Both the position numbers and the translations under genes were made by a program. A stretch of 45,093 nucleotides of DNA, from the NCBI GenBank assembly GCA_025937235.1, contig JAICRU010000015.1, positions 1-45,093 of the forward strand, in the 5' to 3' direction. Origin of the DNA: Acidimicrobiia bacterium. GTDB taxonomy: Bacteria; Actinomycetota; Acidimicrobiia; Spongiisociales; ZC4RG35. Positions 1 to 45,093 of this stretch are shown here, piece after piece. Positions within the stretch are counted from its first letter, which is position 1. Every line of letters starts with the position of its first letter. The notes under the pieces are model-generated. The model was not told the origin of the DNA, made no database searches, and saw only the letters and a program-made list of their open reading frames with translations.

Positions 1-27
1 CCCACTCATTCTGACTTTGACCTTGGT

Positions 28-582
28 TCAGGGAATCCGGTTGTCCCACTCGGGCTGATCGAGCTCTGCCGGCTGCCGGCTCTCTTCCTGAGCCCGCACC
101 ATGTCGAGGTTGCCGTTGCTTCGCGACCCGACCACAGCCGGGTCGGAGATGCTGGGCACGTAGATCACCTCACCGAGCTTCTCGGTCAGATACTCCATCC
201 GGGTCTTCTCCGGGGAGATCCCGGGGTGCTCGACGAGCTGTCCCGCCAGGTCCATCTTGGTCTTCTCGATGTTGAAGGCAGGATGCTGGGCCCTGACCTG
301 GAACGCCAGGTCGTTGAGCCGCTCTAGCTCGGCGGCCGGGTTGGGCCTGGTGGAGGCCTGGTGGGCCGCCTCGAGCTGTCGGACCATCTCGTCGTAACGG
401 TCGCTTGCGATCTCCGCTGCGCGGGTCGAGGCGTTCGACACGCTGGCCTCGTCGCCCTGATTGAGGGCAAGAACGAAGCCGGCGGCGATCACGACTGCCA
501 GGGCAGCCGCCGCGACGCCGAGCCCCTTGCCGGATCGGCCGACGCCGGTTGTGGTTCCCGGCTGGGTGGCACTCGTAGACAT
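28..582 (-). CDS. Small membrane-anchored protein of unknown function
   Basis: 184 aa. A short Ser/Thr/Gly-rich N-terminus is followed by one hydrophobic segment at about residues 22-40 (GVAAAALAVVIAAGFVLAL), then a polar, Glu/Arg-rich, probably extracytoplasmic domain that may be partly helical. This suggests a single-pass anchored protein; no lipobox cysteine is seen. An AAAGGGAGA Shine-Dalgarno lies just upstream of the ATG at 582. The downstream part (residues 60-184) contains no motif I recognise. The neighbour upstream on the same strand is a PPOX protein about 450 bp away with a hairpin between them, so it is probably transcribed alone. Function unknown. Confidence 0.7.
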   Translation of the reverse strand: MSTSATQPGTTTGVGRSGKGLGVAAAALAVVIAAGFVLALNQGDEASVSNASTRAAEIASDRYDEMVRQLEAAHQASTRPNPAAELERLNDLAFQVRAQHPAFNIEKTKMDLAGQLVEHPGISPEKTRMEYLTEKLGEVIYVPSISDPAVVGSRSNGNLDMVRAQEESRQPAELDQPEWDNRIP

Positions 583-1031
583 GTCTCTCCCTTTCTGTAG
601 TCAGGGACCCTTTGTCCCCCACTTGCGGAAAGGAGCGGCCCCCGGGAGCCCTGATACATCTGATTCACGGACGGTCTGGCGTGGGAGGGAAATGAGAGAA
701 GGGCCGTCATCCGACGGCCCTTCTCTTTCTCCCTCGGTCGTGAGCTATTCGCCCTCGACTGCCCCGAAGGTCTCCTGTCCCGCTCCTGTCGGATGTACGG
801 GTTCTTCCTGTCCGCTAGGAGACTGCTCGAGGTCTCCTGATACCCACGACCACCGATCCAGCCGGCCCCCGGCCTCGACTTCACCTGCTCCTTCTGGAGT
901 CTCATGGTCGTTGCCATCCTGGTGGCGCCGGCCAACGCCATCGTCAGCGGCTGGTTGACTGGTCATACCCGACCAACCCTGATCCTGATGGGATGCGTCG
1001 CGAAACCGTGACGCACCGCCTCGAGGATGGT
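583..1031. other. Intergenic region of about 450 bp without a convincing gene
   Basis: Between two minus-strand genes. It contains the strong hairpin at 695-726 and the Shine-Dalgarno of the small membrane protein at its left end. Several open frames cross it on both strands, but none has protein-like composition, a good ribosome binding site or a recognisable domain, so I call no gene here. The stretch 727-1031 shows no feature I can name. Confidence 0.6.
695..726 (-). terminator. Strong hairpin terminator after the PPOX gene
   Basis: Perfect 14-bp inverted repeat (arms 695-708 and 713-726) with a 4-nt loop (ATCC). It is GC-rich in the centre. On the minus strand it is followed by CATTTCCCTCC rather than a clean U-tract, so termination may be only partly intrinsic. 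It lies about 300 bp downstream of the PPOX stop and 110 bp upstream of the next minus gene. Confidence 0.6.
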
Positions 1032-1436
1032 CTACCAGGCCCGGATGCGATCGAGCCTCAACCGGATCAACGTCGAATAATCGGCGGCGAACTCCTCTGG
1101 GGTCCAACCCAGACGCTCGATCTGAGACCGGTACTTGGTCAGATAGGCCGCATCTTCGTGGGCGGGGGTCGGTCGTTCGACAATGGTCGCGGTGGCCTCG
1201 AATGTCGCCACCATGTCTGCCTCCGGGTCGCCACGCAGATTGAACGCCACCTTCGGGTTCGAGGCGATATTGGCCAGCTTGGTGGCGTCAGGCTTGCTGT
1301 AGACGAGCAGGTCGTCACCATGCCGCAGGTACCAGACGACCGAGCTCTGTGGTTGCCCGGACGGGGTGACGGTGGTGAGCCAGCCGACGAGGTCTTCGTC
1401 GAGACGGCCGGCCAGTTCGGGGCGGTTCTCCAGCAT
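1032..1436 (-). CDS. PPOX-class, probably F420-dependent oxidoreductase (Rv3369-like)
   Basis: 134 aa, the usual size for a single-domain split-barrel flavin/F420-binding protein of the pyridoxamine-5'-phosphate-oxidase fold. The sequence WLTTVTPSGQPQSSVVWYLRHGDDLLVYSKPDATKLANIASNPKVAFNLRGD follows the family pattern: an early beta strand with TxxxxGxPxxxxVWY, then KxxNIxxNPxVxxxL. The C-terminal LTKYRSQIERLGWTPEEFAADYSTLIRLRLDRIRAW matches the tail of the Rv3369-type subgroup. It starts 11 bp after the stop of the lipoprotein gene with no clear Shine-Dalgarno, so it is probably translated from the same mRNA. Substrate unknown. The cofactor assignment is by family resemblance, not by direct evidence. 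Confidence 0.8.
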   Translation of the reverse strand: MLENRPELAGRLDEDLVGWLTTVTPSGQPQSSVVWYLRHGDDLLVYSKPDATKLANIASNPKVAFNLRGDPEADMVATFEATATIVERPTPAHEDAAYLTKYRSQIERLGWTPEEFAADYSTLIRLRLDRIRAW

Positions 1437-1447
1437 CGGTCGGCAAG

Positions 1448-2833
1448 TTAGCGATTGTTGGCCAGCACTCCGACCGGCCCGATCATCTCCAGCATCTCAG
1501 TGCCCTCGGCTGTGGAGAGGATTTCGCCCGAGGCCAGCTCCAGGGCGTGCAATCGCGGTGAGTCGACCCAGGTGGACGCATAGGCGATCGACCCGGATTC
1601 GGTGAAGGACAGCGGCCCCCAGAATTGATTGGGTGACTCCGGGGGGTAGTGGACCCGGACGCTGAGATCGGAGGGATCGATCAGATAGAGGCCGGTCGAC
1701 TCCTCCAGAAACACCGTCTCCGATTCCTCAGTGGAATACCCGGATCCCAGCACGCCACCATTTGGGGAGACCCATATCATCGAGATCGGCTCATCGGTTC
1801 GTACCACCATCTGCCAGGTGGTGGTGTCGATGGCCTTGATGCCGGAAGGTGAGGTCCGCACCGACCAGTCGTCGTCATCCTCGATCAGTTCGACCGCGGT
1901 GGTGGCGATGTAGAGAAGGCGTCCGTCCGGGCTGATCGCGCTCAATCGCCGACTGCCCCACTCGAGGTCCACGGTACCCGCGATCGTGTGCTCGACGACC
2001 TCGCCCCTCACCGGATCGACCGCCGACACCACGTCTTCATCGGCATGGGCGACGAGAAGGCGTGATGCCATCGGATCCCAAGTGAACGATGGCACGTTGT
2101 AGAGATATGACGCCCACGGTCCTTGGCTGACCGGGTCCACGGTCCCGATACTCACTCCGGGCAGCGGGATCTCGGCCAAGGCGCCGTCGTTGTCCACGTC
2201 GATCGTGGCCACGAAGACCTGCTCCGGGTTCCCCGACCCTGGCTCGGCGGGTTTGACGCCGTAGAGGATGAAGTCGCCGTCGGTGGCACGCTCCGCCCCC
2301 CAAACCGAGTAATGCAGGGGAAGCGAGACGACCAGGCTCGATTGGGTTCCGCCCGCCCAGGCAATTCGAAACTCGGGCCCCGACCGGTAGCTGATGTAAT
2401 AGACGTTTCCAGATTCGTCCACGTGGACGATGAGATCACCGGATTCGGGCCAAGAGGCCCGGGGCGCCCACGACTGGAGGTCGACGAGGCGCAATTCGGA
2501 GCTTCCAGTGTCGTCCTGGTTGACCGTGGCCGCCAAGTAGCGACCGTCGGATGAGATCTTCGAGTTCCACATGTGATCGCCCATCGGGATCGGCTCGAAG
2601 GCGGTCATCGGCTCCAGCGACACCGGATCCACCCTCTGCAGAACCACACGCTCGTCGGGGATCGTGGTGGTTGGCGCCAGCGTGGTGCCGGGGAGCCCGC
2701 CGATGGTCGGCGTCGGCGCGAAGGCGTCCGGGGGTGCGGTTGCCTCAGGCGCCGGCGAGCCGGCGTCATTGGTGCAGGCGACGGCGATCAGGACGATGGC
2801 GACAAATGTGACCCTCGACTGGCTCGACGCCAT
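1448..2833 (-). CDS. Secreted lipoprotein with beta-propeller-like (WD40/YVTN-type) repeats
   Basis: 461 aa from the ATG at 2833, chosen because it begins a textbook lipoprotein signal: MASSQSRVTFVAIVLIAVAC, with the lipobox cysteine at residue 20. A longer in-frame ORF reaching 2932 would bury that signal. After a Pro/Thr-rich linker (about residues 21-65) come repeated strands of propeller type, for example ISSDGRYLAATVN, LSAISPDGRLLYIATT and WVSPNGGVLGSGY, about six or seven blades. Such proteins are exported, lipid-anchored and often bind ligands or partners; there are no catalytic residues to point to. Probably co-transcribed with the downstream PPOX gene (11-bp gap). Confidence 0.75.
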   Translation of the reverse strand: MASSQSRVTFVAIVLIAVACTNDAGSPAPEATAPPDAFAPTPTIGGLPGTTLAPTTTIPDERVVLQRVDPVSLEPMTAFEPIPMGDHMWNSKISSDGRYLAATVNQDDTGSSELRLVDLQSWAPRASWPESGDLIVHVDESGNVYYISYRSGPEFRIAWAGGTQSSLVVSLPLHYSVWGAERATDGDFILYGVKPAEPGSGNPEQVFVATIDVDNDGALAEIPLPGVSIGTVDPVSQGPWASYLYNVPSFTWDPMASRLLVAHADEDVVSAVDPVRGEVVEHTIAGTVDLEWGSRRLSAISPDGRLLYIATTAVELIEDDDDWSVRTSPSGIKAIDTTTWQMVVRTDEPISMIWVSPNGGVLGSGYSTEESETVFLEESTGLYLIDPSDLSVRVHYPPESPNQFWGPLSFTESGSIAYASTWVDSPRLHALELASGEILSTAEGTEMLEMIGPVGVLANNR

Positions 2834-2978
2834 GTGTGTGCTCCCTGGCGAGAGCGTATCAACGGCATGATCCTCTTGCCTCCGACCAACCAGACTCGGT
2901 GACGGGGCGGCGTCCGGCGTGAAGGCGTTCATCGTCGATGGCTAGGGTCCGGAGCCAGACCCAACAAGGAGGTCCTTC

Positions 2979-3653
2979 GTGCGAAAGAGCACGCTTCTCG
3001 TCGGCTTGGTCGTAGCCGCATTGCTCGTACCGGTGGCGGTCTTCGCCACGCACTCGTTCAACGACGTGCCTGATGACCACACCTTCCACGACGCCATCGC
3101 CTGGATGAAGGACAATGGCGTCACGGTGGGCTGCAACCCGCCGGCCAACACCAACTACTGCCCGGAAGACAACGTGACCCGGGGCCAGATGGCGGCGTTC
3201 ATGCGACGTCTCGCCGAGAACCAGGTGGTGGACGCAGCGACTGCCGTTGTGGCGGGCACGGCCCACGAGGCGACCCGCTCGGCATTGGCCGACGTGACAG
3301 GGACTACGTCGGGAACAGCCACGTCGATCGCAACCCTGACCGATCTCCCTGCCGGGGCATACGTGGTGACGGGAACCTGGGTTGCCACCGCGCATGGGGC
3401 CGGCGCAGGAGGGCGGGTGGTCTGCAACTTGACCGCAGGCGCTTCGACCGGAAGAGCTATCGCCATTGTCAACAACGACTCAAATGTTGGGCAGGAGAGC
3501 ATGGCGAGTGTGGTCGCCGGCAATCTGGCAGCTGGGGACGAGGTGAACCTCAGTTGCTGGGTCGAGGGCTTGTCCGGATCGGTGAGCGTCAGCTCGACGC
3601 GTGTCGTCGCCCAACCGGTGATGGCGGTGGAATCGGTCGCGGTCACCTCATAG
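2979..3653 (+). CDS. Small secreted protein with an N-terminal SLH-like repeat
   Basis: 224 aa starting at GTG 2979, with AAGGAGG at 2966-2972 six bases upstream. Residues 1-23 form a Sec signal peptide (RKSTLLVGLVVAALLVPVAVFATH). Residues 25-75 resemble an S-layer homology repeat: FNDVPDDHTFHDAIAWMKDNGVTVGC...YCPEDNVTRGQMAAFMRRLAEN. Only one full repeat is present, whereas wall anchoring usually uses three. The rest (about 85-224) is a Thr/Val/Ala-rich beta domain with paired cysteines (VVCNLTAG and LSCWVEG), possibly disulphide-bonded. A TANNNT element (TAGGGT, 2943-2948) lies upstream. It ends at a shared terminator. Possible role: cell-surface or exported beta-sandwich protein; function otherwise unknown. 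Confidence 0.75.
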   Translation: MRKSTLLVGLVVAALLVPVAVFATHSFNDVPDDHTFHDAIAWMKDNGVTVGCNPPANTNYCPEDNVTRGQMAAFMRRLAENQVVDAATAVVAGTAHEATRSALADVTGTTSGTATSIATLTDLPAGAYVVTGTWVATAHGAGAGGRVVCNLTAGASTGRAIAIVNNDSNVGQESMASVVAGNLAAGDEVNLSCWVEGLSGSVSVSSTRVVAQPVMAVESVAVTS

Positions 3654-3666
3654 CCCGCGCGAAATC

Positions 3667-3702
3667 TGCTTCGGGTCGGAGCTGCGGCTCCGGCCCGAAG
3701 CA
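3667..3702. terminator. Bidirectional hairpin between convergent genes
   Basis: 16-bp stem (arms 3667-3682 and 3687-3702, one T-G pair) with a TGCG loop. On the plus strand it is followed by a pyrimidine-rich run (CTACTTCTTCTTCTT). It abuts the stop codon of the minus-strand FAD oxidoreductase (3703) and lies 14 bp beyond the stop of the SLH-like gene, so it can serve both. Confidence 0.75.
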
Positions 3703-5298
3703 CTACTTCTTCTTCTTGAGGTCTCCCAGGATCTGCTGGGAGGCGAAACGCCCGGGAGCGCCCATCACACAGCCGCCAGGGTGGGTCCCCGAACCACACT
3801 GGTAGTAGCCCTCGATCGGGGTCCGGTACTGGTTCCAGCCCGGGGCCGGTCTGAAGAAGAACATCTGCGGGGCGAGGAACTCGCCGGCGAAGATGTTGCC
3901 CTCGGTCAAGCCGACCACCCGCTCGATGTCGAGGGGGGTCACCACCTCTCGGTGCAGCACCAAGTCGGAGAAGCCGGGGAAGAAACCCTCCAAGGTCTTC
4001 TGCACCCTGTCGCCGAAACGGTCGCGCTCCTCGTCCCAGTCACCGTTCTTGAGGTGATAGGGGGCGTACTGGATGAAACAGGACATGACTGCCTTCCCCG
4101 GTGGAGCCATGTCGGGATCGACATTGGACTGGATGCAGCCGTCGATGTAGGGCTTCTGCGAGTACCACCCGTATTTGGCGTCGTCGTAGGCCCGCTCCAG
4201 ATAGTCGAGGGACGGCCCCATGTTGACGAAGCCGCGGTACTGGTCCGACCTGCCCTCGAGACCTGGGTAGGTGGGGTTGGCGTCGAGGGCGAAGTTGACC
4301 TTCGCCGACGTCCCCTGGAACTTGAACCGTCTGATGTTGTCGACAAGGTCGCTGGGTAACTCTCGTGGGTCGACCAGGTCCATGAAGGTGCGCCGCGGGT
4401 CCACCGCCGAGACGACGGTTTTCGCTTGCAGCTCGGTGCCGTCCTCCAGCACGACCCCGGTGGCCCGGCCGTTCTTCGTCACCACGTGGTCGACCGGCGA
4501 CTCGAGCCGGATCTCGACGCCGAAAGACTCGGCGGCGCGGGCCAGGACCTGGGTGAACCCACCGTTGCCACCCTTGTGGAAGGCCCAGGCTCCATACGCC
4601 CCGTCGTGCTCTCCGAAGGAGTGATAGAGGAGGACCAGCCCCGATCCCTGGGAACGCGGCCCCACCTTGGTCCCGATGATCCCAGACGACGCATGGAGGC
4701 CTTGCATGAGCTCGGACTCGAAGTAGTCCTCCAGGATGTCTGCCGCACTCCCGGTCAGGAGTCGGATCATGTCGTGGAGGACGCCGGGAGGGAGGTCGGC
4801 GAGATAGGAGCCGATGGCCGCCATGCGAGCCCGCTCCTCGGGGTCCTTCGAGGTGATGTCGGGGGGGATCGAATCCATCAATGGCCGGATGGCATGGACT
4901 ACCTGCTCCATCATGTGGCCGTAGGCGTCGTAGGCATCGGCGTCGTGGGGCGAGTGGCGGGCGATCTCGTGGTGGTTCTCGTTCTTGTCCTGTCCAAGCA
5001 GGAGATATTCGCCGTCTTCGGTGGGGGCGAAGGTCGAGGGCATCAACAATGGCATGAACCCGTGCTTGGTCAGCTCGAGCTCATGGATGATCTCGGGACG
5101 GAGGAGACTCAGTGCATAGGAGAACGTCGTGAAGCTGAAGCCCGGGTAGAGCTCCTCGGTGATGGCGGCGCCACCGACCAGATGGCGTCGCTCGAGGATC
5201 ACGGTGTCCAGCCCTGCCTTGGCCAGGTAGGACCCGTTGACCAGGCCGTTGTGGCCGCCGCCGATGACGATGGCGTCGTACTTCTTCTTCACTGCCAT
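3703..5298 (-). CDS. FAD-dependent oxidoreductase, phytoene-desaturase/PYROXD2-like
   Basis: 531 aa. The N-terminal Rossmann FAD motif is clear: YDAIVIGGGHNGLVNGSYLAKAGLDTVILE (GGGHNG at 13-18), then RHLVGGAA. The C-terminal FAD-contacting segment YQCGSGTHPGGCVMGAPGRFAS is also present. Both are typical of the NAD(P)/FAD-dependent amine-oxidase-fold group containing phytoene desaturases and PYROXD2. There is no carotenoid gene nearby, so a carotenoid role is unlikely. The gene starts 7 bp after the stop of the GcvT-like gene, so the two form an operon. In this context the likely substrate is a small amine or methylated amine whose C1 unit the GcvT-like partner could take, but that is inference. 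Confidence 0.8.
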   Translation of the reverse strand: MAVKKKYDAIVIGGGHNGLVNGSYLAKAGLDTVILERRHLVGGAAITEELYPGFSFTTFSYALSLLRPEIIHELELTKHGFMPLLMPSTFAPTEDGEYLLLGQDKNENHHEIARHSPHDADAYDAYGHMMEQVVHAIRPLMDSIPPDITSKDPEERARMAAIGSYLADLPPGVLHDMIRLLTGSAADILEDYFESELMQGLHASSGIIGTKVGPRSQGSGLVLLYHSFGEHDGAYGAWAFHKGGNGGFTQVLARAAESFGVEIRLESPVDHVVTKNGRATGVVLEDGTELQAKTVVSAVDPRRTFMDLVDPRELPSDLVDNIRRFKFQGTSAKVNFALDANPTYPGLEGRSDQYRGFVNMGPSLDYLERAYDDAKYGWYSQKPYIDGCIQSNVDPDMAPPGKAVMSCFIQYAPYHLKNGDWDEERDRFGDRVQKTLEGFFPGFSDLVLHREVVTPLDIERVVGLTEGNIFAGEFLAPQMFFFRPAPGWNQYRTPIEGYYQCGSGTHPGGCVMGAPGRFASQQILGDLKKKK

Positions 5299-5305
5299 GG
5301 CTACC

Positions 5306-6505
5306 TCAGGCTGTCTTTCTGGGTGGGTTGTAGAAGGGGAGAAGGGTGACGTTGGCTTTGACCACGTCGTACCGATGATCGATGGTGACCTCCAGGCCGA
5401 CCTCGGAGCCGGGCTCGGCGTGCTCGGGCCGGACCCGGGCGATGCCGACGTGCCGCTGGACCATCGGCGAGTAGACGAAGCTCGGGGTGTATCCGATCCG
5501 CTCCAGCCTGTCGTCGTAGATCATCATCCCGCCATGCTCCGGGGTGTGATCCTTGGGCGGGATCAGGCTGCGCTCGCCATAGACCCGGTTCCAGTCCTCG
5601 TAGTCGACCATGACCCCGACCGTTCTCCACCGAGAGGTGCCCTCTGCCAGCTCTCTCTCGATCGCACTTCGTCCGATGAAGGCACGGTCGTCCGACTCGA
5701 GATTCCGCAACATCCAGCCCAGCCCCAGCTCGTGGGGAGTGGTGCGCTGATCGTCGTTCCAGGCGTAGCGGGAGGAGTGAAAGTCGACGTCGATGAGGAC
5801 CAGGCCGGCCTCGATGCGGGCGATGAGGAGTGCGGTCTGCCCGGCGGGGATGACGCCATACGGTGAGGCCACCTCGAACAATGTGTCCCATACCCCGACT
5901 GCGTCATCTCGATCGACCCAGATCTCGTAACCCAGATCGCCCGTGTACCCGGTACGGGAGATGGTCACCGCGGCGTCGCCGACCTTGGCCGGGGTGAGAT
6001 GGAAGTAGCCGATCTCCTCCATCTCTGGCGCCAACTGCTTCAGGATCTCCCTGGCATAGGGACCCTGCAGGGCGAGCGCGCCGTAGTCTTCGGAGACGTC
6101 AACGATCTCGACGGCCATCCGTCCCGCCAGGTCCTGGAGATAGGCCATGTTGGGCTCGGCGGCGGTGAGGAGGAATTCGTCGTCGCTGAAGCGAAGGATC
6201 ACCCCGTCCTCGACCACCCAGCCGTCGTCATCGCACCAGACCGTGTAGTGGGCCTGACCGGGACGGCACTTGCGAATGTCTCTGGCCAGCACCCCGGCCA
6301 GGAATCGCTCCGAGTCGCTGCCCATGATTCGGTACTTGTAGAGCGGTGATGTGTCGATGACGGCGGCCGAGTTCCTGATGGCGAAGTACTCGAACTTGTC
6401 CGACATCTGGTAGCGGTCGGTGGCCAGGTAGCCCGACCAGTGGCTCCACAAGCCGGTCTGGTTGGCGACGCTGGTCCTGGGATGAAACGGTGTCTCGCGG
6501 ATCAT
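5306..6505 (-). CDS. GcvT-like aminomethyltransferase (folate-binding)
   Basis: 399 aa, close to the usual GcvT length. Family features seen: WSGYLATDRYQMSDKFEYFAIRNSAAVIDTSPLYKYRIMGSDSERFL (the N-terminal motif of T-proteins), WVVEDGVILRFSDDEFLLTAAEPN around residues 96-120, ALQGPYAREIL, and the central TGYTGDLGYEIWVDRDDAVGVWDTLF. The family transfers methylene or methyl groups from amine-derived intermediates to tetrahydrofolate. The usual glycine-cleavage partners GcvP and GcvH are absent here, so a role in demethylating N-methyl compounds with the adjacent FAD enzyme is more likely than classical glycine cleavage. A DmdA-like role cannot be excluded. First gene of a two-gene operon read away from the operator at 6551. 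Confidence 0.82.
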   Translation of the reverse strand: MIRETPFHPRTSVANQTGLWSHWSGYLATDRYQMSDKFEYFAIRNSAAVIDTSPLYKYRIMGSDSERFLAGVLARDIRKCRPGQAHYTVWCDDDGWVVEDGVILRFSDDEFLLTAAEPNMAYLQDLAGRMAVEIVDVSEDYGALALQGPYAREILKQLAPEMEEIGYFHLTPAKVGDAAVTISRTGYTGDLGYEIWVDRDDAVGVWDTLFEVASPYGVIPAGQTALLIARIEAGLVLIDVDFHSSRYAWNDDQRTTPHELGLGWMLRNLESDDRAFIGRSAIERELAEGTSRWRTVGVMVDYEDWNRVYGERSLIPPKDHTPEHGGMMIYDDRLERIGYTPSFVYSPMVQRHVGIARVRPEHAEPGSEVGLEVTIDHRYDVVKANVTLLPFYNPPRKTA

Positions 6506-6533
6506 CGGCGACTACCTCGGCTCGGGTGCGGCC

Positions 6534-6562
6534 ACTGTAACCAGGGATGGCTGAATCGTCAT
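6534..6562 (-). promoter_or_regulatory. Candidate sigma-70-type promoter for the GcvT-FAD operon
   Basis: Minus strand: -35 ATGACG (6562-6557), 17-bp spacer, -10 TACAGT (6539-6534), giving a predicted start near 6527 and a short leader before the ATG at 6505. The -35 lies inside the palindrome 6551-6566, so a protein bound there should block it. Confidence 0.45.
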
Positions 6563-6566
6563 TCAG
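6551..6566. promoter_or_regulatory. Operator copy 1: palindrome CTGAATCGTCATTCAG
   Basis: Matches 14 of 16 bases of the consensus CTGAATGGTCGTTCAG. Perfect outer arms CTGAAT/ATTCAG. It is located between the divergent GcvT-FAD operon (start 6505) and the dipeptide-type ABC operon (start 6673), so it could control both. A weaker half-copy, CTGAATGG, occurs at 6654-6661 next to the ABC Shine-Dalgarno. Confidence 0.75.
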
Positions 6567-6672
6567 GTTTCGTTTTCCCGGTGCTCCTCGGAATGTGTCG
6601 GGGCGTATCCGCTCCAAGGCGGAGCGAAGGTGAATACATTGCCCCGGGTCAACCTGAATGGAGAGTCAACAG

Positions 6673-8427
6673 ATGAGACGTCTCGTGGTGTCCTTGATCG
6701 CCGCCGTTGTCGCGGTGTCCCTCGTTCCGATCGCTTCCGCCCAGGAGGAGGAGGATGAGATAACCCTCCGGGTCGGTCTGACCCAGGACTGGGAGGTGCT
6801 CAACCCGACCTCCGGGTACACGGTCGCCGCTTATGAGGTGTGGAACCTGCACTACGCCACTCTCACCGACAAGGCCGCGGACGATTTCGCGACGGTTCCT
6901 GGGCTGGCCGAATCGTGGGAGGAGGTCGAGCCCGGGATCGAGTACGTGTACACCCTGAGAGAGGGTCTGACCTGGTCCGATGGCGAGCCACTCACCGCCG
7001 AGGACGTGGCCTGGAACATCAACACGGGGCGAGACCAGGGTTGGGACAACATGGTTTCGACCGTGGGGAACATCGAGGCAACGGTGATCGACGAACGCAC
7101 GGTTCAGCTCGTGTCCTCGGTCCCGGACCCGAAGCTTCCCACCATGGACGTCTACCTGGTGCCTCAGCACATATGGGAGCCGGTCGCCACCGACTATGAC
7201 ACAGCCACCCAGTACGCAGCCGACGATGGCGTAGGCAGTGGGCCCTTCGTCATCACCGAGTTCACACCGGGGCAATCGGTGGTGATGGCGGCCAATCCCA
7301 ACTACTGGGGGTGGGAAGGCGAGGAGCCTCCATACGACCAGGTGATCTTCCGTCTCTTCGAGAACCCAGATGCCATGGTGGCCGCCCTCCAGCAGGGCGA
7401 GCTCGACGCGGCCCAGGGATTCCCGGCCTCGTCATGGGACGCCCTCGAGGCAGATGCAGACATCGAGGTGGTGGCCGGTCAGCAAGGTGGTTTCGACGAG
7501 ATCGCCATCAACGGCGGCGCCGCCGAGGGCCAGCCCCATCCGGCCCTGCTCGACCTAGAAGTGCGACGGGCCATCTCCCATGCCATCGACCGCCCCGCTG
7601 TGATCGAAGACCTCTGGTTCGGCCTGGCATCCCCGCTGGAGACGATTAGCCCCTCCGCGGATCCGAAATGGATACCGGAGATCCCCGAGGAGAATCAATT
7701 CACCTACGACCCCGAACGGGCCAACCAGATACTCGACGAGGCGGGGTACATGGACACCGATGGTGACGGGATCAGGGAGATGCCCGACGGCACCAACCCG
7801 ATCGTCATCCGCCACGCCGTCAACACCGACGGCGACCTGGCCGGTTCGATCGGGGATCTGATGGTGGGATGGATGGGGGAGATCGGCATCGGCGTCGAGC
7901 TCGAGGCCTACGACCAGGACGCCCTCTTCGGCGTCATCGTCGACGGGACCTACGACACCTTCTACTGGGGTTGGGTGCCCTTCGTGGACCCGGACCCCAT
8001 GCTCTCCTATTTCACCGAGGCCGAGATCGGCAACTACAACGACGCCAACTGGTTCGATCCCGAATACGACGCGCTCTACACGGAACAGAACCAGGAGGTC
8101 GATCCGGACCGCAGACTCGAGATCGTGCACGAGATGTTGACGATGTTCCACGCTGCGGCGGTCTACATCCCGATGTATATCGCGCCCGATCTCCAGGCTT
8201 ATCGAACCGACACGTTCGAGGGCTGGGTCAAGCAGCCCGCCGACATCGGTCCGGTGATGTTCAGCAACAGCTCACCCAGCTACGCCCAACTCACCCCGAT
8301 CGGCGCCGACGCAGGAGGGTCCGACATCAACTGGCTGCTCTGGGGTGGTATCGCAGCCGTCGTGGTGATCCTGGCCGGCGTCTTCGTAGCAAGGAGGAGC
8401 AAGTCGACCTCCGACGAGCGGGAGTGA
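6673..8427 (+). CDS. ABC transporter substrate-binding protein, dipeptide/oligopeptide type (SBP_bac_5), with C-terminal membrane anchor
   Basis: 584 aa from ATG 6673. I prefer this to the ATG at 6658 because GGAGAG sits seven bases before 6673. Signal peptide at residues 1-23 (MRRLVVSLIAAVVAVSLVPIASAQ) without a lipobox. The body follows cluster-C binding proteins: LRVGLTQDWEVLNPT, YTLREGLTWSDGEPLTAEDVAWNI, FVITEFTPGQSVVMAANPNYWG, and LEVRRAISHAIDRPAVIE. Unusually, the C-terminus ends with WLLWGGIAAVVVILAGVFVARRSKS, a transmembrane helix followed by positive charges. The protein is therefore probably tethered by its tail instead of by lipid. It leads a five-gene importer operon. The ligand cannot be read from sequence; the neighbourhood suggests an amine or small peptide. 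Confidence 0.88.
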   Translation: MRRLVVSLIAAVVAVSLVPIASAQEEEDEITLRVGLTQDWEVLNPTSGYTVAAYEVWNLHYATLTDKAADDFATVPGLAESWEEVEPGIEYVYTLREGLTWSDGEPLTAEDVAWNINTGRDQGWDNMVSTVGNIEATVIDERTVQLVSSVPDPKLPTMDVYLVPQHIWEPVATDYDTATQYAADDGVGSGPFVITEFTPGQSVVMAANPNYWGWEGEEPPYDQVIFRLFENPDAMVAALQQGELDAAQGFPASSWDALEADADIEVVAGQQGGFDEIAINGGAAEGQPHPALLDLEVRRAISHAIDRPAVIEDLWFGLASPLETISPSADPKWIPEIPEENQFTYDPERANQILDEAGYMDTDGDGIREMPDGTNPIVIRHAVNTDGDLAGSIGDLMVGWMGEIGIGVELEAYDQDALFGVIVDGTYDTFYWGWVPFVDPDPMLSYFTEAEIGNYNDANWFDPEYDALYTEQNQEVDPDRRLEIVHEMLTMFHAAAVYIPMYIAPDLQAYRTDTFEGWVKQPADIGPVMFSNSSPSYAQLTPIGADAGGSDINWLLWGGIAAVVVILAGVFVARRSKSTSDERE

Positions 8428-8485
8428 GCGCCTGACCAGCGCTAGAGCAACGAGACGGGGGCGAGGAAGACTCATAGGCCGGAAG

Positions 8486-9427
8486 GTGCTGGGGTCGGTC
8501 CTCACCCTCGTCTTCGTGCTCGTGTTCAACTTCTTTCTGTTCCGCGTGGTTCAGACCGATCCGATCGGCTCGCTGTTCCGAGGACGCAACGTCCCACAGG
8601 CGACAATCGACAACCTGCGTGTCGCTTTCGGCTTGGACCAACCGATCGGCACGCAGTTCCTCTACTACCTGAGGGAGACGGCCCAGCTCAACTTCGGCAT
8701 CTCCTATCAGAGCCGTCAACCGGTTTGGGACGAGATCGTCAGGGCGATCCCCGCCACGCTTGCCCTGGTCGGGATCTCGTCGGTCCTCTCCGCCGTTATC
8801 GGCACCCTTGGCGGGATTGTCGCCGCCTGGAGACGGAACACCTGGAAGGACCACTCGATCACGAGCAGCACGATGGTCTTCTATTCGATGCCCGACTTCT
8901 GGCTGGGCATGATCCTGCTTGTCCTGTTCGCCGTGGTGCTGGGGTGGTTTCCGGTGGGCGGGATCACCACCGCCGGGTCCAACGAGACCGGCCTGGCGCG
9001 GCTGATCGACCAGGCGTATCACATGTTCCTCCCCGCTCTGACCCTCACCCTGGCCTATCTGGGCGAATACACCCTGGTCACCAGGAGCTCGCTCCTCGAC
9101 GTCATGGGTGAGGATTACCTCACCGTGGCGCGGGCCAAGGGTCTGCGTGATGTGAGGGTGCGCAACCGCCACGCGGTGCCCAACGCGCTGCTCCCGGTGG
9201 TGACTTTGACGGCGATCAACTTCGGATTCGTCCTCTCCGGGGCAATTGCGGTGGAGGCGGTGTTCTCCTGGCCCGGCCTGGGCAAGGCCACCGCGGACGC
9301 CATCAGGGGACCCGATCTACCCATGCTCCAGGCGCTCTTTCTGCTGTTCAGCGCGGCCGTGATCGTGTTCAACCTGATCGCCGACATCACCTACTCCTGG
9401 CTCGACCCCAGAGTGGAGGAGATTTGA
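8486..9427 (+). CDS. dppB: ABC transporter permease, DppB/OppB-like
   Basis: 313 aa from GTG 8486, with about six membrane spans and the inner-membrane coupling motif EDYLTVARAKGLRDVRVRNRHAVPNALLPVV (EAA loop). The GTG start leaves almost no cytoplasmic N-terminus before the first helix. The same frame is open back to CTG 8432 and would add LTSARATRRGRGRLIGRK, the basic leader typical of the family, with GGAG at 8421-8424 placed correctly. The true start may thus be 8432, a non-standard CTG. Second gene of the importer operon. It overlaps the next gene by 4 bp. Confidence 0.85.
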   Translation: MLGSVLTLVFVLVFNFFLFRVVQTDPIGSLFRGRNVPQATIDNLRVAFGLDQPIGTQFLYYLRETAQLNFGISYQSRQPVWDEIVRAIPATLALVGISSVLSAVIGTLGGIVAAWRRNTWKDHSITSSTMVFYSMPDFWLGMILLVLFAVVLGWFPVGGITTAGSNETGLARLIDQAYHMFLPALTLTLAYLGEYTLVTRSSLLDVMGEDYLTVARAKGLRDVRVRNRHAVPNALLPVVTLTAINFGFVLSGAIAVEAVFSWPGLGKATADAIRGPDLPMLQALFLLFSAAVIVFNLIADITYSWLDPRVEEI

Positions 9428-10317
9428 CCAGTATCGCGATGCAGCGACGCCGGGCGACCGTGTCCAGGGTGTGGGCGCAATTCCGCAGCTCACGTCAGGG
9501 GATGATCGGTCTCGCCGTGCTTCTCGTCTTCGTGGCTGTGGCATTGGCCGCGCCGCTCCTGGCCGACGTGAGGGAACTGAACCCGGTCTACGCCAGAGCG
9601 CAGGGCAACCCGCAGTGGGGACCACCCTCGGTCTTCCCGCCACTGGGAACCGACTACATCCGTCGCTCGGTATGGGCCCAGTTCGTCTGGGGGTCCCGGG
9701 TGAGTCTTTTCGTCGGTCTGGCGGCGACGGTTCTCACCATCCTCATCGGGTCTGTGGTCGGCATCGTCGCCGGCTTCGTGGGCGGAAAGGTCGACGCCGT
9801 CCTCATGAGGGTCACCGAATGGTTCCTCGTGATCCCGTTCCTCCCATTGGCCATTGTCCTCGCCTCGGTGCTGGGTCGGAACGTGTGGAACATCATCTTC
9901 GTGATCGGAATCACCTCCTGGCCATCCACGGCGAGACTGGTGAGGGCGCAGGTCCTCACCGTCAAGCAGCGTCTGTTCGTCGACCGCGCTCGGTCTCTCG
10001 GCGCGGGCGGGGGGCATATCGTGGCACATCACATCCTGCCCAACGTGTCTGGCTTGATCCTGGCCAATGCCACCCTGGCAGTCCCGATCTCCATCCTGAC
10101 CGAGACCACGCTCTCCTTCCTCGGATTGGGCGATCCCACGGCCGCTTCATGGGGAAAGACGCTGGAGGAGGCCTTCGTCAACGGGGCGATGGCCCGTAAT
10201 GCCTGGTGGTACTTCCTCCCGGCCGGCCTGGGCATCCTCGCGGTGGTGCTGGCCTTCACGCTGATCGGCCGGACCCTGGAGGAGATCGCCAATCCCAGGC
10301 TGAGCCGCTCACGATGA
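9424..10317 (+). CDS. dppC: ABC transporter permease, DppC/OppC-like
   Basis: 297 aa from TTG 9424, which overlaps the dppB stop (TTGA) and is preceded by GGAGGAGA. The N-terminal OppC-type segment (SRQGMIGLAVLLVFVAVALAAPLLAD) is present, then LGTDYIRRSVWAQFVWGSRVSLFVGL and the EAA-type loop RLFVDRARSLGAGGGHIVAHHILPNVSGLIL. About six membrane helices. It pairs with the DppB-like permease to form the translocation channel. Translational coupling on both sides (4-bp overlaps) indicates a single operon with fixed subunit ratio. Confidence 0.87.
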   Translation: MTSIAMQRRRATVSRVWAQFRSSRQGMIGLAVLLVFVAVALAAPLLADVRELNPVYARAQGNPQWGPPSVFPPLGTDYIRRSVWAQFVWGSRVSLFVGLAATVLTILIGSVVGIVAGFVGGKVDAVLMRVTEWFLVIPFLPLAIVLASVLGRNVWNIIFVIGITSWPSTARLVRAQVLTVKQRLFVDRARSLGAGGGHIVAHHILPNVSGLILANATLAVPISILTETTLSFLGLGDPTAASWGKTLEEAFVNGAMARNAWWYFLPAGLGILAVVLAFTLIGRTLEEIANPRLSRSR

Positions 10318-11276
10318 GCGACTCCCTGCTCTCTATTCGTGATCTGAGCATCACCTATCACACCCAGGGTCGTGCCGTGCCCGCGGTGCGGCGAGTGAGC
10401 CTCGACATCGAGAAGGGCGGCTCTCTGGGTCTCGCCGGGGAGTCGGGCTGCGGCAAGTCGACTCTGGCCAACTCCATCCTCCGCCTGCTGCCGGCCGGCA
10501 CCGAGGTCACCGGCCACATCACACTCGACGGCAAGGACGTGCTCGGCTTGACGCCCGGCGGTCTCAGGGCGGTCCGTTGGACGGCCGGCGCCATCGTGTT
10601 CCAGGGGGCTCTGCACGCGCTCAACCCGGTGCAGACGGTCGGGGACCAGATAGCCGAGCCGATGTCGCTGCATCGCACCGTTGCCGACGACGACGCCGCC
10701 AAGGTTCGGGTGGTGGAGCTCCTGAGACGGGTGGGACTGCCGGCAGCACGAGCCGAGTCGTTTCCGCACGAGCTCTCCGGCGGCCAGCGTCAGCGGGTGC
10801 TCATCGCCATGGCTCTGGCATGTGATCCCCAACTGCTCATCGCCGACGAGCCGACCACGGCCCTGGACCTCATGGTGCAGGCGCAGGTGCTGGCGCTGCT
10901 CGAAGACCTCAAGGAGGAGCGGGACCTCACCCTTCTCTTCATCACGCACGACCTGTCGGTCCTCACCTATGCCTGCGAGCGCCTGGCGGTGATGTACGCC
11001 GGCCGGATCGTCGAAGAAGGGCCGGCCTGGGAGGTGTTCGAGAACGGCTCACATCCGTACACGCGGGCGCTCGCAGCCGCGTTCCCGACCATCGGTGACG
11101 AGGGGTCGCGCATGGCTCCGTCCGGGCTGGGGGGAGACCCACCCACCCCCGGTGACCTTCCCGGCGGATGTCCCTTCCATCCCCGGTGCCCGCTCGCCCA
11201 TGACGCCTGCCTGCCCGCCGAGCCCGAACTCCGGGTCTCGGGTGAAGCCAGGAGAGCCGCATGCGTGCTGGTGTGA
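10314..11276 (+). CDS. dppD: ABC transporter ATP-binding protein, DppD/OppD-like
   Basis: 320 aa from ATG 10314, which overlaps the dppC stop (ATGA). A longer in-frame extension upstream is rejected because it would lie inside dppC. Walker A GESGCGKST at 42-50, signature LSGGQRQR, Walker B LLIADEPTTALD and the switch histidine region LLFITHDLSVLTYACERLAVMYAGRIVEEG. The C-terminal oligopeptide-transporter extension with CPFHPRCPLAHDAC, typical of DppD/OppD and in some homologues an Fe-S site, is complete. Supplies ATP hydrolysis with the DppF-like partner. Confidence 0.9.
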   Translation: MSDSLLSIRDLSITYHTQGRAVPAVRRVSLDIEKGGSLGLAGESGCGKSTLANSILRLLPAGTEVTGHITLDGKDVLGLTPGGLRAVRWTAGAIVFQGALHALNPVQTVGDQIAEPMSLHRTVADDDAAKVRVVELLRRVGLPAARAESFPHELSGGQRQRVLIAMALACDPQLLIADEPTTALDLMVQAQVLALLEDLKEERDLTLLFITHDLSVLTYACERLAVMYAGRIVEEGPAWEVFENGSHPYTRALAAAFPTIGDEGSRMAPSGLGGDPPTPGDLPGGCPFHPRCPLAHDACLPAEPELRVSGEARRAACVLV

Positions 11277-12259
11277 CGCCCCTGGTCGAGGTCGAGGACC
11301 TCCATGTCCACTTCGGGGCGGCCAGGGCGGTGGACGGTGCGTCGGTGCATGTCCTGCCGGGCGAGGTGCTGGCACTGGTCGGTGAGTCGGGATCCGGCAA
11401 GACCACCCTGATCCGCGCCATCCAGGGTCTGCAGAAACCCACCTCCGGCACCATTCGGGTCGATGGTGCCGGCGGGTCCTCACCCGGAAAGGTGCAAACC
11501 ATCTTCAACCCGAGTGTCCAGATGGTGTTTCAGGACCCCACCGGGGCGCTCAACCCGCGCCAGACGATCTATGAGATCGTGGCCGAAGGGTTGAGGATCA
11601 AGGGTGAAGCCGGGGGCGAGGCCGAACAGGTGTGGGCAGCATTGTCACGGGCCGGCCTGCGCCCACCGGAGCGATTCTTCCCCATGTATCCACACGAGGT
11701 ATCGGGTGGCCAGCGGCAACGGGTAGTCATAGCCGGGGCAATGGTGATGGAGCCCCGTCTCCTCCTTGCCGACGAGCCCGTGGCCAGCCTCGACGCATCG
11801 ATCCGTGGCGAGATCCTCGCCCTGATGCGTCGTCTCGTCGACGAGACCGGGCTGGCCATCCTGGTGGTGACCCACGACCTCGGCTTGGCCTGGAACATCG
11901 CCGACCGGGTGGCGGTCATGTATCTGGGCCGGATAGTCGAGACCGGGCCGACAGAGCAGATCCTGGAGGACCCAAGACACCCTTACACCCGGGCACTCCT
12001 GTCGGTGGTGCCCGAGACGAGGGAGATGGAACAGCAGATCCTCACCGGCGAGATCCCCGACCCGGCTCGCATCCCGCCTGGTTGCCGCTTCCATCCCCGC
12101 TGCCCTCTCCTTCAGTCGGGCATCCTCCCCGAGACCATCTCCTCACGCTGCCCGACCGACGACCCCGGCCCCACCCCTCTCGAAGCCGTTTCCGCGGCTG
12201 CATGTTGGGCGGTGACCAGCGGGGCCGGGCCGAGCGCGCTCTGGGCTAGCCCGGGATAG
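11261..12259 (+). CDS. dppF: ABC transporter ATP-binding protein, DppF/OppF-like
   Basis: 332 aa from ATG 11261. An alternative GTG at 11273 would give the 4-bp coupled overlap seen elsewhere in this operon and a protein four residues shorter. Walker A GESGSGKTT at 41-49, signature VSGGQRQR, Walker B LLLADEPVASLD, and the C-terminal CRFHPRCPLLQSG motif. The region between Walker A and the Q-loop carries an SSPGKVQTIFNPSVQMVFQDPTGALNPRQ segment typical of DppF. Last gene of the importer operon. Its 3' end overlaps the convergent kinase gene by 14 bp. Confidence 0.9.
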   Translation: MRAGVTPLVEVEDLHVHFGAARAVDGASVHVLPGEVLALVGESGSGKTTLIRAIQGLQKPTSGTIRVDGAGGSSPGKVQTIFNPSVQMVFQDPTGALNPRQTIYEIVAEGLRIKGEAGGEAEQVWAALSRAGLRPPERFFPMYPHEVSGGQRQRVVIAGAMVMEPRLLLADEPVASLDASIRGEILALMRRLVDETGLAILVVTHDLGLAWNIADRVAVMYLGRIVETGPTEQILEDPRHPYTRALLSVVPETREMEQQILTGEIPDPARIPPGCRFHPRCPLLQSGILPETISSRCPTDDPGPTPLEAVSAAACWAVTSGAGPSALWASPG

Positions 12260-14051
12260 GGAGCTCCAGCCGAAAGATCGACCCGTGGTCGTAGCGGTAT
12301 TCGAGATCACCGCCCATGACTCGGGCCAGGCTCCTGGCCACTGCCAGCCCGAGGCCTACCGAGTTCGGGTTGCGGCCGTTCCCCTCGGCCCGGTCGAAGG
12401 GTTGGAACATGGTGGCCACCCGCGCCGGTGGGATCGGCCCGCCCGAGTCCCACACCTCGATCGAGGCCATCCCGGAGTGTGCCAGGACCGTGACTGCGAC
12501 CTCGTTTCCACCGTATCTGATGGCATTGGAGATGAGGTTGCGGATGATCTGGCGGAGCCGGGCCGGATCGGCCCAGACGGTGGCGTCGCCGGTCCATTCG
12601 ATGGCCTTCCCGCTGTCACGGCCGGTCGTCTCCGCCAGGTCGGCGATGTGCTCTGAGACGTTGACGATGGCCGGATAGACCGTCATCGTCCCCGCCTCCA
12701 GCCTGGTGACCGTGAGCAGGTCGTCGACGATCGCAGATATGTCCGCCGACTGGCTGGCTATGAGACGCACCAAGGATCGGGCCTCGTCTGGCTCGAACAT
12801 GTCCCACGATTCCGACAGCTCGGTGGCGAACCCGAGAACCGCGGCCAGGGGAGTGCGCAATTCATGGCTGATGCTGGCCAGGAACTCACGTTTCTCCTTG
12901 TCCAGGGCCTCCAACTCGGAAACCCGCACGTTGGCCAGGTCGGCCTCTTGGCGGGCCCGCTCCACCTGGAAGCGTGTAGCCACCAGCCGGGCCCGGCGCT
13001 CGGCCTGGTCGGTGTGCAGGGCACCGTCGAGTCGGTGGTAGTCGCGATGGCAGGCCAGCGCAGCGGCATGGTCTCCCCAGGCCTCGAGCAAGTCGGCGCG
13101 CAGGCCCGTCGCTCTGACCAACAGACGTTTCATGTCGAGTCGCTTGCTGCGGTCGGCGGCATCCTCGATCAGGACGGACGCCTCGTCGAGCCTCCCGGCT
13201 CTGAGCAGCCACCCGGCACGATCGAGGATGATCTCGATGCCGAGCTGGTCCAACCCGCCGGATGTGGCTTCGGCCTCGGCCTTGGCCGCCAGCTCTGTCG
13301 CTGCCTCGCCAAGCCCCTTGGAGGCCATCACCTGGGCCATGAGCGCCTTCCCGTAAGCACGGGTGTGCCGTCCGTCTTCACCCAGCCGATCTCCTCGTTC
13401 GATGGTCTCCTCTGCGATCCTCCCGACCCGCTCGATCAGCGCCATCCTGTGCGGCTCGTCGGCGGTGGCCGATAGCGTCAGGAGCTCGTAGCCCTGATTG
13501 ATCCGGGTGGTGCCCACCCTGAGCGGGTCACCGATGCGAAAGTAGATCTTCTCGGCCTGCTCGAAGAGGTCCAGCGCCTCCTCGTGCCGGCCTTCGTGGC
13601 TGAGGGCAATCCCGGTCAGGTTCATCAACAGCCCGGCCCCCAGCTCGTCATTGGCCAGTTTCAGAGGAGCTCGTGCTCGTTCGAGATACTCCAGCGCGGT
13701 GGTCGTGTCGCCCACATCACCGTAGAGATCACCGATCGCCATGAGGGCATTGGCGATGCCGCCCAGTTCACCCTCGAGCTCGAACTGGGCGCGGGCCGAG
13801 AGTTGCGAGTCGAGCGCCTCGTCGAGTCTCCCCATCGAGCTGAGGGCCCAGCCACGGTGGTGGAGCGCCCAGCCCCGGGCGGTCCCGTCACCGAGCGCGG
13901 TTGCCAGAGCGATGGCTTCGTCGGCCACCTCTACCGCCTCGGTGCAGTCGAATTCGTACAGGGCCGAGCTCAGCTCGTTCAGGGCGGCGACCCGCTCGGC
14001 GTCGTCGGTGGCCTCGGCCACTCGCGTCCGCTTGATCGAAAGGGCGTCCAT
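12246..14051 (-). CDS. Soluble TPR-repeat sensor histidine kinase, orphan
   Basis: 601 aa, with no signal peptide or membrane helix. Residues 15-345 are TPR-like helical repeats (for example ALHHRGWALSSMGRLDEALDSQLSARAQF, LEYLERARAPLKLANDELGAGLLMNLTGIALSHEGRHEEALDLFEQAEKIY). A coiled coil at about 350-390 leads into the HisKA box FLASISHELRTPLAAVLGF with phospho-accepting His396. The HATPase domain has NLISNAIRYGG (N box), DSGGPIPP (G1) and NSVGLGLAVARSLARVMGG (G2). The sensing input is therefore probably a cytoplasmic protein or ligand bound by the TPR array. No response regulator is adjacent. It lies 37 bp downstream of the sarcosine-oxidase-like gene on the same strand and may be its last operon member. 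Confidence 0.87.
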   Translation of the reverse strand: MDALSIKRTRVAEATDDAERVAALNELSSALYEFDCTEAVEVADEAIALATALGDGTARGWALHHRGWALSSMGRLDEALDSQLSARAQFELEGELGGIANALMAIGDLYGDVGDTTTALEYLERARAPLKLANDELGAGLLMNLTGIALSHEGRHEEALDLFEQAEKIYFRIGDPLRVGTTRINQGYELLTLSATADEPHRMALIERVGRIAEETIERGDRLGEDGRHTRAYGKALMAQVMASKGLGEAATELAAKAEAEATSGGLDQLGIEIILDRAGWLLRAGRLDEASVLIEDAADRSKRLDMKRLLVRATGLRADLLEAWGDHAAALACHRDYHRLDGALHTDQAERRARLVATRFQVERARQEADLANVRVSELEALDKEKREFLASISHELRTPLAAVLGFATELSESWDMFEPDEARSLVRLIASQSADISAIVDDLLTVTRLEAGTMTVYPAIVNVSEHIADLAETTGRDSGKAIEWTGDATVWADPARLRQIIRNLISNAIRYGGNEVAVTVLAHSGMASIEVWDSGGPIPPARVATMFQPFDRAEGNGRNPNSVGLGLAVARSLARVMGGDLEYRYDHGSIFRLELPIPG

Positions 14052-14088
14052 CTAGTGAGGAATCGGCCTCAAACAGGCCCTGGTTGAG

Positions 14089-15252
14089 CTACACCATGTA
14101 AGACCGGATCGGGCTCTCCTCGGCCAGGATGGGGCGGTCTGCCCGGAATGGGCTGATGTCGTGGTCGGTCGCATCATCGAGGGCCAGGTCGACCAGGATC
14201 TTGCCGAGCAAGGAGGCGAATTTGAAGGCGTGACCGGCCCCCACCACGGCGTAGATGTTCTCGGTGCCCGGAACCCGGTCGACGATGAAGTCACGATCCG
14301 GGGTCAGGGTGTAGAGACATGTCTTCGCCACGCGCACCGGCCCGGCGGCGCCGGGAAGGTATCGGGCGGCGAACCCGGAGACCGCGTCGGTCACATCGGA
14401 TCTTGGTTGGAACGACCGGGTCTCGGGATCGGTGAGGATCTCACAGCGGTCCCAAGCGACCTTCACGGCTCGCTCACCGAAGACGGGGAACCCATAGAAC
14501 GATGGCTCGTCCATCCAGATCCAGATCGGGAATCTGCTGGGATGGAACTGGAGCAGGTCGCGAGGATCGAGATAAACCACCTGTTCCAGCGTCACCTGGA
14601 GAGGGACCCGAAAGCCCAGACCGGCCAGCAATGGTGCGGTCCAGGCTCCGGCGGCGATGATGAGCGAGCCGACCCTCTCCGACCGTCCGCCTACCAGCAT
14701 CTCGACCTCACCGTCCACCTCGCGGATGCTCCCCACCTCCGAACCATCCATCAGTGTGGCCCCGTGCTCCACCGCCAGCCGACGATGCGTCGAGTTGGCC
14801 CGTGATGCCATCGCGATTCCCGATCGCTCCTGGAACAAGGCCATTACGTCGTCGTTCAGACGCCACTGCGGCCACCTCTTCATCACCCCACCGGCGTCCA
14901 GCTCCTCGAATTGGACCCCGGCGGCCGACATCGACGCCCGGTAGTCCTCGAGACCGATCGCCGCGTCCTGGGGAGCGAGATCGAGGCCTCCCGTCGTCAA
15001 CACCAAGGGCTCTCCCGAATCGACTTCCACCTCTTCCCAGGCCAGGTATGCGGCCTTGGCCAGCTCGACATAACCCGGGGTGTGATAGGAAAGGCGGATG
15101 ATGCGGCTGTGGTCTTCGGACCCTCCCCTGACATGGCCCAGACTGAACTGCTCCACACCGAGGACGTCTCCCCCGACACGACGGGAGGCCCAGTAGACGG
15201 CAGCGCTCCCGATCCCCCCCAGCCCGAGTACGCCGACCCGGAAATCCGTCAC
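14089..15252 (-). CDS. FAD-dependent amine oxidase of the monomeric sarcosine oxidase / N-methyltryptophan oxidase family
   Basis: 387 aa, the family's usual length. Rossmann motif VGVLGLGGIGSAAVYWASRRVG at residues 6-27, then GSEDHSRIIRLSY, which matches the family's conserved G(S/G)S..HSRIIR segment. Cys312 in KTCLYTLTPDRDFIVDRVPG is at the position that carries the covalent 8alpha-S-cysteinyl flavin in monomeric sarcosine oxidase. These enzymes oxidise N-methyl amines to the demethylated amine plus formaldehyde and H2O2. The ATG overlaps the stop of the upstream Rieske oxygenase gene, so the two are translationally coupled. Plausible sequence: Rieske enzyme removes one methyl group, this enzyme the next. 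The substrate itself is not proven. Confidence 0.85.
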   Translation of the reverse strand: MTDFRVGVLGLGGIGSAAVYWASRRVGGDVLGVEQFSLGHVRGGSEDHSRIIRLSYHTPGYVELAKAAYLAWEEVEVDSGEPLVLTTGGLDLAPQDAAIGLEDYRASMSAAGVQFEELDAGGVMKRWPQWRLNDDVMALFQERSGIAMASRANSTHRRLAVEHGATLMDGSEVGSIREVDGEVEMLVGGRSERVGSLIIAAGAWTAPLLAGLGFRVPLQVTLEQVVYLDPRDLLQFHPSRFPIWIWMDEPSFYGFPVFGERAVKVAWDRCEILTDPETRSFQPRSDVTDAVSGFAARYLPGAAGPVRVAKTCLYTLTPDRDFIVDRVPGTENIYAVVGAGHAFKFASLLGKILVDLALDDATDHDISPFRADRPILAEESPIRSYMV

Positions 15253-16349
15253 ATCAGCCCGTCGAGATATCGACGGATGTCCATGGAATAGTCCTCCATC
15301 GGGGCATAGAAGCCGGTGGTGAACCTGCGTGACGTCATGCCTCTCTGCACCGACTCGCAGATCTTCCAGTCCTGGCGATTGACCATGTCCCAGAACTCGA
15401 CGGCATCCGACGGGTCGAAATCCGCCTTCCCCATTTCGTCGGGGTGGAAGAGAAAGTCACAGACAACCGTGGTCCGGTCCGCCTGGTGCGGCCAGAGTGT
15501 GAAGGCCGCCACGTGATCAGCCGACAGGCTGAGCATGAGGTTGGGGTAGACGAGCTGCCCCTTGTGCCGTTCCTGTTCGTCGGGGCTCAGACCGGGGAAC
15601 GGCGAGCGGTTGGTGGTCCCGGTGGAGGTGAAGGTCCAAGCCCCCTCCCGATGGGGGATGCCCCGCTCCCAGTCGAGGTCGGAGCCACCCCGCCGGCGGA
15701 AGGCCGGGACCAGCTCCACGAGCTCCGGATGGACCGGCCCGCAGTGGTAACACTCGTTGTAGTTCTCGACGATCGCCTTCCAGTTCGCCGCAACCGGGTA
15801 GACGATGCGGGCCCCGATCCTGAGCTCGGCCAATGGGTAGTTGGAGAGATAGCCGTCGGGCTCCTGTAACTGCCCCGTGACCGGCTCTCCGCCCGTCGGC
15901 TCGAGATGTACCCACAGGAACCCGGCCCAGGCATCCACCCCGACGTGGTGAAGGGGCAGGTCATCCATGCGGAGCCCATCCTCCTCGTCGAGGAAGGGGG
16001 CCGCGCGCAGCCTGCCGTCGAACGAGTAGGTCCAGGCATGGTAGGGGCATTGGATGGCGCCCCTGAAGGTGCCGGTCGGACCCGCCTCGGGCTGTGACGG
16101 CTTGCCCAAGGCATCGGTCAACTGCGAACCGCGGTGCCGGCAGAGATTCACATATGCGGACAAATCGCCCGATCGGGTCCTGATGACGATGACCGATTCA
16201 CCAACCACGTCACAGACGAGATGATCACCTGGATCGGGTATCTCCTCGGTGCGGCCGACGCAGAACCATTGCCTTTCGAAGACGCCGGCGACTTCTCTGG
16301 CGTACCAATCAGCTTCCACATATCGATCCCGATGAAGCGTCGGCTCCAT
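15249..16349 (-). CDS. Rieske non-heme iron oxygenase, alpha subunit (GbcA/CntA-like)
   Basis: 366 aa. The [2Fe-2S] Rieske site is complete: Cys70-X-His72 (LCRHRGSQL) and Cys101-X2-His104 (CPYHAWTY). The mononuclear iron site is seen in ENYNECYHCGPVHPEL (His202, His207), with a downstream acidic ligand expected near FDPSDAVEFWDMVNRQDW. This YNECYHC arrangement is found in oxygenases acting on quaternary amines (glycine betaine, carnitine, stachydrine) rather than aromatics. A reductase gene is not adjacent and must be elsewhere. Operator copy 2 lies 14 bp upstream of the start. The neighbours CocE-type hydrolase (upstream) and sarcosine-oxidase-like gene (downstream, overlapping) support N-demethylation. 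Confidence 0.87.
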   Translation of the reverse strand: MEPTLHRDRYVEADWYAREVAGVFERQWFCVGRTEEIPDPGDHLVCDVVGESVIVIRTRSGDLSAYVNLCRHRGSQLTDALGKPSQPEAGPTGTFRGAIQCPYHAWTYSFDGRLRAAPFLDEEDGLRMDDLPLHHVGVDAWAGFLWVHLEPTGGEPVTGQLQEPDGYLSNYPLAELRIGARIVYPVAANWKAIVENYNECYHCGPVHPELVELVPAFRRRGGSDLDWERGIPHREGAWTFTSTGTTNRSPFPGLSPDEQERHKGQLVYPNLMLSLSADHVAAFTLWPHQADRTTVVCDFLFHPDEMGKADFDPSDAVEFWDMVNRQDWKICESVQRGMTSRRFTTGFYAPMEDYSMDIRRYLDGLM

Positions 16350-16362
16350 GGGCGGAGGCTAG

Positions 16363-16378
16363 TTGAACGGCGGTTCAG
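16363..16378. promoter_or_regulatory. Operator copy 2: palindrome TTGAACGGCGGTTCAG
   Basis: On the minus strand it reads CTGAACCGCCGTTCAA, 12 of 16 bases of the consensus, with symmetric core TGAAC-N4-GTTCA. It sits between the CocE-type gene (stop overlaps the site) and the Rieske gene start at 16349, so it would control the Rieske/sarcosine-oxidase pair independently of the hydrolase. Weakest of the seven copies by base match, but symmetric. Confidence 0.6.
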
Positions 16379-18366
16379 GCCCAGACCCTCGGTATCCGGT
16401 CCTTCCAGGTCTTGGTGAACACGATCTGGTCGTCGTGAAAAGCGCTCAGTCCGATCACGAGATCGAAGGCCCCGGCCACAGACGACAGCTCGAGGCTGCC
16501 CCGTGTCTTCACCTTCCATCCGGGGCGTTCCATCGTCGATTCGGCATCCGCCCGCACCCGTGTCGTCGCGGGATCGTCGTCGTCGACGCTGACGGTCCAT
16601 GTCTCCTCGGAGCTGTAGGTGAGACCTGCCCGCTCCGGTTGGTGCTCGGTGGAGGAGCGGTGCCGCTCGTAGACATGGCCCGACCCGTCGCGGATGAGCC
16701 TGCTGTGACCACCTTCCTCTGCCTGGAGGCCGGGAGGCTCGGGCTGAGGGGGTGGCGCCGGGATGTCGACCCTGGTCTCTTCGCCGCGGGTCGGGACCGT
16801 GGGGAGGAGCAGCCGCGAGCCCTCCGGTTCTATCTCGAGCCTGAAACGCTCCCCGGGCGGCCAGACGACCGGGAAATCGGCGCCGGCCAACGCCAACCGC
16901 AGGCTCCATCCCGCCGGAATGACGGCGGAAGTGGCCATCAGGGGAAAGCGAACACTGATCTGCCTGCCCGGCACGAGCTCACTCGGGTTGGCGAGGTCCT
17001 CGGGGAAGGCGAGGTTTCGGTTGCCTCTCGTGATGAGATGGCCCGCACCGTCCGGCGCGACCGCGAGGAGTCGGGCGGCCACCATCCCGACCCCTCTATC
17101 GCTGGCGATGATCAGCTCCACCCGGGGCGTCCCGAGGATCTCGACTGCCACATCGAGTGGAGAGGTCTCGAAAGTCATTGAGTGGGCATCGTCCTCCCGT
17201 GAGTCGGTGCTGCCTTTCCCGGCTCGGTCCCAGGCCGGGGCGTGCATTCCGACCCACTGTGGCCCCGACCAGGTGACGGAGCCGTGGTCGAGCCGGTCGA
17301 GCCCGAGCGCAACCTCGACACGATCCATCGGGGGCCATGCCGCCTCCGCCCGCCAGTAACCGGGTGTGGGCGGGTCGTCGAACGGGGGCCGGGTGGGGCC
17401 GTCGAAAGGAGGCCCCGTCCGGACGTACATGGTCAATGGGGGAAGATCCATCACGCCGTTGTCGTCACCCCGGAGGTGGTGGCCGAACCAGCGAGCGAGG
17501 AGGTCGAGGTGATCGAGACCCGGCCCCGGGAGGCCACCGGCCGGTCGATAGTGGCCCCATGGCCCTATGACGGTTCGGGTCGGACAGGTGAGATGCTCGG
17601 CCATGGCCAGCATCCCGTCGACATAGCCATCCACCCATCCGCCGATGAGCAGTGTGGGGCATCGGATCGCCCCGTAGTCGGCACAGGGTGACCCGTGCAG
17701 CCAGTAGTCGTCCCGCCGTTGATGCCGCAGCCAGATACCGGGCCATTGCGGGGTCCTCTCCAGACGGTCCAGCCAGCGGTCCCACCACTCCTCTCCGACG
17801 ATGTCCGGGTCGGGCGGCAAGGCGTTGCAGGTGATCATCGTCGGCGGCCAGTCGACCTGCTCTTGGGCGTGGAGCGAGCCGCCGGTGTAGTGGACGTCGC
17901 AGGCGAACCGGTCGTGGGTGGCGTGGACAGGGGCGATCGCCTTGAGCTGGGGCGGGCGCAGCATGGCGGTCTGCAGCGAGCTGAAGCCGCCCCAGGAGAC
18001 TCCCCACATCCCGAGGCTTCCGCTGCACCACGGCTGGTCGGCAAGCCACCGGAAGACTGCAAGCGTGTCCTCCTGCTCACGGGGCACGTACTCGTCCTCG
18101 ATGATGCCGGTCGAGGCTCCCGTCCCGCGTATGTCGATCCGCACGCCGGCAAAGCCCCGCTGGGCGAGATAGGAGTAGGTGCCCCAGTCCGCCGAGTAGA
18201 AAGCGTCGTCCTTCCGATACGGGAGCGACTCGACGATGGTGGGGAAGGGCCCGTCGTGATGGCTGTCGGGGCGGTACACGGTGACAGCGATGAGGACCCC
18301 GTCGTCCATCTCGACGAAAACCCGCCGGTCCACATCCACTGGATAGACCGGCGCTGCCTCGGGCAC
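16375..18366 (-). CDS. CocE/NonD-family serine hydrolase (X-Pro dipeptidyl-peptidase S15-like)
   Basis: 663 aa from GTG 18366. The alpha/beta-hydrolase domain has GFAGVRIDIRGTGASTG (oxyanion region) and the nucleophile elbow GVSWGG with Ser124. The C-terminal half is the jelly-roll beta domain of the CocE/PepX group (for example WTVSVDDDDPATTRVRADAE). Members hydrolyse esters or amides, including cocaine esterase, glutaryl acylases and X-Pro peptidases, so the exact bond is open; an acylated amine or peptide from the neighbouring importer would fit. No Shine-Dalgarno is seen. A TAGATT element six bases before the GTG suggests a leaderless mRNA. Upstream neighbour is divergent by only 21 bp. 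Confidence 0.85.
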   Translation of the reverse strand: MPEAAPVYPVDVDRRVFVEMDDGVLIAVTVYRPDSHHDGPFPTIVESLPYRKDDAFYSADWGTYSYLAQRGFAGVRIDIRGTGASTGIIEDEYVPREQEDTLAVFRWLADQPWCSGSLGMWGVSWGGFSSLQTAMLRPPQLKAIAPVHATHDRFACDVHYTGGSLHAQEQVDWPPTMITCNALPPDPDIVGEEWWDRWLDRLERTPQWPGIWLRHQRRDDYWLHGSPCADYGAIRCPTLLIGGWVDGYVDGMLAMAEHLTCPTRTVIGPWGHYRPAGGLPGPGLDHLDLLARWFGHHLRGDDNGVMDLPPLTMYVRTGPPFDGPTRPPFDDPPTPGYWRAEAAWPPMDRVEVALGLDRLDHGSVTWSGPQWVGMHAPAWDRAGKGSTDSREDDAHSMTFETSPLDVAVEILGTPRVELIIASDRGVGMVAARLLAVAPDGAGHLITRGNRNLAFPEDLANPSELVPGRQISVRFPLMATSAVIPAGWSLRLALAGADFPVVWPPGERFRLEIEPEGSRLLLPTVPTRGEETRVDIPAPPPQPEPPGLQAEEGGHSRLIRDGSGHVYERHRSSTEHQPERAGLTYSSEETWTVSVDDDDPATTRVRADAESTMERPGWKVKTRGSLELSSVAGAFDLVIGLSAFHDDQIVFTKTWKDRIPRVWA

Positions 18367-18387
18367 GGCGGCAATCTACCCTCGGGC
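18367..18387. promoter_or_regulatory. 21-bp divergent promoter with overlapping, probably leaderless -10 elements
   Basis: The only DNA between two divergent start codons. Minus strand: TAGATT (18378-18373), six bases, then GTG 18366. Plus strand: TACCCT (18377-18382), five bases, then ATG 18388. The two hexamers share the base pairs 18377-18378. Neither start has a Shine-Dalgarno. This fits two leaderless promoters that cannot both be occupied by polymerase at once. An alternative ATG at 18409 for the plus gene would give a longer leader. Confidence 0.45.
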
Positions 18388-19620
18388 ATGCCTAGCCTCG
18401 CCGATCTCATGACCACCACCGAAAGACATCAGGTCGTGGTGGTGGGGGCCGGTATCGCGGGAATGGTGGCGGCACGTCGCCTCGCCGATCTCGGGCTGGA
18501 TGTCGTCGTCCTCGAGGGTCGAGACCGGGTCGGCGGTCGCCTCTGGTCGCATCGTCTTCCCAACGGAGAGATCGTCGAGCTCGGTGGTGAGTGGATCTCC
18601 ACTGGACAGAAGGCAGTGATGGGCCTGGTCGACGAGCTCGGGCTCGTCCCGATCGATACCGGCTTGGATTTCATCTCCAGGGACCCCGTCGGCGGGCCGC
18701 AACTGCCGACCTCCCAACATGCCCGTCTTGCCGAAGCCCTGGCCCGGCGTATGAGCCGGATCGGTGAGGAAGCGCTGTCATCGATGACGGCGGCGGAGCT
18801 GCTCGACGGCCTCGCCGGCACGGGGCCGGTCATGAAAGTCGTGCGCTCCCGACTTCAGGGGACGGCGGGAGCGCCACTGCACTGGATCGCGGCGGCAGAG
18901 ATAGGCGAGGAGTTCGGTATTGGCGATGAGGGGCGATATGTCAGGATCGAAGGTGGCAATGACAACCTCGTCAGAAGCCTCGGCGACGGTCTCGCTCTCC
19001 GTCATGGCTGTGTCGTCGACACCATTCGTCAGGACGCGCGGGCAGTCCACGTATTCGCCGGCGACGAGGAGCACGTCGGGTTGGCCGTGGTGCTCGCCGT
19101 GCCGCTCGCGGTCCTTGCCACCCTTCGCTTCGAACCGGCCCTCCCCTCGGCCGTGGCCCTGCCCATCGCAAGCCTGAGGATGGGCTCGGGGGCCAAGGTG
19201 GCGATCGCAACTCAGGCTGCACCCGATCTGTTCCGGAGACAAGACATGGACATCCCAGCCTGGTATTGGACGGGGCTGAGCCAGACCGGTGCGGTGAGAA
19301 GAGCGATCACCGCCTTTGCCGGCTCGGAGACGGGTGTCTCGGGGCTCCTCGGCGATGCGATGGGACGACTGCGGCGGGCCGCACCGGAATGCGACCTGGT
19401 CGGAGAGCCGGTCGTGGTCGACTGGACCGCCGACCCGCTGGCGGGGGGCTGTTACTCGGTCATCGGTCCCGGCCAGCGCCGGGCCCTCGCATCGCTTGCC
19501 GCCCCCATCGGGCGTCTCCATCTGGCCGGGGAGCACGTCAACGGGAGTGGCACAATCGACGGAGCGATCCGGACCGGGGAGGATGCAGCTCGCTCGGTCT
19601 CCCGCTTCTCCGTTTTCTGA
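18388..19620 (+). CDS. Flavin-containing amine oxidase
   Basis: 410 aa from ATG 18388 (or 403 aa from ATG 18409); the long open frame further upstream is antisense to the hydrolase and is rejected. FAD-binding motif VVVVGAGIAGMVAARRLADLGLDVVVLE (GAGIAG at 20-25), then RDRVGGRLWS. The C-terminal LAGEHVNGSGTIDGAIRTGEDAARSV is the second flavin-contacting segment of the monoamine-oxidase fold. Such enzymes oxidise primary or secondary amines (for example putrescine) to aldehydes. The next genes are aldehyde and acyl-CoA dehydrogenases, which fits an amine to aldehyde to acid to acyl-CoA order. Its stop codon lies inside operator copy 3. Confidence 0.85.
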   Translation: MPSLADLMTTTERHQVVVVGAGIAGMVAARRLADLGLDVVVLEGRDRVGGRLWSHRLPNGEIVELGGEWISTGQKAVMGLVDELGLVPIDTGLDFISRDPVGGPQLPTSQHARLAEALARRMSRIGEEALSSMTAAELLDGLAGTGPVMKVVRSRLQGTAGAPLHWIAAAEIGEEFGIGDEGRYVRIEGGNDNLVRSLGDGLALRHGCVVDTIRQDARAVHVFAGDEEHVGLAVVLAVPLAVLATLRFEPALPSAVALPIASLRMGSGAKVAIATQAAPDLFRRQDMDIPAWYWTGLSQTGAVRRAITAFAGSETGVSGLLGDAMGRLRRAAPECDLVGEPVVVDWTADPLAGGCYSVIGPGQRRALASLAAPIGRLHLAGEHVNGSGTIDGAIRTGEDAARSVSRFSVF

Positions 19621-19632
19621 ACGACCATTCAG
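19617..19632. promoter_or_regulatory. Operator copy 3: palindrome CTGAACGACCATTCAG
   Basis: Its reverse complement is the consensus CTGAATGGTCGTTCAG itself. It overlaps the amine-oxidase stop and lies about 54 bp before the aldehyde dehydrogenase start. Downstream are TACCGT (19642-19647, TANNNT-type -10), with TGAACG inside the palindrome at -35 distance, and the GAGGAGG Shine-Dalgarno (19673-19679). Bound protein would cover the -35. A second small palindrome ACGGT-GGT-ACCGT (19635-19647) follows. Confidence 0.78.
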
Positions 19633-19685
19633 GAACGGTGGTACCGTCCACGCGGCACGGCTGGGTAGCCCCGAGGAGGCCGGTG

Positions 19686-21125
19686 GTGAAGCAGCTCTAC
19701 ATTGACGGCCGATGGGTCGACTCCCGTTCCGGTGAGCATCTCGACACCATGAACCCGGCAACCGGGGAAGTCCTCGACCGGGTTGCATCGGCGGGCCGGG
19801 AGGACGCCGAAGCCGCCGTGATGGCTGCTCGGCGGGCCTTCGACGACGGCACCTGGGGCCCGCAGTCGGCGCCTCGGGCCAGGTCGGCTCTTCTCCTGCG
19901 GGTCGCAGAGCTGATCAGGCGGGACCGTGACCGTCTCGCCGAGCTGGAGACGCTCGACAACGGGAAGCCTCTTGGAGACGCCTACTGGGACGTCGACGAG
20001 GCGGCCTACATGTTCGAGTACTACGCCGGGTGGGCGACCAAGGTGATGGGATCGATCCCCCCCGTCGGCCCGGAAGCGATGAGCCTGGTGATAAAGGAGC
20101 CAGTGGGGGTTGCGGCTTTGATCACACCCTGGAACTACCCGATCCTCATGGCCAGCCAGAAGATCGCCCCGGCCCTGGCCGCGGGGTGCACCACCATCCT
20201 CAAACCTGCCGAGCAGACCCCGCTCACGGCCATCGAGCTGGCGCAGATCCTGGACGAGGCGGGTGCCCCGGCCGGTGTCTTCAACCTGCTGACAGGCTTC
20301 GGGCCGGATGCGGGGGGGCCATTGGTCGAGCACCCTGCCGTGGACAAGATCTCTTTCACCGGCTCGGTCGAGGTCGGCAAGGTCATCTCCCGGGCCGCGT
20401 CGGAGACCCTGAAGCGGATCACCCTCGAGCTGGGAGGCAAGTCACCCAACCTCATCTTCGCCGATGCCGATTTCGAAGCAGCCATCGATGGCACCTGTGC
20501 CGGGATCTTCGCCAACAGCGGGGAGATCTGCTCGGCCGGGAGCCGGGTCCTGGTGGAAAAGTCGATCTACGAGGATGCCGTCTCCTCGATGATCGAGGAA
20601 GCCGGCAATATCCGGCTGGGGAGTGGCTTGGATCCCGAGACGACGATGGGCCCGCTCATCTCCTCGGAGCACTTGGAGACCGTGACGTCGTATGTCGGCT
20701 CGGGGCGGGAGTCGGCCGCAGTCGCATACGAGGGCACCCTCCCCTCCGACCCGGGTCTGGCGGGCGGATACTTCGCACCTCCCACCATCTTCACCGATGT
20801 CGACAACTCAGCCCGGATCGCCCGGGAGGAGATCTTCGGGCCGGTGATGGCGGTCATCCCGTTCAGCGACGAGGATGAGGCGATTCGCATCGCCAACGAC
20901 ACGACCTACGGCCTCGCCGCCGCGGTGTGGACCTCGGATGTGAAGCGAGCCATGAAGGTGGCACGTGGGATCAAGGCCGGGGTCGTCTGGGTGAACGACA
21001 GCCAGCCGGCGCCCACCGAATCGATCTGGGGCGGGTACAAGACCTCGGGGGTAGGCCGGGAGCTGGGTCCCTGGGGCATCGAGTCCTATCTGGAAGAGAA
21101 GCAGATCTATCTCAATCTCGGATGA
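19686..21125 (+). CDS. Aldehyde dehydrogenase (NAD(P)+)
   Basis: 479 aa. GTG 19686 is chosen over GTG 19683 because GAGGAGG ends six bases before it. Longer frames upstream run through the amine oxidase gene and are shadows. Classical ALDH features: TPWNYP at 148-153, catalytic Glu248 in LELGGKSPN, nucleophile Cys282 in SGEICSAGSR, and EEIFGPV near the C-terminus. Likely oxidises the amino-aldehyde or aldehyde made by the amine oxidase. It is coupled to the acyl-CoA dehydrogenase by a 4-bp overlap. Resembles betaine/aminobutyraldehyde dehydrogenases in general pattern, but the substrate is not determined. Confidence 0.9.
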   Translation: MKQLYIDGRWVDSRSGEHLDTMNPATGEVLDRVASAGREDAEAAVMAARRAFDDGTWGPQSAPRARSALLLRVAELIRRDRDRLAELETLDNGKPLGDAYWDVDEAAYMFEYYAGWATKVMGSIPPVGPEAMSLVIKEPVGVAALITPWNYPILMASQKIAPALAAGCTTILKPAEQTPLTAIELAQILDEAGAPAGVFNLLTGFGPDAGGPLVEHPAVDKISFTGSVEVGKVISRAASETLKRITLELGGKSPNLIFADADFEAAIDGTCAGIFANSGEICSAGSRVLVEKSIYEDAVSSMIEEAGNIRLGSGLDPETTMGPLISSEHLETVTSYVGSGRESAAVAYEGTLPSDPGLAGGYFAPPTIFTDVDNSARIAREEIFGPVMAVIPFSDEDEAIRIANDTTYGLAAAVWTSDVKRAMKVARGIKAGVVWVNDSQPAPTESIWGGYKTSGVGRELGPWGIESYLEEKQIYLNLG

Positions 21126-22294
21126 CGACGTTCCTCACCACCGCCGAACTGGCCTTACGGGATCGGGCCCGCGCCTTCGTCGAGGAGTTGATCCCGTGGG
21201 AGGTCGAGGCAGAGATGAACCAGGGTGAGATCCCGGCGCACGTCCGGAAGGAGCACGAGGAGAAGGCCCGGGAGCTGGGTCTCACCGCGATCAACATGTC
21301 CGAGCGCCTCGGTGGGCCGGGCTACAGCATGTTGGCCCAGGTCCTCATCCAGGAGCAGACCGGGCGTGTCACCAATGCGCTGGGCTGGGTGGTCTCCACC
21401 GGCCCCTCCTGGATCGAGGACGTGGCAACCGATCATCAGATCCAGACGTGGATCCGACCCACGGTCGACGGGGACATCCGCGAGTGTTACGCGATCACCG
21501 AGGAGGGAGCAGGATCCGACGTCGACGGGATCGAGGCGACCGCCCGCCGCGACGGTGACCACTACGTGCTCGACGGTGTGAAGTGGCACGTCACCTCGGC
21601 CAACCTCGCCTCTTATGTCTTCTTTCAGGCCAAGTTGACCGAGGGGCCCGACGCCGGGCAACACGCGCTCTTCTTCGTCGACATGGACACCCCGGGTGTG
21701 GAATGTGTTCGGGTTCCCGAGTACTCACACACCTACGCCCATCATCACTGGGAGATGAAGTTCACCGAAGTCCGGGTGCCGTTGACGAATCTGGTGGGCA
21801 GCGAAGGCGACGGGATGAGCTTCTCGCACGCCTGGTTCCGATACGAGCGTCTCATGATCGCGGCCCGCTGCTGTGGGGCGGCGGAGCGTCTCATCGAGGA
21901 GGCCACGGCGTTCGCCGAGGAAAGACAGGCTTACGGGTCGAGCATCGCCGAATACCAGGGGATCCAGTTCATGCTCGCCGACTCACTGACCGAGTTATGG
22001 GCGTCGCGGTTGATGACCTACGAGACGGCCCGAGCCATCGACGAGGGCATCGACGTGAAGATCCAGCACGCTCAATGCTCGATGGCCAAGCTATATGCGT
22101 CGGAGATGGCCAACCGTGTGGCGGACCGGGCGGTGCAGATCTTCGGGGGGCGGGGGTTCATGCGGGAGAACGTGGCCGAGCGCTTCTACCGCGAGCTGCG
22201 GGTCGACCGAATCTGGGAAGGCACCTCCGAAATCCAACGTCTCATAATCGCGGCTCAGTTGAGGAAGCGAGGGGTCGTTCCGCTGGTGGGTTGA
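21122..22294 (+). CDS. Acyl-CoA dehydrogenase family protein
   Basis: 390 aa from ATG 21122 (ATGA overlap with the ALDH stop). Three-domain ACAD organisation: N-terminal helical domain with LGLTAINMSERLGGPGYSMLAQVLIQEQTGRV, central beta domain with CYAITEEGAGSDVDGIEATARRDGDHYVLDGVKWHVTSAN, and C-terminal FAD helix bundle with YQGIQFMLADSLTELWASRLMTYETARAID and VQIFGGRGFMRENVAERFYRELRVDRIWEGTSEIQRLI. Glu366 (WEGT) is at the catalytic-base position of medium-chain acyl-CoA dehydrogenases. Probably desaturates the CoA ester arising from the oxidised amine. A CaiA-like role on betainyl-CoA is possible but unproven. Confidence 0.88.
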   Translation: MTTFLTTAELALRDRARAFVEELIPWEVEAEMNQGEIPAHVRKEHEEKARELGLTAINMSERLGGPGYSMLAQVLIQEQTGRVTNALGWVVSTGPSWIEDVATDHQIQTWIRPTVDGDIRECYAITEEGAGSDVDGIEATARRDGDHYVLDGVKWHVTSANLASYVFFQAKLTEGPDAGQHALFFVDMDTPGVECVRVPEYSHTYAHHHWEMKFTEVRVPLTNLVGSEGDGMSFSHAWFRYERLMIAARCCGAAERLIEEATAFAEERQAYGSSIAEYQGIQFMLADSLTELWASRLMTYETARAIDEGIDVKIQHAQCSMAKLYASEMANRVADRAVQIFGGRGFMRENVAERFYRELRVDRIWEGTSEIQRLIIAAQLRKRGVVPLVG

Positions 22295-22295
22295 A

Positions 22296-22312
22296 GATCT
22301 TCCCCGAAGATC
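22296..22312. terminator. Small hairpin between convergent genes
   Basis: 7-bp inverted repeat GATCTTC-CCC-GAAGATC between the acyl-CoA dehydrogenase stop (22294) and the DUF1801 stop (22311). Short stem without a U-tract. It could weakly separate the convergent transcripts. Confidence 0.25.
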
Positions 22313-22715
22313 AGCCGGCGGCGTCGTAGGAACGTCTCACCACATCCTCCAGGACCGAGGTGTCGAGGTCCTCCAAACGCTTGACATAGATGCAGGCCTT
22401 GCCCGTCGTGAACTTGCCCAGCTTGGCCAGAAGCGGATCGTCCTCCTGGAGGTAGTCGGTGACGTAGAGAGTCAGGCTCTGCTTGCGCGGCGAGAAACCG
22501 ACCCTGAACCAATCGCCCTCCCGCCCCGACTCGTACCTGAAGCGGAGGTCGCCAAAGCCGATGATGCTGGGGCCCCACATGGCGGGCTCTTCGCCCGTGA
22601 CCCTCTCCATGAGCGTTACCAGGTCTCGGGAATCCTTACGTCTTCGCTCGTCCTCGATCGTGGCGAGAAAGTCGTCGACGTTGCCCCCACCCTTCTGCGT
22701 CTTGAGCTCGGCCAT
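22311..22715 (-). CDS. DUF1801-domain protein
   Basis: 134 aa. The stretch FLATIEDERRRKDSRDLVTLMERVTGEEPAMWGPSIIGFGDLRFRYESGREGDWFRVGFSPRKQSLTLYV matches the DUF1801/YdhG-like fold, with the conserved W(G)PSIIGFG and YxxGRxGxWFxxGFSPRKxxLTLY patterns. Biochemical role unknown; related proteins include iron-chaperone (frataxin-like) folds. No Shine-Dalgarno is seen. TAAGTT lies exactly six bases before the ATG, so the mRNA may be leaderless. It appears unrelated to the amine genes on either side and has no operator copy. Confidence 0.8.
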   Translation of the reverse strand: MAELKTQKGGGNVDDFLATIEDERRRKDSRDLVTLMERVTGEEPAMWGPSIIGFGDLRFRYESGREGDWFRVGFSPRKQSLTLYVTDYLQEDDPLLAKLGKFTTGKACIYVKRLEDLDTSVLEDVVRRSYDAAG

Positions 22716-22721
22716 GACCGC

Positions 22722-22727
22722 AACTTA
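22722..22727 (-). promoter_or_regulatory. Leaderless-type -10 (TAAGTT) of the DUF1801 gene
   Basis: TANNNT hexamer on the minus strand (22727-22722), six bases before the ATG at 22715, with no Shine-Dalgarno between. The remaining intergenic sequence to 22827 shows nothing else recognisable. Confidence 0.4.
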
Positions 22728-22827
22728 TCAAGACAGACAAGGGTCGGCGACGTCTCTGGTCGCTCCGGCACTGCCCCTTCCCCGGGTGCACCGGTACTCC
22801 CTTCCGGGAAGAGAGGCGGCCATTTGC

Positions 22828-24018
22828 TCAGGTAACCCTTTCTCGCAGCTCTCGGGTGGGGACCGTTGGCACCACGAGACCCTGGCCGAGGTAGGCGTGG
22901 GCCATGATGCCGAGGAACTGATAGACGGTGCCCTCCCACCCCGACAGGGGACCCGGCCGGTAGCCGCGGTTCTTGATTCCCCGCATCACCGACTCACATG
23001 CCGCCCAGTCCTCGCGGTTGGTGATGTCCCAGAAGTCGACCGCATACGCGGGGTCGAACCCTTCGACTTCGAAGGCCTCGGGCGCGAACAGCCAGGAGCA
23101 ATCGACGTGGGTTTGATCGATCCCGATCGGGGTCAGACGATGGGTCATGACGTAGTCGGGGTGCAGCGAGAGCAACAAGTTGGGGATCACGGTCAGGTAC
23201 CAAACCTGACGCGCCGGCTTGCCGTCCACCTTCCTGAAGTTGACCCCCTTGGACGAGCCGTCGAGTGACATGGTCACCGCATGATCCTTGAGGTCCATCG
23301 TCCCACCGCACCACATCCCGGTGGGCACGTGGTCATAACCGCTGTCGGGTGGGGTGACCTCACACAGCTCGGGGTGGATCGACGAGCAGTGGTAGCACTC
23401 GTTGTAGTTCTCGATGATGATCTTCCAGTTGGCGTCGACGACATAGGAGTGTGTCGCCGCGGTGACCAGGCGCTCGGTCTCATACGGTCCAGTGATCTCT
23501 GCGAGATTCCCGAAATGGCTTTCAATCGCCGGTGCCGTGCCCGACAGGTCGATCCACACCCAGCCCCCGTAGACGGCCACCCCGAGATCGACGAGGGGAT
23601 AGTCGGCGGTGTCGAAGTCGTCGCTCATCGTGAATCGGGGGGCGGTTCGCAGCGACCCGTCGAATCGATAGGACCAGCTGTGATAGGGGCAGCGGATCTG
23701 GCGAGAATCGAACGCGGCGCCGATCGGGGCCAACTCGTGGCCCCGGTGACGGCAGACGTTGGAGAAAGCGCGCAATGATCCATCGCGGTCCCGGCTCAGC
23801 AGCACTCCTTCGCCGGCGACGGCCACGGCACGCAGTTGTCCCGGTGCGACCAGCTCGTCGAGACGACCCACACAGGTCCACGTCGACTGCCACAGGTTCT
23901 CCTGCTCCCAGGCGAGGACGTCGGGGGAGAGGTACGCCTCAGCCGGGAATGTGAGGCTCGACCCGAACGAGTCGAGGACTCTCATCACCTGGTCCTGGTC
24001 CAACGGTGCCGGGTTCAT
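22828..24018 (-). CDS. Second Rieske non-heme iron oxygenase, alpha subunit (GbcA/CntA-like)
   Basis: 396 aa from ATG 24018, preceded by GGAGAG; a longer in-frame extension to 24228 crosses the promoter palindrome and is rejected. Rieske ligands Cys89/His91 (VCRHRGHEL) and Cys110/His113 (CPYHSWSY). Iron-site motif ENYNECYHCSSIHPEL with His210 and His215. It shares the same NYNECYHC..HPEL core with the other Rieske protein in this window but is otherwise clearly divergent, so it is likely a paralogue with a different substrate. No reductase is adjacent. Divergent from the aminotransferase/PotA operon, with a shared operator. Confidence 0.87.
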   Translation of the reverse strand: MNPAPLDQDQVMRVLDSFGSSLTFPAEAYLSPDVLAWEQENLWQSTWTCVGRLDELVAPGQLRAVAVAGEGVLLSRDRDGSLRAFSNVCRHRGHELAPIGAAFDSRQIRCPYHSWSYRFDGSLRTAPRFTMSDDFDTADYPLVDLGVAVYGGWVWIDLSGTAPAIESHFGNLAEITGPYETERLVTAATHSYVVDANWKIIIENYNECYHCSSIHPELCEVTPPDSGYDHVPTGMWCGGTMDLKDHAVTMSLDGSSKGVNFRKVDGKPARQVWYLTVIPNLLLSLHPDYVMTHRLTPIGIDQTHVDCSWLFAPEAFEVEGFDPAYAVDFWDITNREDWAACESVMRGIKNRGYRPGPLSGWEGTVYQFLGIMAHAYLGQGLVVPTVPTRELRERVT

Positions 24019-24051
24019 CCGATTCTCTCCTGCCGCCGCTGCAAGGTCAGT

Positions 24052-24077
24052 GTATCCTGAACGACGGGTCAGGATAC
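24052..24077. promoter_or_regulatory. Operator copy 4 within a 9-bp inverted repeat carrying a -10 element in each arm
   Basis: Arms GTATCCTGA (24052-24060) and TCAGGATAC (24069-24077), spacer of 8 bp. The inner 16-mer 24057-24072 matches 13 of 16 bases of the consensus on the minus strand. Each arm contains TATCCT (TANNNT): plus strand 24053-24058 and minus strand 24076-24071. Predicted starts are thus adjacent (near 24065 and 24064), for the aminotransferase (ATG 24095) and the Rieske oxygenase (ATG 24018) respectively. One bound repressor would mask both. Confidence 0.7.
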
Positions 24078-24094
24078 CGAAAGGAAGGTGGCTC

Positions 24095-25459
24095 ATGTCC
24101 TCCGTGGGTGCGCAAGTCTCGGCTCTCGATGACTTGATCGCAAGAGAGCGGCAGAGTTTCCTCGACAGGGCTCCCAGGGCCACCGAGATGGCCGGGACGG
24201 CCGCCAGGTCCTTGGCAGGGGGCGTCACCTCCAGCTGGCAGATCTCCGATCCTCAGCCGATCTGGATCGACCGCGGTCTCGGGTCGAGGGTCTGGGACGT
24301 CGACGGGAACGAGTACATCGACCTCCACGGCGGCTACGGCGCCATGCTGGCCGGTCACGCTCACCCGGCGGTGGTGGCCGCCGTCTCGGAGCGGGTGCGC
24401 AAGGGCACCCACTTCGCTCAGCCGACTGCCGACGCCATCGTCGTGGCAGAGGAGCTCTCCGACCGTTACGGCTTCCCGCTCTGGAGGTTCGGCAACTCCG
24501 GCACCGAGGCGACGATGGACGCCATCCATCTCATGCGGGCCATCACCGGAAGGGACCTGATCATCAAGTTCGAGGGGGGCTATCACGGCCATCACGACTC
24601 GGTGATGGTCTCGGTGTGGAACGAAGAAGGCCTGGGCGCAGAGTCGAGCCCGAAGAGTGTCCCTGCCGGAAGCGGGATTCCCCAGGCCATCGTCGATCTC
24701 GCCCTGATCGCCAGCTTCAACCATCTCGAATCGGTGAGCCGTCTCTTCGAGGAGCACGAGGGAGAGGTGGCCGGAGTCATCGTCGAGCCGGTCCTCCAGA
24801 ACTGTGGTGTCCTGCTTCCCGAGCCGGGTTTCCTTCAGGGTCTTCGCGAATTGACCCTCAGACACGGTGCCCTCCTCACTTTCGACGAGGTCAAGACCGG
24901 GCTCACGGTTGGGAAGGGCGGAGCGACGCGCCGATTCGGCGTGCAGCCAGACATCGTCTGTCTCGCCAAATCGCTGGGCGGAGGGCTGCCCATCTCCGCA
25001 ATCGGTGGCACGGCGGAGGTGATGGGCCACATCGTCGACGGGAGCTACGAGCAGGTTGGGACATTCAACGGGAACCCGTTGTCGCTCGCCGCGGCTCGGG
25101 CGATGCTCGAGGAGGTGATGGTGGGGGAGACATACGAGCACCTCGATCAGCTCCAGACCCGCATGGAGAAAGGGTCCAACGAGGTGATCGGTCGTCACGG
25201 ACTCGTTGCCCATGTGGCCACCGCAGGCGCCAAGGGAAGTGTCATCTACTGCGCCGAGCCGATGCGGACCTATCGCGATTTCCTCGCTGTGGACGGGCGT
25301 TACGCCCAGGCGGCATGGCTCTATCAATACAATCGGGGCGTGTTCCTGCCGCCATGGGGCAAGGGCGAGCAGTGGCTGCTCTCTGTCCAGCACACGGTCG
25401 AGGACGTCGACCGTTATCTGGAGACACTGGACGGTTTCGCAGGCGTCATCTCTGCATGA
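24095..25459 (+). CDS. Class III pyridoxal-phosphate aminotransferase (GSA-aminomutase-like)
   Basis: 454 aa from ATG 24095; AAGGAAGG at 24081-24088 gives a six-base spacing. PLP-enzyme features: RFGNSGTEATMDAIHLMRAITGR, KFEGGYHGHHDSVMVS, DEVKTG at 264-269 and the Schiff-base Lys292 in CLAKSLGGGLPI. The sequence resembles glutamate-1-semialdehyde aminomutases (GVTSSWQ, GTFNGNPLSLAAARAML). No haem biosynthesis gene is nearby, and the gene is 23 bp from a PotA-like ATPase, so an omega-aminotransferase acting on an imported amine or amino acid is more likely. This is inference from context. Confidence 0.83.
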   Translation: MSSVGAQVSALDDLIARERQSFLDRAPRATEMAGTAARSLAGGVTSSWQISDPQPIWIDRGLGSRVWDVDGNEYIDLHGGYGAMLAGHAHPAVVAAVSERVRKGTHFAQPTADAIVVAEELSDRYGFPLWRFGNSGTEATMDAIHLMRAITGRDLIIKFEGGYHGHHDSVMVSVWNEEGLGAESSPKSVPAGSGIPQAIVDLALIASFNHLESVSRLFEEHEGEVAGVIVEPVLQNCGVLLPEPGFLQGLRELTLRHGALLTFDEVKTGLTVGKGGATRRFGVQPDIVCLAKSLGGGLPISAIGGTAEVMGHIVDGSYEQVGTFNGNPLSLAAARAMLEEVMVGETYEHLDQLQTRMEKGSNEVIGRHGLVAHVATAGAKGSVIYCAEPMRTYRDFLAVDGRYAQAAWLYQYNRGVFLPPWGKGEQWLLSVQHTVEDVDRYLETLDGFAGVISA

Positions 25460-25482
25460 TGCGGGTCTAGGCTCGCTCGCTG

Positions 25483-26601
25483 ATGAGTGGCGTCGTCGAA
25501 CTGGTCGATCTTGCCAAGTACTACGGGGAGAACCCGGCCGTCGACCACATCGACCTTCGCATCGAGAGCGGCGAGTTCTTCTCTCTGCTCGGGCCGTCGG
25601 GATGCGGGAAGACCACCACCCTGCGCTTGATCGCGGGTTTCGAGCGGCCTGACAGCGGGGCCATTCTCATCGATGGCGTCGACCAAGCGGGGACCCCACC
25701 TCACAAGCGGCCGGTCAACACCGTCTTTCAGAGTTATGCCCTGTTCCCCCACATGAACGTCGCGGACAATGTCGCCTTCGGGCTCGCCTATCAGGACGTG
25801 CCCAAGGCGGAGCGGAACGGTCGGGTGGCGGAGGCCCTCGATCGGGTCCACCTGAGCGGGATGGAGAGCCGGAAACCCACCCAGCTCTCAGGCGGGCAGC
25901 AGCAGAGAGTGGCCCTGGCCAGATCGTTGGTGCTGAGCCCGTCGGTTCTCCTGCTCGACGAGCCTCTGGGAGCTCTCGACGCCAAGCTGCGCAAGTCGCT
26001 CCAGGTCGAGCTCAAGCGGCTCCAGGAGGACCTGGAGATCACCTTCATCTATGTCACCCACGATCAGGAAGAGGCGATGACGATGTCCGACAGGATCGCG
26101 GTGATGACCGAAGGCACCGTCGAGCAGACGGGCACGCCTGCCGAGATCTACGAGACGCCGACCTCGAGCTACATCGCCGACTTCCTCGGGATCTCGAATC
26201 TGATGTATGCCGAAGCCGTTGGCCCGGGACGGGTCGCTCTGGCCGGTTCAGAGCTCGACTGCGTGGACAAGGAGGGCGCCAGCGGCGAGGTGACCGTCAG
26301 CATCCGCCCCGAGAGAGTGCAGATCCATCCACCCGATTTCGCCGGCGACAATGTCCTCACCGGAGAGATCGAACGCGTCGTGTTCGCAGGCCCATTGCTC
26401 AACGTCCTGGTGACGGTCGAGGAGGTGGGCACCATCCAGGTGACGGTCCCCAACCAGGGAGGCGCGTTCCCTTGGGACTGGCCCGACAAGGTAGCCCTCC
26501 ACCTGCCAGCCGAGTCCCTACGTATCGTGTCCGAGACGGGGACCGCCACCGTGGAGCTCGAAGCCGATCTGGAGGCCGCGGGGGCTGATCAGGACGAGTG
26601 A
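25483..26601 (+). CDS. potA: ABC transporter ATP-binding protein, PotA-like
   Basis: 372 aa. Walker A GPSGCGKTT at 37-45, signature LSGGQQQR, Walker B LLLDEPLGALDAKLR, then VTHDQEEAMTMSDRIAVMTEGTVEQTGTPAEIYETP and a C-terminal TOBE-type domain. This is the PotA/spermidine-putrescine class. Its membrane partners are not adjacent: PotC, PotB and PotD-like genes are at 28438-31590 on the other strand. It follows the aminotransferase by 23 bp in one operon. Its 3' end overlaps the convergent WYL regulator gene by 13 bp. Presumably powers the Pot-type importer. Confidence 0.88.
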   Translation: MSGVVELVDLAKYYGENPAVDHIDLRIESGEFFSLLGPSGCGKTTTLRLIAGFERPDSGAILIDGVDQAGTPPHKRPVNTVFQSYALFPHMNVADNVAFGLAYQDVPKAERNGRVAEALDRVHLSGMESRKPTQLSGGQQQRVALARSLVLSPSVLLLDEPLGALDAKLRKSLQVELKRLQEDLEITFIYVTHDQEEAMTMSDRIAVMTEGTVEQTGTPAEIYETPTSSYIADFLGISNLMYAEAVGPGRVALAGSELDCVDKEGASGEVTVSIRPERVQIHPPDFAGDNVLTGEIERVVFAGPLLNVLVTVEEVGTIQVTVPNQGGAFPWDWPDKVALHLPAESLRIVSETGTATVELEADLEAAGADQDE

Positions 26602-27539
26602 ACGGCGATGAGGCGTCGCCCGATCCGCGTCAGCTCCTCACCCAACTCGTCCGGTGAGTCGACCTCGAACTCCCAGGGGAGTCCGAGCAGATACCGCGCC
26701 AACCACTGCACGTCATCGGCGCCGATCACCAGCCGGGTCATCTCGGGTCCGAGGGATTCGAGTGCGCCGATCGTCGGAGGGATCATCTGTGTCGCCCGTT
26801 CCATGGATGTCGCCATCCGAATCGTGGCGCGCAGGGCGTAGGCATCGATGGCCACCCCGCGCTGCACCATCTCTACCGGGTCGGGCTCAGGCCGGCGGGC
26901 CGAGCGCATCCCCGTTGCGACCGGGTCGGTGAGACGGTCGAGGCGAAATGTGCGCCAGTCGTCACGATCGAGGTCAAACCCGACCAGGTACCAGCGACGT
27001 CCGGTGTGCACCAGACGCAGCGGCTCGACGTGTCTCTCGGTGACCCGGCCCTCGACGTCGGTGTAGGTGAAACGCATCCGCTGTCTGGTGCGTGCTGCCG
27101 AAGCGGCGACCGCCAGCGAGGCGTGGTCGACCGAAGAAGGAGACGTTGGCAGTGTCGAGACGGTTGCCTCCGATATGTCCTCGAGCTGGGCCCGCAACTT
27201 GGGAGGTAACACGTGCTCGAGCTTGGACAGGGCAGAGAGCGACGCATCCTCGAGGCCTCCGACCGCGGTCGTCGCTGCGACTCGGAGACCCAATGCCACA
27301 GCCAACGCCTCCTCGTCGTCGAGGAGAAGCGGCGGGAGCTTGCCGCCCTGCCCGAGACGGTAACCGCCCCCCGGCCCGGCCACCGCTTCGACCGGGTACC
27401 CGAGAGTGCGCAGGCGGGTGATATCTCGGCGTACCGTCCGCGTGGTCACTTCGAGTCGTCGAGCCAGCTCCTCTGCGGTCCAGTCGATGCGCCCTTCGAG
27501 CAGACCGAGGAGCTTGAGCAAACGTTCCGCGCTGTCCAT
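26589..27539 (-). CDS. WYL-domain transcriptional regulator (HTH-WYL-WCX, YafY-like)
   Basis: 316 aa from ATG 27539 (MDSAERLLKLLGLLEGRIDWTAEELARRLEVTTRTVRRDITRLRTLGYPVEAVAGPGGGYRLG), a DeoR/HTH_11-type winged helix at residues 1-60. The WYL domain is visible in RRWYLVGFDLDRDDWRTFRLDRL, and a WCX-type tail follows. Such regulators sense small ligands or nucleic acids and usually act next to their own gene. A perfect 10-bp palindrome lies 22 bp upstream. Divergently arranged with a small protein and a GNAT gene, which are probably its targets. It has no copy of the 16-bp amine-regulon palindrome, so it forms a separate unit inserted between pot genes. Confidence 0.88.
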   Translation of the reverse strand: MDSAERLLKLLGLLEGRIDWTAEELARRLEVTTRTVRRDITRLRTLGYPVEAVAGPGGGYRLGQGGKLPPLLLDDEEALAVALGLRVAATTAVGGLEDASLSALSKLEHVLPPKLRAQLEDISEATVSTLPTSPSSVDHASLAVAASAARTRQRMRFTYTDVEGRVTERHVEPLRLVHTGRRWYLVGFDLDRDDWRTFRLDRLTDPVATGMRSARRPEPDPVEMVQRGVAIDAYALRATIRMATSMERATQMIPPTIGALESLGPEMTRLVIGADDVQWLARYLLGLPWEFEVDSPDELGEELTRIGRRLIAVHSS

Positions 27540-27560
27540 CTTCCTCGATTCTCGTGGTCT

Positions 27561-27583
27561 ATGCGGACAGATCCTGTCCGCAT
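27561..27583. promoter_or_regulatory. Perfect palindromic operator for the WYL regulator
   Basis: Inverted repeat ATGCGGACAG-ATC-CTGTCCGCAT: 10-bp arms, 3-bp spacer, no mismatch. It sits between the divergent WYL regulator (27539) and the small ORF (27624), immediately upstream of TAGTGT (27591-27596, TANNNT-type -10 for the rightward gene). Palindromes of the GGACA-N-TGTCC type are typical of YafY-like WYL regulators. Confidence 0.7.
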
Positions 27584-27623
27584 CTGATCGTAGTGTCGGG
27601 GGGTAGTCGAGGAAGGACACTCC

Positions 27624-27818
27624 ATGATGCATTGGGCCGGTTTCGAGATGATCAGGCACCTGGATGAAGAGCTTCGACAGGTCTCACTCCGCAAGTTCTG
27701 GTGGCGGCACGTCCAGCCCGACCCCGAGCCGGAGCCGTCGGAGCGAATCTCAGAAGCCGAGATAATCGAGCTGGTCTTCGGGCCGCATTGCGAGGCGGAG
27801 GGCTCGATCGGTGCCTGA
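27624..27818 (+). CDS. Small protein of unknown function (64 aa)
   Basis: 64 aa, from ATG 27624 (ATG 27627 is an alternative), with GAGGAAGG seven bases upstream. Sequence MMHWAGFEMIRHLDEELRQVSLRKFWWRHV, then an acidic, Pro-rich tail (PDPEPEPSERISEAEIIELVFG). No signal or membrane helix. I do not recognise a family. It is a real candidate because it has a promoter, operator and ribosome binding site, and its stop overlaps the start of the GNAT gene by 8 bp. Possibly a small partner of the WYL/GNAT unit; function unknown. Confidence 0.6.
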   Translation: MMHWAGFEMIRHLDEELRQVSLRKFWWRHVQPDPEPEPSERISEAEIIELVFGPHCEAEGSIGA

Positions 27819-28416
27819 GCCCGAGTGGGCTCATCAGAGCGAAACGGACCTCGGTCCGATGACGAGCCGGCCCCTGACCCCGGAGCGCTTCCCGGATATG
27901 GAGACGGTGTTCGGAGAGCGTGGCGTGGCCAGGCGATGCTTCTGCATGTACTGGAGGCGGCCGGATCAAGGCCACCGGGACGACCGGGATAACAAGGACC
28001 GGTTCGCCGATCTTGTCTCTGCGGGTCGGACCCCGGGTCTGGTCGGCTATGTCGCCCAAAACGATGTCAGCGAAGATCCGGTGGGCTGGGTCCAGGTCGG
28101 GCCCCGCACCGAGTTCCCCACTCTGGACAGATCGCGACTCCTCAGGCGTCTCGACGACGTCGATGTGTGGTCGATCAATTGCTTCGTGGTGCGGGGAGGC
28201 CACCGCAAGCGTGGGGTAGGGGCGGGGCTCCTCGCCGCTGCCATCGATTTCGCCAAGACGCAAGGGGCGACGGTCATCGAGGCCTACCCGGTGGACGGCC
28301 CTCGTAGCTCCTCGGTCGATTACTTCACTGGCACATTGAGCATGTTCGACGAGCATGGGTTCGTCGAGCTGATCCGACGTAACGACACCCGGCCGATCGT
28401 CCGATTGACGGTGTGA
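27811..28416 (+). CDS. GNAT-family N-acetyltransferase
   Basis: 201 aa from GTG 27811, overlapping the small upstream gene by 8 bp. The acetyl-CoA-binding core is visible: VDVWSINCFVVRGGHRKRGVGAGLLAAAIDFAKTQGATVIEAYPVD, with the pyrophosphate loop R-K-R-G-V-G-A-G. The N-terminus (RCFCMYWRRP) and the tail TGTLSMFDEHGFVELIRRNDTRPIVR match a GNAT subgroup often found beside WYL or DinB genes in actinobacteria. Substrate unknown. Probably controlled by the WYL operator. Confidence 0.83.
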   Translation: MPEPEWAHQSETDLGPMTSRPLTPERFPDMETVFGERGVARRCFCMYWRRPDQGHRDDRDNKDRFADLVSAGRTPGLVGYVAQNDVSEDPVGWVQVGPRTEFPTLDRSRLLRRLDDVDVWSINCFVVRGGHRKRGVGAGLLAAAIDFAKTQGATVIEAYPVDGPRSSSVDYFTGTLSMFDEHGFVELIRRNDTRPIVRLTV

Positions 28417-28437
28417 TCAGAGCTCCCGCACCCGAAG

Positions 28438-29337
28438 TCACATCTCGAAACCGGCCACCGACTCGAGCGCCGAGCCTCGTTCGCCTCGTCGCTTCCCGAG
28501 GGCGCGGAACACCAACCCGGCGACGGAGATCGCACCGATCGTGACCACCATGAGGATCGTGGCCAATGCATTGAGCGAGGGGGGCGGGGCGAGGCGGGCG
28601 CCGGAGTAGAGCTGGACCGGGATGGTCACCGATTCCGGGCCCCCGATCAAGAATTGGCTGATCACGAAGTCGTCGATCGAGATCGCGAAGACGATGGCCA
28701 GGCTGGCCAGAAGCGCCGGGGCCAGGAGTGGGAGGAGAACCCGCCGCATAGCCTGAAACGGGGACGCGCCGAGATCCATGGCCGCCTCCTCGTAGTCCCT
28801 GCCGATTGCGAAAAGTCGTCCCCTGACCATGATCACCACGAATGAGATGGAGAAGGTGACGTGCCCCAGGAACTGGGTCCACGTCCCGAACGGCACGAAG
28901 TCGTACACCTCGTCGAAGACCAAGAAGAGTGCCACTCCCATCACGATCTCCGGAGTGACCAGCGGGATCAGCATCAGTAGGTTGGAGGCCCTCGCCCCTC
29001 GTCCCCTCCACCTTGCCAGCCCGAGGGCCAGGGCAACACCGATCGGCGTGGCAACCAGCATGGTGAGGACCGCGAGGCGAACACTCTGAGTCAGAGCAAA
29101 GCGAAGTGACTCATCGTAGAGAACCGACTCGGCGGCTTCGGGGGTGCCGACGTACCAACGGGTGGAGAAGCCCTGCCAGGTGCTTCTAGATCTTCCGGAG
29201 TTGAACGAGAACAGGACCGCGATCCCAACCGGAATCAGGGACCAGAGGACGTAGAGCAGGGTCACGACTGGCAGGACCCTCGGCTTACCCCAGGGGTTGG
29301 TGGCCCCCGCTTTGAACCGCGACCCGAGGGCGGTCAT
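28438..29337 (-). CDS. potC: ABC transporter permease, PotC-like
   Basis: 299 aa, with about six membrane spans. Starts RVLPVVTLLYVLWSLIPVGIAVLFSFNSGRSRSTWQGFSTRWY, typical of PotC/YdcV-type permeases. The coupling loop is EEAAMDLGASPFQAMRRVLLPLLAPALLAS, followed by FAISIDDFVISQFLIGG, a conserved PotC segment. It overlaps the PotB-like stop by 4 bp. The downstream C-terminal tail is basic and short. Last gene of the pot permease operon. Functions with PotA encoded 2 kb to the left on the other strand. Confidence 0.88.
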   Translation of the reverse strand: MTALGSRFKAGATNPWGKPRVLPVVTLLYVLWSLIPVGIAVLFSFNSGRSRSTWQGFSTRWYVGTPEAAESVLYDESLRFALTQSVRLAVLTMLVATPIGVALALGLARWRGRGARASNLLMLIPLVTPEIVMGVALFLVFDEVYDFVPFGTWTQFLGHVTFSISFVVIMVRGRLFAIGRDYEEAAMDLGASPFQAMRRVLLPLLAPALLASLAIVFAISIDDFVISQFLIGGPESVTIPVQLYSGARLAPPPSLNALATILMVVTIGAISVAGLVFRALGKRRGERGSALESVAGFEM

Positions 29338-30278
29338 CGGCGGGCCTCCTCCGTGGCGCGGTTGATGGACCGCAGGTAGTACACCATGAGCCCGGCGACG
29401 AACATCATGAGGATGATGGTCAACGCCGCGCCCAGCGCACCCCCGCTCGTCGTCTGATTGATGAATTGGTCGATGGTGTTCCCGTACATCCGGGTGCGTG
29501 GGGAGCCCGACAGGAGGTTCGGCGTGTAGTAGTCGCCGAACATGGGGAGCATGATGATCACGAGGCCGCCCAGCACCCCGTAGCGTGAGAGCGGCCAGGT
29601 CACCCGCCAGAAGGTCTGCGAGCTGCTCGCCCCGAGGTCACGTGACGCCTCCAGGGTGGCCTCATCGATCCGATCCAGGGCTGCGAACAACGGGAGGATG
29701 AAGAACGGGATGTATCCGTAGACCAGGCCCAAGACGACCACCAGATGATGGCCGGCGAGCCAATCGGGAGGAACGAACTCGACCGAGAACCAGGAGGCGA
29801 TCGTGGTCAGCCAGCGGTTCACCTGGCCGTCGGGGCTGAGCAGGTTCACCCAGGACATCATCCGCATGAGGTAATTGATCCAGAACGGGGCGAGGATCAG
29901 CAGCAGCCAGAGCCAGCGCCAGCGCCCGGCCTTGCGGGACACGAAGTAGGCCACCGGGTATCCGATGATCAGACACAGCAGCGAGGCGATGAACACATAG
30001 GCGATGGTGCGGAAGGCGATCAGTCCGAGCTGGCCCCCGAACAGCTGGGCGAATGCCTCGCCGAGGATGGTCAAGTCCCAATAGAAAGGATTCCACTCTG
30101 GCGTGGCTCGCTGCAGGATCGGGTCCAACTGGCCCATCGCCACGGCGAATACCGCGTAAAACGGGACCAGGAAGAACAGCGCCAACCAGAGCACTCCGGG
30201 AAGGGCGAAACCCGGCCAAACCCATCGTTTCTGCCCGACCGTTGCGTACTCCGCGCCGGAGGCGAGGTTGGTGGGCAT
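29334..30278 (-). CDS. potB: ABC transporter permease, PotB-like
   Basis: 314 aa, with about six membrane helices. The N-terminus WVWPGFALPGVLWLALFFLVPFYAVFAVAMGQ is typical of PotB/YdcU-type subunits. The coupling loop is EATLEASRDLGASSSQTFWRVTWPLSRYGVLGG. Then MLPMFGDYYTPNLLSGSPRTRMYGNTIDQFI, the conserved PotB region around the fifth span. It starts 19 bp after the PotD-like stop and is coupled to PotC by a 4-bp overlap. Forms the heteromeric channel for a polyamine-like substrate. Confidence 0.88.
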   Translation of the reverse strand: MPTNLASGAEYATVGQKRWVWPGFALPGVLWLALFFLVPFYAVFAVAMGQLDPILQRATPEWNPFYWDLTILGEAFAQLFGGQLGLIAFRTIAYVFIASLLCLIIGYPVAYFVSRKAGRWRWLWLLLILAPFWINYLMRMMSWVNLLSPDGQVNRWLTTIASWFSVEFVPPDWLAGHHLVVVLGLVYGYIPFFILPLFAALDRIDEATLEASRDLGASSSQTFWRVTWPLSRYGVLGGLVIIMLPMFGDYYTPNLLSGSPRTRMYGNTIDQFINQTTSGGALGAALTIILMMFVAGLMVYYLRSINRATEEARR

Positions 30279-30297
30279 CGCCCTCTATGCCACCGGT

Positions 30298-31590
30298 TCA
30301 GCCACCCGAGTTGGCCCTGTTCCACTGCTCCACCCAGAGGGCCTCTGTGGCGGCATCGAGGGGCCCCTGGACCCAGGCCGAATCCAGCTCGAAATCCTCG
30401 GGAGCGACCAACGCCGGCGCCAGATGCGGGGCCAGCCATTCCTCGCTGATCAGGTAGTCGGCGGTGAGGCCGTTCTGTGGGGGCTGATATCCCACGTATT
30501 CGAAGTTCTTCAAGGCGTTGGCCTCGTCGAGCAGGTAATTGAGGAAGGAGTGGGCCAAGACCGGCCGCTCCGACCCTTTGAGCACCGTCATCGTGTCACT
30601 CGAGATCGGCCCATTGACCGTCGAACCGTCGCTCTTGGCGGGCCAGAGATACCGCGTGGTCCCCTCGTCCACACCTCCGGGCCAGAAGTACTGCGAGTTG
30701 ACCAGGTCGCCCGACCATGCTTGATGGATGGCGTATCTTCCTTCGGGCAGGCCGGCGTAACTGCCGTCGATCCGGTATCGGATATCAACCAGATCGATGA
30801 GCTCGACCAGCGCGTCGCCTGCCGCAACCAGTTCTTCCTCGGTCGCTTGCGACGGATCGGAGACTCCGTTGTGGAAGAGGGCGACGGGGATCACATCGGT
30901 GAAGGAATCGAGCATCCCGATCACACCGCGGTACTTCTCATTCCAGAAGACGTCCCAGGGGTTGGCTTGGCCCTCGATGTCGGCGCTGTCCGCCAGGTCC
31001 ATCCGCCACCCGATGCCTGTGGTGTACGTCACGTAGGGAACCGTGTACCTGGAGCCCTGGTCGTAGTACGGGTCGGCCAACTGGGGCCAGACATTGGGCT
31101 CGAGGTTGGGCAGGTAGTCGTGGTTCAGCGGCTGGATCAGGGACGCCGCCACCGCCACCGGGACCCGTTGTGAGGTGGGGAACCAGACGTCGAACTGGAC
31201 CTCTCCCGAGGCGAGCCGGGCCAGCGCCTCTTCCTCATTGACGAACGTCGTCACCTGTATCTCCGCCCCGAGGGCCTCTTCAGCGATGGGGAGGAGCTCC
31301 GGGTTCATGTAGTCCTCCCAGTTGTAGAGCAACAGGGGGCCTTCCTCGGGATCCAGACCAGACTCGATCGCCGGGTTGTCGTCGAAGAGGGGCTGCTGCG
31401 CCGGGCTCCCCGGCGTCCCTATGGCGAGCTCGGCCTCGTCTCCGCCCTCTCGCTCGGCACAAGCGGCGAGCAAGCTGGGCAGAGCAGGCAGGGCGATACC
31501 GAGAAGGGCGGCTCTCTGTAAGAAGTCCCGTCTCGTGTAGACCCTTCGACGGAGCTGGGGGCTCCAGTTCTCCCTGGGGTGATATGCCAC
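30298..31590 (-). CDS. potD: ABC transporter substrate-binding lipoprotein, PotD-like, Tat-exported
   Basis: 430 aa from GTG 31590, chosen because GAGGAGG lies five bases before it; the ORF's first GTG (31620) lies at the operator edge and lacks one. The N-terminus has a twin-arginine signal (TRRDFLQRAALLGIALPALPSLLAAC) with a lipobox cysteine. The body is of PotD/PotF type: LLLYNWEDYMNPELLPIAEEALGAEIQVTTFVNEEEALARLASGEVQFDVWFPTSQRVPVAVAASLIQPLNHDYLPN. Likely ligand is a polyamine or a related amine; the binding residues cannot be assigned with confidence. First gene of potDBC, about 30 bp downstream of operator copy 5. Confidence 0.9.
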   Translation of the reverse strand: MAYHPRENWSPQLRRRVYTRRDFLQRAALLGIALPALPSLLAACAEREGGDEAELAIGTPGSPAQQPLFDDNPAIESGLDPEEGPLLLYNWEDYMNPELLPIAEEALGAEIQVTTFVNEEEALARLASGEVQFDVWFPTSQRVPVAVAASLIQPLNHDYLPNLEPNVWPQLADPYYDQGSRYTVPYVTYTTGIGWRMDLADSADIEGQANPWDVFWNEKYRGVIGMLDSFTDVIPVALFHNGVSDPSQATEEELVAAGDALVELIDLVDIRYRIDGSYAGLPEGRYAIHQAWSGDLVNSQYFWPGGVDEGTTRYLWPAKSDGSTVNGPISSDTMTVLKGSERPVLAHSFLNYLLDEANALKNFEYVGYQPPQNGLTADYLISEEWLAPHLAPALVAPEDFELDSAWVQGPLDAATEALWVEQWNRANSGG

Positions 31591-31619
31591 GGTTACCTCC
31601 TCAGAACTGGAACCAGACA

Positions 31620-31635
31620 CTAAACCGCCATTCAG
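31620..31635. promoter_or_regulatory. Operator copy 5: palindrome CTAAACCGCCATTCAG
   Basis: On the minus strand CTGAATGGCGGTTTAG, 13 of 16 bases of the consensus. It overlaps TAGTGT (31622-31617, minus strand), a TANNNT-type -10 for potDBC, and lies just beyond the stop of the TetR gene (31648). This gives the pot operon its own controlled promoter even if some transcript reads in from tetR. Confidence 0.68.
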
Positions 31636-31647
31636 GGTTCGCGTCGC

Positions 31648-32259
31648 TCAAACACGGGTGTTGAGTGCCATCTCGACGAAAGCAATCGCCAGCGTTCTCA
31701 TCCTTGCCGCGTCGACCGTCGGGTCACGGAGCATGACCTCGATGGCGAGGCCGTCTAGAAGCGCAGCCAGCTGGATGGCGAAGTCTGACGAGTCGATGTC
31801 GTCGAACTCGCCGTCGGCGATGCCCTCCTCGACGACGGCCGAGATCTGATTTCGCCAGGATTCGTCGAGACGGGCCCGGGCGGCGGCCAGGGTTGGATCG
31901 TGACGAGACATCTCCCATGCCGCCGGCCAAAGCACCCATCCGTCCGGCTCTCCGTCTCCCCGAGATGCCTTGGGACAGCTGGCCTCTATGAGGATCGCCA
32001 GTTTGGCGGCTGCAGACCCCGCCCTGTCGAGCTCGCCCTTGACCGCGTCGTGGAACACCTGATCCTGATAGACGAGTGCTTCGGTGAGGAGGGCCGCTTT
32101 CGAGGGAAAGTAGTAGAGGATCAGTGCCGGGCTGGCCCCAATGTGATCGGCGATGTCGGCGATGCGAGTCTCGCACAGACCTCGGTCGGCAATGGTGGCA
32201 CTGGTGGCTGCGAGGATCTCGGTGCGTCTGGTCTCGGTCAGGCTCGGTCTGGGGCTCAC
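31648..32259 (-). CDS. TetR-family transcriptional regulator, candidate master repressor of the amine regulon
   Basis: 203 aa from GTG 32259. Residues 7-55 form the TetR helix-turn-helix: TETRRTEILAATSATIADRGLCETRIADIADHIGASPALILYYFPSKAALLTEAL, including the family hallmark YYFPSKxxLL. The C-terminal helical ligand-binding domain (about 60-200) ends DPTVDAARMRTLAIAFVEMAL. It is the only TetR gene in the window. It lies between two copies of the 16-bp palindrome (31620 and 32318), the usual place for a self-regulated repressor. By context the effector may be a CoA ester or an amine. The link to all seven sites is inference. Confidence 0.88.
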   Translation of the reverse strand: MSPRPSLTETRRTEILAATSATIADRGLCETRIADIADHIGASPALILYYFPSKAALLTEALVYQDQVFHDAVKGELDRAGSAAAKLAILIEASCPKASRGDGEPDGWVLWPAAWEMSRHDPTLAAARARLDESWRNQISAVVEEGIADGEFDDIDSSDFAIQLAALLDGLAIEVMLRDPTVDAARMRTLAIAFVEMALNTRV

Positions 32260-32317
32260 CGAGCAATCTTGGCACAGGCACCGGCTTCATTGCAGCGCCC
32301 CGACGGCCGCCCCTACC

Positions 32318-32333
32318 CTGAATGGTCGTTCAA
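32318..32333. promoter_or_regulatory. Operator copy 6: palindrome CTGAATGGTCGTTCAA
   Basis: 15 of 16 bases of the consensus. Located 58 bp upstream of the TetR start and at the 5' end of the acyl-CoA synthetase gene. TACCCT (32314-32319, TANNNT) overlaps its left edge, so binding would hide the -10 of the rightward promoter. Placed for autoregulation of TetR as well. Confidence 0.72.
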
Positions 32334-32345
32334 TTAGCGACACCA

Positions 32346-34385
32346 GTGATATCCCTCGACCCCATGCTCCGCGCACGTTCGGTGGCCATAGTTGGCGCCA
32401 GTGAGCGTCCCGGCTCGGTGGGTGACCAAACGGTGCGTCAGCTCGTCTCGGGTGGTTTCGCAGGCCAGGTCTATCCGGTGAATCCCCGCTACCCGGAAGT
32501 GCACGGCCTGCCCGCGTACGCCTCGGTCGACGCCATCGACTCGACACCTGACCTCGTCGTCCTGGCCGTGGCCAACGACCAGTTAGAGACCGAGATGGAG
32601 AAAGCCCTCGAGGTTGGGGCCCGTTCGGTTGCCATCTTCGCCAGCTGTCATGGAGAGGCTCGCGGGGGGAGGCCGCTGCGGGATCGTCTGAGGGACCTTG
32701 CCGATGAGGCGGGTGTGCCCATCTGCGGCGGCAACGGGATGGGCTTTCTCAACATCGAGGACGGCCTTCGCATCTGCGGCTTCTATCAGCCCGAGGACCT
32801 CCACGCCGGTGTCGTCACCTTCCTCAGCCACTCCGGCTCGCTCTTCTCGGCCATGCTCCACAACCGGCGTGGCATTCGTTTCAATCTCGTCGTCTCCACC
32901 GGGCTCGAGATCAACACCACCATTGCCGACTATCTGACCTGGGCGCTCGGCCTGGAGAGCACGCGGGTGGTGTCGATGTTCCTCGAGACGATCAGGGATC
33001 CGGGCGCATTTCGCCACGCCCTGCGTCTGGCCGAGGAAAGGCACATCCCGGTGGTGGCCCTGAAGGTCGGCGCCAGCAGTAGGGCGCGGGAGGCGGTGGC
33101 GACCCACTCCGAGGGGATCGCCGGTGACGACGCGGTGTATGAGGCCCTTTTCGAAGCCCACGGTGTGCACCGGGTGTGGACCATGGACGAGATGGCCGAC
33201 ACCATCGAGCTGTTCTCAGCCGGTCGCAGAGCGACTACCCCCGGCCTCGGCGCGGTGCACGACTCGGGTGGAGAGCGTGCGCTTCTCATCGACACGGCTC
33301 ACCGGGTAGGTGTATCCCTTCCCGATTTGGCCCCCGTCACCAGCGAGCGGGTCGCCGCCGTGCTCGACCCTGGCTTGGTGGCGGCCAATCCGATCGATGC
33401 CTGGGGCACGGGACGTGATGCCGAAGAGGTGTTCGTCGAGTGTCTGGATGCCCTGGCCGAGGACCCGGCGATCGGAGCCCTGGCCTTCTGTGTCGATCTC
33501 ACTGCCGAGGAGAAGCCGGACTACGCCTACTCCAACGCTGCCTTCGCGGTGGCAGGAAGGACCGAGAAGCCGCTGGTTGTGATGAGCAACCTCTCCAGCA
33601 CGGTCGACCAGTTCCAGGCCGGGAGGCTCCGCGACGGCGGTGTGCCAGTCCTGGAAGGCACCGAGACCGGTCTTCTCGCCATCCGTCATCTGATCGATCA
33701 CGGCAGCCGACGGCGCTCACACCCTTCGGGCGCCCGGATCACGACTGTCTCCGACCCCACTGCCGGGCTGGGCGGAGAGGCCTCGGCGCTGCGCATGCTC
33801 GCCGCCTACGGGATCCCGGTGCCGGTCCTGGAAACAGTGTCCGACCCAGACGGTCTTCTCGCCGCCGCCGACCGAATCGGCTATCCCATCGTCCTCAAGA
33901 CCGCCTCCCCGGTCGGCCACAAGACGGAGGCCGGCGGGGTGGTGACCGGGATCGTCGACGAGACCGGTCTTCTGGCCGCTTTCAGGGAGATCACGAGGGA
34001 ACTGGGGTCACAGGTGATGGTGGCTGAGCAGATCCCACCGGGCATCGAGGTCGCCCTGGGGATGGTGGTCGACGAACAGTTCGGGCCGGTGGTACTCGTC
34101 TCCGCCGGGGGCCGGCTGATCGAACTGCTGGGAGACAGGGTGGCCTTGTTACCGCCGGTCGACGTGCCGGCTGCACTCAGGGCTCTCGACCGACTCCGCA
34201 TGCGTCCCCTGCTCGATGGGTTCCGCGGCGGCCCACCGGCGCAGATCGACAGATTGGCAGAGGTCGTCGCTCGCTTCTCGGAACTGGCCATCGACGCCGC
34301 GGAGCAGATCGGCGGGATCGACGTCAATCCGGTCATCGCCGGGCCGGAGAGGACAGTGGCCGTGGACGCCCTGATGACTCCATGA
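32346..34385 (+). CDS. Acyl-CoA synthetase, ADP-forming type (acetate-CoA ligase-like)
   Basis: 679 aa from GTG 32346. The open frame begins at ATG 32322, which lies inside the operator and too close to the predicted -10, so I favour 32346 or ATG 32364; none has a good Shine-Dalgarno. Domains: CoA-binding Rossmann (LRARSVAIVGASERPGSVGDQTVRQLVSGGFAGQVYPVNPRYPEVHGLPAY), succinyl-CoA-synthetase-like domains with THSEGIAGDD, whose His is at the phospho-histidine position, then a C-terminal ATP-grasp domain (GYPIVLKTASPVGHKTEAGGVVTGI). Converts an acid plus CoA and ATP to acyl-CoA, ADP and phosphate. It is coupled to the enoyl-CoA hydratase gene by a 4-bp overlap. Confidence 0.85.
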   Translation: MISLDPMLRARSVAIVGASERPGSVGDQTVRQLVSGGFAGQVYPVNPRYPEVHGLPAYASVDAIDSTPDLVVLAVANDQLETEMEKALEVGARSVAIFASCHGEARGGRPLRDRLRDLADEAGVPICGGNGMGFLNIEDGLRICGFYQPEDLHAGVVTFLSHSGSLFSAMLHNRRGIRFNLVVSTGLEINTTIADYLTWALGLESTRVVSMFLETIRDPGAFRHALRLAEERHIPVVALKVGASSRAREAVATHSEGIAGDDAVYEALFEAHGVHRVWTMDEMADTIELFSAGRRATTPGLGAVHDSGGERALLIDTAHRVGVSLPDLAPVTSERVAAVLDPGLVAANPIDAWGTGRDAEEVFVECLDALAEDPAIGALAFCVDLTAEEKPDYAYSNAAFAVAGRTEKPLVVMSNLSSTVDQFQAGRLRDGGVPVLEGTETGLLAIRHLIDHGSRRRSHPSGARITTVSDPTAGLGGEASALRMLAAYGIPVPVLETVSDPDGLLAAADRIGYPIVLKTASPVGHKTEAGGVVTGIVDETGLLAAFREITRELGSQVMVAEQIPPGIEVALGMVVDEQFGPVVLVSAGGRLIELLGDRVALLPPVDVPAALRALDRLRMRPLLDGFRGGPPAQIDRLAEVVARFSELAIDAAEQIGGIDVNPVIAGPERTVAVDALMTP

Positions 34386-35182
34386 GTGAGTCGGCACTGC
34401 TCGTCGATGACGTGGGGGCGGTTCGCCGTCTCACCCTGAATCGACCCGCAAAACTGAACGCCCTCGACTCGGGGCTGGTCGGCGCACTGTCGGCGGCTCT
34501 GGCCGGGGCCGCCGAAGCCGACTCGGTTCGAGTTCTCGTGATCGCCGGTTCCGGTCGATCCTTCTGCGCCGGCTACGACCTGACCGAGGAGTCAAATGGA
34601 GAGGAGCCCTTAGTCAGCCTCAGCAACGACCTGGAGCGATTGCTCGAGATATTCGATCATCCCAAGCCGGTCATCGCACAAGTCCAGGGGCATTGCCTGG
34701 CCGGGGGATGCGACCTGATGATGATGTGCGATCTAAGCGTTGCTTCCGAGGACGCCGTCTTCGGCCAGCCCGAGATCCGCTTTGGCTCGACCGTGGTCGC
34801 GCAGGTGATGCCGTGGCTGATCGGGGCTCGTCGGGCCAAGGAGCTGCTCCTCACCGGCCGTGACGATGTCACGGCGGAGGAGGCGCACCGAATCGGTCTG
34901 GTCAACCGGGTCGTGCCCCGCGATCAGCTGGAGGGGGAGACCATGCGCTTGGCGGGACAGCTTGCCGTGGTCGACCCGGTCGTCATGGCGCTCACCAAGC
35001 GTGCCATCAACGCCTCCTGGGAGAGAGCCGGGTTTCGCCACGCCTTGATCGAGGGTGTCGCGCTCGCTGCCGAGATCGAAGGCGCCCGGGCCCCGGAGCG
35101 GGAGGAGTTCGATCGCCTCGCCGCCGAGCAGGGTCTCAGAGCTGCGATCCATTGGCGCGACCAGCGATTCGGGAGAAGCTGA
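34382..35182 (+). CDS. Enoyl-CoA hydratase/isomerase (crotonase) family protein
   Basis: 266 aa from ATG 34382 (ATGA overlap). Crotonase features: RRLTLNRPAKLNALDSGLVGAL, VIAGSGRSFCAGYDLTEES, then QGHCLAGGCDLMMMCDLSVASEDAVFGQPEIRFG. The second catalytic Glu (QPEIRFG) is present. The first is replaced by Asp in GGCDL, where hydratases usually have GGCEL, so activity may be isomerase, dehydratase (CaiD-like) or hydratase. Works with the upstream CoA ligase and perhaps the acyl-CoA dehydrogenase at 21122. Followed by a strong hairpin. Confidence 0.87.
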   Translation: MSESALLVDDVGAVRRLTLNRPAKLNALDSGLVGALSAALAGAAEADSVRVLVIAGSGRSFCAGYDLTEESNGEEPLVSLSNDLERLLEIFDHPKPVIAQVQGHCLAGGCDLMMMCDLSVASEDAVFGQPEIRFGSTVVAQVMPWLIGARRAKELLLTGRDDVTAEEAHRIGLVNRVVPRDQLEGETMRLAGQLAVVDPVVMALTKRAINASWERAGFRHALIEGVALAAEIEGARAPEREEFDRLAAEQGLRAAIHWRDQRFGRS

Positions 35183-35187
35183 CACGA

Positions 35188-35215
35188 TCGAGGGCCCGGT
35201 GATCCGGGCCCTCGA
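35188..35215. terminator. Hairpin terminator between convergent operons
   Basis: Perfect 12-bp stem TCGAGGGCCCGG (35188-35199) and CCGGGCCCTCGA (35204-35215) with a TGAT loop. No U-tract. It lies between the enoyl-CoA hydratase stop (35182) and the permease stop (35227), and so can end both transcripts. Confidence 0.65.
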
Positions 35216-35226
35216 CTACCGGACGC

Positions 35227-36762
35227 TCAAGCTGGAGGGCTGCCAGTCGTCGATGCCTCACCCGTCGTCTCGGCTACCTTCGTCGTGCCGTAACCCTCGG
35301 CTTCGGGATGGCCGTGCTCACCTCTGGTGAGGGCGAACTCCTCTTCGGGAGACAGGACCAGCTTGTTCCTTCCCGACAACCCGAAGTAGAGAAGACCAAG
35401 CACGAACCAAATCGCCACCCCGTAGACCCCGGGCAGATATGCATCGTTCAAGAACAGCGCGATCAGCGCCACCAGCGCGATCACGCCGGCAACCGCCGCA
35501 CCCGCGACCCCGACCGGGCTCCGGTAGGGGCGCTCGATGTTCGGCATCTTGCTGCGGAGGCGAATGAAAGCCAGCATCTGCATGAAGTATGAGATCACGG
35601 CTCCGAAGACGGCCATGCTGAGCAGGGCTGCCCCGGCCGTGCCCTCGTATTGGCTGTCGAGCAGGAACGCCAGCGCGTAGCCCACGATCGCACCCAACAG
35701 GAGCGCCACCCAGGGTGTCTTCCGCTTCCCGTGGGTGATCGACATCCAGTGTGGGAAATACCCGGCCCGGGACAGCGAATAGATGTTCCGCCCATAGGCG
35801 TAGATGATGGTGTGGAAGCTGGCGATCAACCCGGTGAGGGCGAACAACCCGAGGATTGCCGCGCTCTCCGTTCCCAGGATCGCCCTGAAGCCGTCCAGTA
35901 GAGGCTCACCCGAAACCCTGATCTCCTCGGCCCCGTTGACACCGGTGTTGAGGAACAGGACCCCCATACCGGTGATGACCAGCGTCCACAGGCCCCACAT
36001 GGTCCCCCTTGGCACGTCCCGCTTGGGGTCCATCGACTCCTCGGCGGCGAGGGGTAGCTCCTCGATGGCCAGGTAGAACCAGATGGCGAAGGGCAAGGCG
36101 GCGAAGATACCTCCGATTCCGAAGGGGAGGAACGAGGTCCCACCCGCCTCCGCGGTGATGTTGGTCAGGTTGGCGGCGTCGAAGTTGGGGATTGCCAGGA
36201 CGAAGAACACCGCCAGCACCGCCAACGAGATGAGGCAGATGGCGACAGAGAAGCGCATCGTGGCCTCGATCCCAATGATGTTGAGCCCGACGAAGACGGC
36301 GTAGAAGATGAGCCACCACCAGGGAAGGCCGAGCTCGAGCCCGAAGAGGTCGTTGAACACGCTCTGTGCGTAGATCGAGGCGAAGTAGACCACCACCACC
36401 GGAGTGACGACATATTCGATGTTCTCGGCGAGACCGGTGATGAACCCTCCCCACGGCCCCATGGCGGAGCGTGAGAACGAGTACGCCCCCCCGGTGTGGG
36501 GGAGTGCAGGTGACATCTCCGCGATCGAGTAGCACAAACCGATGTACATGATCGTGATGACGATCGTGGCGATGAAGAGGCCACCGAAGCCGCCGACGTC
36601 GAGACCGAAGTTCCAACCCGAGAAGTCGCCCGAGATGACTGCGGCCACGCCCAGCGCCCACAGCATCCACACCCCGGCGTGACGTTTCAGGCCTCTCTGC
36701 TCGAAGTACTGCTGGTCGACGTCTCGGTAGGTAACCGAGCCGACCTTGCGTTCGGTCGACAT
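35227..36762 (-). CDS. APC-superfamily permease, ethanolamine permease-like
   Basis: 511 aa from ATG 36762, with GGGAGG eight bases upstream; the much longer frame to 37272 runs antisense through the GS-like gene and is rejected. About 12 membrane helices. The first is preceded by LKRHAGVWMLWALGVAAVISGDFSGWNFGLDVGGFGGL, which closely follows the ethanolamine permease subgroup (VISGDF.GWNFGL). Then IAEMSPALPHTGGAYSFSRSAMGPWGGFITGLAENIEY, typical of the APC family. The polar tail has about 40 residues. It likely imports ethanolamine or a similar amino compound by proton symport. Divergent from the GS-like operon, with operator copy 7 between them. Confidence 0.85.
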   Translation of the reverse strand: MSTERKVGSVTYRDVDQQYFEQRGLKRHAGVWMLWALGVAAVISGDFSGWNFGLDVGGFGGLFIATIVITIMYIGLCYSIAEMSPALPHTGGAYSFSRSAMGPWGGFITGLAENIEYVVTPVVVVYFASIYAQSVFNDLFGLELGLPWWWLIFYAVFVGLNIIGIEATMRFSVAICLISLAVLAVFFVLAIPNFDAANLTNITAEAGGTSFLPFGIGGIFAALPFAIWFYLAIEELPLAAEESMDPKRDVPRGTMWGLWTLVITGMGVLFLNTGVNGAEEIRVSGEPLLDGFRAILGTESAAILGLFALTGLIASFHTIIYAYGRNIYSLSRAGYFPHWMSITHGKRKTPWVALLLGAIVGYALAFLLDSQYEGTAGAALLSMAVFGAVISYFMQMLAFIRLRSKMPNIERPYRSPVGVAGAAVAGVIALVALIALFLNDAYLPGVYGVAIWFVLGLLYFGLSGRNKLVLSPEEEFALTRGEHGHPEAEGYGTTKVAETTGEASTTGSPPA

Positions 36763-36792
36763 TGACGTACCTCCCTTTGGTGCGTGGCAGCG

Positions 36793-36798
36793 AGAATA
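36793..36798 (-). promoter_or_regulatory. Candidate -10 of the permease gene
   Basis: TATTCT on the minus strand (36798-36793), about 30 bp upstream of the ATG at 36762 and followed by the GGGAGG ribosome binding site. No convincing -35. Operator copy 7 lies 42 bp further upstream. Confidence 0.35.
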
Positions 36799-36839
36799 GG
36801 AATGCGTCGACGCCCGATGCCGTCCGTGAGGCCCTTTTT

Positions 36840-36855
36840 TTGACTGGTCGTTCAG
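36840..36855. promoter_or_regulatory. Operator copy 7: palindrome TTGACTGGTCGTTCAG
   Basis: 14 of 16 bases of the consensus. Located in the 159-bp region between the divergent permease (36762) and GS-like operon (36922). It follows a run of seven T (36835-36841). A TACTCT element (36880-36885) 25 bp to the right is a candidate -10 for the rightward operon, with AAAGGAGA before ATG 36922. Confidence 0.7.
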
Positions 36856-36921
36856 GGGCCGCGATTGACCGATTCGGCCTACTCTCCTGGGCACCGACCG
36901 AAGGTCAAAGGAGACCGGCGC

Positions 36922-38301
36922 ATGGGCGAACTGCGGGGCATGATCAGCATGGAGGAACTGGAGTCCCTCGTCGAATCGGGCGAGGTCGACACCGTGGTGA
37001 CCGCCTTCACCGACCACTACGGTCGGGTGCACGGGAAGCGCTTCACGGCAGAGCACTTCCTCGATGAGATCTTCGACCACGGCACCCACGGCTGTGACTA
37101 CCTGCTCACGGTGGACATGGAGATGGAGCCGGTGCCGGGCTACACCTATGCCAGCTGGGACCTCGGCTACGGCGACTTCCACATGGTCCCCGACCTGGGC
37201 ACACTTCGCGTGGCCACCTGGCTCGATCGAACCGCCTTCGTGCTCTGTGACCTGGAGGACCCCAGGACCCACGACCTGGTCACGGTGGCGCCGCGCACGA
37301 TCCTGCGCCGTCAGCTGGAGGCAGCGGCCGAATCGGGCTACACGGCGAAGGGAGCCTCAGAGCTCGAATTCTTCCTTTTCGAGGATTCCTATCGTCAGGC
37401 TGCTGAGAAGAAGTACGACGGGATGCGGCCCGCCGGCTGGTACATCGAGGACTATCACCTCCTCCAGGGCACCCGGGAGGAGTACTACAACGCCGAAGTG
37501 AGACGACACCTCTCGGCGTCAGGGATCCCCGTCGAGAACTCGAAGGGGGAGTGGGGCCGCGGCCAACACGAGATGAACATCCGCTTCGCCGAGCTCCTGG
37601 GCATGGCCGACCGCCACACGATCATGAAACAGGCGATGAAGGAGATCGCCGACGGGATCGGGGTCTCGGTCACGTTCATGGCCAAGCCGGACATGACGGA
37701 GGCCGGTTCGTCGTGTCACCTCCACGTCAGCCTCTGGTCGGGGGACGACAACACCTTTCCCGGCGATCACGAATTCGGTCCGGTGCATGGCTCGGACGAG
37801 TTCCGCTGGTTCCTGGGTGGGTGGATGGCCCACGTCCCCGAGCTCATGGTGTTCTACGGCCCCACCATCAACTCATACAAGCGGTATCAGGACGGGTCCT
37901 GGGCGCCGACCCGGCTCGGCTGGAGCTACGACAACCGCACCGCCGGGTTCCGGGTCGTGGGCCACGATCAGAGCCTGCGCATCGAGTGCCGGATCCCCGG
38001 GGCCGACACCAACCCCTATCTGGCTTACGCCGCAGTGCTCGCCGCCGGGCTCGACGGCATCGCCAACGAGATCGAGGCGCCCGAGATCTTTCTCGGCGAC
38101 GTCTATCAGGCCCAGGAGCTGCCCCGGGTGCCCTATACGCTCAGAGAGGCGACCGAGCTCTTCGCATCGTCGGAGTTCGTCAAGCAGGCGTTCGGATCCG
38201 AGGTCCAGGAGCACTACACCCATTTCTTCGAGACCGAGCAAAAGGCATTCGACAACTCGGTGACCGACTGGGAGCGCTGGCGCTACTTCGAGCGGATATG
38301 A
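36922..38301 (+). CDS. Glutamine-synthetase-like gamma-glutamyl ligase (PuuA/GlnA4-like)
   Basis: 459 aa from ATG 36922; AAAGGAGA lies eight bases upstream, so an earlier ATG at 36865 is less likely. GS-fold motifs are present: GRGQHEMNIRF, MAKPDMTEAGSSCHLHVSLW, NSYKRYQDGSWAPTRLGWSYDNRTAGFRV, and RIECRIPGADTNPYLAYAAVLAAG. The adenylylation-loop region of GlnA-I enzymes is not recognisable. Members of this subgroup attach gamma-glutamate to amines: PuuA to putrescine, Streptomyces GlnA4 to ethanolamine. The ethanolamine-type permease next door and the downstream SDR-ALDH-amidase order favour ethanolamine or another amino alcohol. First gene of a four-gene operon. Confidence 0.87.
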   Translation: MGELRGMISMEELESLVESGEVDTVVTAFTDHYGRVHGKRFTAEHFLDEIFDHGTHGCDYLLTVDMEMEPVPGYTYASWDLGYGDFHMVPDLGTLRVATWLDRTAFVLCDLEDPRTHDLVTVAPRTILRRQLEAAAESGYTAKGASELEFFLFEDSYRQAAEKKYDGMRPAGWYIEDYHLLQGTREEYYNAEVRRHLSASGIPVENSKGEWGRGQHEMNIRFAELLGMADRHTIMKQAMKEIADGIGVSVTFMAKPDMTEAGSSCHLHVSLWSGDDNTFPGDHEFGPVHGSDEFRWFLGGWMAHVPELMVFYGPTINSYKRYQDGSWAPTRLGWSYDNRTAGFRVVGHDQSLRIECRIPGADTNPYLAYAAVLAAGLDGIANEIEAPEIFLGDVYQAQELPRVPYTLREATELFASSEFVKQAFGSEVQEHYTHFFETEQKAFDNSVTDWERWRYFERI

Positions 38302-39077
38302 GCGGCCGTCTCCAGGACAGGGTCGCGCTGATCACCGGCGCCGGTTCCGGGATCGGGAGGGAGACCTCGCTCCTGTTTGCGGCAGAGGGGGCCCGGGTGC
38401 TCGCCGTGGATCTGAACCGCGAGGCGGTCGAGGAGACGGTGGAGAAGGTTCGGGCGGCGGGAGGAGAAGCAACGGCGCATCTGGCCGACGTCTCCGCCAC
38501 CGAACAGAGCGAGGCCATGGTGACGGCGGCGGAGACCGCTTACGGGCGTCTCGACGTCATGTTCAACAACGCCGGGATCATGCACTCCGACGACGACGAT
38601 GCGGTGTCCACCGATCTCGAGGTGTGGGACCTCACCATGGACGTCAATGCCAAAGGGGTTTTCCTGGGCTGCAAGTACGGCATTCCTGCGCTACGCCGGG
38701 CGGGTGGCGGATCGATCATCAACACCGCCTCGTTCGTGGCCCTGCTCGGGGCGGCTACGCCCCAGGTGGCCTACACCGCGTCGAAAGGGGCGGTCCTGGC
38801 CATGACCCGCGAGCTGGCGGTGGTGCATGCCCGGGAGAACATCAGGGTCAATGCTCTCTGCCCGGGCCCGCTTCGCACCGAGTTGCTGATGAAGTTCCTC
38901 GACACCGACGAGAAGAAGGAGCGCCGTCTGGTCCACATACCGATGGGGCGCTTCGGAGAGGCGGCAGAGATGGCCAAGGCGGCCCTCTGGCTCGCCTCCG
39001 ACGAGTCCTCCTACGTAACGGGGACCGAGTTCGTGGTCGACGGCGGGATCACCGCGGCCTACGTCACTCCGGAGTGA
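38298..39077 (+). CDS. Short-chain dehydrogenase/reductase (SDR)
   Basis: 259 aa from ATG 38298 (ATGA overlap with the GS-like stop). Cofactor motif TGAGSGIG at 13-20, Asp38 after the second strand (LAVDLN), which favours NAD, and NNAGIM at 90-95. Catalytic Ser145, Tyr159 and Lys163 (YTASK). C-terminal LASDESSYVTGTEFVVDGGITAAY, as in classical FabG-like SDRs. In the Puu pathway this position is taken by the amine oxidase PuuB. An alcohol dehydrogenase here would fit oxidation of gamma-glutamylethanolamide at its hydroxyl. Coupled to the ALDH by a GTGA overlap. Confidence 0.88.
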   Translation: MSGRLQDRVALITGAGSGIGRETSLLFAAEGARVLAVDLNREAVEETVEKVRAAGGEATAHLADVSATEQSEAMVTAAETAYGRLDVMFNNAGIMHSDDDDAVSTDLEVWDLTMDVNAKGVFLGCKYGIPALRRAGGGSIINTASFVALLGAATPQVAYTASKGAVLAMTRELAVVHARENIRVNALCPGPLRTELLMKFLDTDEKKERRLVHIPMGRFGEAAEMAKAALWLASDESSYVTGTEFVVDGGITAAYVTPE

Positions 39078-40504
39078 GCACCCACCATCCCTTCGTCGAC
39101 GGGGAGCCACATGCCGGCTCCGGTGAGGAGGCGCCGATTCACAATCCGGCCACCGGTGAGCAGATCGGGTCGGTGAGCCGGGCCGATCGGGCCGATGTCG
39201 GACGGGCGGTCGAGATCGCCCGCCATCGTTTCGACGAGGGGATATGGCGCAAGGCACCTGTCCGACGGCGAAGAGATGTCCTCCGGGCAATCGCCGATCT
39301 GATCCGGGCTGATCAGGAACGCCTCGCCGGGCTGGAGTCGGCCAACGCCGGCAAGCCCATCACCGCGGCCAGAGGCGAGATTGGCGCGGTGGCGACCACC
39401 TTCGACTACTACGCAGGAGCAGTTGACAAGTTCCACGGCCAGACCATCCCCGGGAACGCCAACGGGACACTGATGACCTTTCGTGAGCCGATAGGAGTGT
39501 GTGCCGCCATCACTCCTTGGAACTTCCCGATGCTCATCCTGGGTTGGAAGGTGGCTCCCGCCCTGGCCATGGGCAACTCGATCGTGGTCAAGCCGGCAGA
39601 GTTGACCCCCCTCACCGCTTTGGCCCTGGCCGAGTTGGCCCTGCAGGCCGGGCTCCCGCCGGGCGTGCTCAATGTCGTCACCGGTCGAGGGTCCGAGGCC
39701 GGTGAGGCATTGGTTCGCCATCCCGACGTGCGGAAGATCTCCTTCACAGGCTCGACTGTGGTCGGCGCCGGGGTGATGGCGGCGGCCGCCCCCGACATCA
39801 AACGGGTCTCGCTCGAGCTGGGCGGGAAGTCGGCCGGGATCGTGTTCGCCGACACCGACCTCGACACCTGTGTCGAATCGTCGATCTTCGCCGTCTACGA
39901 CAATGCCGGTCAGGACTGCTGCGCCCGGAGCCGGCTCCTGGTGGAGGAGTCGATAGCCGATGAGTTCGTCGGAAGGTTCGTCGAGCGGGCCGGGGCCCTG
40001 ATGATAGGGGACACGGCCGACGAGACCACTGAGATGGGCCCGCTGATCACACCGGCTCAGCGAGAGTCGGTGGAGCGGTACATCCAGCTCGGGATCGACG
40101 AGGGGGCGAAGCTCGTCTGTGGCGGGGAGCGCGTCGGCCAGGTTGGGAACTTCCTCTCTCCGGCGGTGTTCACCGACGCCGGCTCGGAGATGAAGATCGT
40201 GCAGGAGGAGATCTTCGGGCCGGTGGTCGCAGTGAGCACCTTCGCCAACGAGGATGAGGCGATGGAGCTCGCCAACGACTCGATCTACGGGTTGTCCGGG
40301 TCGATCTGGACCAGGGACATCGGCCGGGCACTGCGAGTTGCGAGAGGGATGGAAACTGGGATGCTCTCGATCAACTCGTCATCGAGCGTGCACATCGAGG
40401 CCCCTTTCGGCGGGGTGAAGGCCTCCGGCATCGGCCGCGAGCAGGGAATGGCGGCGCTGGAGCATTATTCGGAATACAAGTCGGTCTTCATCGCCAACGA
40501 CTGA
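39074..40504 (+). CDS. Aldehyde dehydrogenase, PuuC/aminobutyraldehyde-dehydrogenase-like
   Basis: 476 aa from GTG 39074, which overlaps the SDR stop (GTGA) and is preceded by CCGGAG. A longer frame to 38624 lies inside the SDR and is rejected. Motifs: TPWNFP at 148-153, catalytic Glu248 (LELGGKSAG), nucleophile Cys282 in NAGQDCCARSR, and EEIFGPVVAVSTF. The NAGQDC form is common in amine-derived aldehyde dehydrogenases. Predicted to oxidise the gamma-glutamylated aldehyde to the acid. It differs clearly from the ALDH at 19686. Confidence 0.9.
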   Translation: MSTHHPFVDGEPHAGSGEEAPIHNPATGEQIGSVSRADRADVGRAVEIARHRFDEGIWRKAPVRRRRDVLRAIADLIRADQERLAGLESANAGKPITAARGEIGAVATTFDYYAGAVDKFHGQTIPGNANGTLMTFREPIGVCAAITPWNFPMLILGWKVAPALAMGNSIVVKPAELTPLTALALAELALQAGLPPGVLNVVTGRGSEAGEALVRHPDVRKISFTGSTVVGAGVMAAAAPDIKRVSLELGGKSAGIVFADTDLDTCVESSIFAVYDNAGQDCCARSRLLVEESIADEFVGRFVERAGALMIGDTADETTEMGPLITPAQRESVERYIQLGIDEGAKLVCGGERVGQVGNFLSPAVFTDAGSEMKIVQEEIFGPVVAVSTFANEDEAMELANDSIYGLSGSIWTRDIGRALRVARGMETGMLSINSSSSVHIEAPFGGVKASGIGREQGMAALEHYSEYKSVFIAND

Positions 40505-40524
40505 CCTCGCGCCAGAATGATCGG

Positions 40525-41235
40525 ATCAAGCTAGGTCTGCTCCTCTGCGACCATGTCCGCCCCGAGCTCATGTCTGTCTCCGGGGACTATCCGGACATGT
40601 TTCGCAGTCTGTTCGAGGGTCACGACGACGTGGAATTGGTCCCCTACGACGCCATCAATGGAGAGATCCCGGCCGACCCTTCGGTGTGTGACGCCTGGAT
40701 CACCACCGGCTCACGACACTCGGTCAACGATGATGAGCCCTGGATCCGCCGTCTGGAGGAGTTCGTCAGGGACGTCGAGGCGGCGGGCGTTCCTTTCGTC
40801 GGCATCTGCTTCGGCCATCAGTTGATCGCCAAGGCGCTCGGGGGCACCGTGGTCGAGTCCGAGCGGGGTTGGGGGATCGGGATCAAGGAGGTCGAGGTCA
40901 GGGACGGTCTCGGGCTTGGCGGCTCGTATCGGATCCTCAACAGCCACCGGGATCAGATCGAGCGGATCCCGCCGGGCGCCGAGGTCCTCGGCTGGAACGA
41001 GGACTGTCCTGTGGCGATGTTGGGCGTGGGTGACAGCATGATCGGCATCCAGGGTCACCCTGAGTTCGAGAAGAGGTACTCGAAGGCCCTGATGGAGATG
41101 CGGAGGGGCAACGTCATCTCGGAGAACATCGTCGCTGCCGGGCTGGCGAGTCTGGACGAAACTCCCGACTCGGCGCTCCTTGCCGACTGGATACTGGGTT
41201 TCGTGAGGAAGCCAAGGATCGAGGAGACCGGATAA
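40525..41235 (+). CDS. Class I glutamine amidotransferase-like hydrolase (PuuD-like role)
   Basis: The first ATG (40570) gives 221 aa, but the frame upstream continues KLGLLLCDHVRPEL from 40528, which looks like the usual first beta strand of these proteins. No ATG, GTG or TTG exists in frame before it; ATC 40525 or CTG 40537 would be needed, so the start is uncertain. Catalytic triad, numbered from ATG 40570: Cys80 in GICFGHQ, and His163 and Glu165 in QGHPEF. No synthetase partner domain is present, so it is a stand-alone gamma-glutamyl hydrolase in type, as PuuD and IpuF are. Predicted to free the product amine acid from its gamma-glutamyl carrier. Last gene of the operon. Confidence 0.8.
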   Translation: MKLGLLLCDHVRPELMSVSGDYPDMFRSLFEGHDDVELVPYDAINGEIPADPSVCDAWITTGSRHSVNDDEPWIRRLEEFVRDVEAAGVPFVGICFGHQLIAKALGGTVVESERGWGIGIKEVEVRDGLGLGGSYRILNSHRDQIERIPPGAEVLGWNEDCPVAMLGVGDSMIGIQGHPEFEKRYSKALMEMRRGNVISENIVAAGLASLDETPDSALLADWILGFVRKPRIEETG

Positions 41236-41267
41236 CATCGCTTTTTCGCCCATCGGAGGAGACGGCG

Positions 41268-41702
41268 TTGGTCACGAAACAGGAGAAGCTCGAGTTGCTC
41301 GGCGCTGTCCCCCTTTTCAGCGATCTGAGCAAGAAGGACCTGAACAAGGTCATGTCCGCGGCGAAGGATGCGGTCCATCACGCGCACCAGGAAGTGGTCA
41401 CCGAGGGTCACGGTGGGGTGGGCTTTCATCTGATCGTCGATGGCAAGGTCAAGGTGGTTAGGGGCGGTCGCACCGTGGCCACCCTTGGTCCTGGCGAGTT
41501 CTTCGGCGAGATGGCACTCGTGGACGACGCCCCGCGTTCGGCGTCCGTGGTGGCGGATACCGAGCTCTCCACCCTCGTCATCTCGAAGTGGGAGTTCCGC
41601 CCTCTGGTGAAGAGCCACCCGGAGATGGCTTGGAAGTTGATCGAGCATCTGGTCCAGCGTGTCCGGGAGGAGCAGACGGGGCGCGATGCCCTCATTTGCT
41701 AA
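41268..41702 (+). CDS. Cyclic-nucleotide-binding-domain protein (CRP-like sensor, no DNA-binding domain)
   Basis: 144 aa from TTG 41268, with GGAGGAGA five bases upstream. The whole protein is one cNMP-binding domain: LLGAVPLFSDLSKKDLNKVMSAAKDAVHHAHQEVVTEGHGGVGFHLIVDGKVKV, with the phosphate-binding cassette PGEFFGEMALVDDAPRSASVVA. The usual C-terminal winged helix of CRP is absent, so it would work through a protein partner or as a ligand buffer. It begins 32 bp after the amidotransferase stop, but has its own ribosome binding site. Its 3' end overlaps the convergent gene by 4 bp. Confidence 0.85.
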   Translation: MVTKQEKLELLGAVPLFSDLSKKDLNKVMSAAKDAVHHAHQEVVTEGHGGVGFHLIVDGKVKVVRGGRTVATLGPGEFFGEMALVDDAPRSASVVADTELSTLVISKWEFRPLVKSHPEMAWKLIEHLVQRVREEQTGRDALIC

Positions 41703-42193
41703 TCGGCTTCGGACTCGACCTCGACGGACAGGTCACCCTCGACCCACCTGGCACGCACCCGGTATTTGGCAGACTCGCTCTCGAACTCGACGTCCACCTC
41801 CGGCGGCCCCGACTTCTTGATCTCGGCTGCGAAGCCGGCGGCGGGTGAAGCTGAGCCGAGCAGCACCTCCGCGGGGCGATAGCGGACGACGACGACGCCA
41901 CCCCCGGTCGGGATCGTCCGGGAGGACCATGCGCTCTCGGTCTCTGTCGGAGCGGAGCTCGGGGATGACCCGGTTGCCGGAGTGGTCCCCGACGAGGTCG
42001 TCGGGCCAGCCGTCGAAGAGGTCGAAGACAGGGCGAGACTGGTCGTCGATTCCGAGGTGCTCGGTGCCACGGCTGCCTGCAGAGGTGGCCTCTCACTCAC
42101 CTGGGCGTCGGCGGCGCTGACGATTTGCCAGGTCAAACCGGTCGCCAGCGCGGCGACGACCACCCATGCACCGGCGATAGCCCATTTGCTCAC
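41699..42193 (-). CDS. Membrane-anchored secreted protein with acidic C-terminal domain (paralogue of the protein at 44929)
   Basis: 164 aa from GTG 42193, with GGGAGA upstream. N-terminal signal/anchor at residues 3-25 (KWAIAGAWVVVAALATGLTWQIV). Residues 40-90 are a low-complexity Ser/Thr/Pro linker, typical of exported proteins. The C-terminal part, about 60 residues (EVLLGSASPAAGFAAEIKKSGPPEVDVEFESESAKYRVRARWVEGDLSVEVE), aligns with the C-terminus of the partial gene at the right edge of this window. I do not recognise the domain; a PepSY-like fold is one weak possibility. Divergent from the response regulator by 101 bp. Confidence 0.65.
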   Translation of the reverse strand: MSKWAIAGAWVVVAALATGLTWQIVSAADAQVSERPPLQAAVAPSTSESTTSLALSSTSSTAGPTTSSGTTPATGSSPSSAPTETESAWSSRTIPTGGGVVVVRYRPAEVLLGSASPAAGFAAEIKKSGPPEVDVEFESESAKYRVRARWVEGDLSVEVESEAD

Positions 42194-42282
42194 AAGACCA
42201 TTCTCCCAGTCGCCCCGGCTATCACCCTCAACCGCCCATCAAGGTTTCCCTAAGGCCGGGGGTCAGGGGTTTGGCCCACGGA

Positions 42283-42288
42283 TAACCT
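42283..42288 (+). promoter_or_regulatory. Leaderless-type -10 (TAACCT) of the response regulator gene
   Basis: TANNNT hexamer six bases before ATG 42295. No Shine-Dalgarno between it and the start codon. Same architecture as upstream of the DUF1801 gene. Confidence 0.45.
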
Positions 42289-42294
42289 GGCCCC

Positions 42295-42978
42295 ATGGCC
42301 CGGGTCGTGTTGGTCGAAGACGACGTCGAGATCAGACGTCTCGTCGCTGAGGCGCTGGCCGGACAGGGCCATGACGTCGACAGTGCGGCCGCTGCCCTGG
42401 AAGGTCTAGAGCTGGCGGTCAAGGGCAAGCCGGACTTGGTCGTGATGGACCTGGGCCTCCCCGACCTCGATGGGACGGAGTTGCTGCGCATGATCCGGGC
42501 CGTCAGCGAAGTCCCGATCATCGTCATAACGGCTCGGGGTGCCGACGAGGTGGTGGTCAAGACGCTGGACTCCGGCGCAGATGACTACCTCGTCAAGCCA
42601 TTCTCGGTGGCTCAGCTCGAGGCGAGGGTTCGGGCGCTCCTGCGGCGGGGGTCGGCTGCCACATCGGACGAGACGATCCAAGTCGGTGGGCTCAAGATCG
42701 ACCCGGCGGCCCGGGAGGCATCGCTCGCCGGGATAGACCTCGATCTGAGCCCGAAGGAGTTCGATCTACTTCGGGTCCTCGCGGAGAGGGCGGGAGAAGT
42801 GGTTAGTAAGAGGGCGCTCATGGCCGAGGTGTGGCGAGAGCCCTACGGGGGGGCGGAGCGAACAGTCGACGTGCACCTCTCGTGGCTACGCAACAAGCTG
42901 GGCGAGACGGCCCAGGAGCCCCGCTATCTCCGCACCGTCCATGGGGTTGGGGTGAAGCTGGTCGATCCCAGCGGGTGA
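42295..42978 (+). CDS. OmpR/PhoB-family response regulator
   Basis: 227 aa. Receiver domain with acidic pocket VEDD (8-10), phospho-accepting Asp52 (VVMDLGLPDLDG), and Lys101 in YLVKPFS. The C-terminal winged helix has ASLAGIDLDLSPKEFDLLRVLAERAGEVVSKRALMAEVW and RTVDVHLSWLRNKLGE...YLRTVHGVGVKL. It is coupled to the kinase by a GTGA overlap. The neighbouring exported proteins suggest an envelope-related regulon. Confidence 0.93.
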   Translation: MARVVLVEDDVEIRRLVAEALAGQGHDVDSAAAALEGLELAVKGKPDLVVMDLGLPDLDGTELLRMIRAVSEVPIIVITARGADEVVVKTLDSGADDYLVKPFSVAQLEARVRALLRRGSAATSDETIQVGGLKIDPAAREASLAGIDLDLSPKEFDLLRVLAERAGEVVSKRALMAEVWREPYGGAERTVDVHLSWLRNKLGETAQEPRYLRTVHGVGVKLVDPSG

Positions 42979-44243
42979 GACGGAGCCTCGCCCTTCTCAG
43001 CCTGGCCACTACCGCCCTGGTCGTCATCGCCCTGCTGATCCCGCTGGCCCTGCTCGTGAGGCGGCAAGCCGGCGATCAGGCTCGCCTCGACGCCGAGCGG
43101 ACCGCCCAATCGGTCGCCGAGCTGGTCGCGCTCACGGTGACGTTGAATGGTGATGCAGGCGCGGTCGAGGCTGCGGTCGGGCCACTGGACCCGGGCACCA
43201 TCGTCGTTCTCCCAGACGAGACTGTGCTCGGCGAGCCGTTTCCGGGCCAGGGGTCCCTGGTTGCAACCGCAGCCGACCGGCAGGCGACGATCTCCGACAC
43301 CGTCGAAGGTGGATGGGAATACGCACTGCCCGTGATCGGCAGGGAGGGCACGGCGGTGGTGGACGTCTTCGTCACGGATGAGCGGCTGAGCGAAGGAGTC
43401 AGCCGAGCCTGGCTGCTCCTCGGGCTGTTGGGTGTGCTCCTGGTGGCGATAGCCGTCTGGGTGGCCGACCGGCTCGGGCAGCGGCTGGTTCGTCCGATCG
43501 GTTCCCTGGCCACCGCCGCCCGCAGACTCGGTGGAGGTGACCTCGAGGCGCGGGTGGAGGTGGGCGAGCCGGAGGAGATCCGGGAGGTCGGCGAGTCGTT
43601 CAACTGGCTGGCCGGGCGTCTCGAACGGCTCATCGCCGACGAGCGCGAGGCCGCCGCCGACCTCTCCCATCGCTTGCGCACTCCGCTCACCTCCCTGCGG
43701 CTCCAGGCCGAGAAGGTGAGCGCCGACGACGAGCGTGAGCAGGTGCTGAGCCAGGTGGATCGGCTCGAGCAAGCCATCGATCAGGTCATCCTGGCCACCC
43801 GGTCGGTCCCCTCGCCAGGTAGCGGCCCTTCCGATTTGGCTGTCCTTGTGGCGGCACGAAGTGCGTTCTGGTCCGTGCTGGCCGACGAACAGGGGAGGTC
43901 GGTCGAGGTATCGGTGCCAGACAAACCGGTTGAGGTCGCCCTCGCCCCGGAGGATGTGGAAGCGATGGTCGACGCCTTGATCGGAAACGTGTTCTCGCAT
44001 ACCGATGCCGGGACCCCGTTCGGCGTCTCGGTAGGCGCCGTGGGCGAGCGCCCTTGGCTCGAAGTCAGTGATCAGGGGCCAGGCTTCTCGTCGTCGCACG
44101 TTGCCGCACGAGGGGTGAGCGGCGGCGGATCCACGGGCCTCGGGCTCGACATCGTGCGTCGAACCGCCGAATCGGTCGGCGGCTCGATGCAACTGAACGA
44201 CCGCCCCGGTGGTGGGGCGGTCGTTCGGGTCTGGCTCGGCTGA
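42975..44243 (+). CDS. Membrane sensor histidine kinase, partner of the OmpR-type regulator
   Basis: 422 aa from GTG 42975 (overlapping the regulator stop). An in-frame extension to 42831 lies inside the regulator gene and is rejected. TM1 at 4-27, an extracytoplasmic domain of about 115 residues (30-144), TM2 at 146-164, and HAMP at about 165-217. HisKA box DLSHRLRTPLTSLRLQ with phospho-accepting His232. HATPase with NVFSHTDAGTPFGV (N box), SDQGPGFSSS (G1) and GGSTGLGLDIVRRTAESVGG (G2). The N box is slightly unusual (NVFSHT). The small sensor domain has no motif I recognise. Confidence 0.92.
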   Translation: MRRSLALLSLATTALVVIALLIPLALLVRRQAGDQARLDAERTAQSVAELVALTVTLNGDAGAVEAAVGPLDPGTIVVLPDETVLGEPFPGQGSLVATAADRQATISDTVEGGWEYALPVIGREGTAVVDVFVTDERLSEGVSRAWLLLGLLGVLLVAIAVWVADRLGQRLVRPIGSLATAARRLGGGDLEARVEVGEPEEIREVGESFNWLAGRLERLIADEREAAADLSHRLRTPLTSLRLQAEKVSADDEREQVLSQVDRLEQAIDQVILATRSVPSPGSGPSDLAVLVAARSAFWSVLADEQGRSVEVSVPDKPVEVALAPEDVEAMVDALIGNVFSHTDAGTPFGVSVGAVGERPWLEVSDQGPGFSSSHVAARGVSGGGSTGLGLDIVRRTAESVGGSMQLNDRPGGGAVVRVWLG

Positions 44244-44247
44244 CGCT

Positions 44248-44766
44248 TCAGTCGTCGCCGCGGTCGCCACCTTTGTCGTCGTCGTGGTCGTGGCCGCTGT
44301 CGTCTGATCCGCTGCGGCCTCCGCCTTTGTCGTCGTTCTGGTCGTGGCCGTGGCCGCTGTCGTCTGATCCGCTGCGGTCTCCGCCTTTGTCGTCGTTCTG
44401 GTTGTGTCCGCGGTCGTCTGATCCGCTGCGGTCTCCGCCTTTGTCGTCGAACGTCGTCGATGTGGCGCTGCCCACCCCACCCGGGAGGCTCGACCCGGTC
44501 ACGGAGCCGTTGGCGAGACTGGGAGTGCTCGTCGAGCCGGGGGTGGTGGTGACAGTGACCGTCGGCTGGGATCCGGTCGAGGCGACTCCGAGCTCGGCTG
44601 CGGTGTCATCCGAGCTGGAGAGGGTGGTCCCTTGTGAGCCGGAAGGATTGTTCACCTGGCTCAGGGCCGGGCTCTGCGCCACGTCGCCGATGTTGGCCAA
44701 TGCCACTGCGCTGAGCGCCCCAACCAACATGATGGCCGTGATGATGCCGATGAGTTTGCGTTGCAC
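44248..44766 (-). CDS. Exported protein with tandem acidic DDKGGDRSGSDD repeats
   Basis: 172 aa from GTG 44766, with AAAGGAGA six bases upstream; the ATG at 44814 would prepend 16 residues before the signal and is less likely. Signal peptide at about 1-25 (QRKLIGIITAIMLVGALSAVALANIG). Then a Ser/Thr-rich linker, and the C-terminus carries three and a half repeats of 18-20 residues (DDKGGDRSGSDDRGHNQN and variants), rich in Asp, Gly, Ser and His, a composition that could bind Ca2+ or other divalent metal. The repeats are also seen at the DNA level. It converges on the kinase gene by 4 bp. Function unknown; it may be a target of the neighbouring two-component system. Confidence 0.65.
   Translation of the reverse strand: MQRKLIGIITAIMLVGALSAVALANIGDVAQSPALSQVNNPSGSQGTTLSSSDDTAAELGVASTGSQPTVTVTTTPGSTSTPSLANGSVTGSSLPGGVGSATSTTFDDKGGDRSGSDDRGHNQNDDKGGDRSGSDDSGHGHDQNDDKGGGRSGSDDSGHDHDDDKGGDRGDD
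44271..44450. repeat. Tandem repeat of 54-60 bp inside the acidic-repeat gene
   Basis: Units start at 44271, 44325, 44385 and 44439 (partial) at the sequence CTTTGTCGTC. Lengths are 54, 60 and 54 bp, with the 60-bp unit carrying an extra GTGGCC-type hexamer. Units are nearly identical, which suggests recent slippage or recombination. All length changes keep the reading frame. Confidence 0.8.
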
Positions 44767-44883
44767 GATCGTCTCCTTTGGCGATTGCTTCCCGTCTCCA
44801 ACAGCATCCGGCATCGCTCCTCAGGCCGGCATCAGCGGTTGTTCAAGGACTCGTCAACTCGAGACGGGGTCCCCGACCAAGAG

Positions 44884-44904
44884 GGACCGCCTGGAAGGCG
44901 GTCC
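44884..44904 (-). terminator. Hairpin downstream of the partial right-edge gene
   Basis: 9-bp stem (44884-44892 and 44896-44904) with a GGA loop, 25 bp after the stop of the minus-strand gene at 44929. No strong U-tract follows, so the call is moderate. Confidence 0.45.
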
Positions 44905-44928
44905 ACGCTATTCCATGCTCAGTTGTCG

Positions 44929-45093
44929 CTAGCTGGGCTCGACACGGACCCGCAGCTCGCCGTTGTGGATCCTCGCCTCGAACTTGGCGTCATCCTCACC
45001 ATTCTCGAACTCGAGCCGGATCTCCTCACCGTCGTTCCGGTCTACCTCGGCGCTCCACCCCGGGGCAGCCGAGGCATCGAGGAGGATCAGCTC
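44929..45093 (-). CDS. Partial gene: C-terminus of a paralogue of the 41699-42193 protein
   Basis: The reading frame enters from beyond the window and ends at TAG (44931-44929). The 54 visible residues, ELILLDASAAPGWSAEVDR, NDGEEIRLEFENGEDDAK and FEARIHNGELRVRVEPS in order, align along their length with the C-terminus of the protein at 41699: E-(V/L)-(L/I)-L, A-(P)-A-x-G-(F/W)-x-A-E, EFE, AK-(Y/F), G-x-L-x-V-x-VE. The rest of the gene is outside the window, so signal and linker cannot be checked. Too short for the usual ORF cut-offs, but supported by the paralogy. Confidence 0.7.
   Translation of the reverse strand, partial: ELILLDASAAPGWSAEVDRNDGEEIRLEFENGEDDAKFEARIHNGELRVRVEPS

Follow-up and report, generated by a model that had tools for sequence, protein, structure and literature searches.

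The window, the whole 45,093-nucleotide stretch of DNA analyzed here, carries an uncharacterized amine-catabolism cluster in which a Rieske oxygenase gene (Rieske-2) and an aminotransferase-potA operon diverge from a shared intergenic region, with gene starts at 24018 (-) and 24095 (+) and the PotA-like gene beginning at 25483, as the initial annotation had described. Between them lies a perfect 9-8-9 inverted repeat, the spacer being ACGACGGG (8 bp), and each arm contains TATCCT on the outgoing strand; the complementary arms, the spacer length and the two hexamers were all confirmed by a check of the window sequence. Features of the region and the related sites in the cluster are collected in Table 1. 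Two further regions of the window are of note. The region 35230-41232 contains an ethanolamine-permease-like transporter (above the NCBIfam cut-off), a glutamine-synthetase-like enzyme, an aldehyde dehydrogenase and a class-I glutamine amidotransferase, a gene set that suggests a gamma-glutamylation route for an amine, and the region 3706-5298 encodes an amine-oxidase-fold protein with its best score against the beta-carotene ketolase CrtO, far below the cut-off.

Table 1. Genes, repeat arms, predicted operators and candidate promoter elements (window coordinates)
Feature	Position	Strand	Remarks
Rieske oxygenase (Rieske-2) gene	22831-24018	-	glycine-betaine/carnitine-monooxygenase-like
Class-III aminotransferase gene	24095-25459	+	glutamate-semialdehyde-aminomutase-like
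PotA-like ABC transporter ATPase gene	25483-26601	+	downstream of aminotransferase
WYL-domain regulator gene	26592-27659		in cluster
BetI-like TetR regulator gene	31651-32259	-	PF13977, PF00440, structure comparison; predicted operator binder
Left arm GTATCCTGA	24052-24060		perfect reverse complement of right arm
Right arm TCAGGATAC	24069-24077		perfect reverse complement of left arm
Predicted TetR operator core CTGAACGACGGGTCAG	24057-24072		inner 16 bp of repeat; YTGAAC-N4-GTTCAR, one mismatch
Predicted operator	6551-6566		between gcvT-like gene and opp-type ABC operon; two mismatches; counterpart in G018
Predicted operator	16363-16378		upstream of Rieske-1; exact consensus
Predicted operator	19617-19632		upstream of aldehyde dehydrogenase gene
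Predicted operator	31620-31635		upstream of Pot-type solute-binding protein gene; two mismatches; counterparts in G019 and G032
Predicted operator TTGAACGACCATTCAG	32333-32318	-	upstream of tetR and divergent CoA-ligase gene
Predicted operator	36840-36855		between ethanolamine-permease-like and glutamine-synthetase-like genes; two mismatches; counterpart in G018
Weak -35-like hexamer CTGCCG	24030-24035	+	17 bp upstream of aminotransferase -10
Predicted -10 TATCCT, aminotransferase-potA operon	24053-24058	+	overlaps operator edge; regulon-wide rule
Candidate Rieske -10 TATCCT, far arm	24076-24071	-	canonical position of the regulon
Rival Rieske -10 TACACT	24054-24049	-	TA common with + strand -10; TATACT in G139

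A perfect 9-bp inverted repeat is by itself nothing rare in this GC-rich window, where 20 such repeats with 3-12-bp spacers (nested ones included) occur compared with 4.3 expected per shuffled window. The expectation falls to 0.2 per shuffled window for perfect 9-bp arms with at least five A/T positions each, and to 0.00 in the window for the full repeat pattern with up to three mismatches allowed. The nine-mer of the left arm occurs in the 3.08-Mb genome at these two arms only, and among 395 genomes of the class the perfect arms are found solely at the Rieske/aminotransferase promoter, in the source genome, in G018 (twice, on two contigs) and in G032. Alignment with G032, whose aminotransferase is 75% identical to that of the window, shows a conserved block around the repeat with diverged DNA on either side. 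A chance palindrome devoid of a regulatory role, which the general richness of the window in 9-bp repeats might suggest, is contradicted by the conservation in G018 and G032 and sits poorly with a core that is common to six other sites upstream of operons; we give it almost no credence. The region of the repeat has no match in Rfam and no terminator-like site was found at the repeat, and an RNA element or terminator was rejected on these grounds. Exact matches to the inverted repeat were also observed at 11 loci on viral contigs.

The core of the repeat belongs to a family of related palindromes of the form YTGAAC-N4-GTTCAR. It resembles the site upstream of the cluster tetR and deviates from the palindrome at one position, reading GGGTCAG and not GGTTCAG. 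Seven such palindromes are present in the 45-kb cluster, all upstream of operons, a total reached for the window after the sites of relatives were added, and the sequence TGAACGACNNNTCA has five exact copies genome-wide, four of them inside the window (p=2e-7) and all upstream of genes. The initial annotation had placed the operator within the inverted repeat. An operator is indeed predicted here; the operator proper corresponds to the inner 16 bp, and the outer TATC/GATA are assigned to the promoter because these bases vary from site to site in the family and G017 and G139 lack the right-hand set. An extended palindrome with GTATC arms was considered as the general operator and rejected, as the flanks of 65 sites carry little information besides a TA at -4/-3 and the symmetric arms are missing in G017 and G139. 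A literature search with the operator half-sites returned unrelated matches only.

Variants of the operator arrangement are seen at other loci. An eighth operator-like site, CTGAACCGTCATTCAG, lies outside the window between divergent genes for an aminotransferase paralogue and an aldehyde dehydrogenase (L034, G000:C60:643-658) with a counterpart in G018 (C39:18834), and going by this site the predicted regulon seems to extend past the window. In G139 (L248, C25) tandem sites at 15531 and 15616, 85 bp apart, are placed upstream of a single gene. The operator is asymmetric, TTGACTGANNGTTCAG, at other actinobacterial loci (L073, L076, L077, L079, L080 and L088), with the promoter TA mostly adjoining the GTTCAG/CTGAAC half.

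The palindrome is very probably the docking site of one TetR-type repressor, and the best-supported binder of these sites is the TetR encoded in the cluster. The C-terminal domain of this protein is of the BetI type (PF13977, 71.8 bits compared with a cut-off of 27), the N terminus is a TetR helix-turn-helix domain (PF00440) and the palindrome stands upstream of its own gene, features that together point to autoregulation. Most of its orthologues, over an identity range of 36-93%, are likewise preceded by this palindrome. For 80 aminotransferase loci from public genomes, scored with up to one mismatch, the palindrome is present in 8 of the 13 with TetR compared with 2 of the 67 without (Fisher p=1.8e-6); the compared loci are partly related, so that the co-occurrence p-values are optimistic and the promoter counts indicative. 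Rieske-2 orthologues follow the same pattern, with the operator upstream in TetR-bearing genomes and at least four mismatches, scored as absent, in nearly all others; the exception is G010, where a site with one mismatch precedes the Rieske gene, yet no TetR orthologue was detected. A different regulator, for example the WYL-domain protein likewise encoded within the cluster or a protein from outside it, is a distinctly unlikely binder, as the palindrome follows the TetR gene through distant genomes and stands upstream of tetR. The WYL gene is confined to its own genus among the loci compared, and its absence from the loci of other genera that were checked led to its rejection as the binder.

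The position of promoter signals relative to the operator was surveyed at 65 distinct sites, giving 130 sides. On 38 of the 130 sides the sequence has a TA step at a distance of exactly 2 bp outward from the operator, compared with about 3 at any other offset, and since the operator begins with YT this step completes the motif TANNYT. Taken alone, the position of the TA could reflect either an extension of the operator or a promoter. Where one gene only flanks the operator the TA is found on the upstream side of that gene by 14:1, and TTG is most frequent at 17-18 bp upstream from this TA, with 17 occurrences on the 38 TA sides compared with 3 on 88 others, together indicating that the TA at the edge belongs to a -10 element (TANNYT) overlapping the operator. 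TANNNT is enriched upstream of gene starts (30 compared with 5) in 398 kb of the source genome plus the window. A scan with the plain sigma-70 consensus, which is uninformative for this GC-rich lineage, found nothing. The layout TTG-N17/18-TANNYT, overlapped by two bases with the operator, recurs in actinobacterial lineages, many of them uncultured.

Applied to the repeat, this layout firmly places the predicted -10 of the aminotransferase operon at the left edge of the operator, where the + strand position is kept in all divergent pairs seen and reads TAAACT in G017 and G139. The -10 of the oxygenase is ambiguous. The far-arm TATCCT occupies the canonical position and is conserved in G018 and G032, but G017 and G139, divergent pairs that are more distant, lack it, and on the near side TACACT shares its TA with the + strand element. 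The claim of a -10 for each direction is largely supported, as both arms carry one at the -10 position of the regulon and the aminotransferase element is firm, with the qualification that the oxygenase element has a competitor. A -35-like hexamer was found for neither Rieske candidate, and with two overlapping candidates thus placed the adjacent starts that the initial annotation had proposed become one of two options. Start positions were assigned assuming 7 bp between -10 and start. In the first option the symmetric element would comprise one predicted TetR operator with a -10 on each edge, polymerases setting off from the dyad in opposite directions with starts about 1 bp from each other, an arrangement that we put forward tentatively, at somewhat less than even chances.

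In the second option the operator and TetR are the same and the Rieske gene would use the near-side TACACT, forming a back-to-back bidirectional promoter with starts at 24065 (+) and 24042 (-), about 23 bp apart, and leaving the far-arm TATCCT as a by-product or accessory element; this too is a serious possibility that stops short of an even chance. It is consistent with the conservation of AGTNTANNCT in the source genome, G018, G032 and G139, giving TACACT or TATACT on the - strand, with the loss of the far-arm -10 in G017 and G139, and with 23 bp being one of the common start spacings at bidirectional promoters (PMC12825309). The near-side position is nevertheless unusual for the regulon, given the 14:1 preference of the TA for the upstream side, and it does not account for a far arm that is perfect solely in three sequence variants. 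These variants (the source genome, G018 C55 and G032), all of this one promoter, also stand alone among the 65 sites in having TA to either side of the operator. Once the direction test had given 14:1, the view that the oxygenase is bound to use TACACT was no longer taken as the only reading, and it is kept as the rival.

The explanation that we favor, and consider probable as a whole, is that the repeat acts as a single operator of the BetI-like TetR repressor, a dimer of which would sit on the inner palindrome. The aminotransferase-potA -10 would overlap the left edge of this operator by two bases and its mirror image for Rieske-2 would overlap the right edge; with both in use, the starts would adjoin at the dyad at about 24065 (+) and 24064 (-). 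Both directions would be turned off together because the bound dimer would cover both start sites, and TetR would be freed from the repeat and about six other operators by an amine effector that is probably choline- or betaine-like, turning on the whole cluster. What the sequence itself shows is the repeat, the family of operators and the joint occurrence of that family and the TetR gene, as well as where the -10 and -35 signals lie and which way they point; TetR binding, the effector, the start sites and repression are what we infer. A single predicted operator serving both directions, as initially proposed, is upheld by the TetR-regulon evidence, with the two-sided -10 elements unique to this promoter.

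The initial annotation had left the oxygenase and the aminotransferase operon as either alternatives or a strictly co-repressed pair. Co-repression is favored. With regard to co-regulation or ALTERNATIVES, joint de-repression is the simplest reading, as one dimer would lie over both starts and the remaining operons of the cluster have this operator in front of them as well. Mutual exclusion of polymerases at the repeat is likely from the geometry, but relevance of such exclusion is not required. Competition is unlikely to turn the two directions into true alternatives, one expressed to the exclusion of the other: -10 elements in both arms would make the two polymerase footprints overlap completely, but an operator type common to all operons argues for joint control and leaves the proposal of alternatives unsupported. 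Furthermore, at five Escherichia coli bidirectional promoters that were tested, basal activity does not suffice for polymerases to compete, and competition sets in only after strong activation of one direction (PMC12825309). The isolated repeat becomes part of a regulon open to testing, with one local TetR and seven predicted operators, which gives a predicted control scheme for the cluster, and the symmetric site offers a natural test of two polymerases on one start region co-repressed by one dimer.

The structure model of the TetR (mean pLDDT 86.5) is closest to the solved structures of a Saccharomonospora viridis TetR (PDB codes 4kwa, 4nel, 4jnn and 4ich; Z about 24 (about 23.6), 31% identity), which were determined in the presence of choline and of an N,N-dimethylmethanamine-type ligand. 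The entry titles name neither operator nor regulon, and the function there is putative. The Rieske protein is nearest to demethylase-type monooxygenase and carnitine monooxygenase entries, and together with the choline-type TetR structures this makes an amine effector plausible; choline itself, bound by the closest solved relative, is a lead only. BetI regulons (PMC12442346) share with this cluster the BetI-type C-terminal domain, palindromic operators over promoters, divergent pairs and amine-related targets. They differ in the operator, the published betI box being ATTGACG-CGTCAAT (PMC12442346) compared with YTGAAC-N4-GTTCAR here, and the present cluster has more operators and is without the choline dehydrogenase set. 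The TetR scores 76.4 bits against the curated BetI model TIGR03384, below the cut-off of 201.3, and with this score and an operator unlike the betI box it is described as BetI-like and not filed as BetI.

The nearest precedents for the promoter are the bidirectional promoters of Warman et al., which express divergent genes from overlapping core elements (PMC12825309, PMC10268837) and are defined by divergent starts 7-25 bp apart (PMC10268837). Among them acrR/acrA is a bidirectional promoter with a TetR-family repressor, AcrR (PMC12825309), and so offers an earlier case of a TetR-type repressor acting where two promoters overlap, as predicted here. Opposite-strand -10 elements sharing bases are also present at the repeat, where the + strand TATCCT and the - strand TACACT have TA in common, and the near-side reading with its 23-bp spacing would be an ordinary case of this class. 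The favored reading differs in that the -10 elements lie on both operator edges and point across it; if the twin elements are real, which we hold possible without leaning on it, starts about 1 bp apart would fall outside the defining spacings. Whether this layout holds turns on which of the two Rieske -10 candidates is the real one. Divergent gene pairs under a single operator are known; the unusual part of the arrangement would be that this operator has a -10 at either edge.
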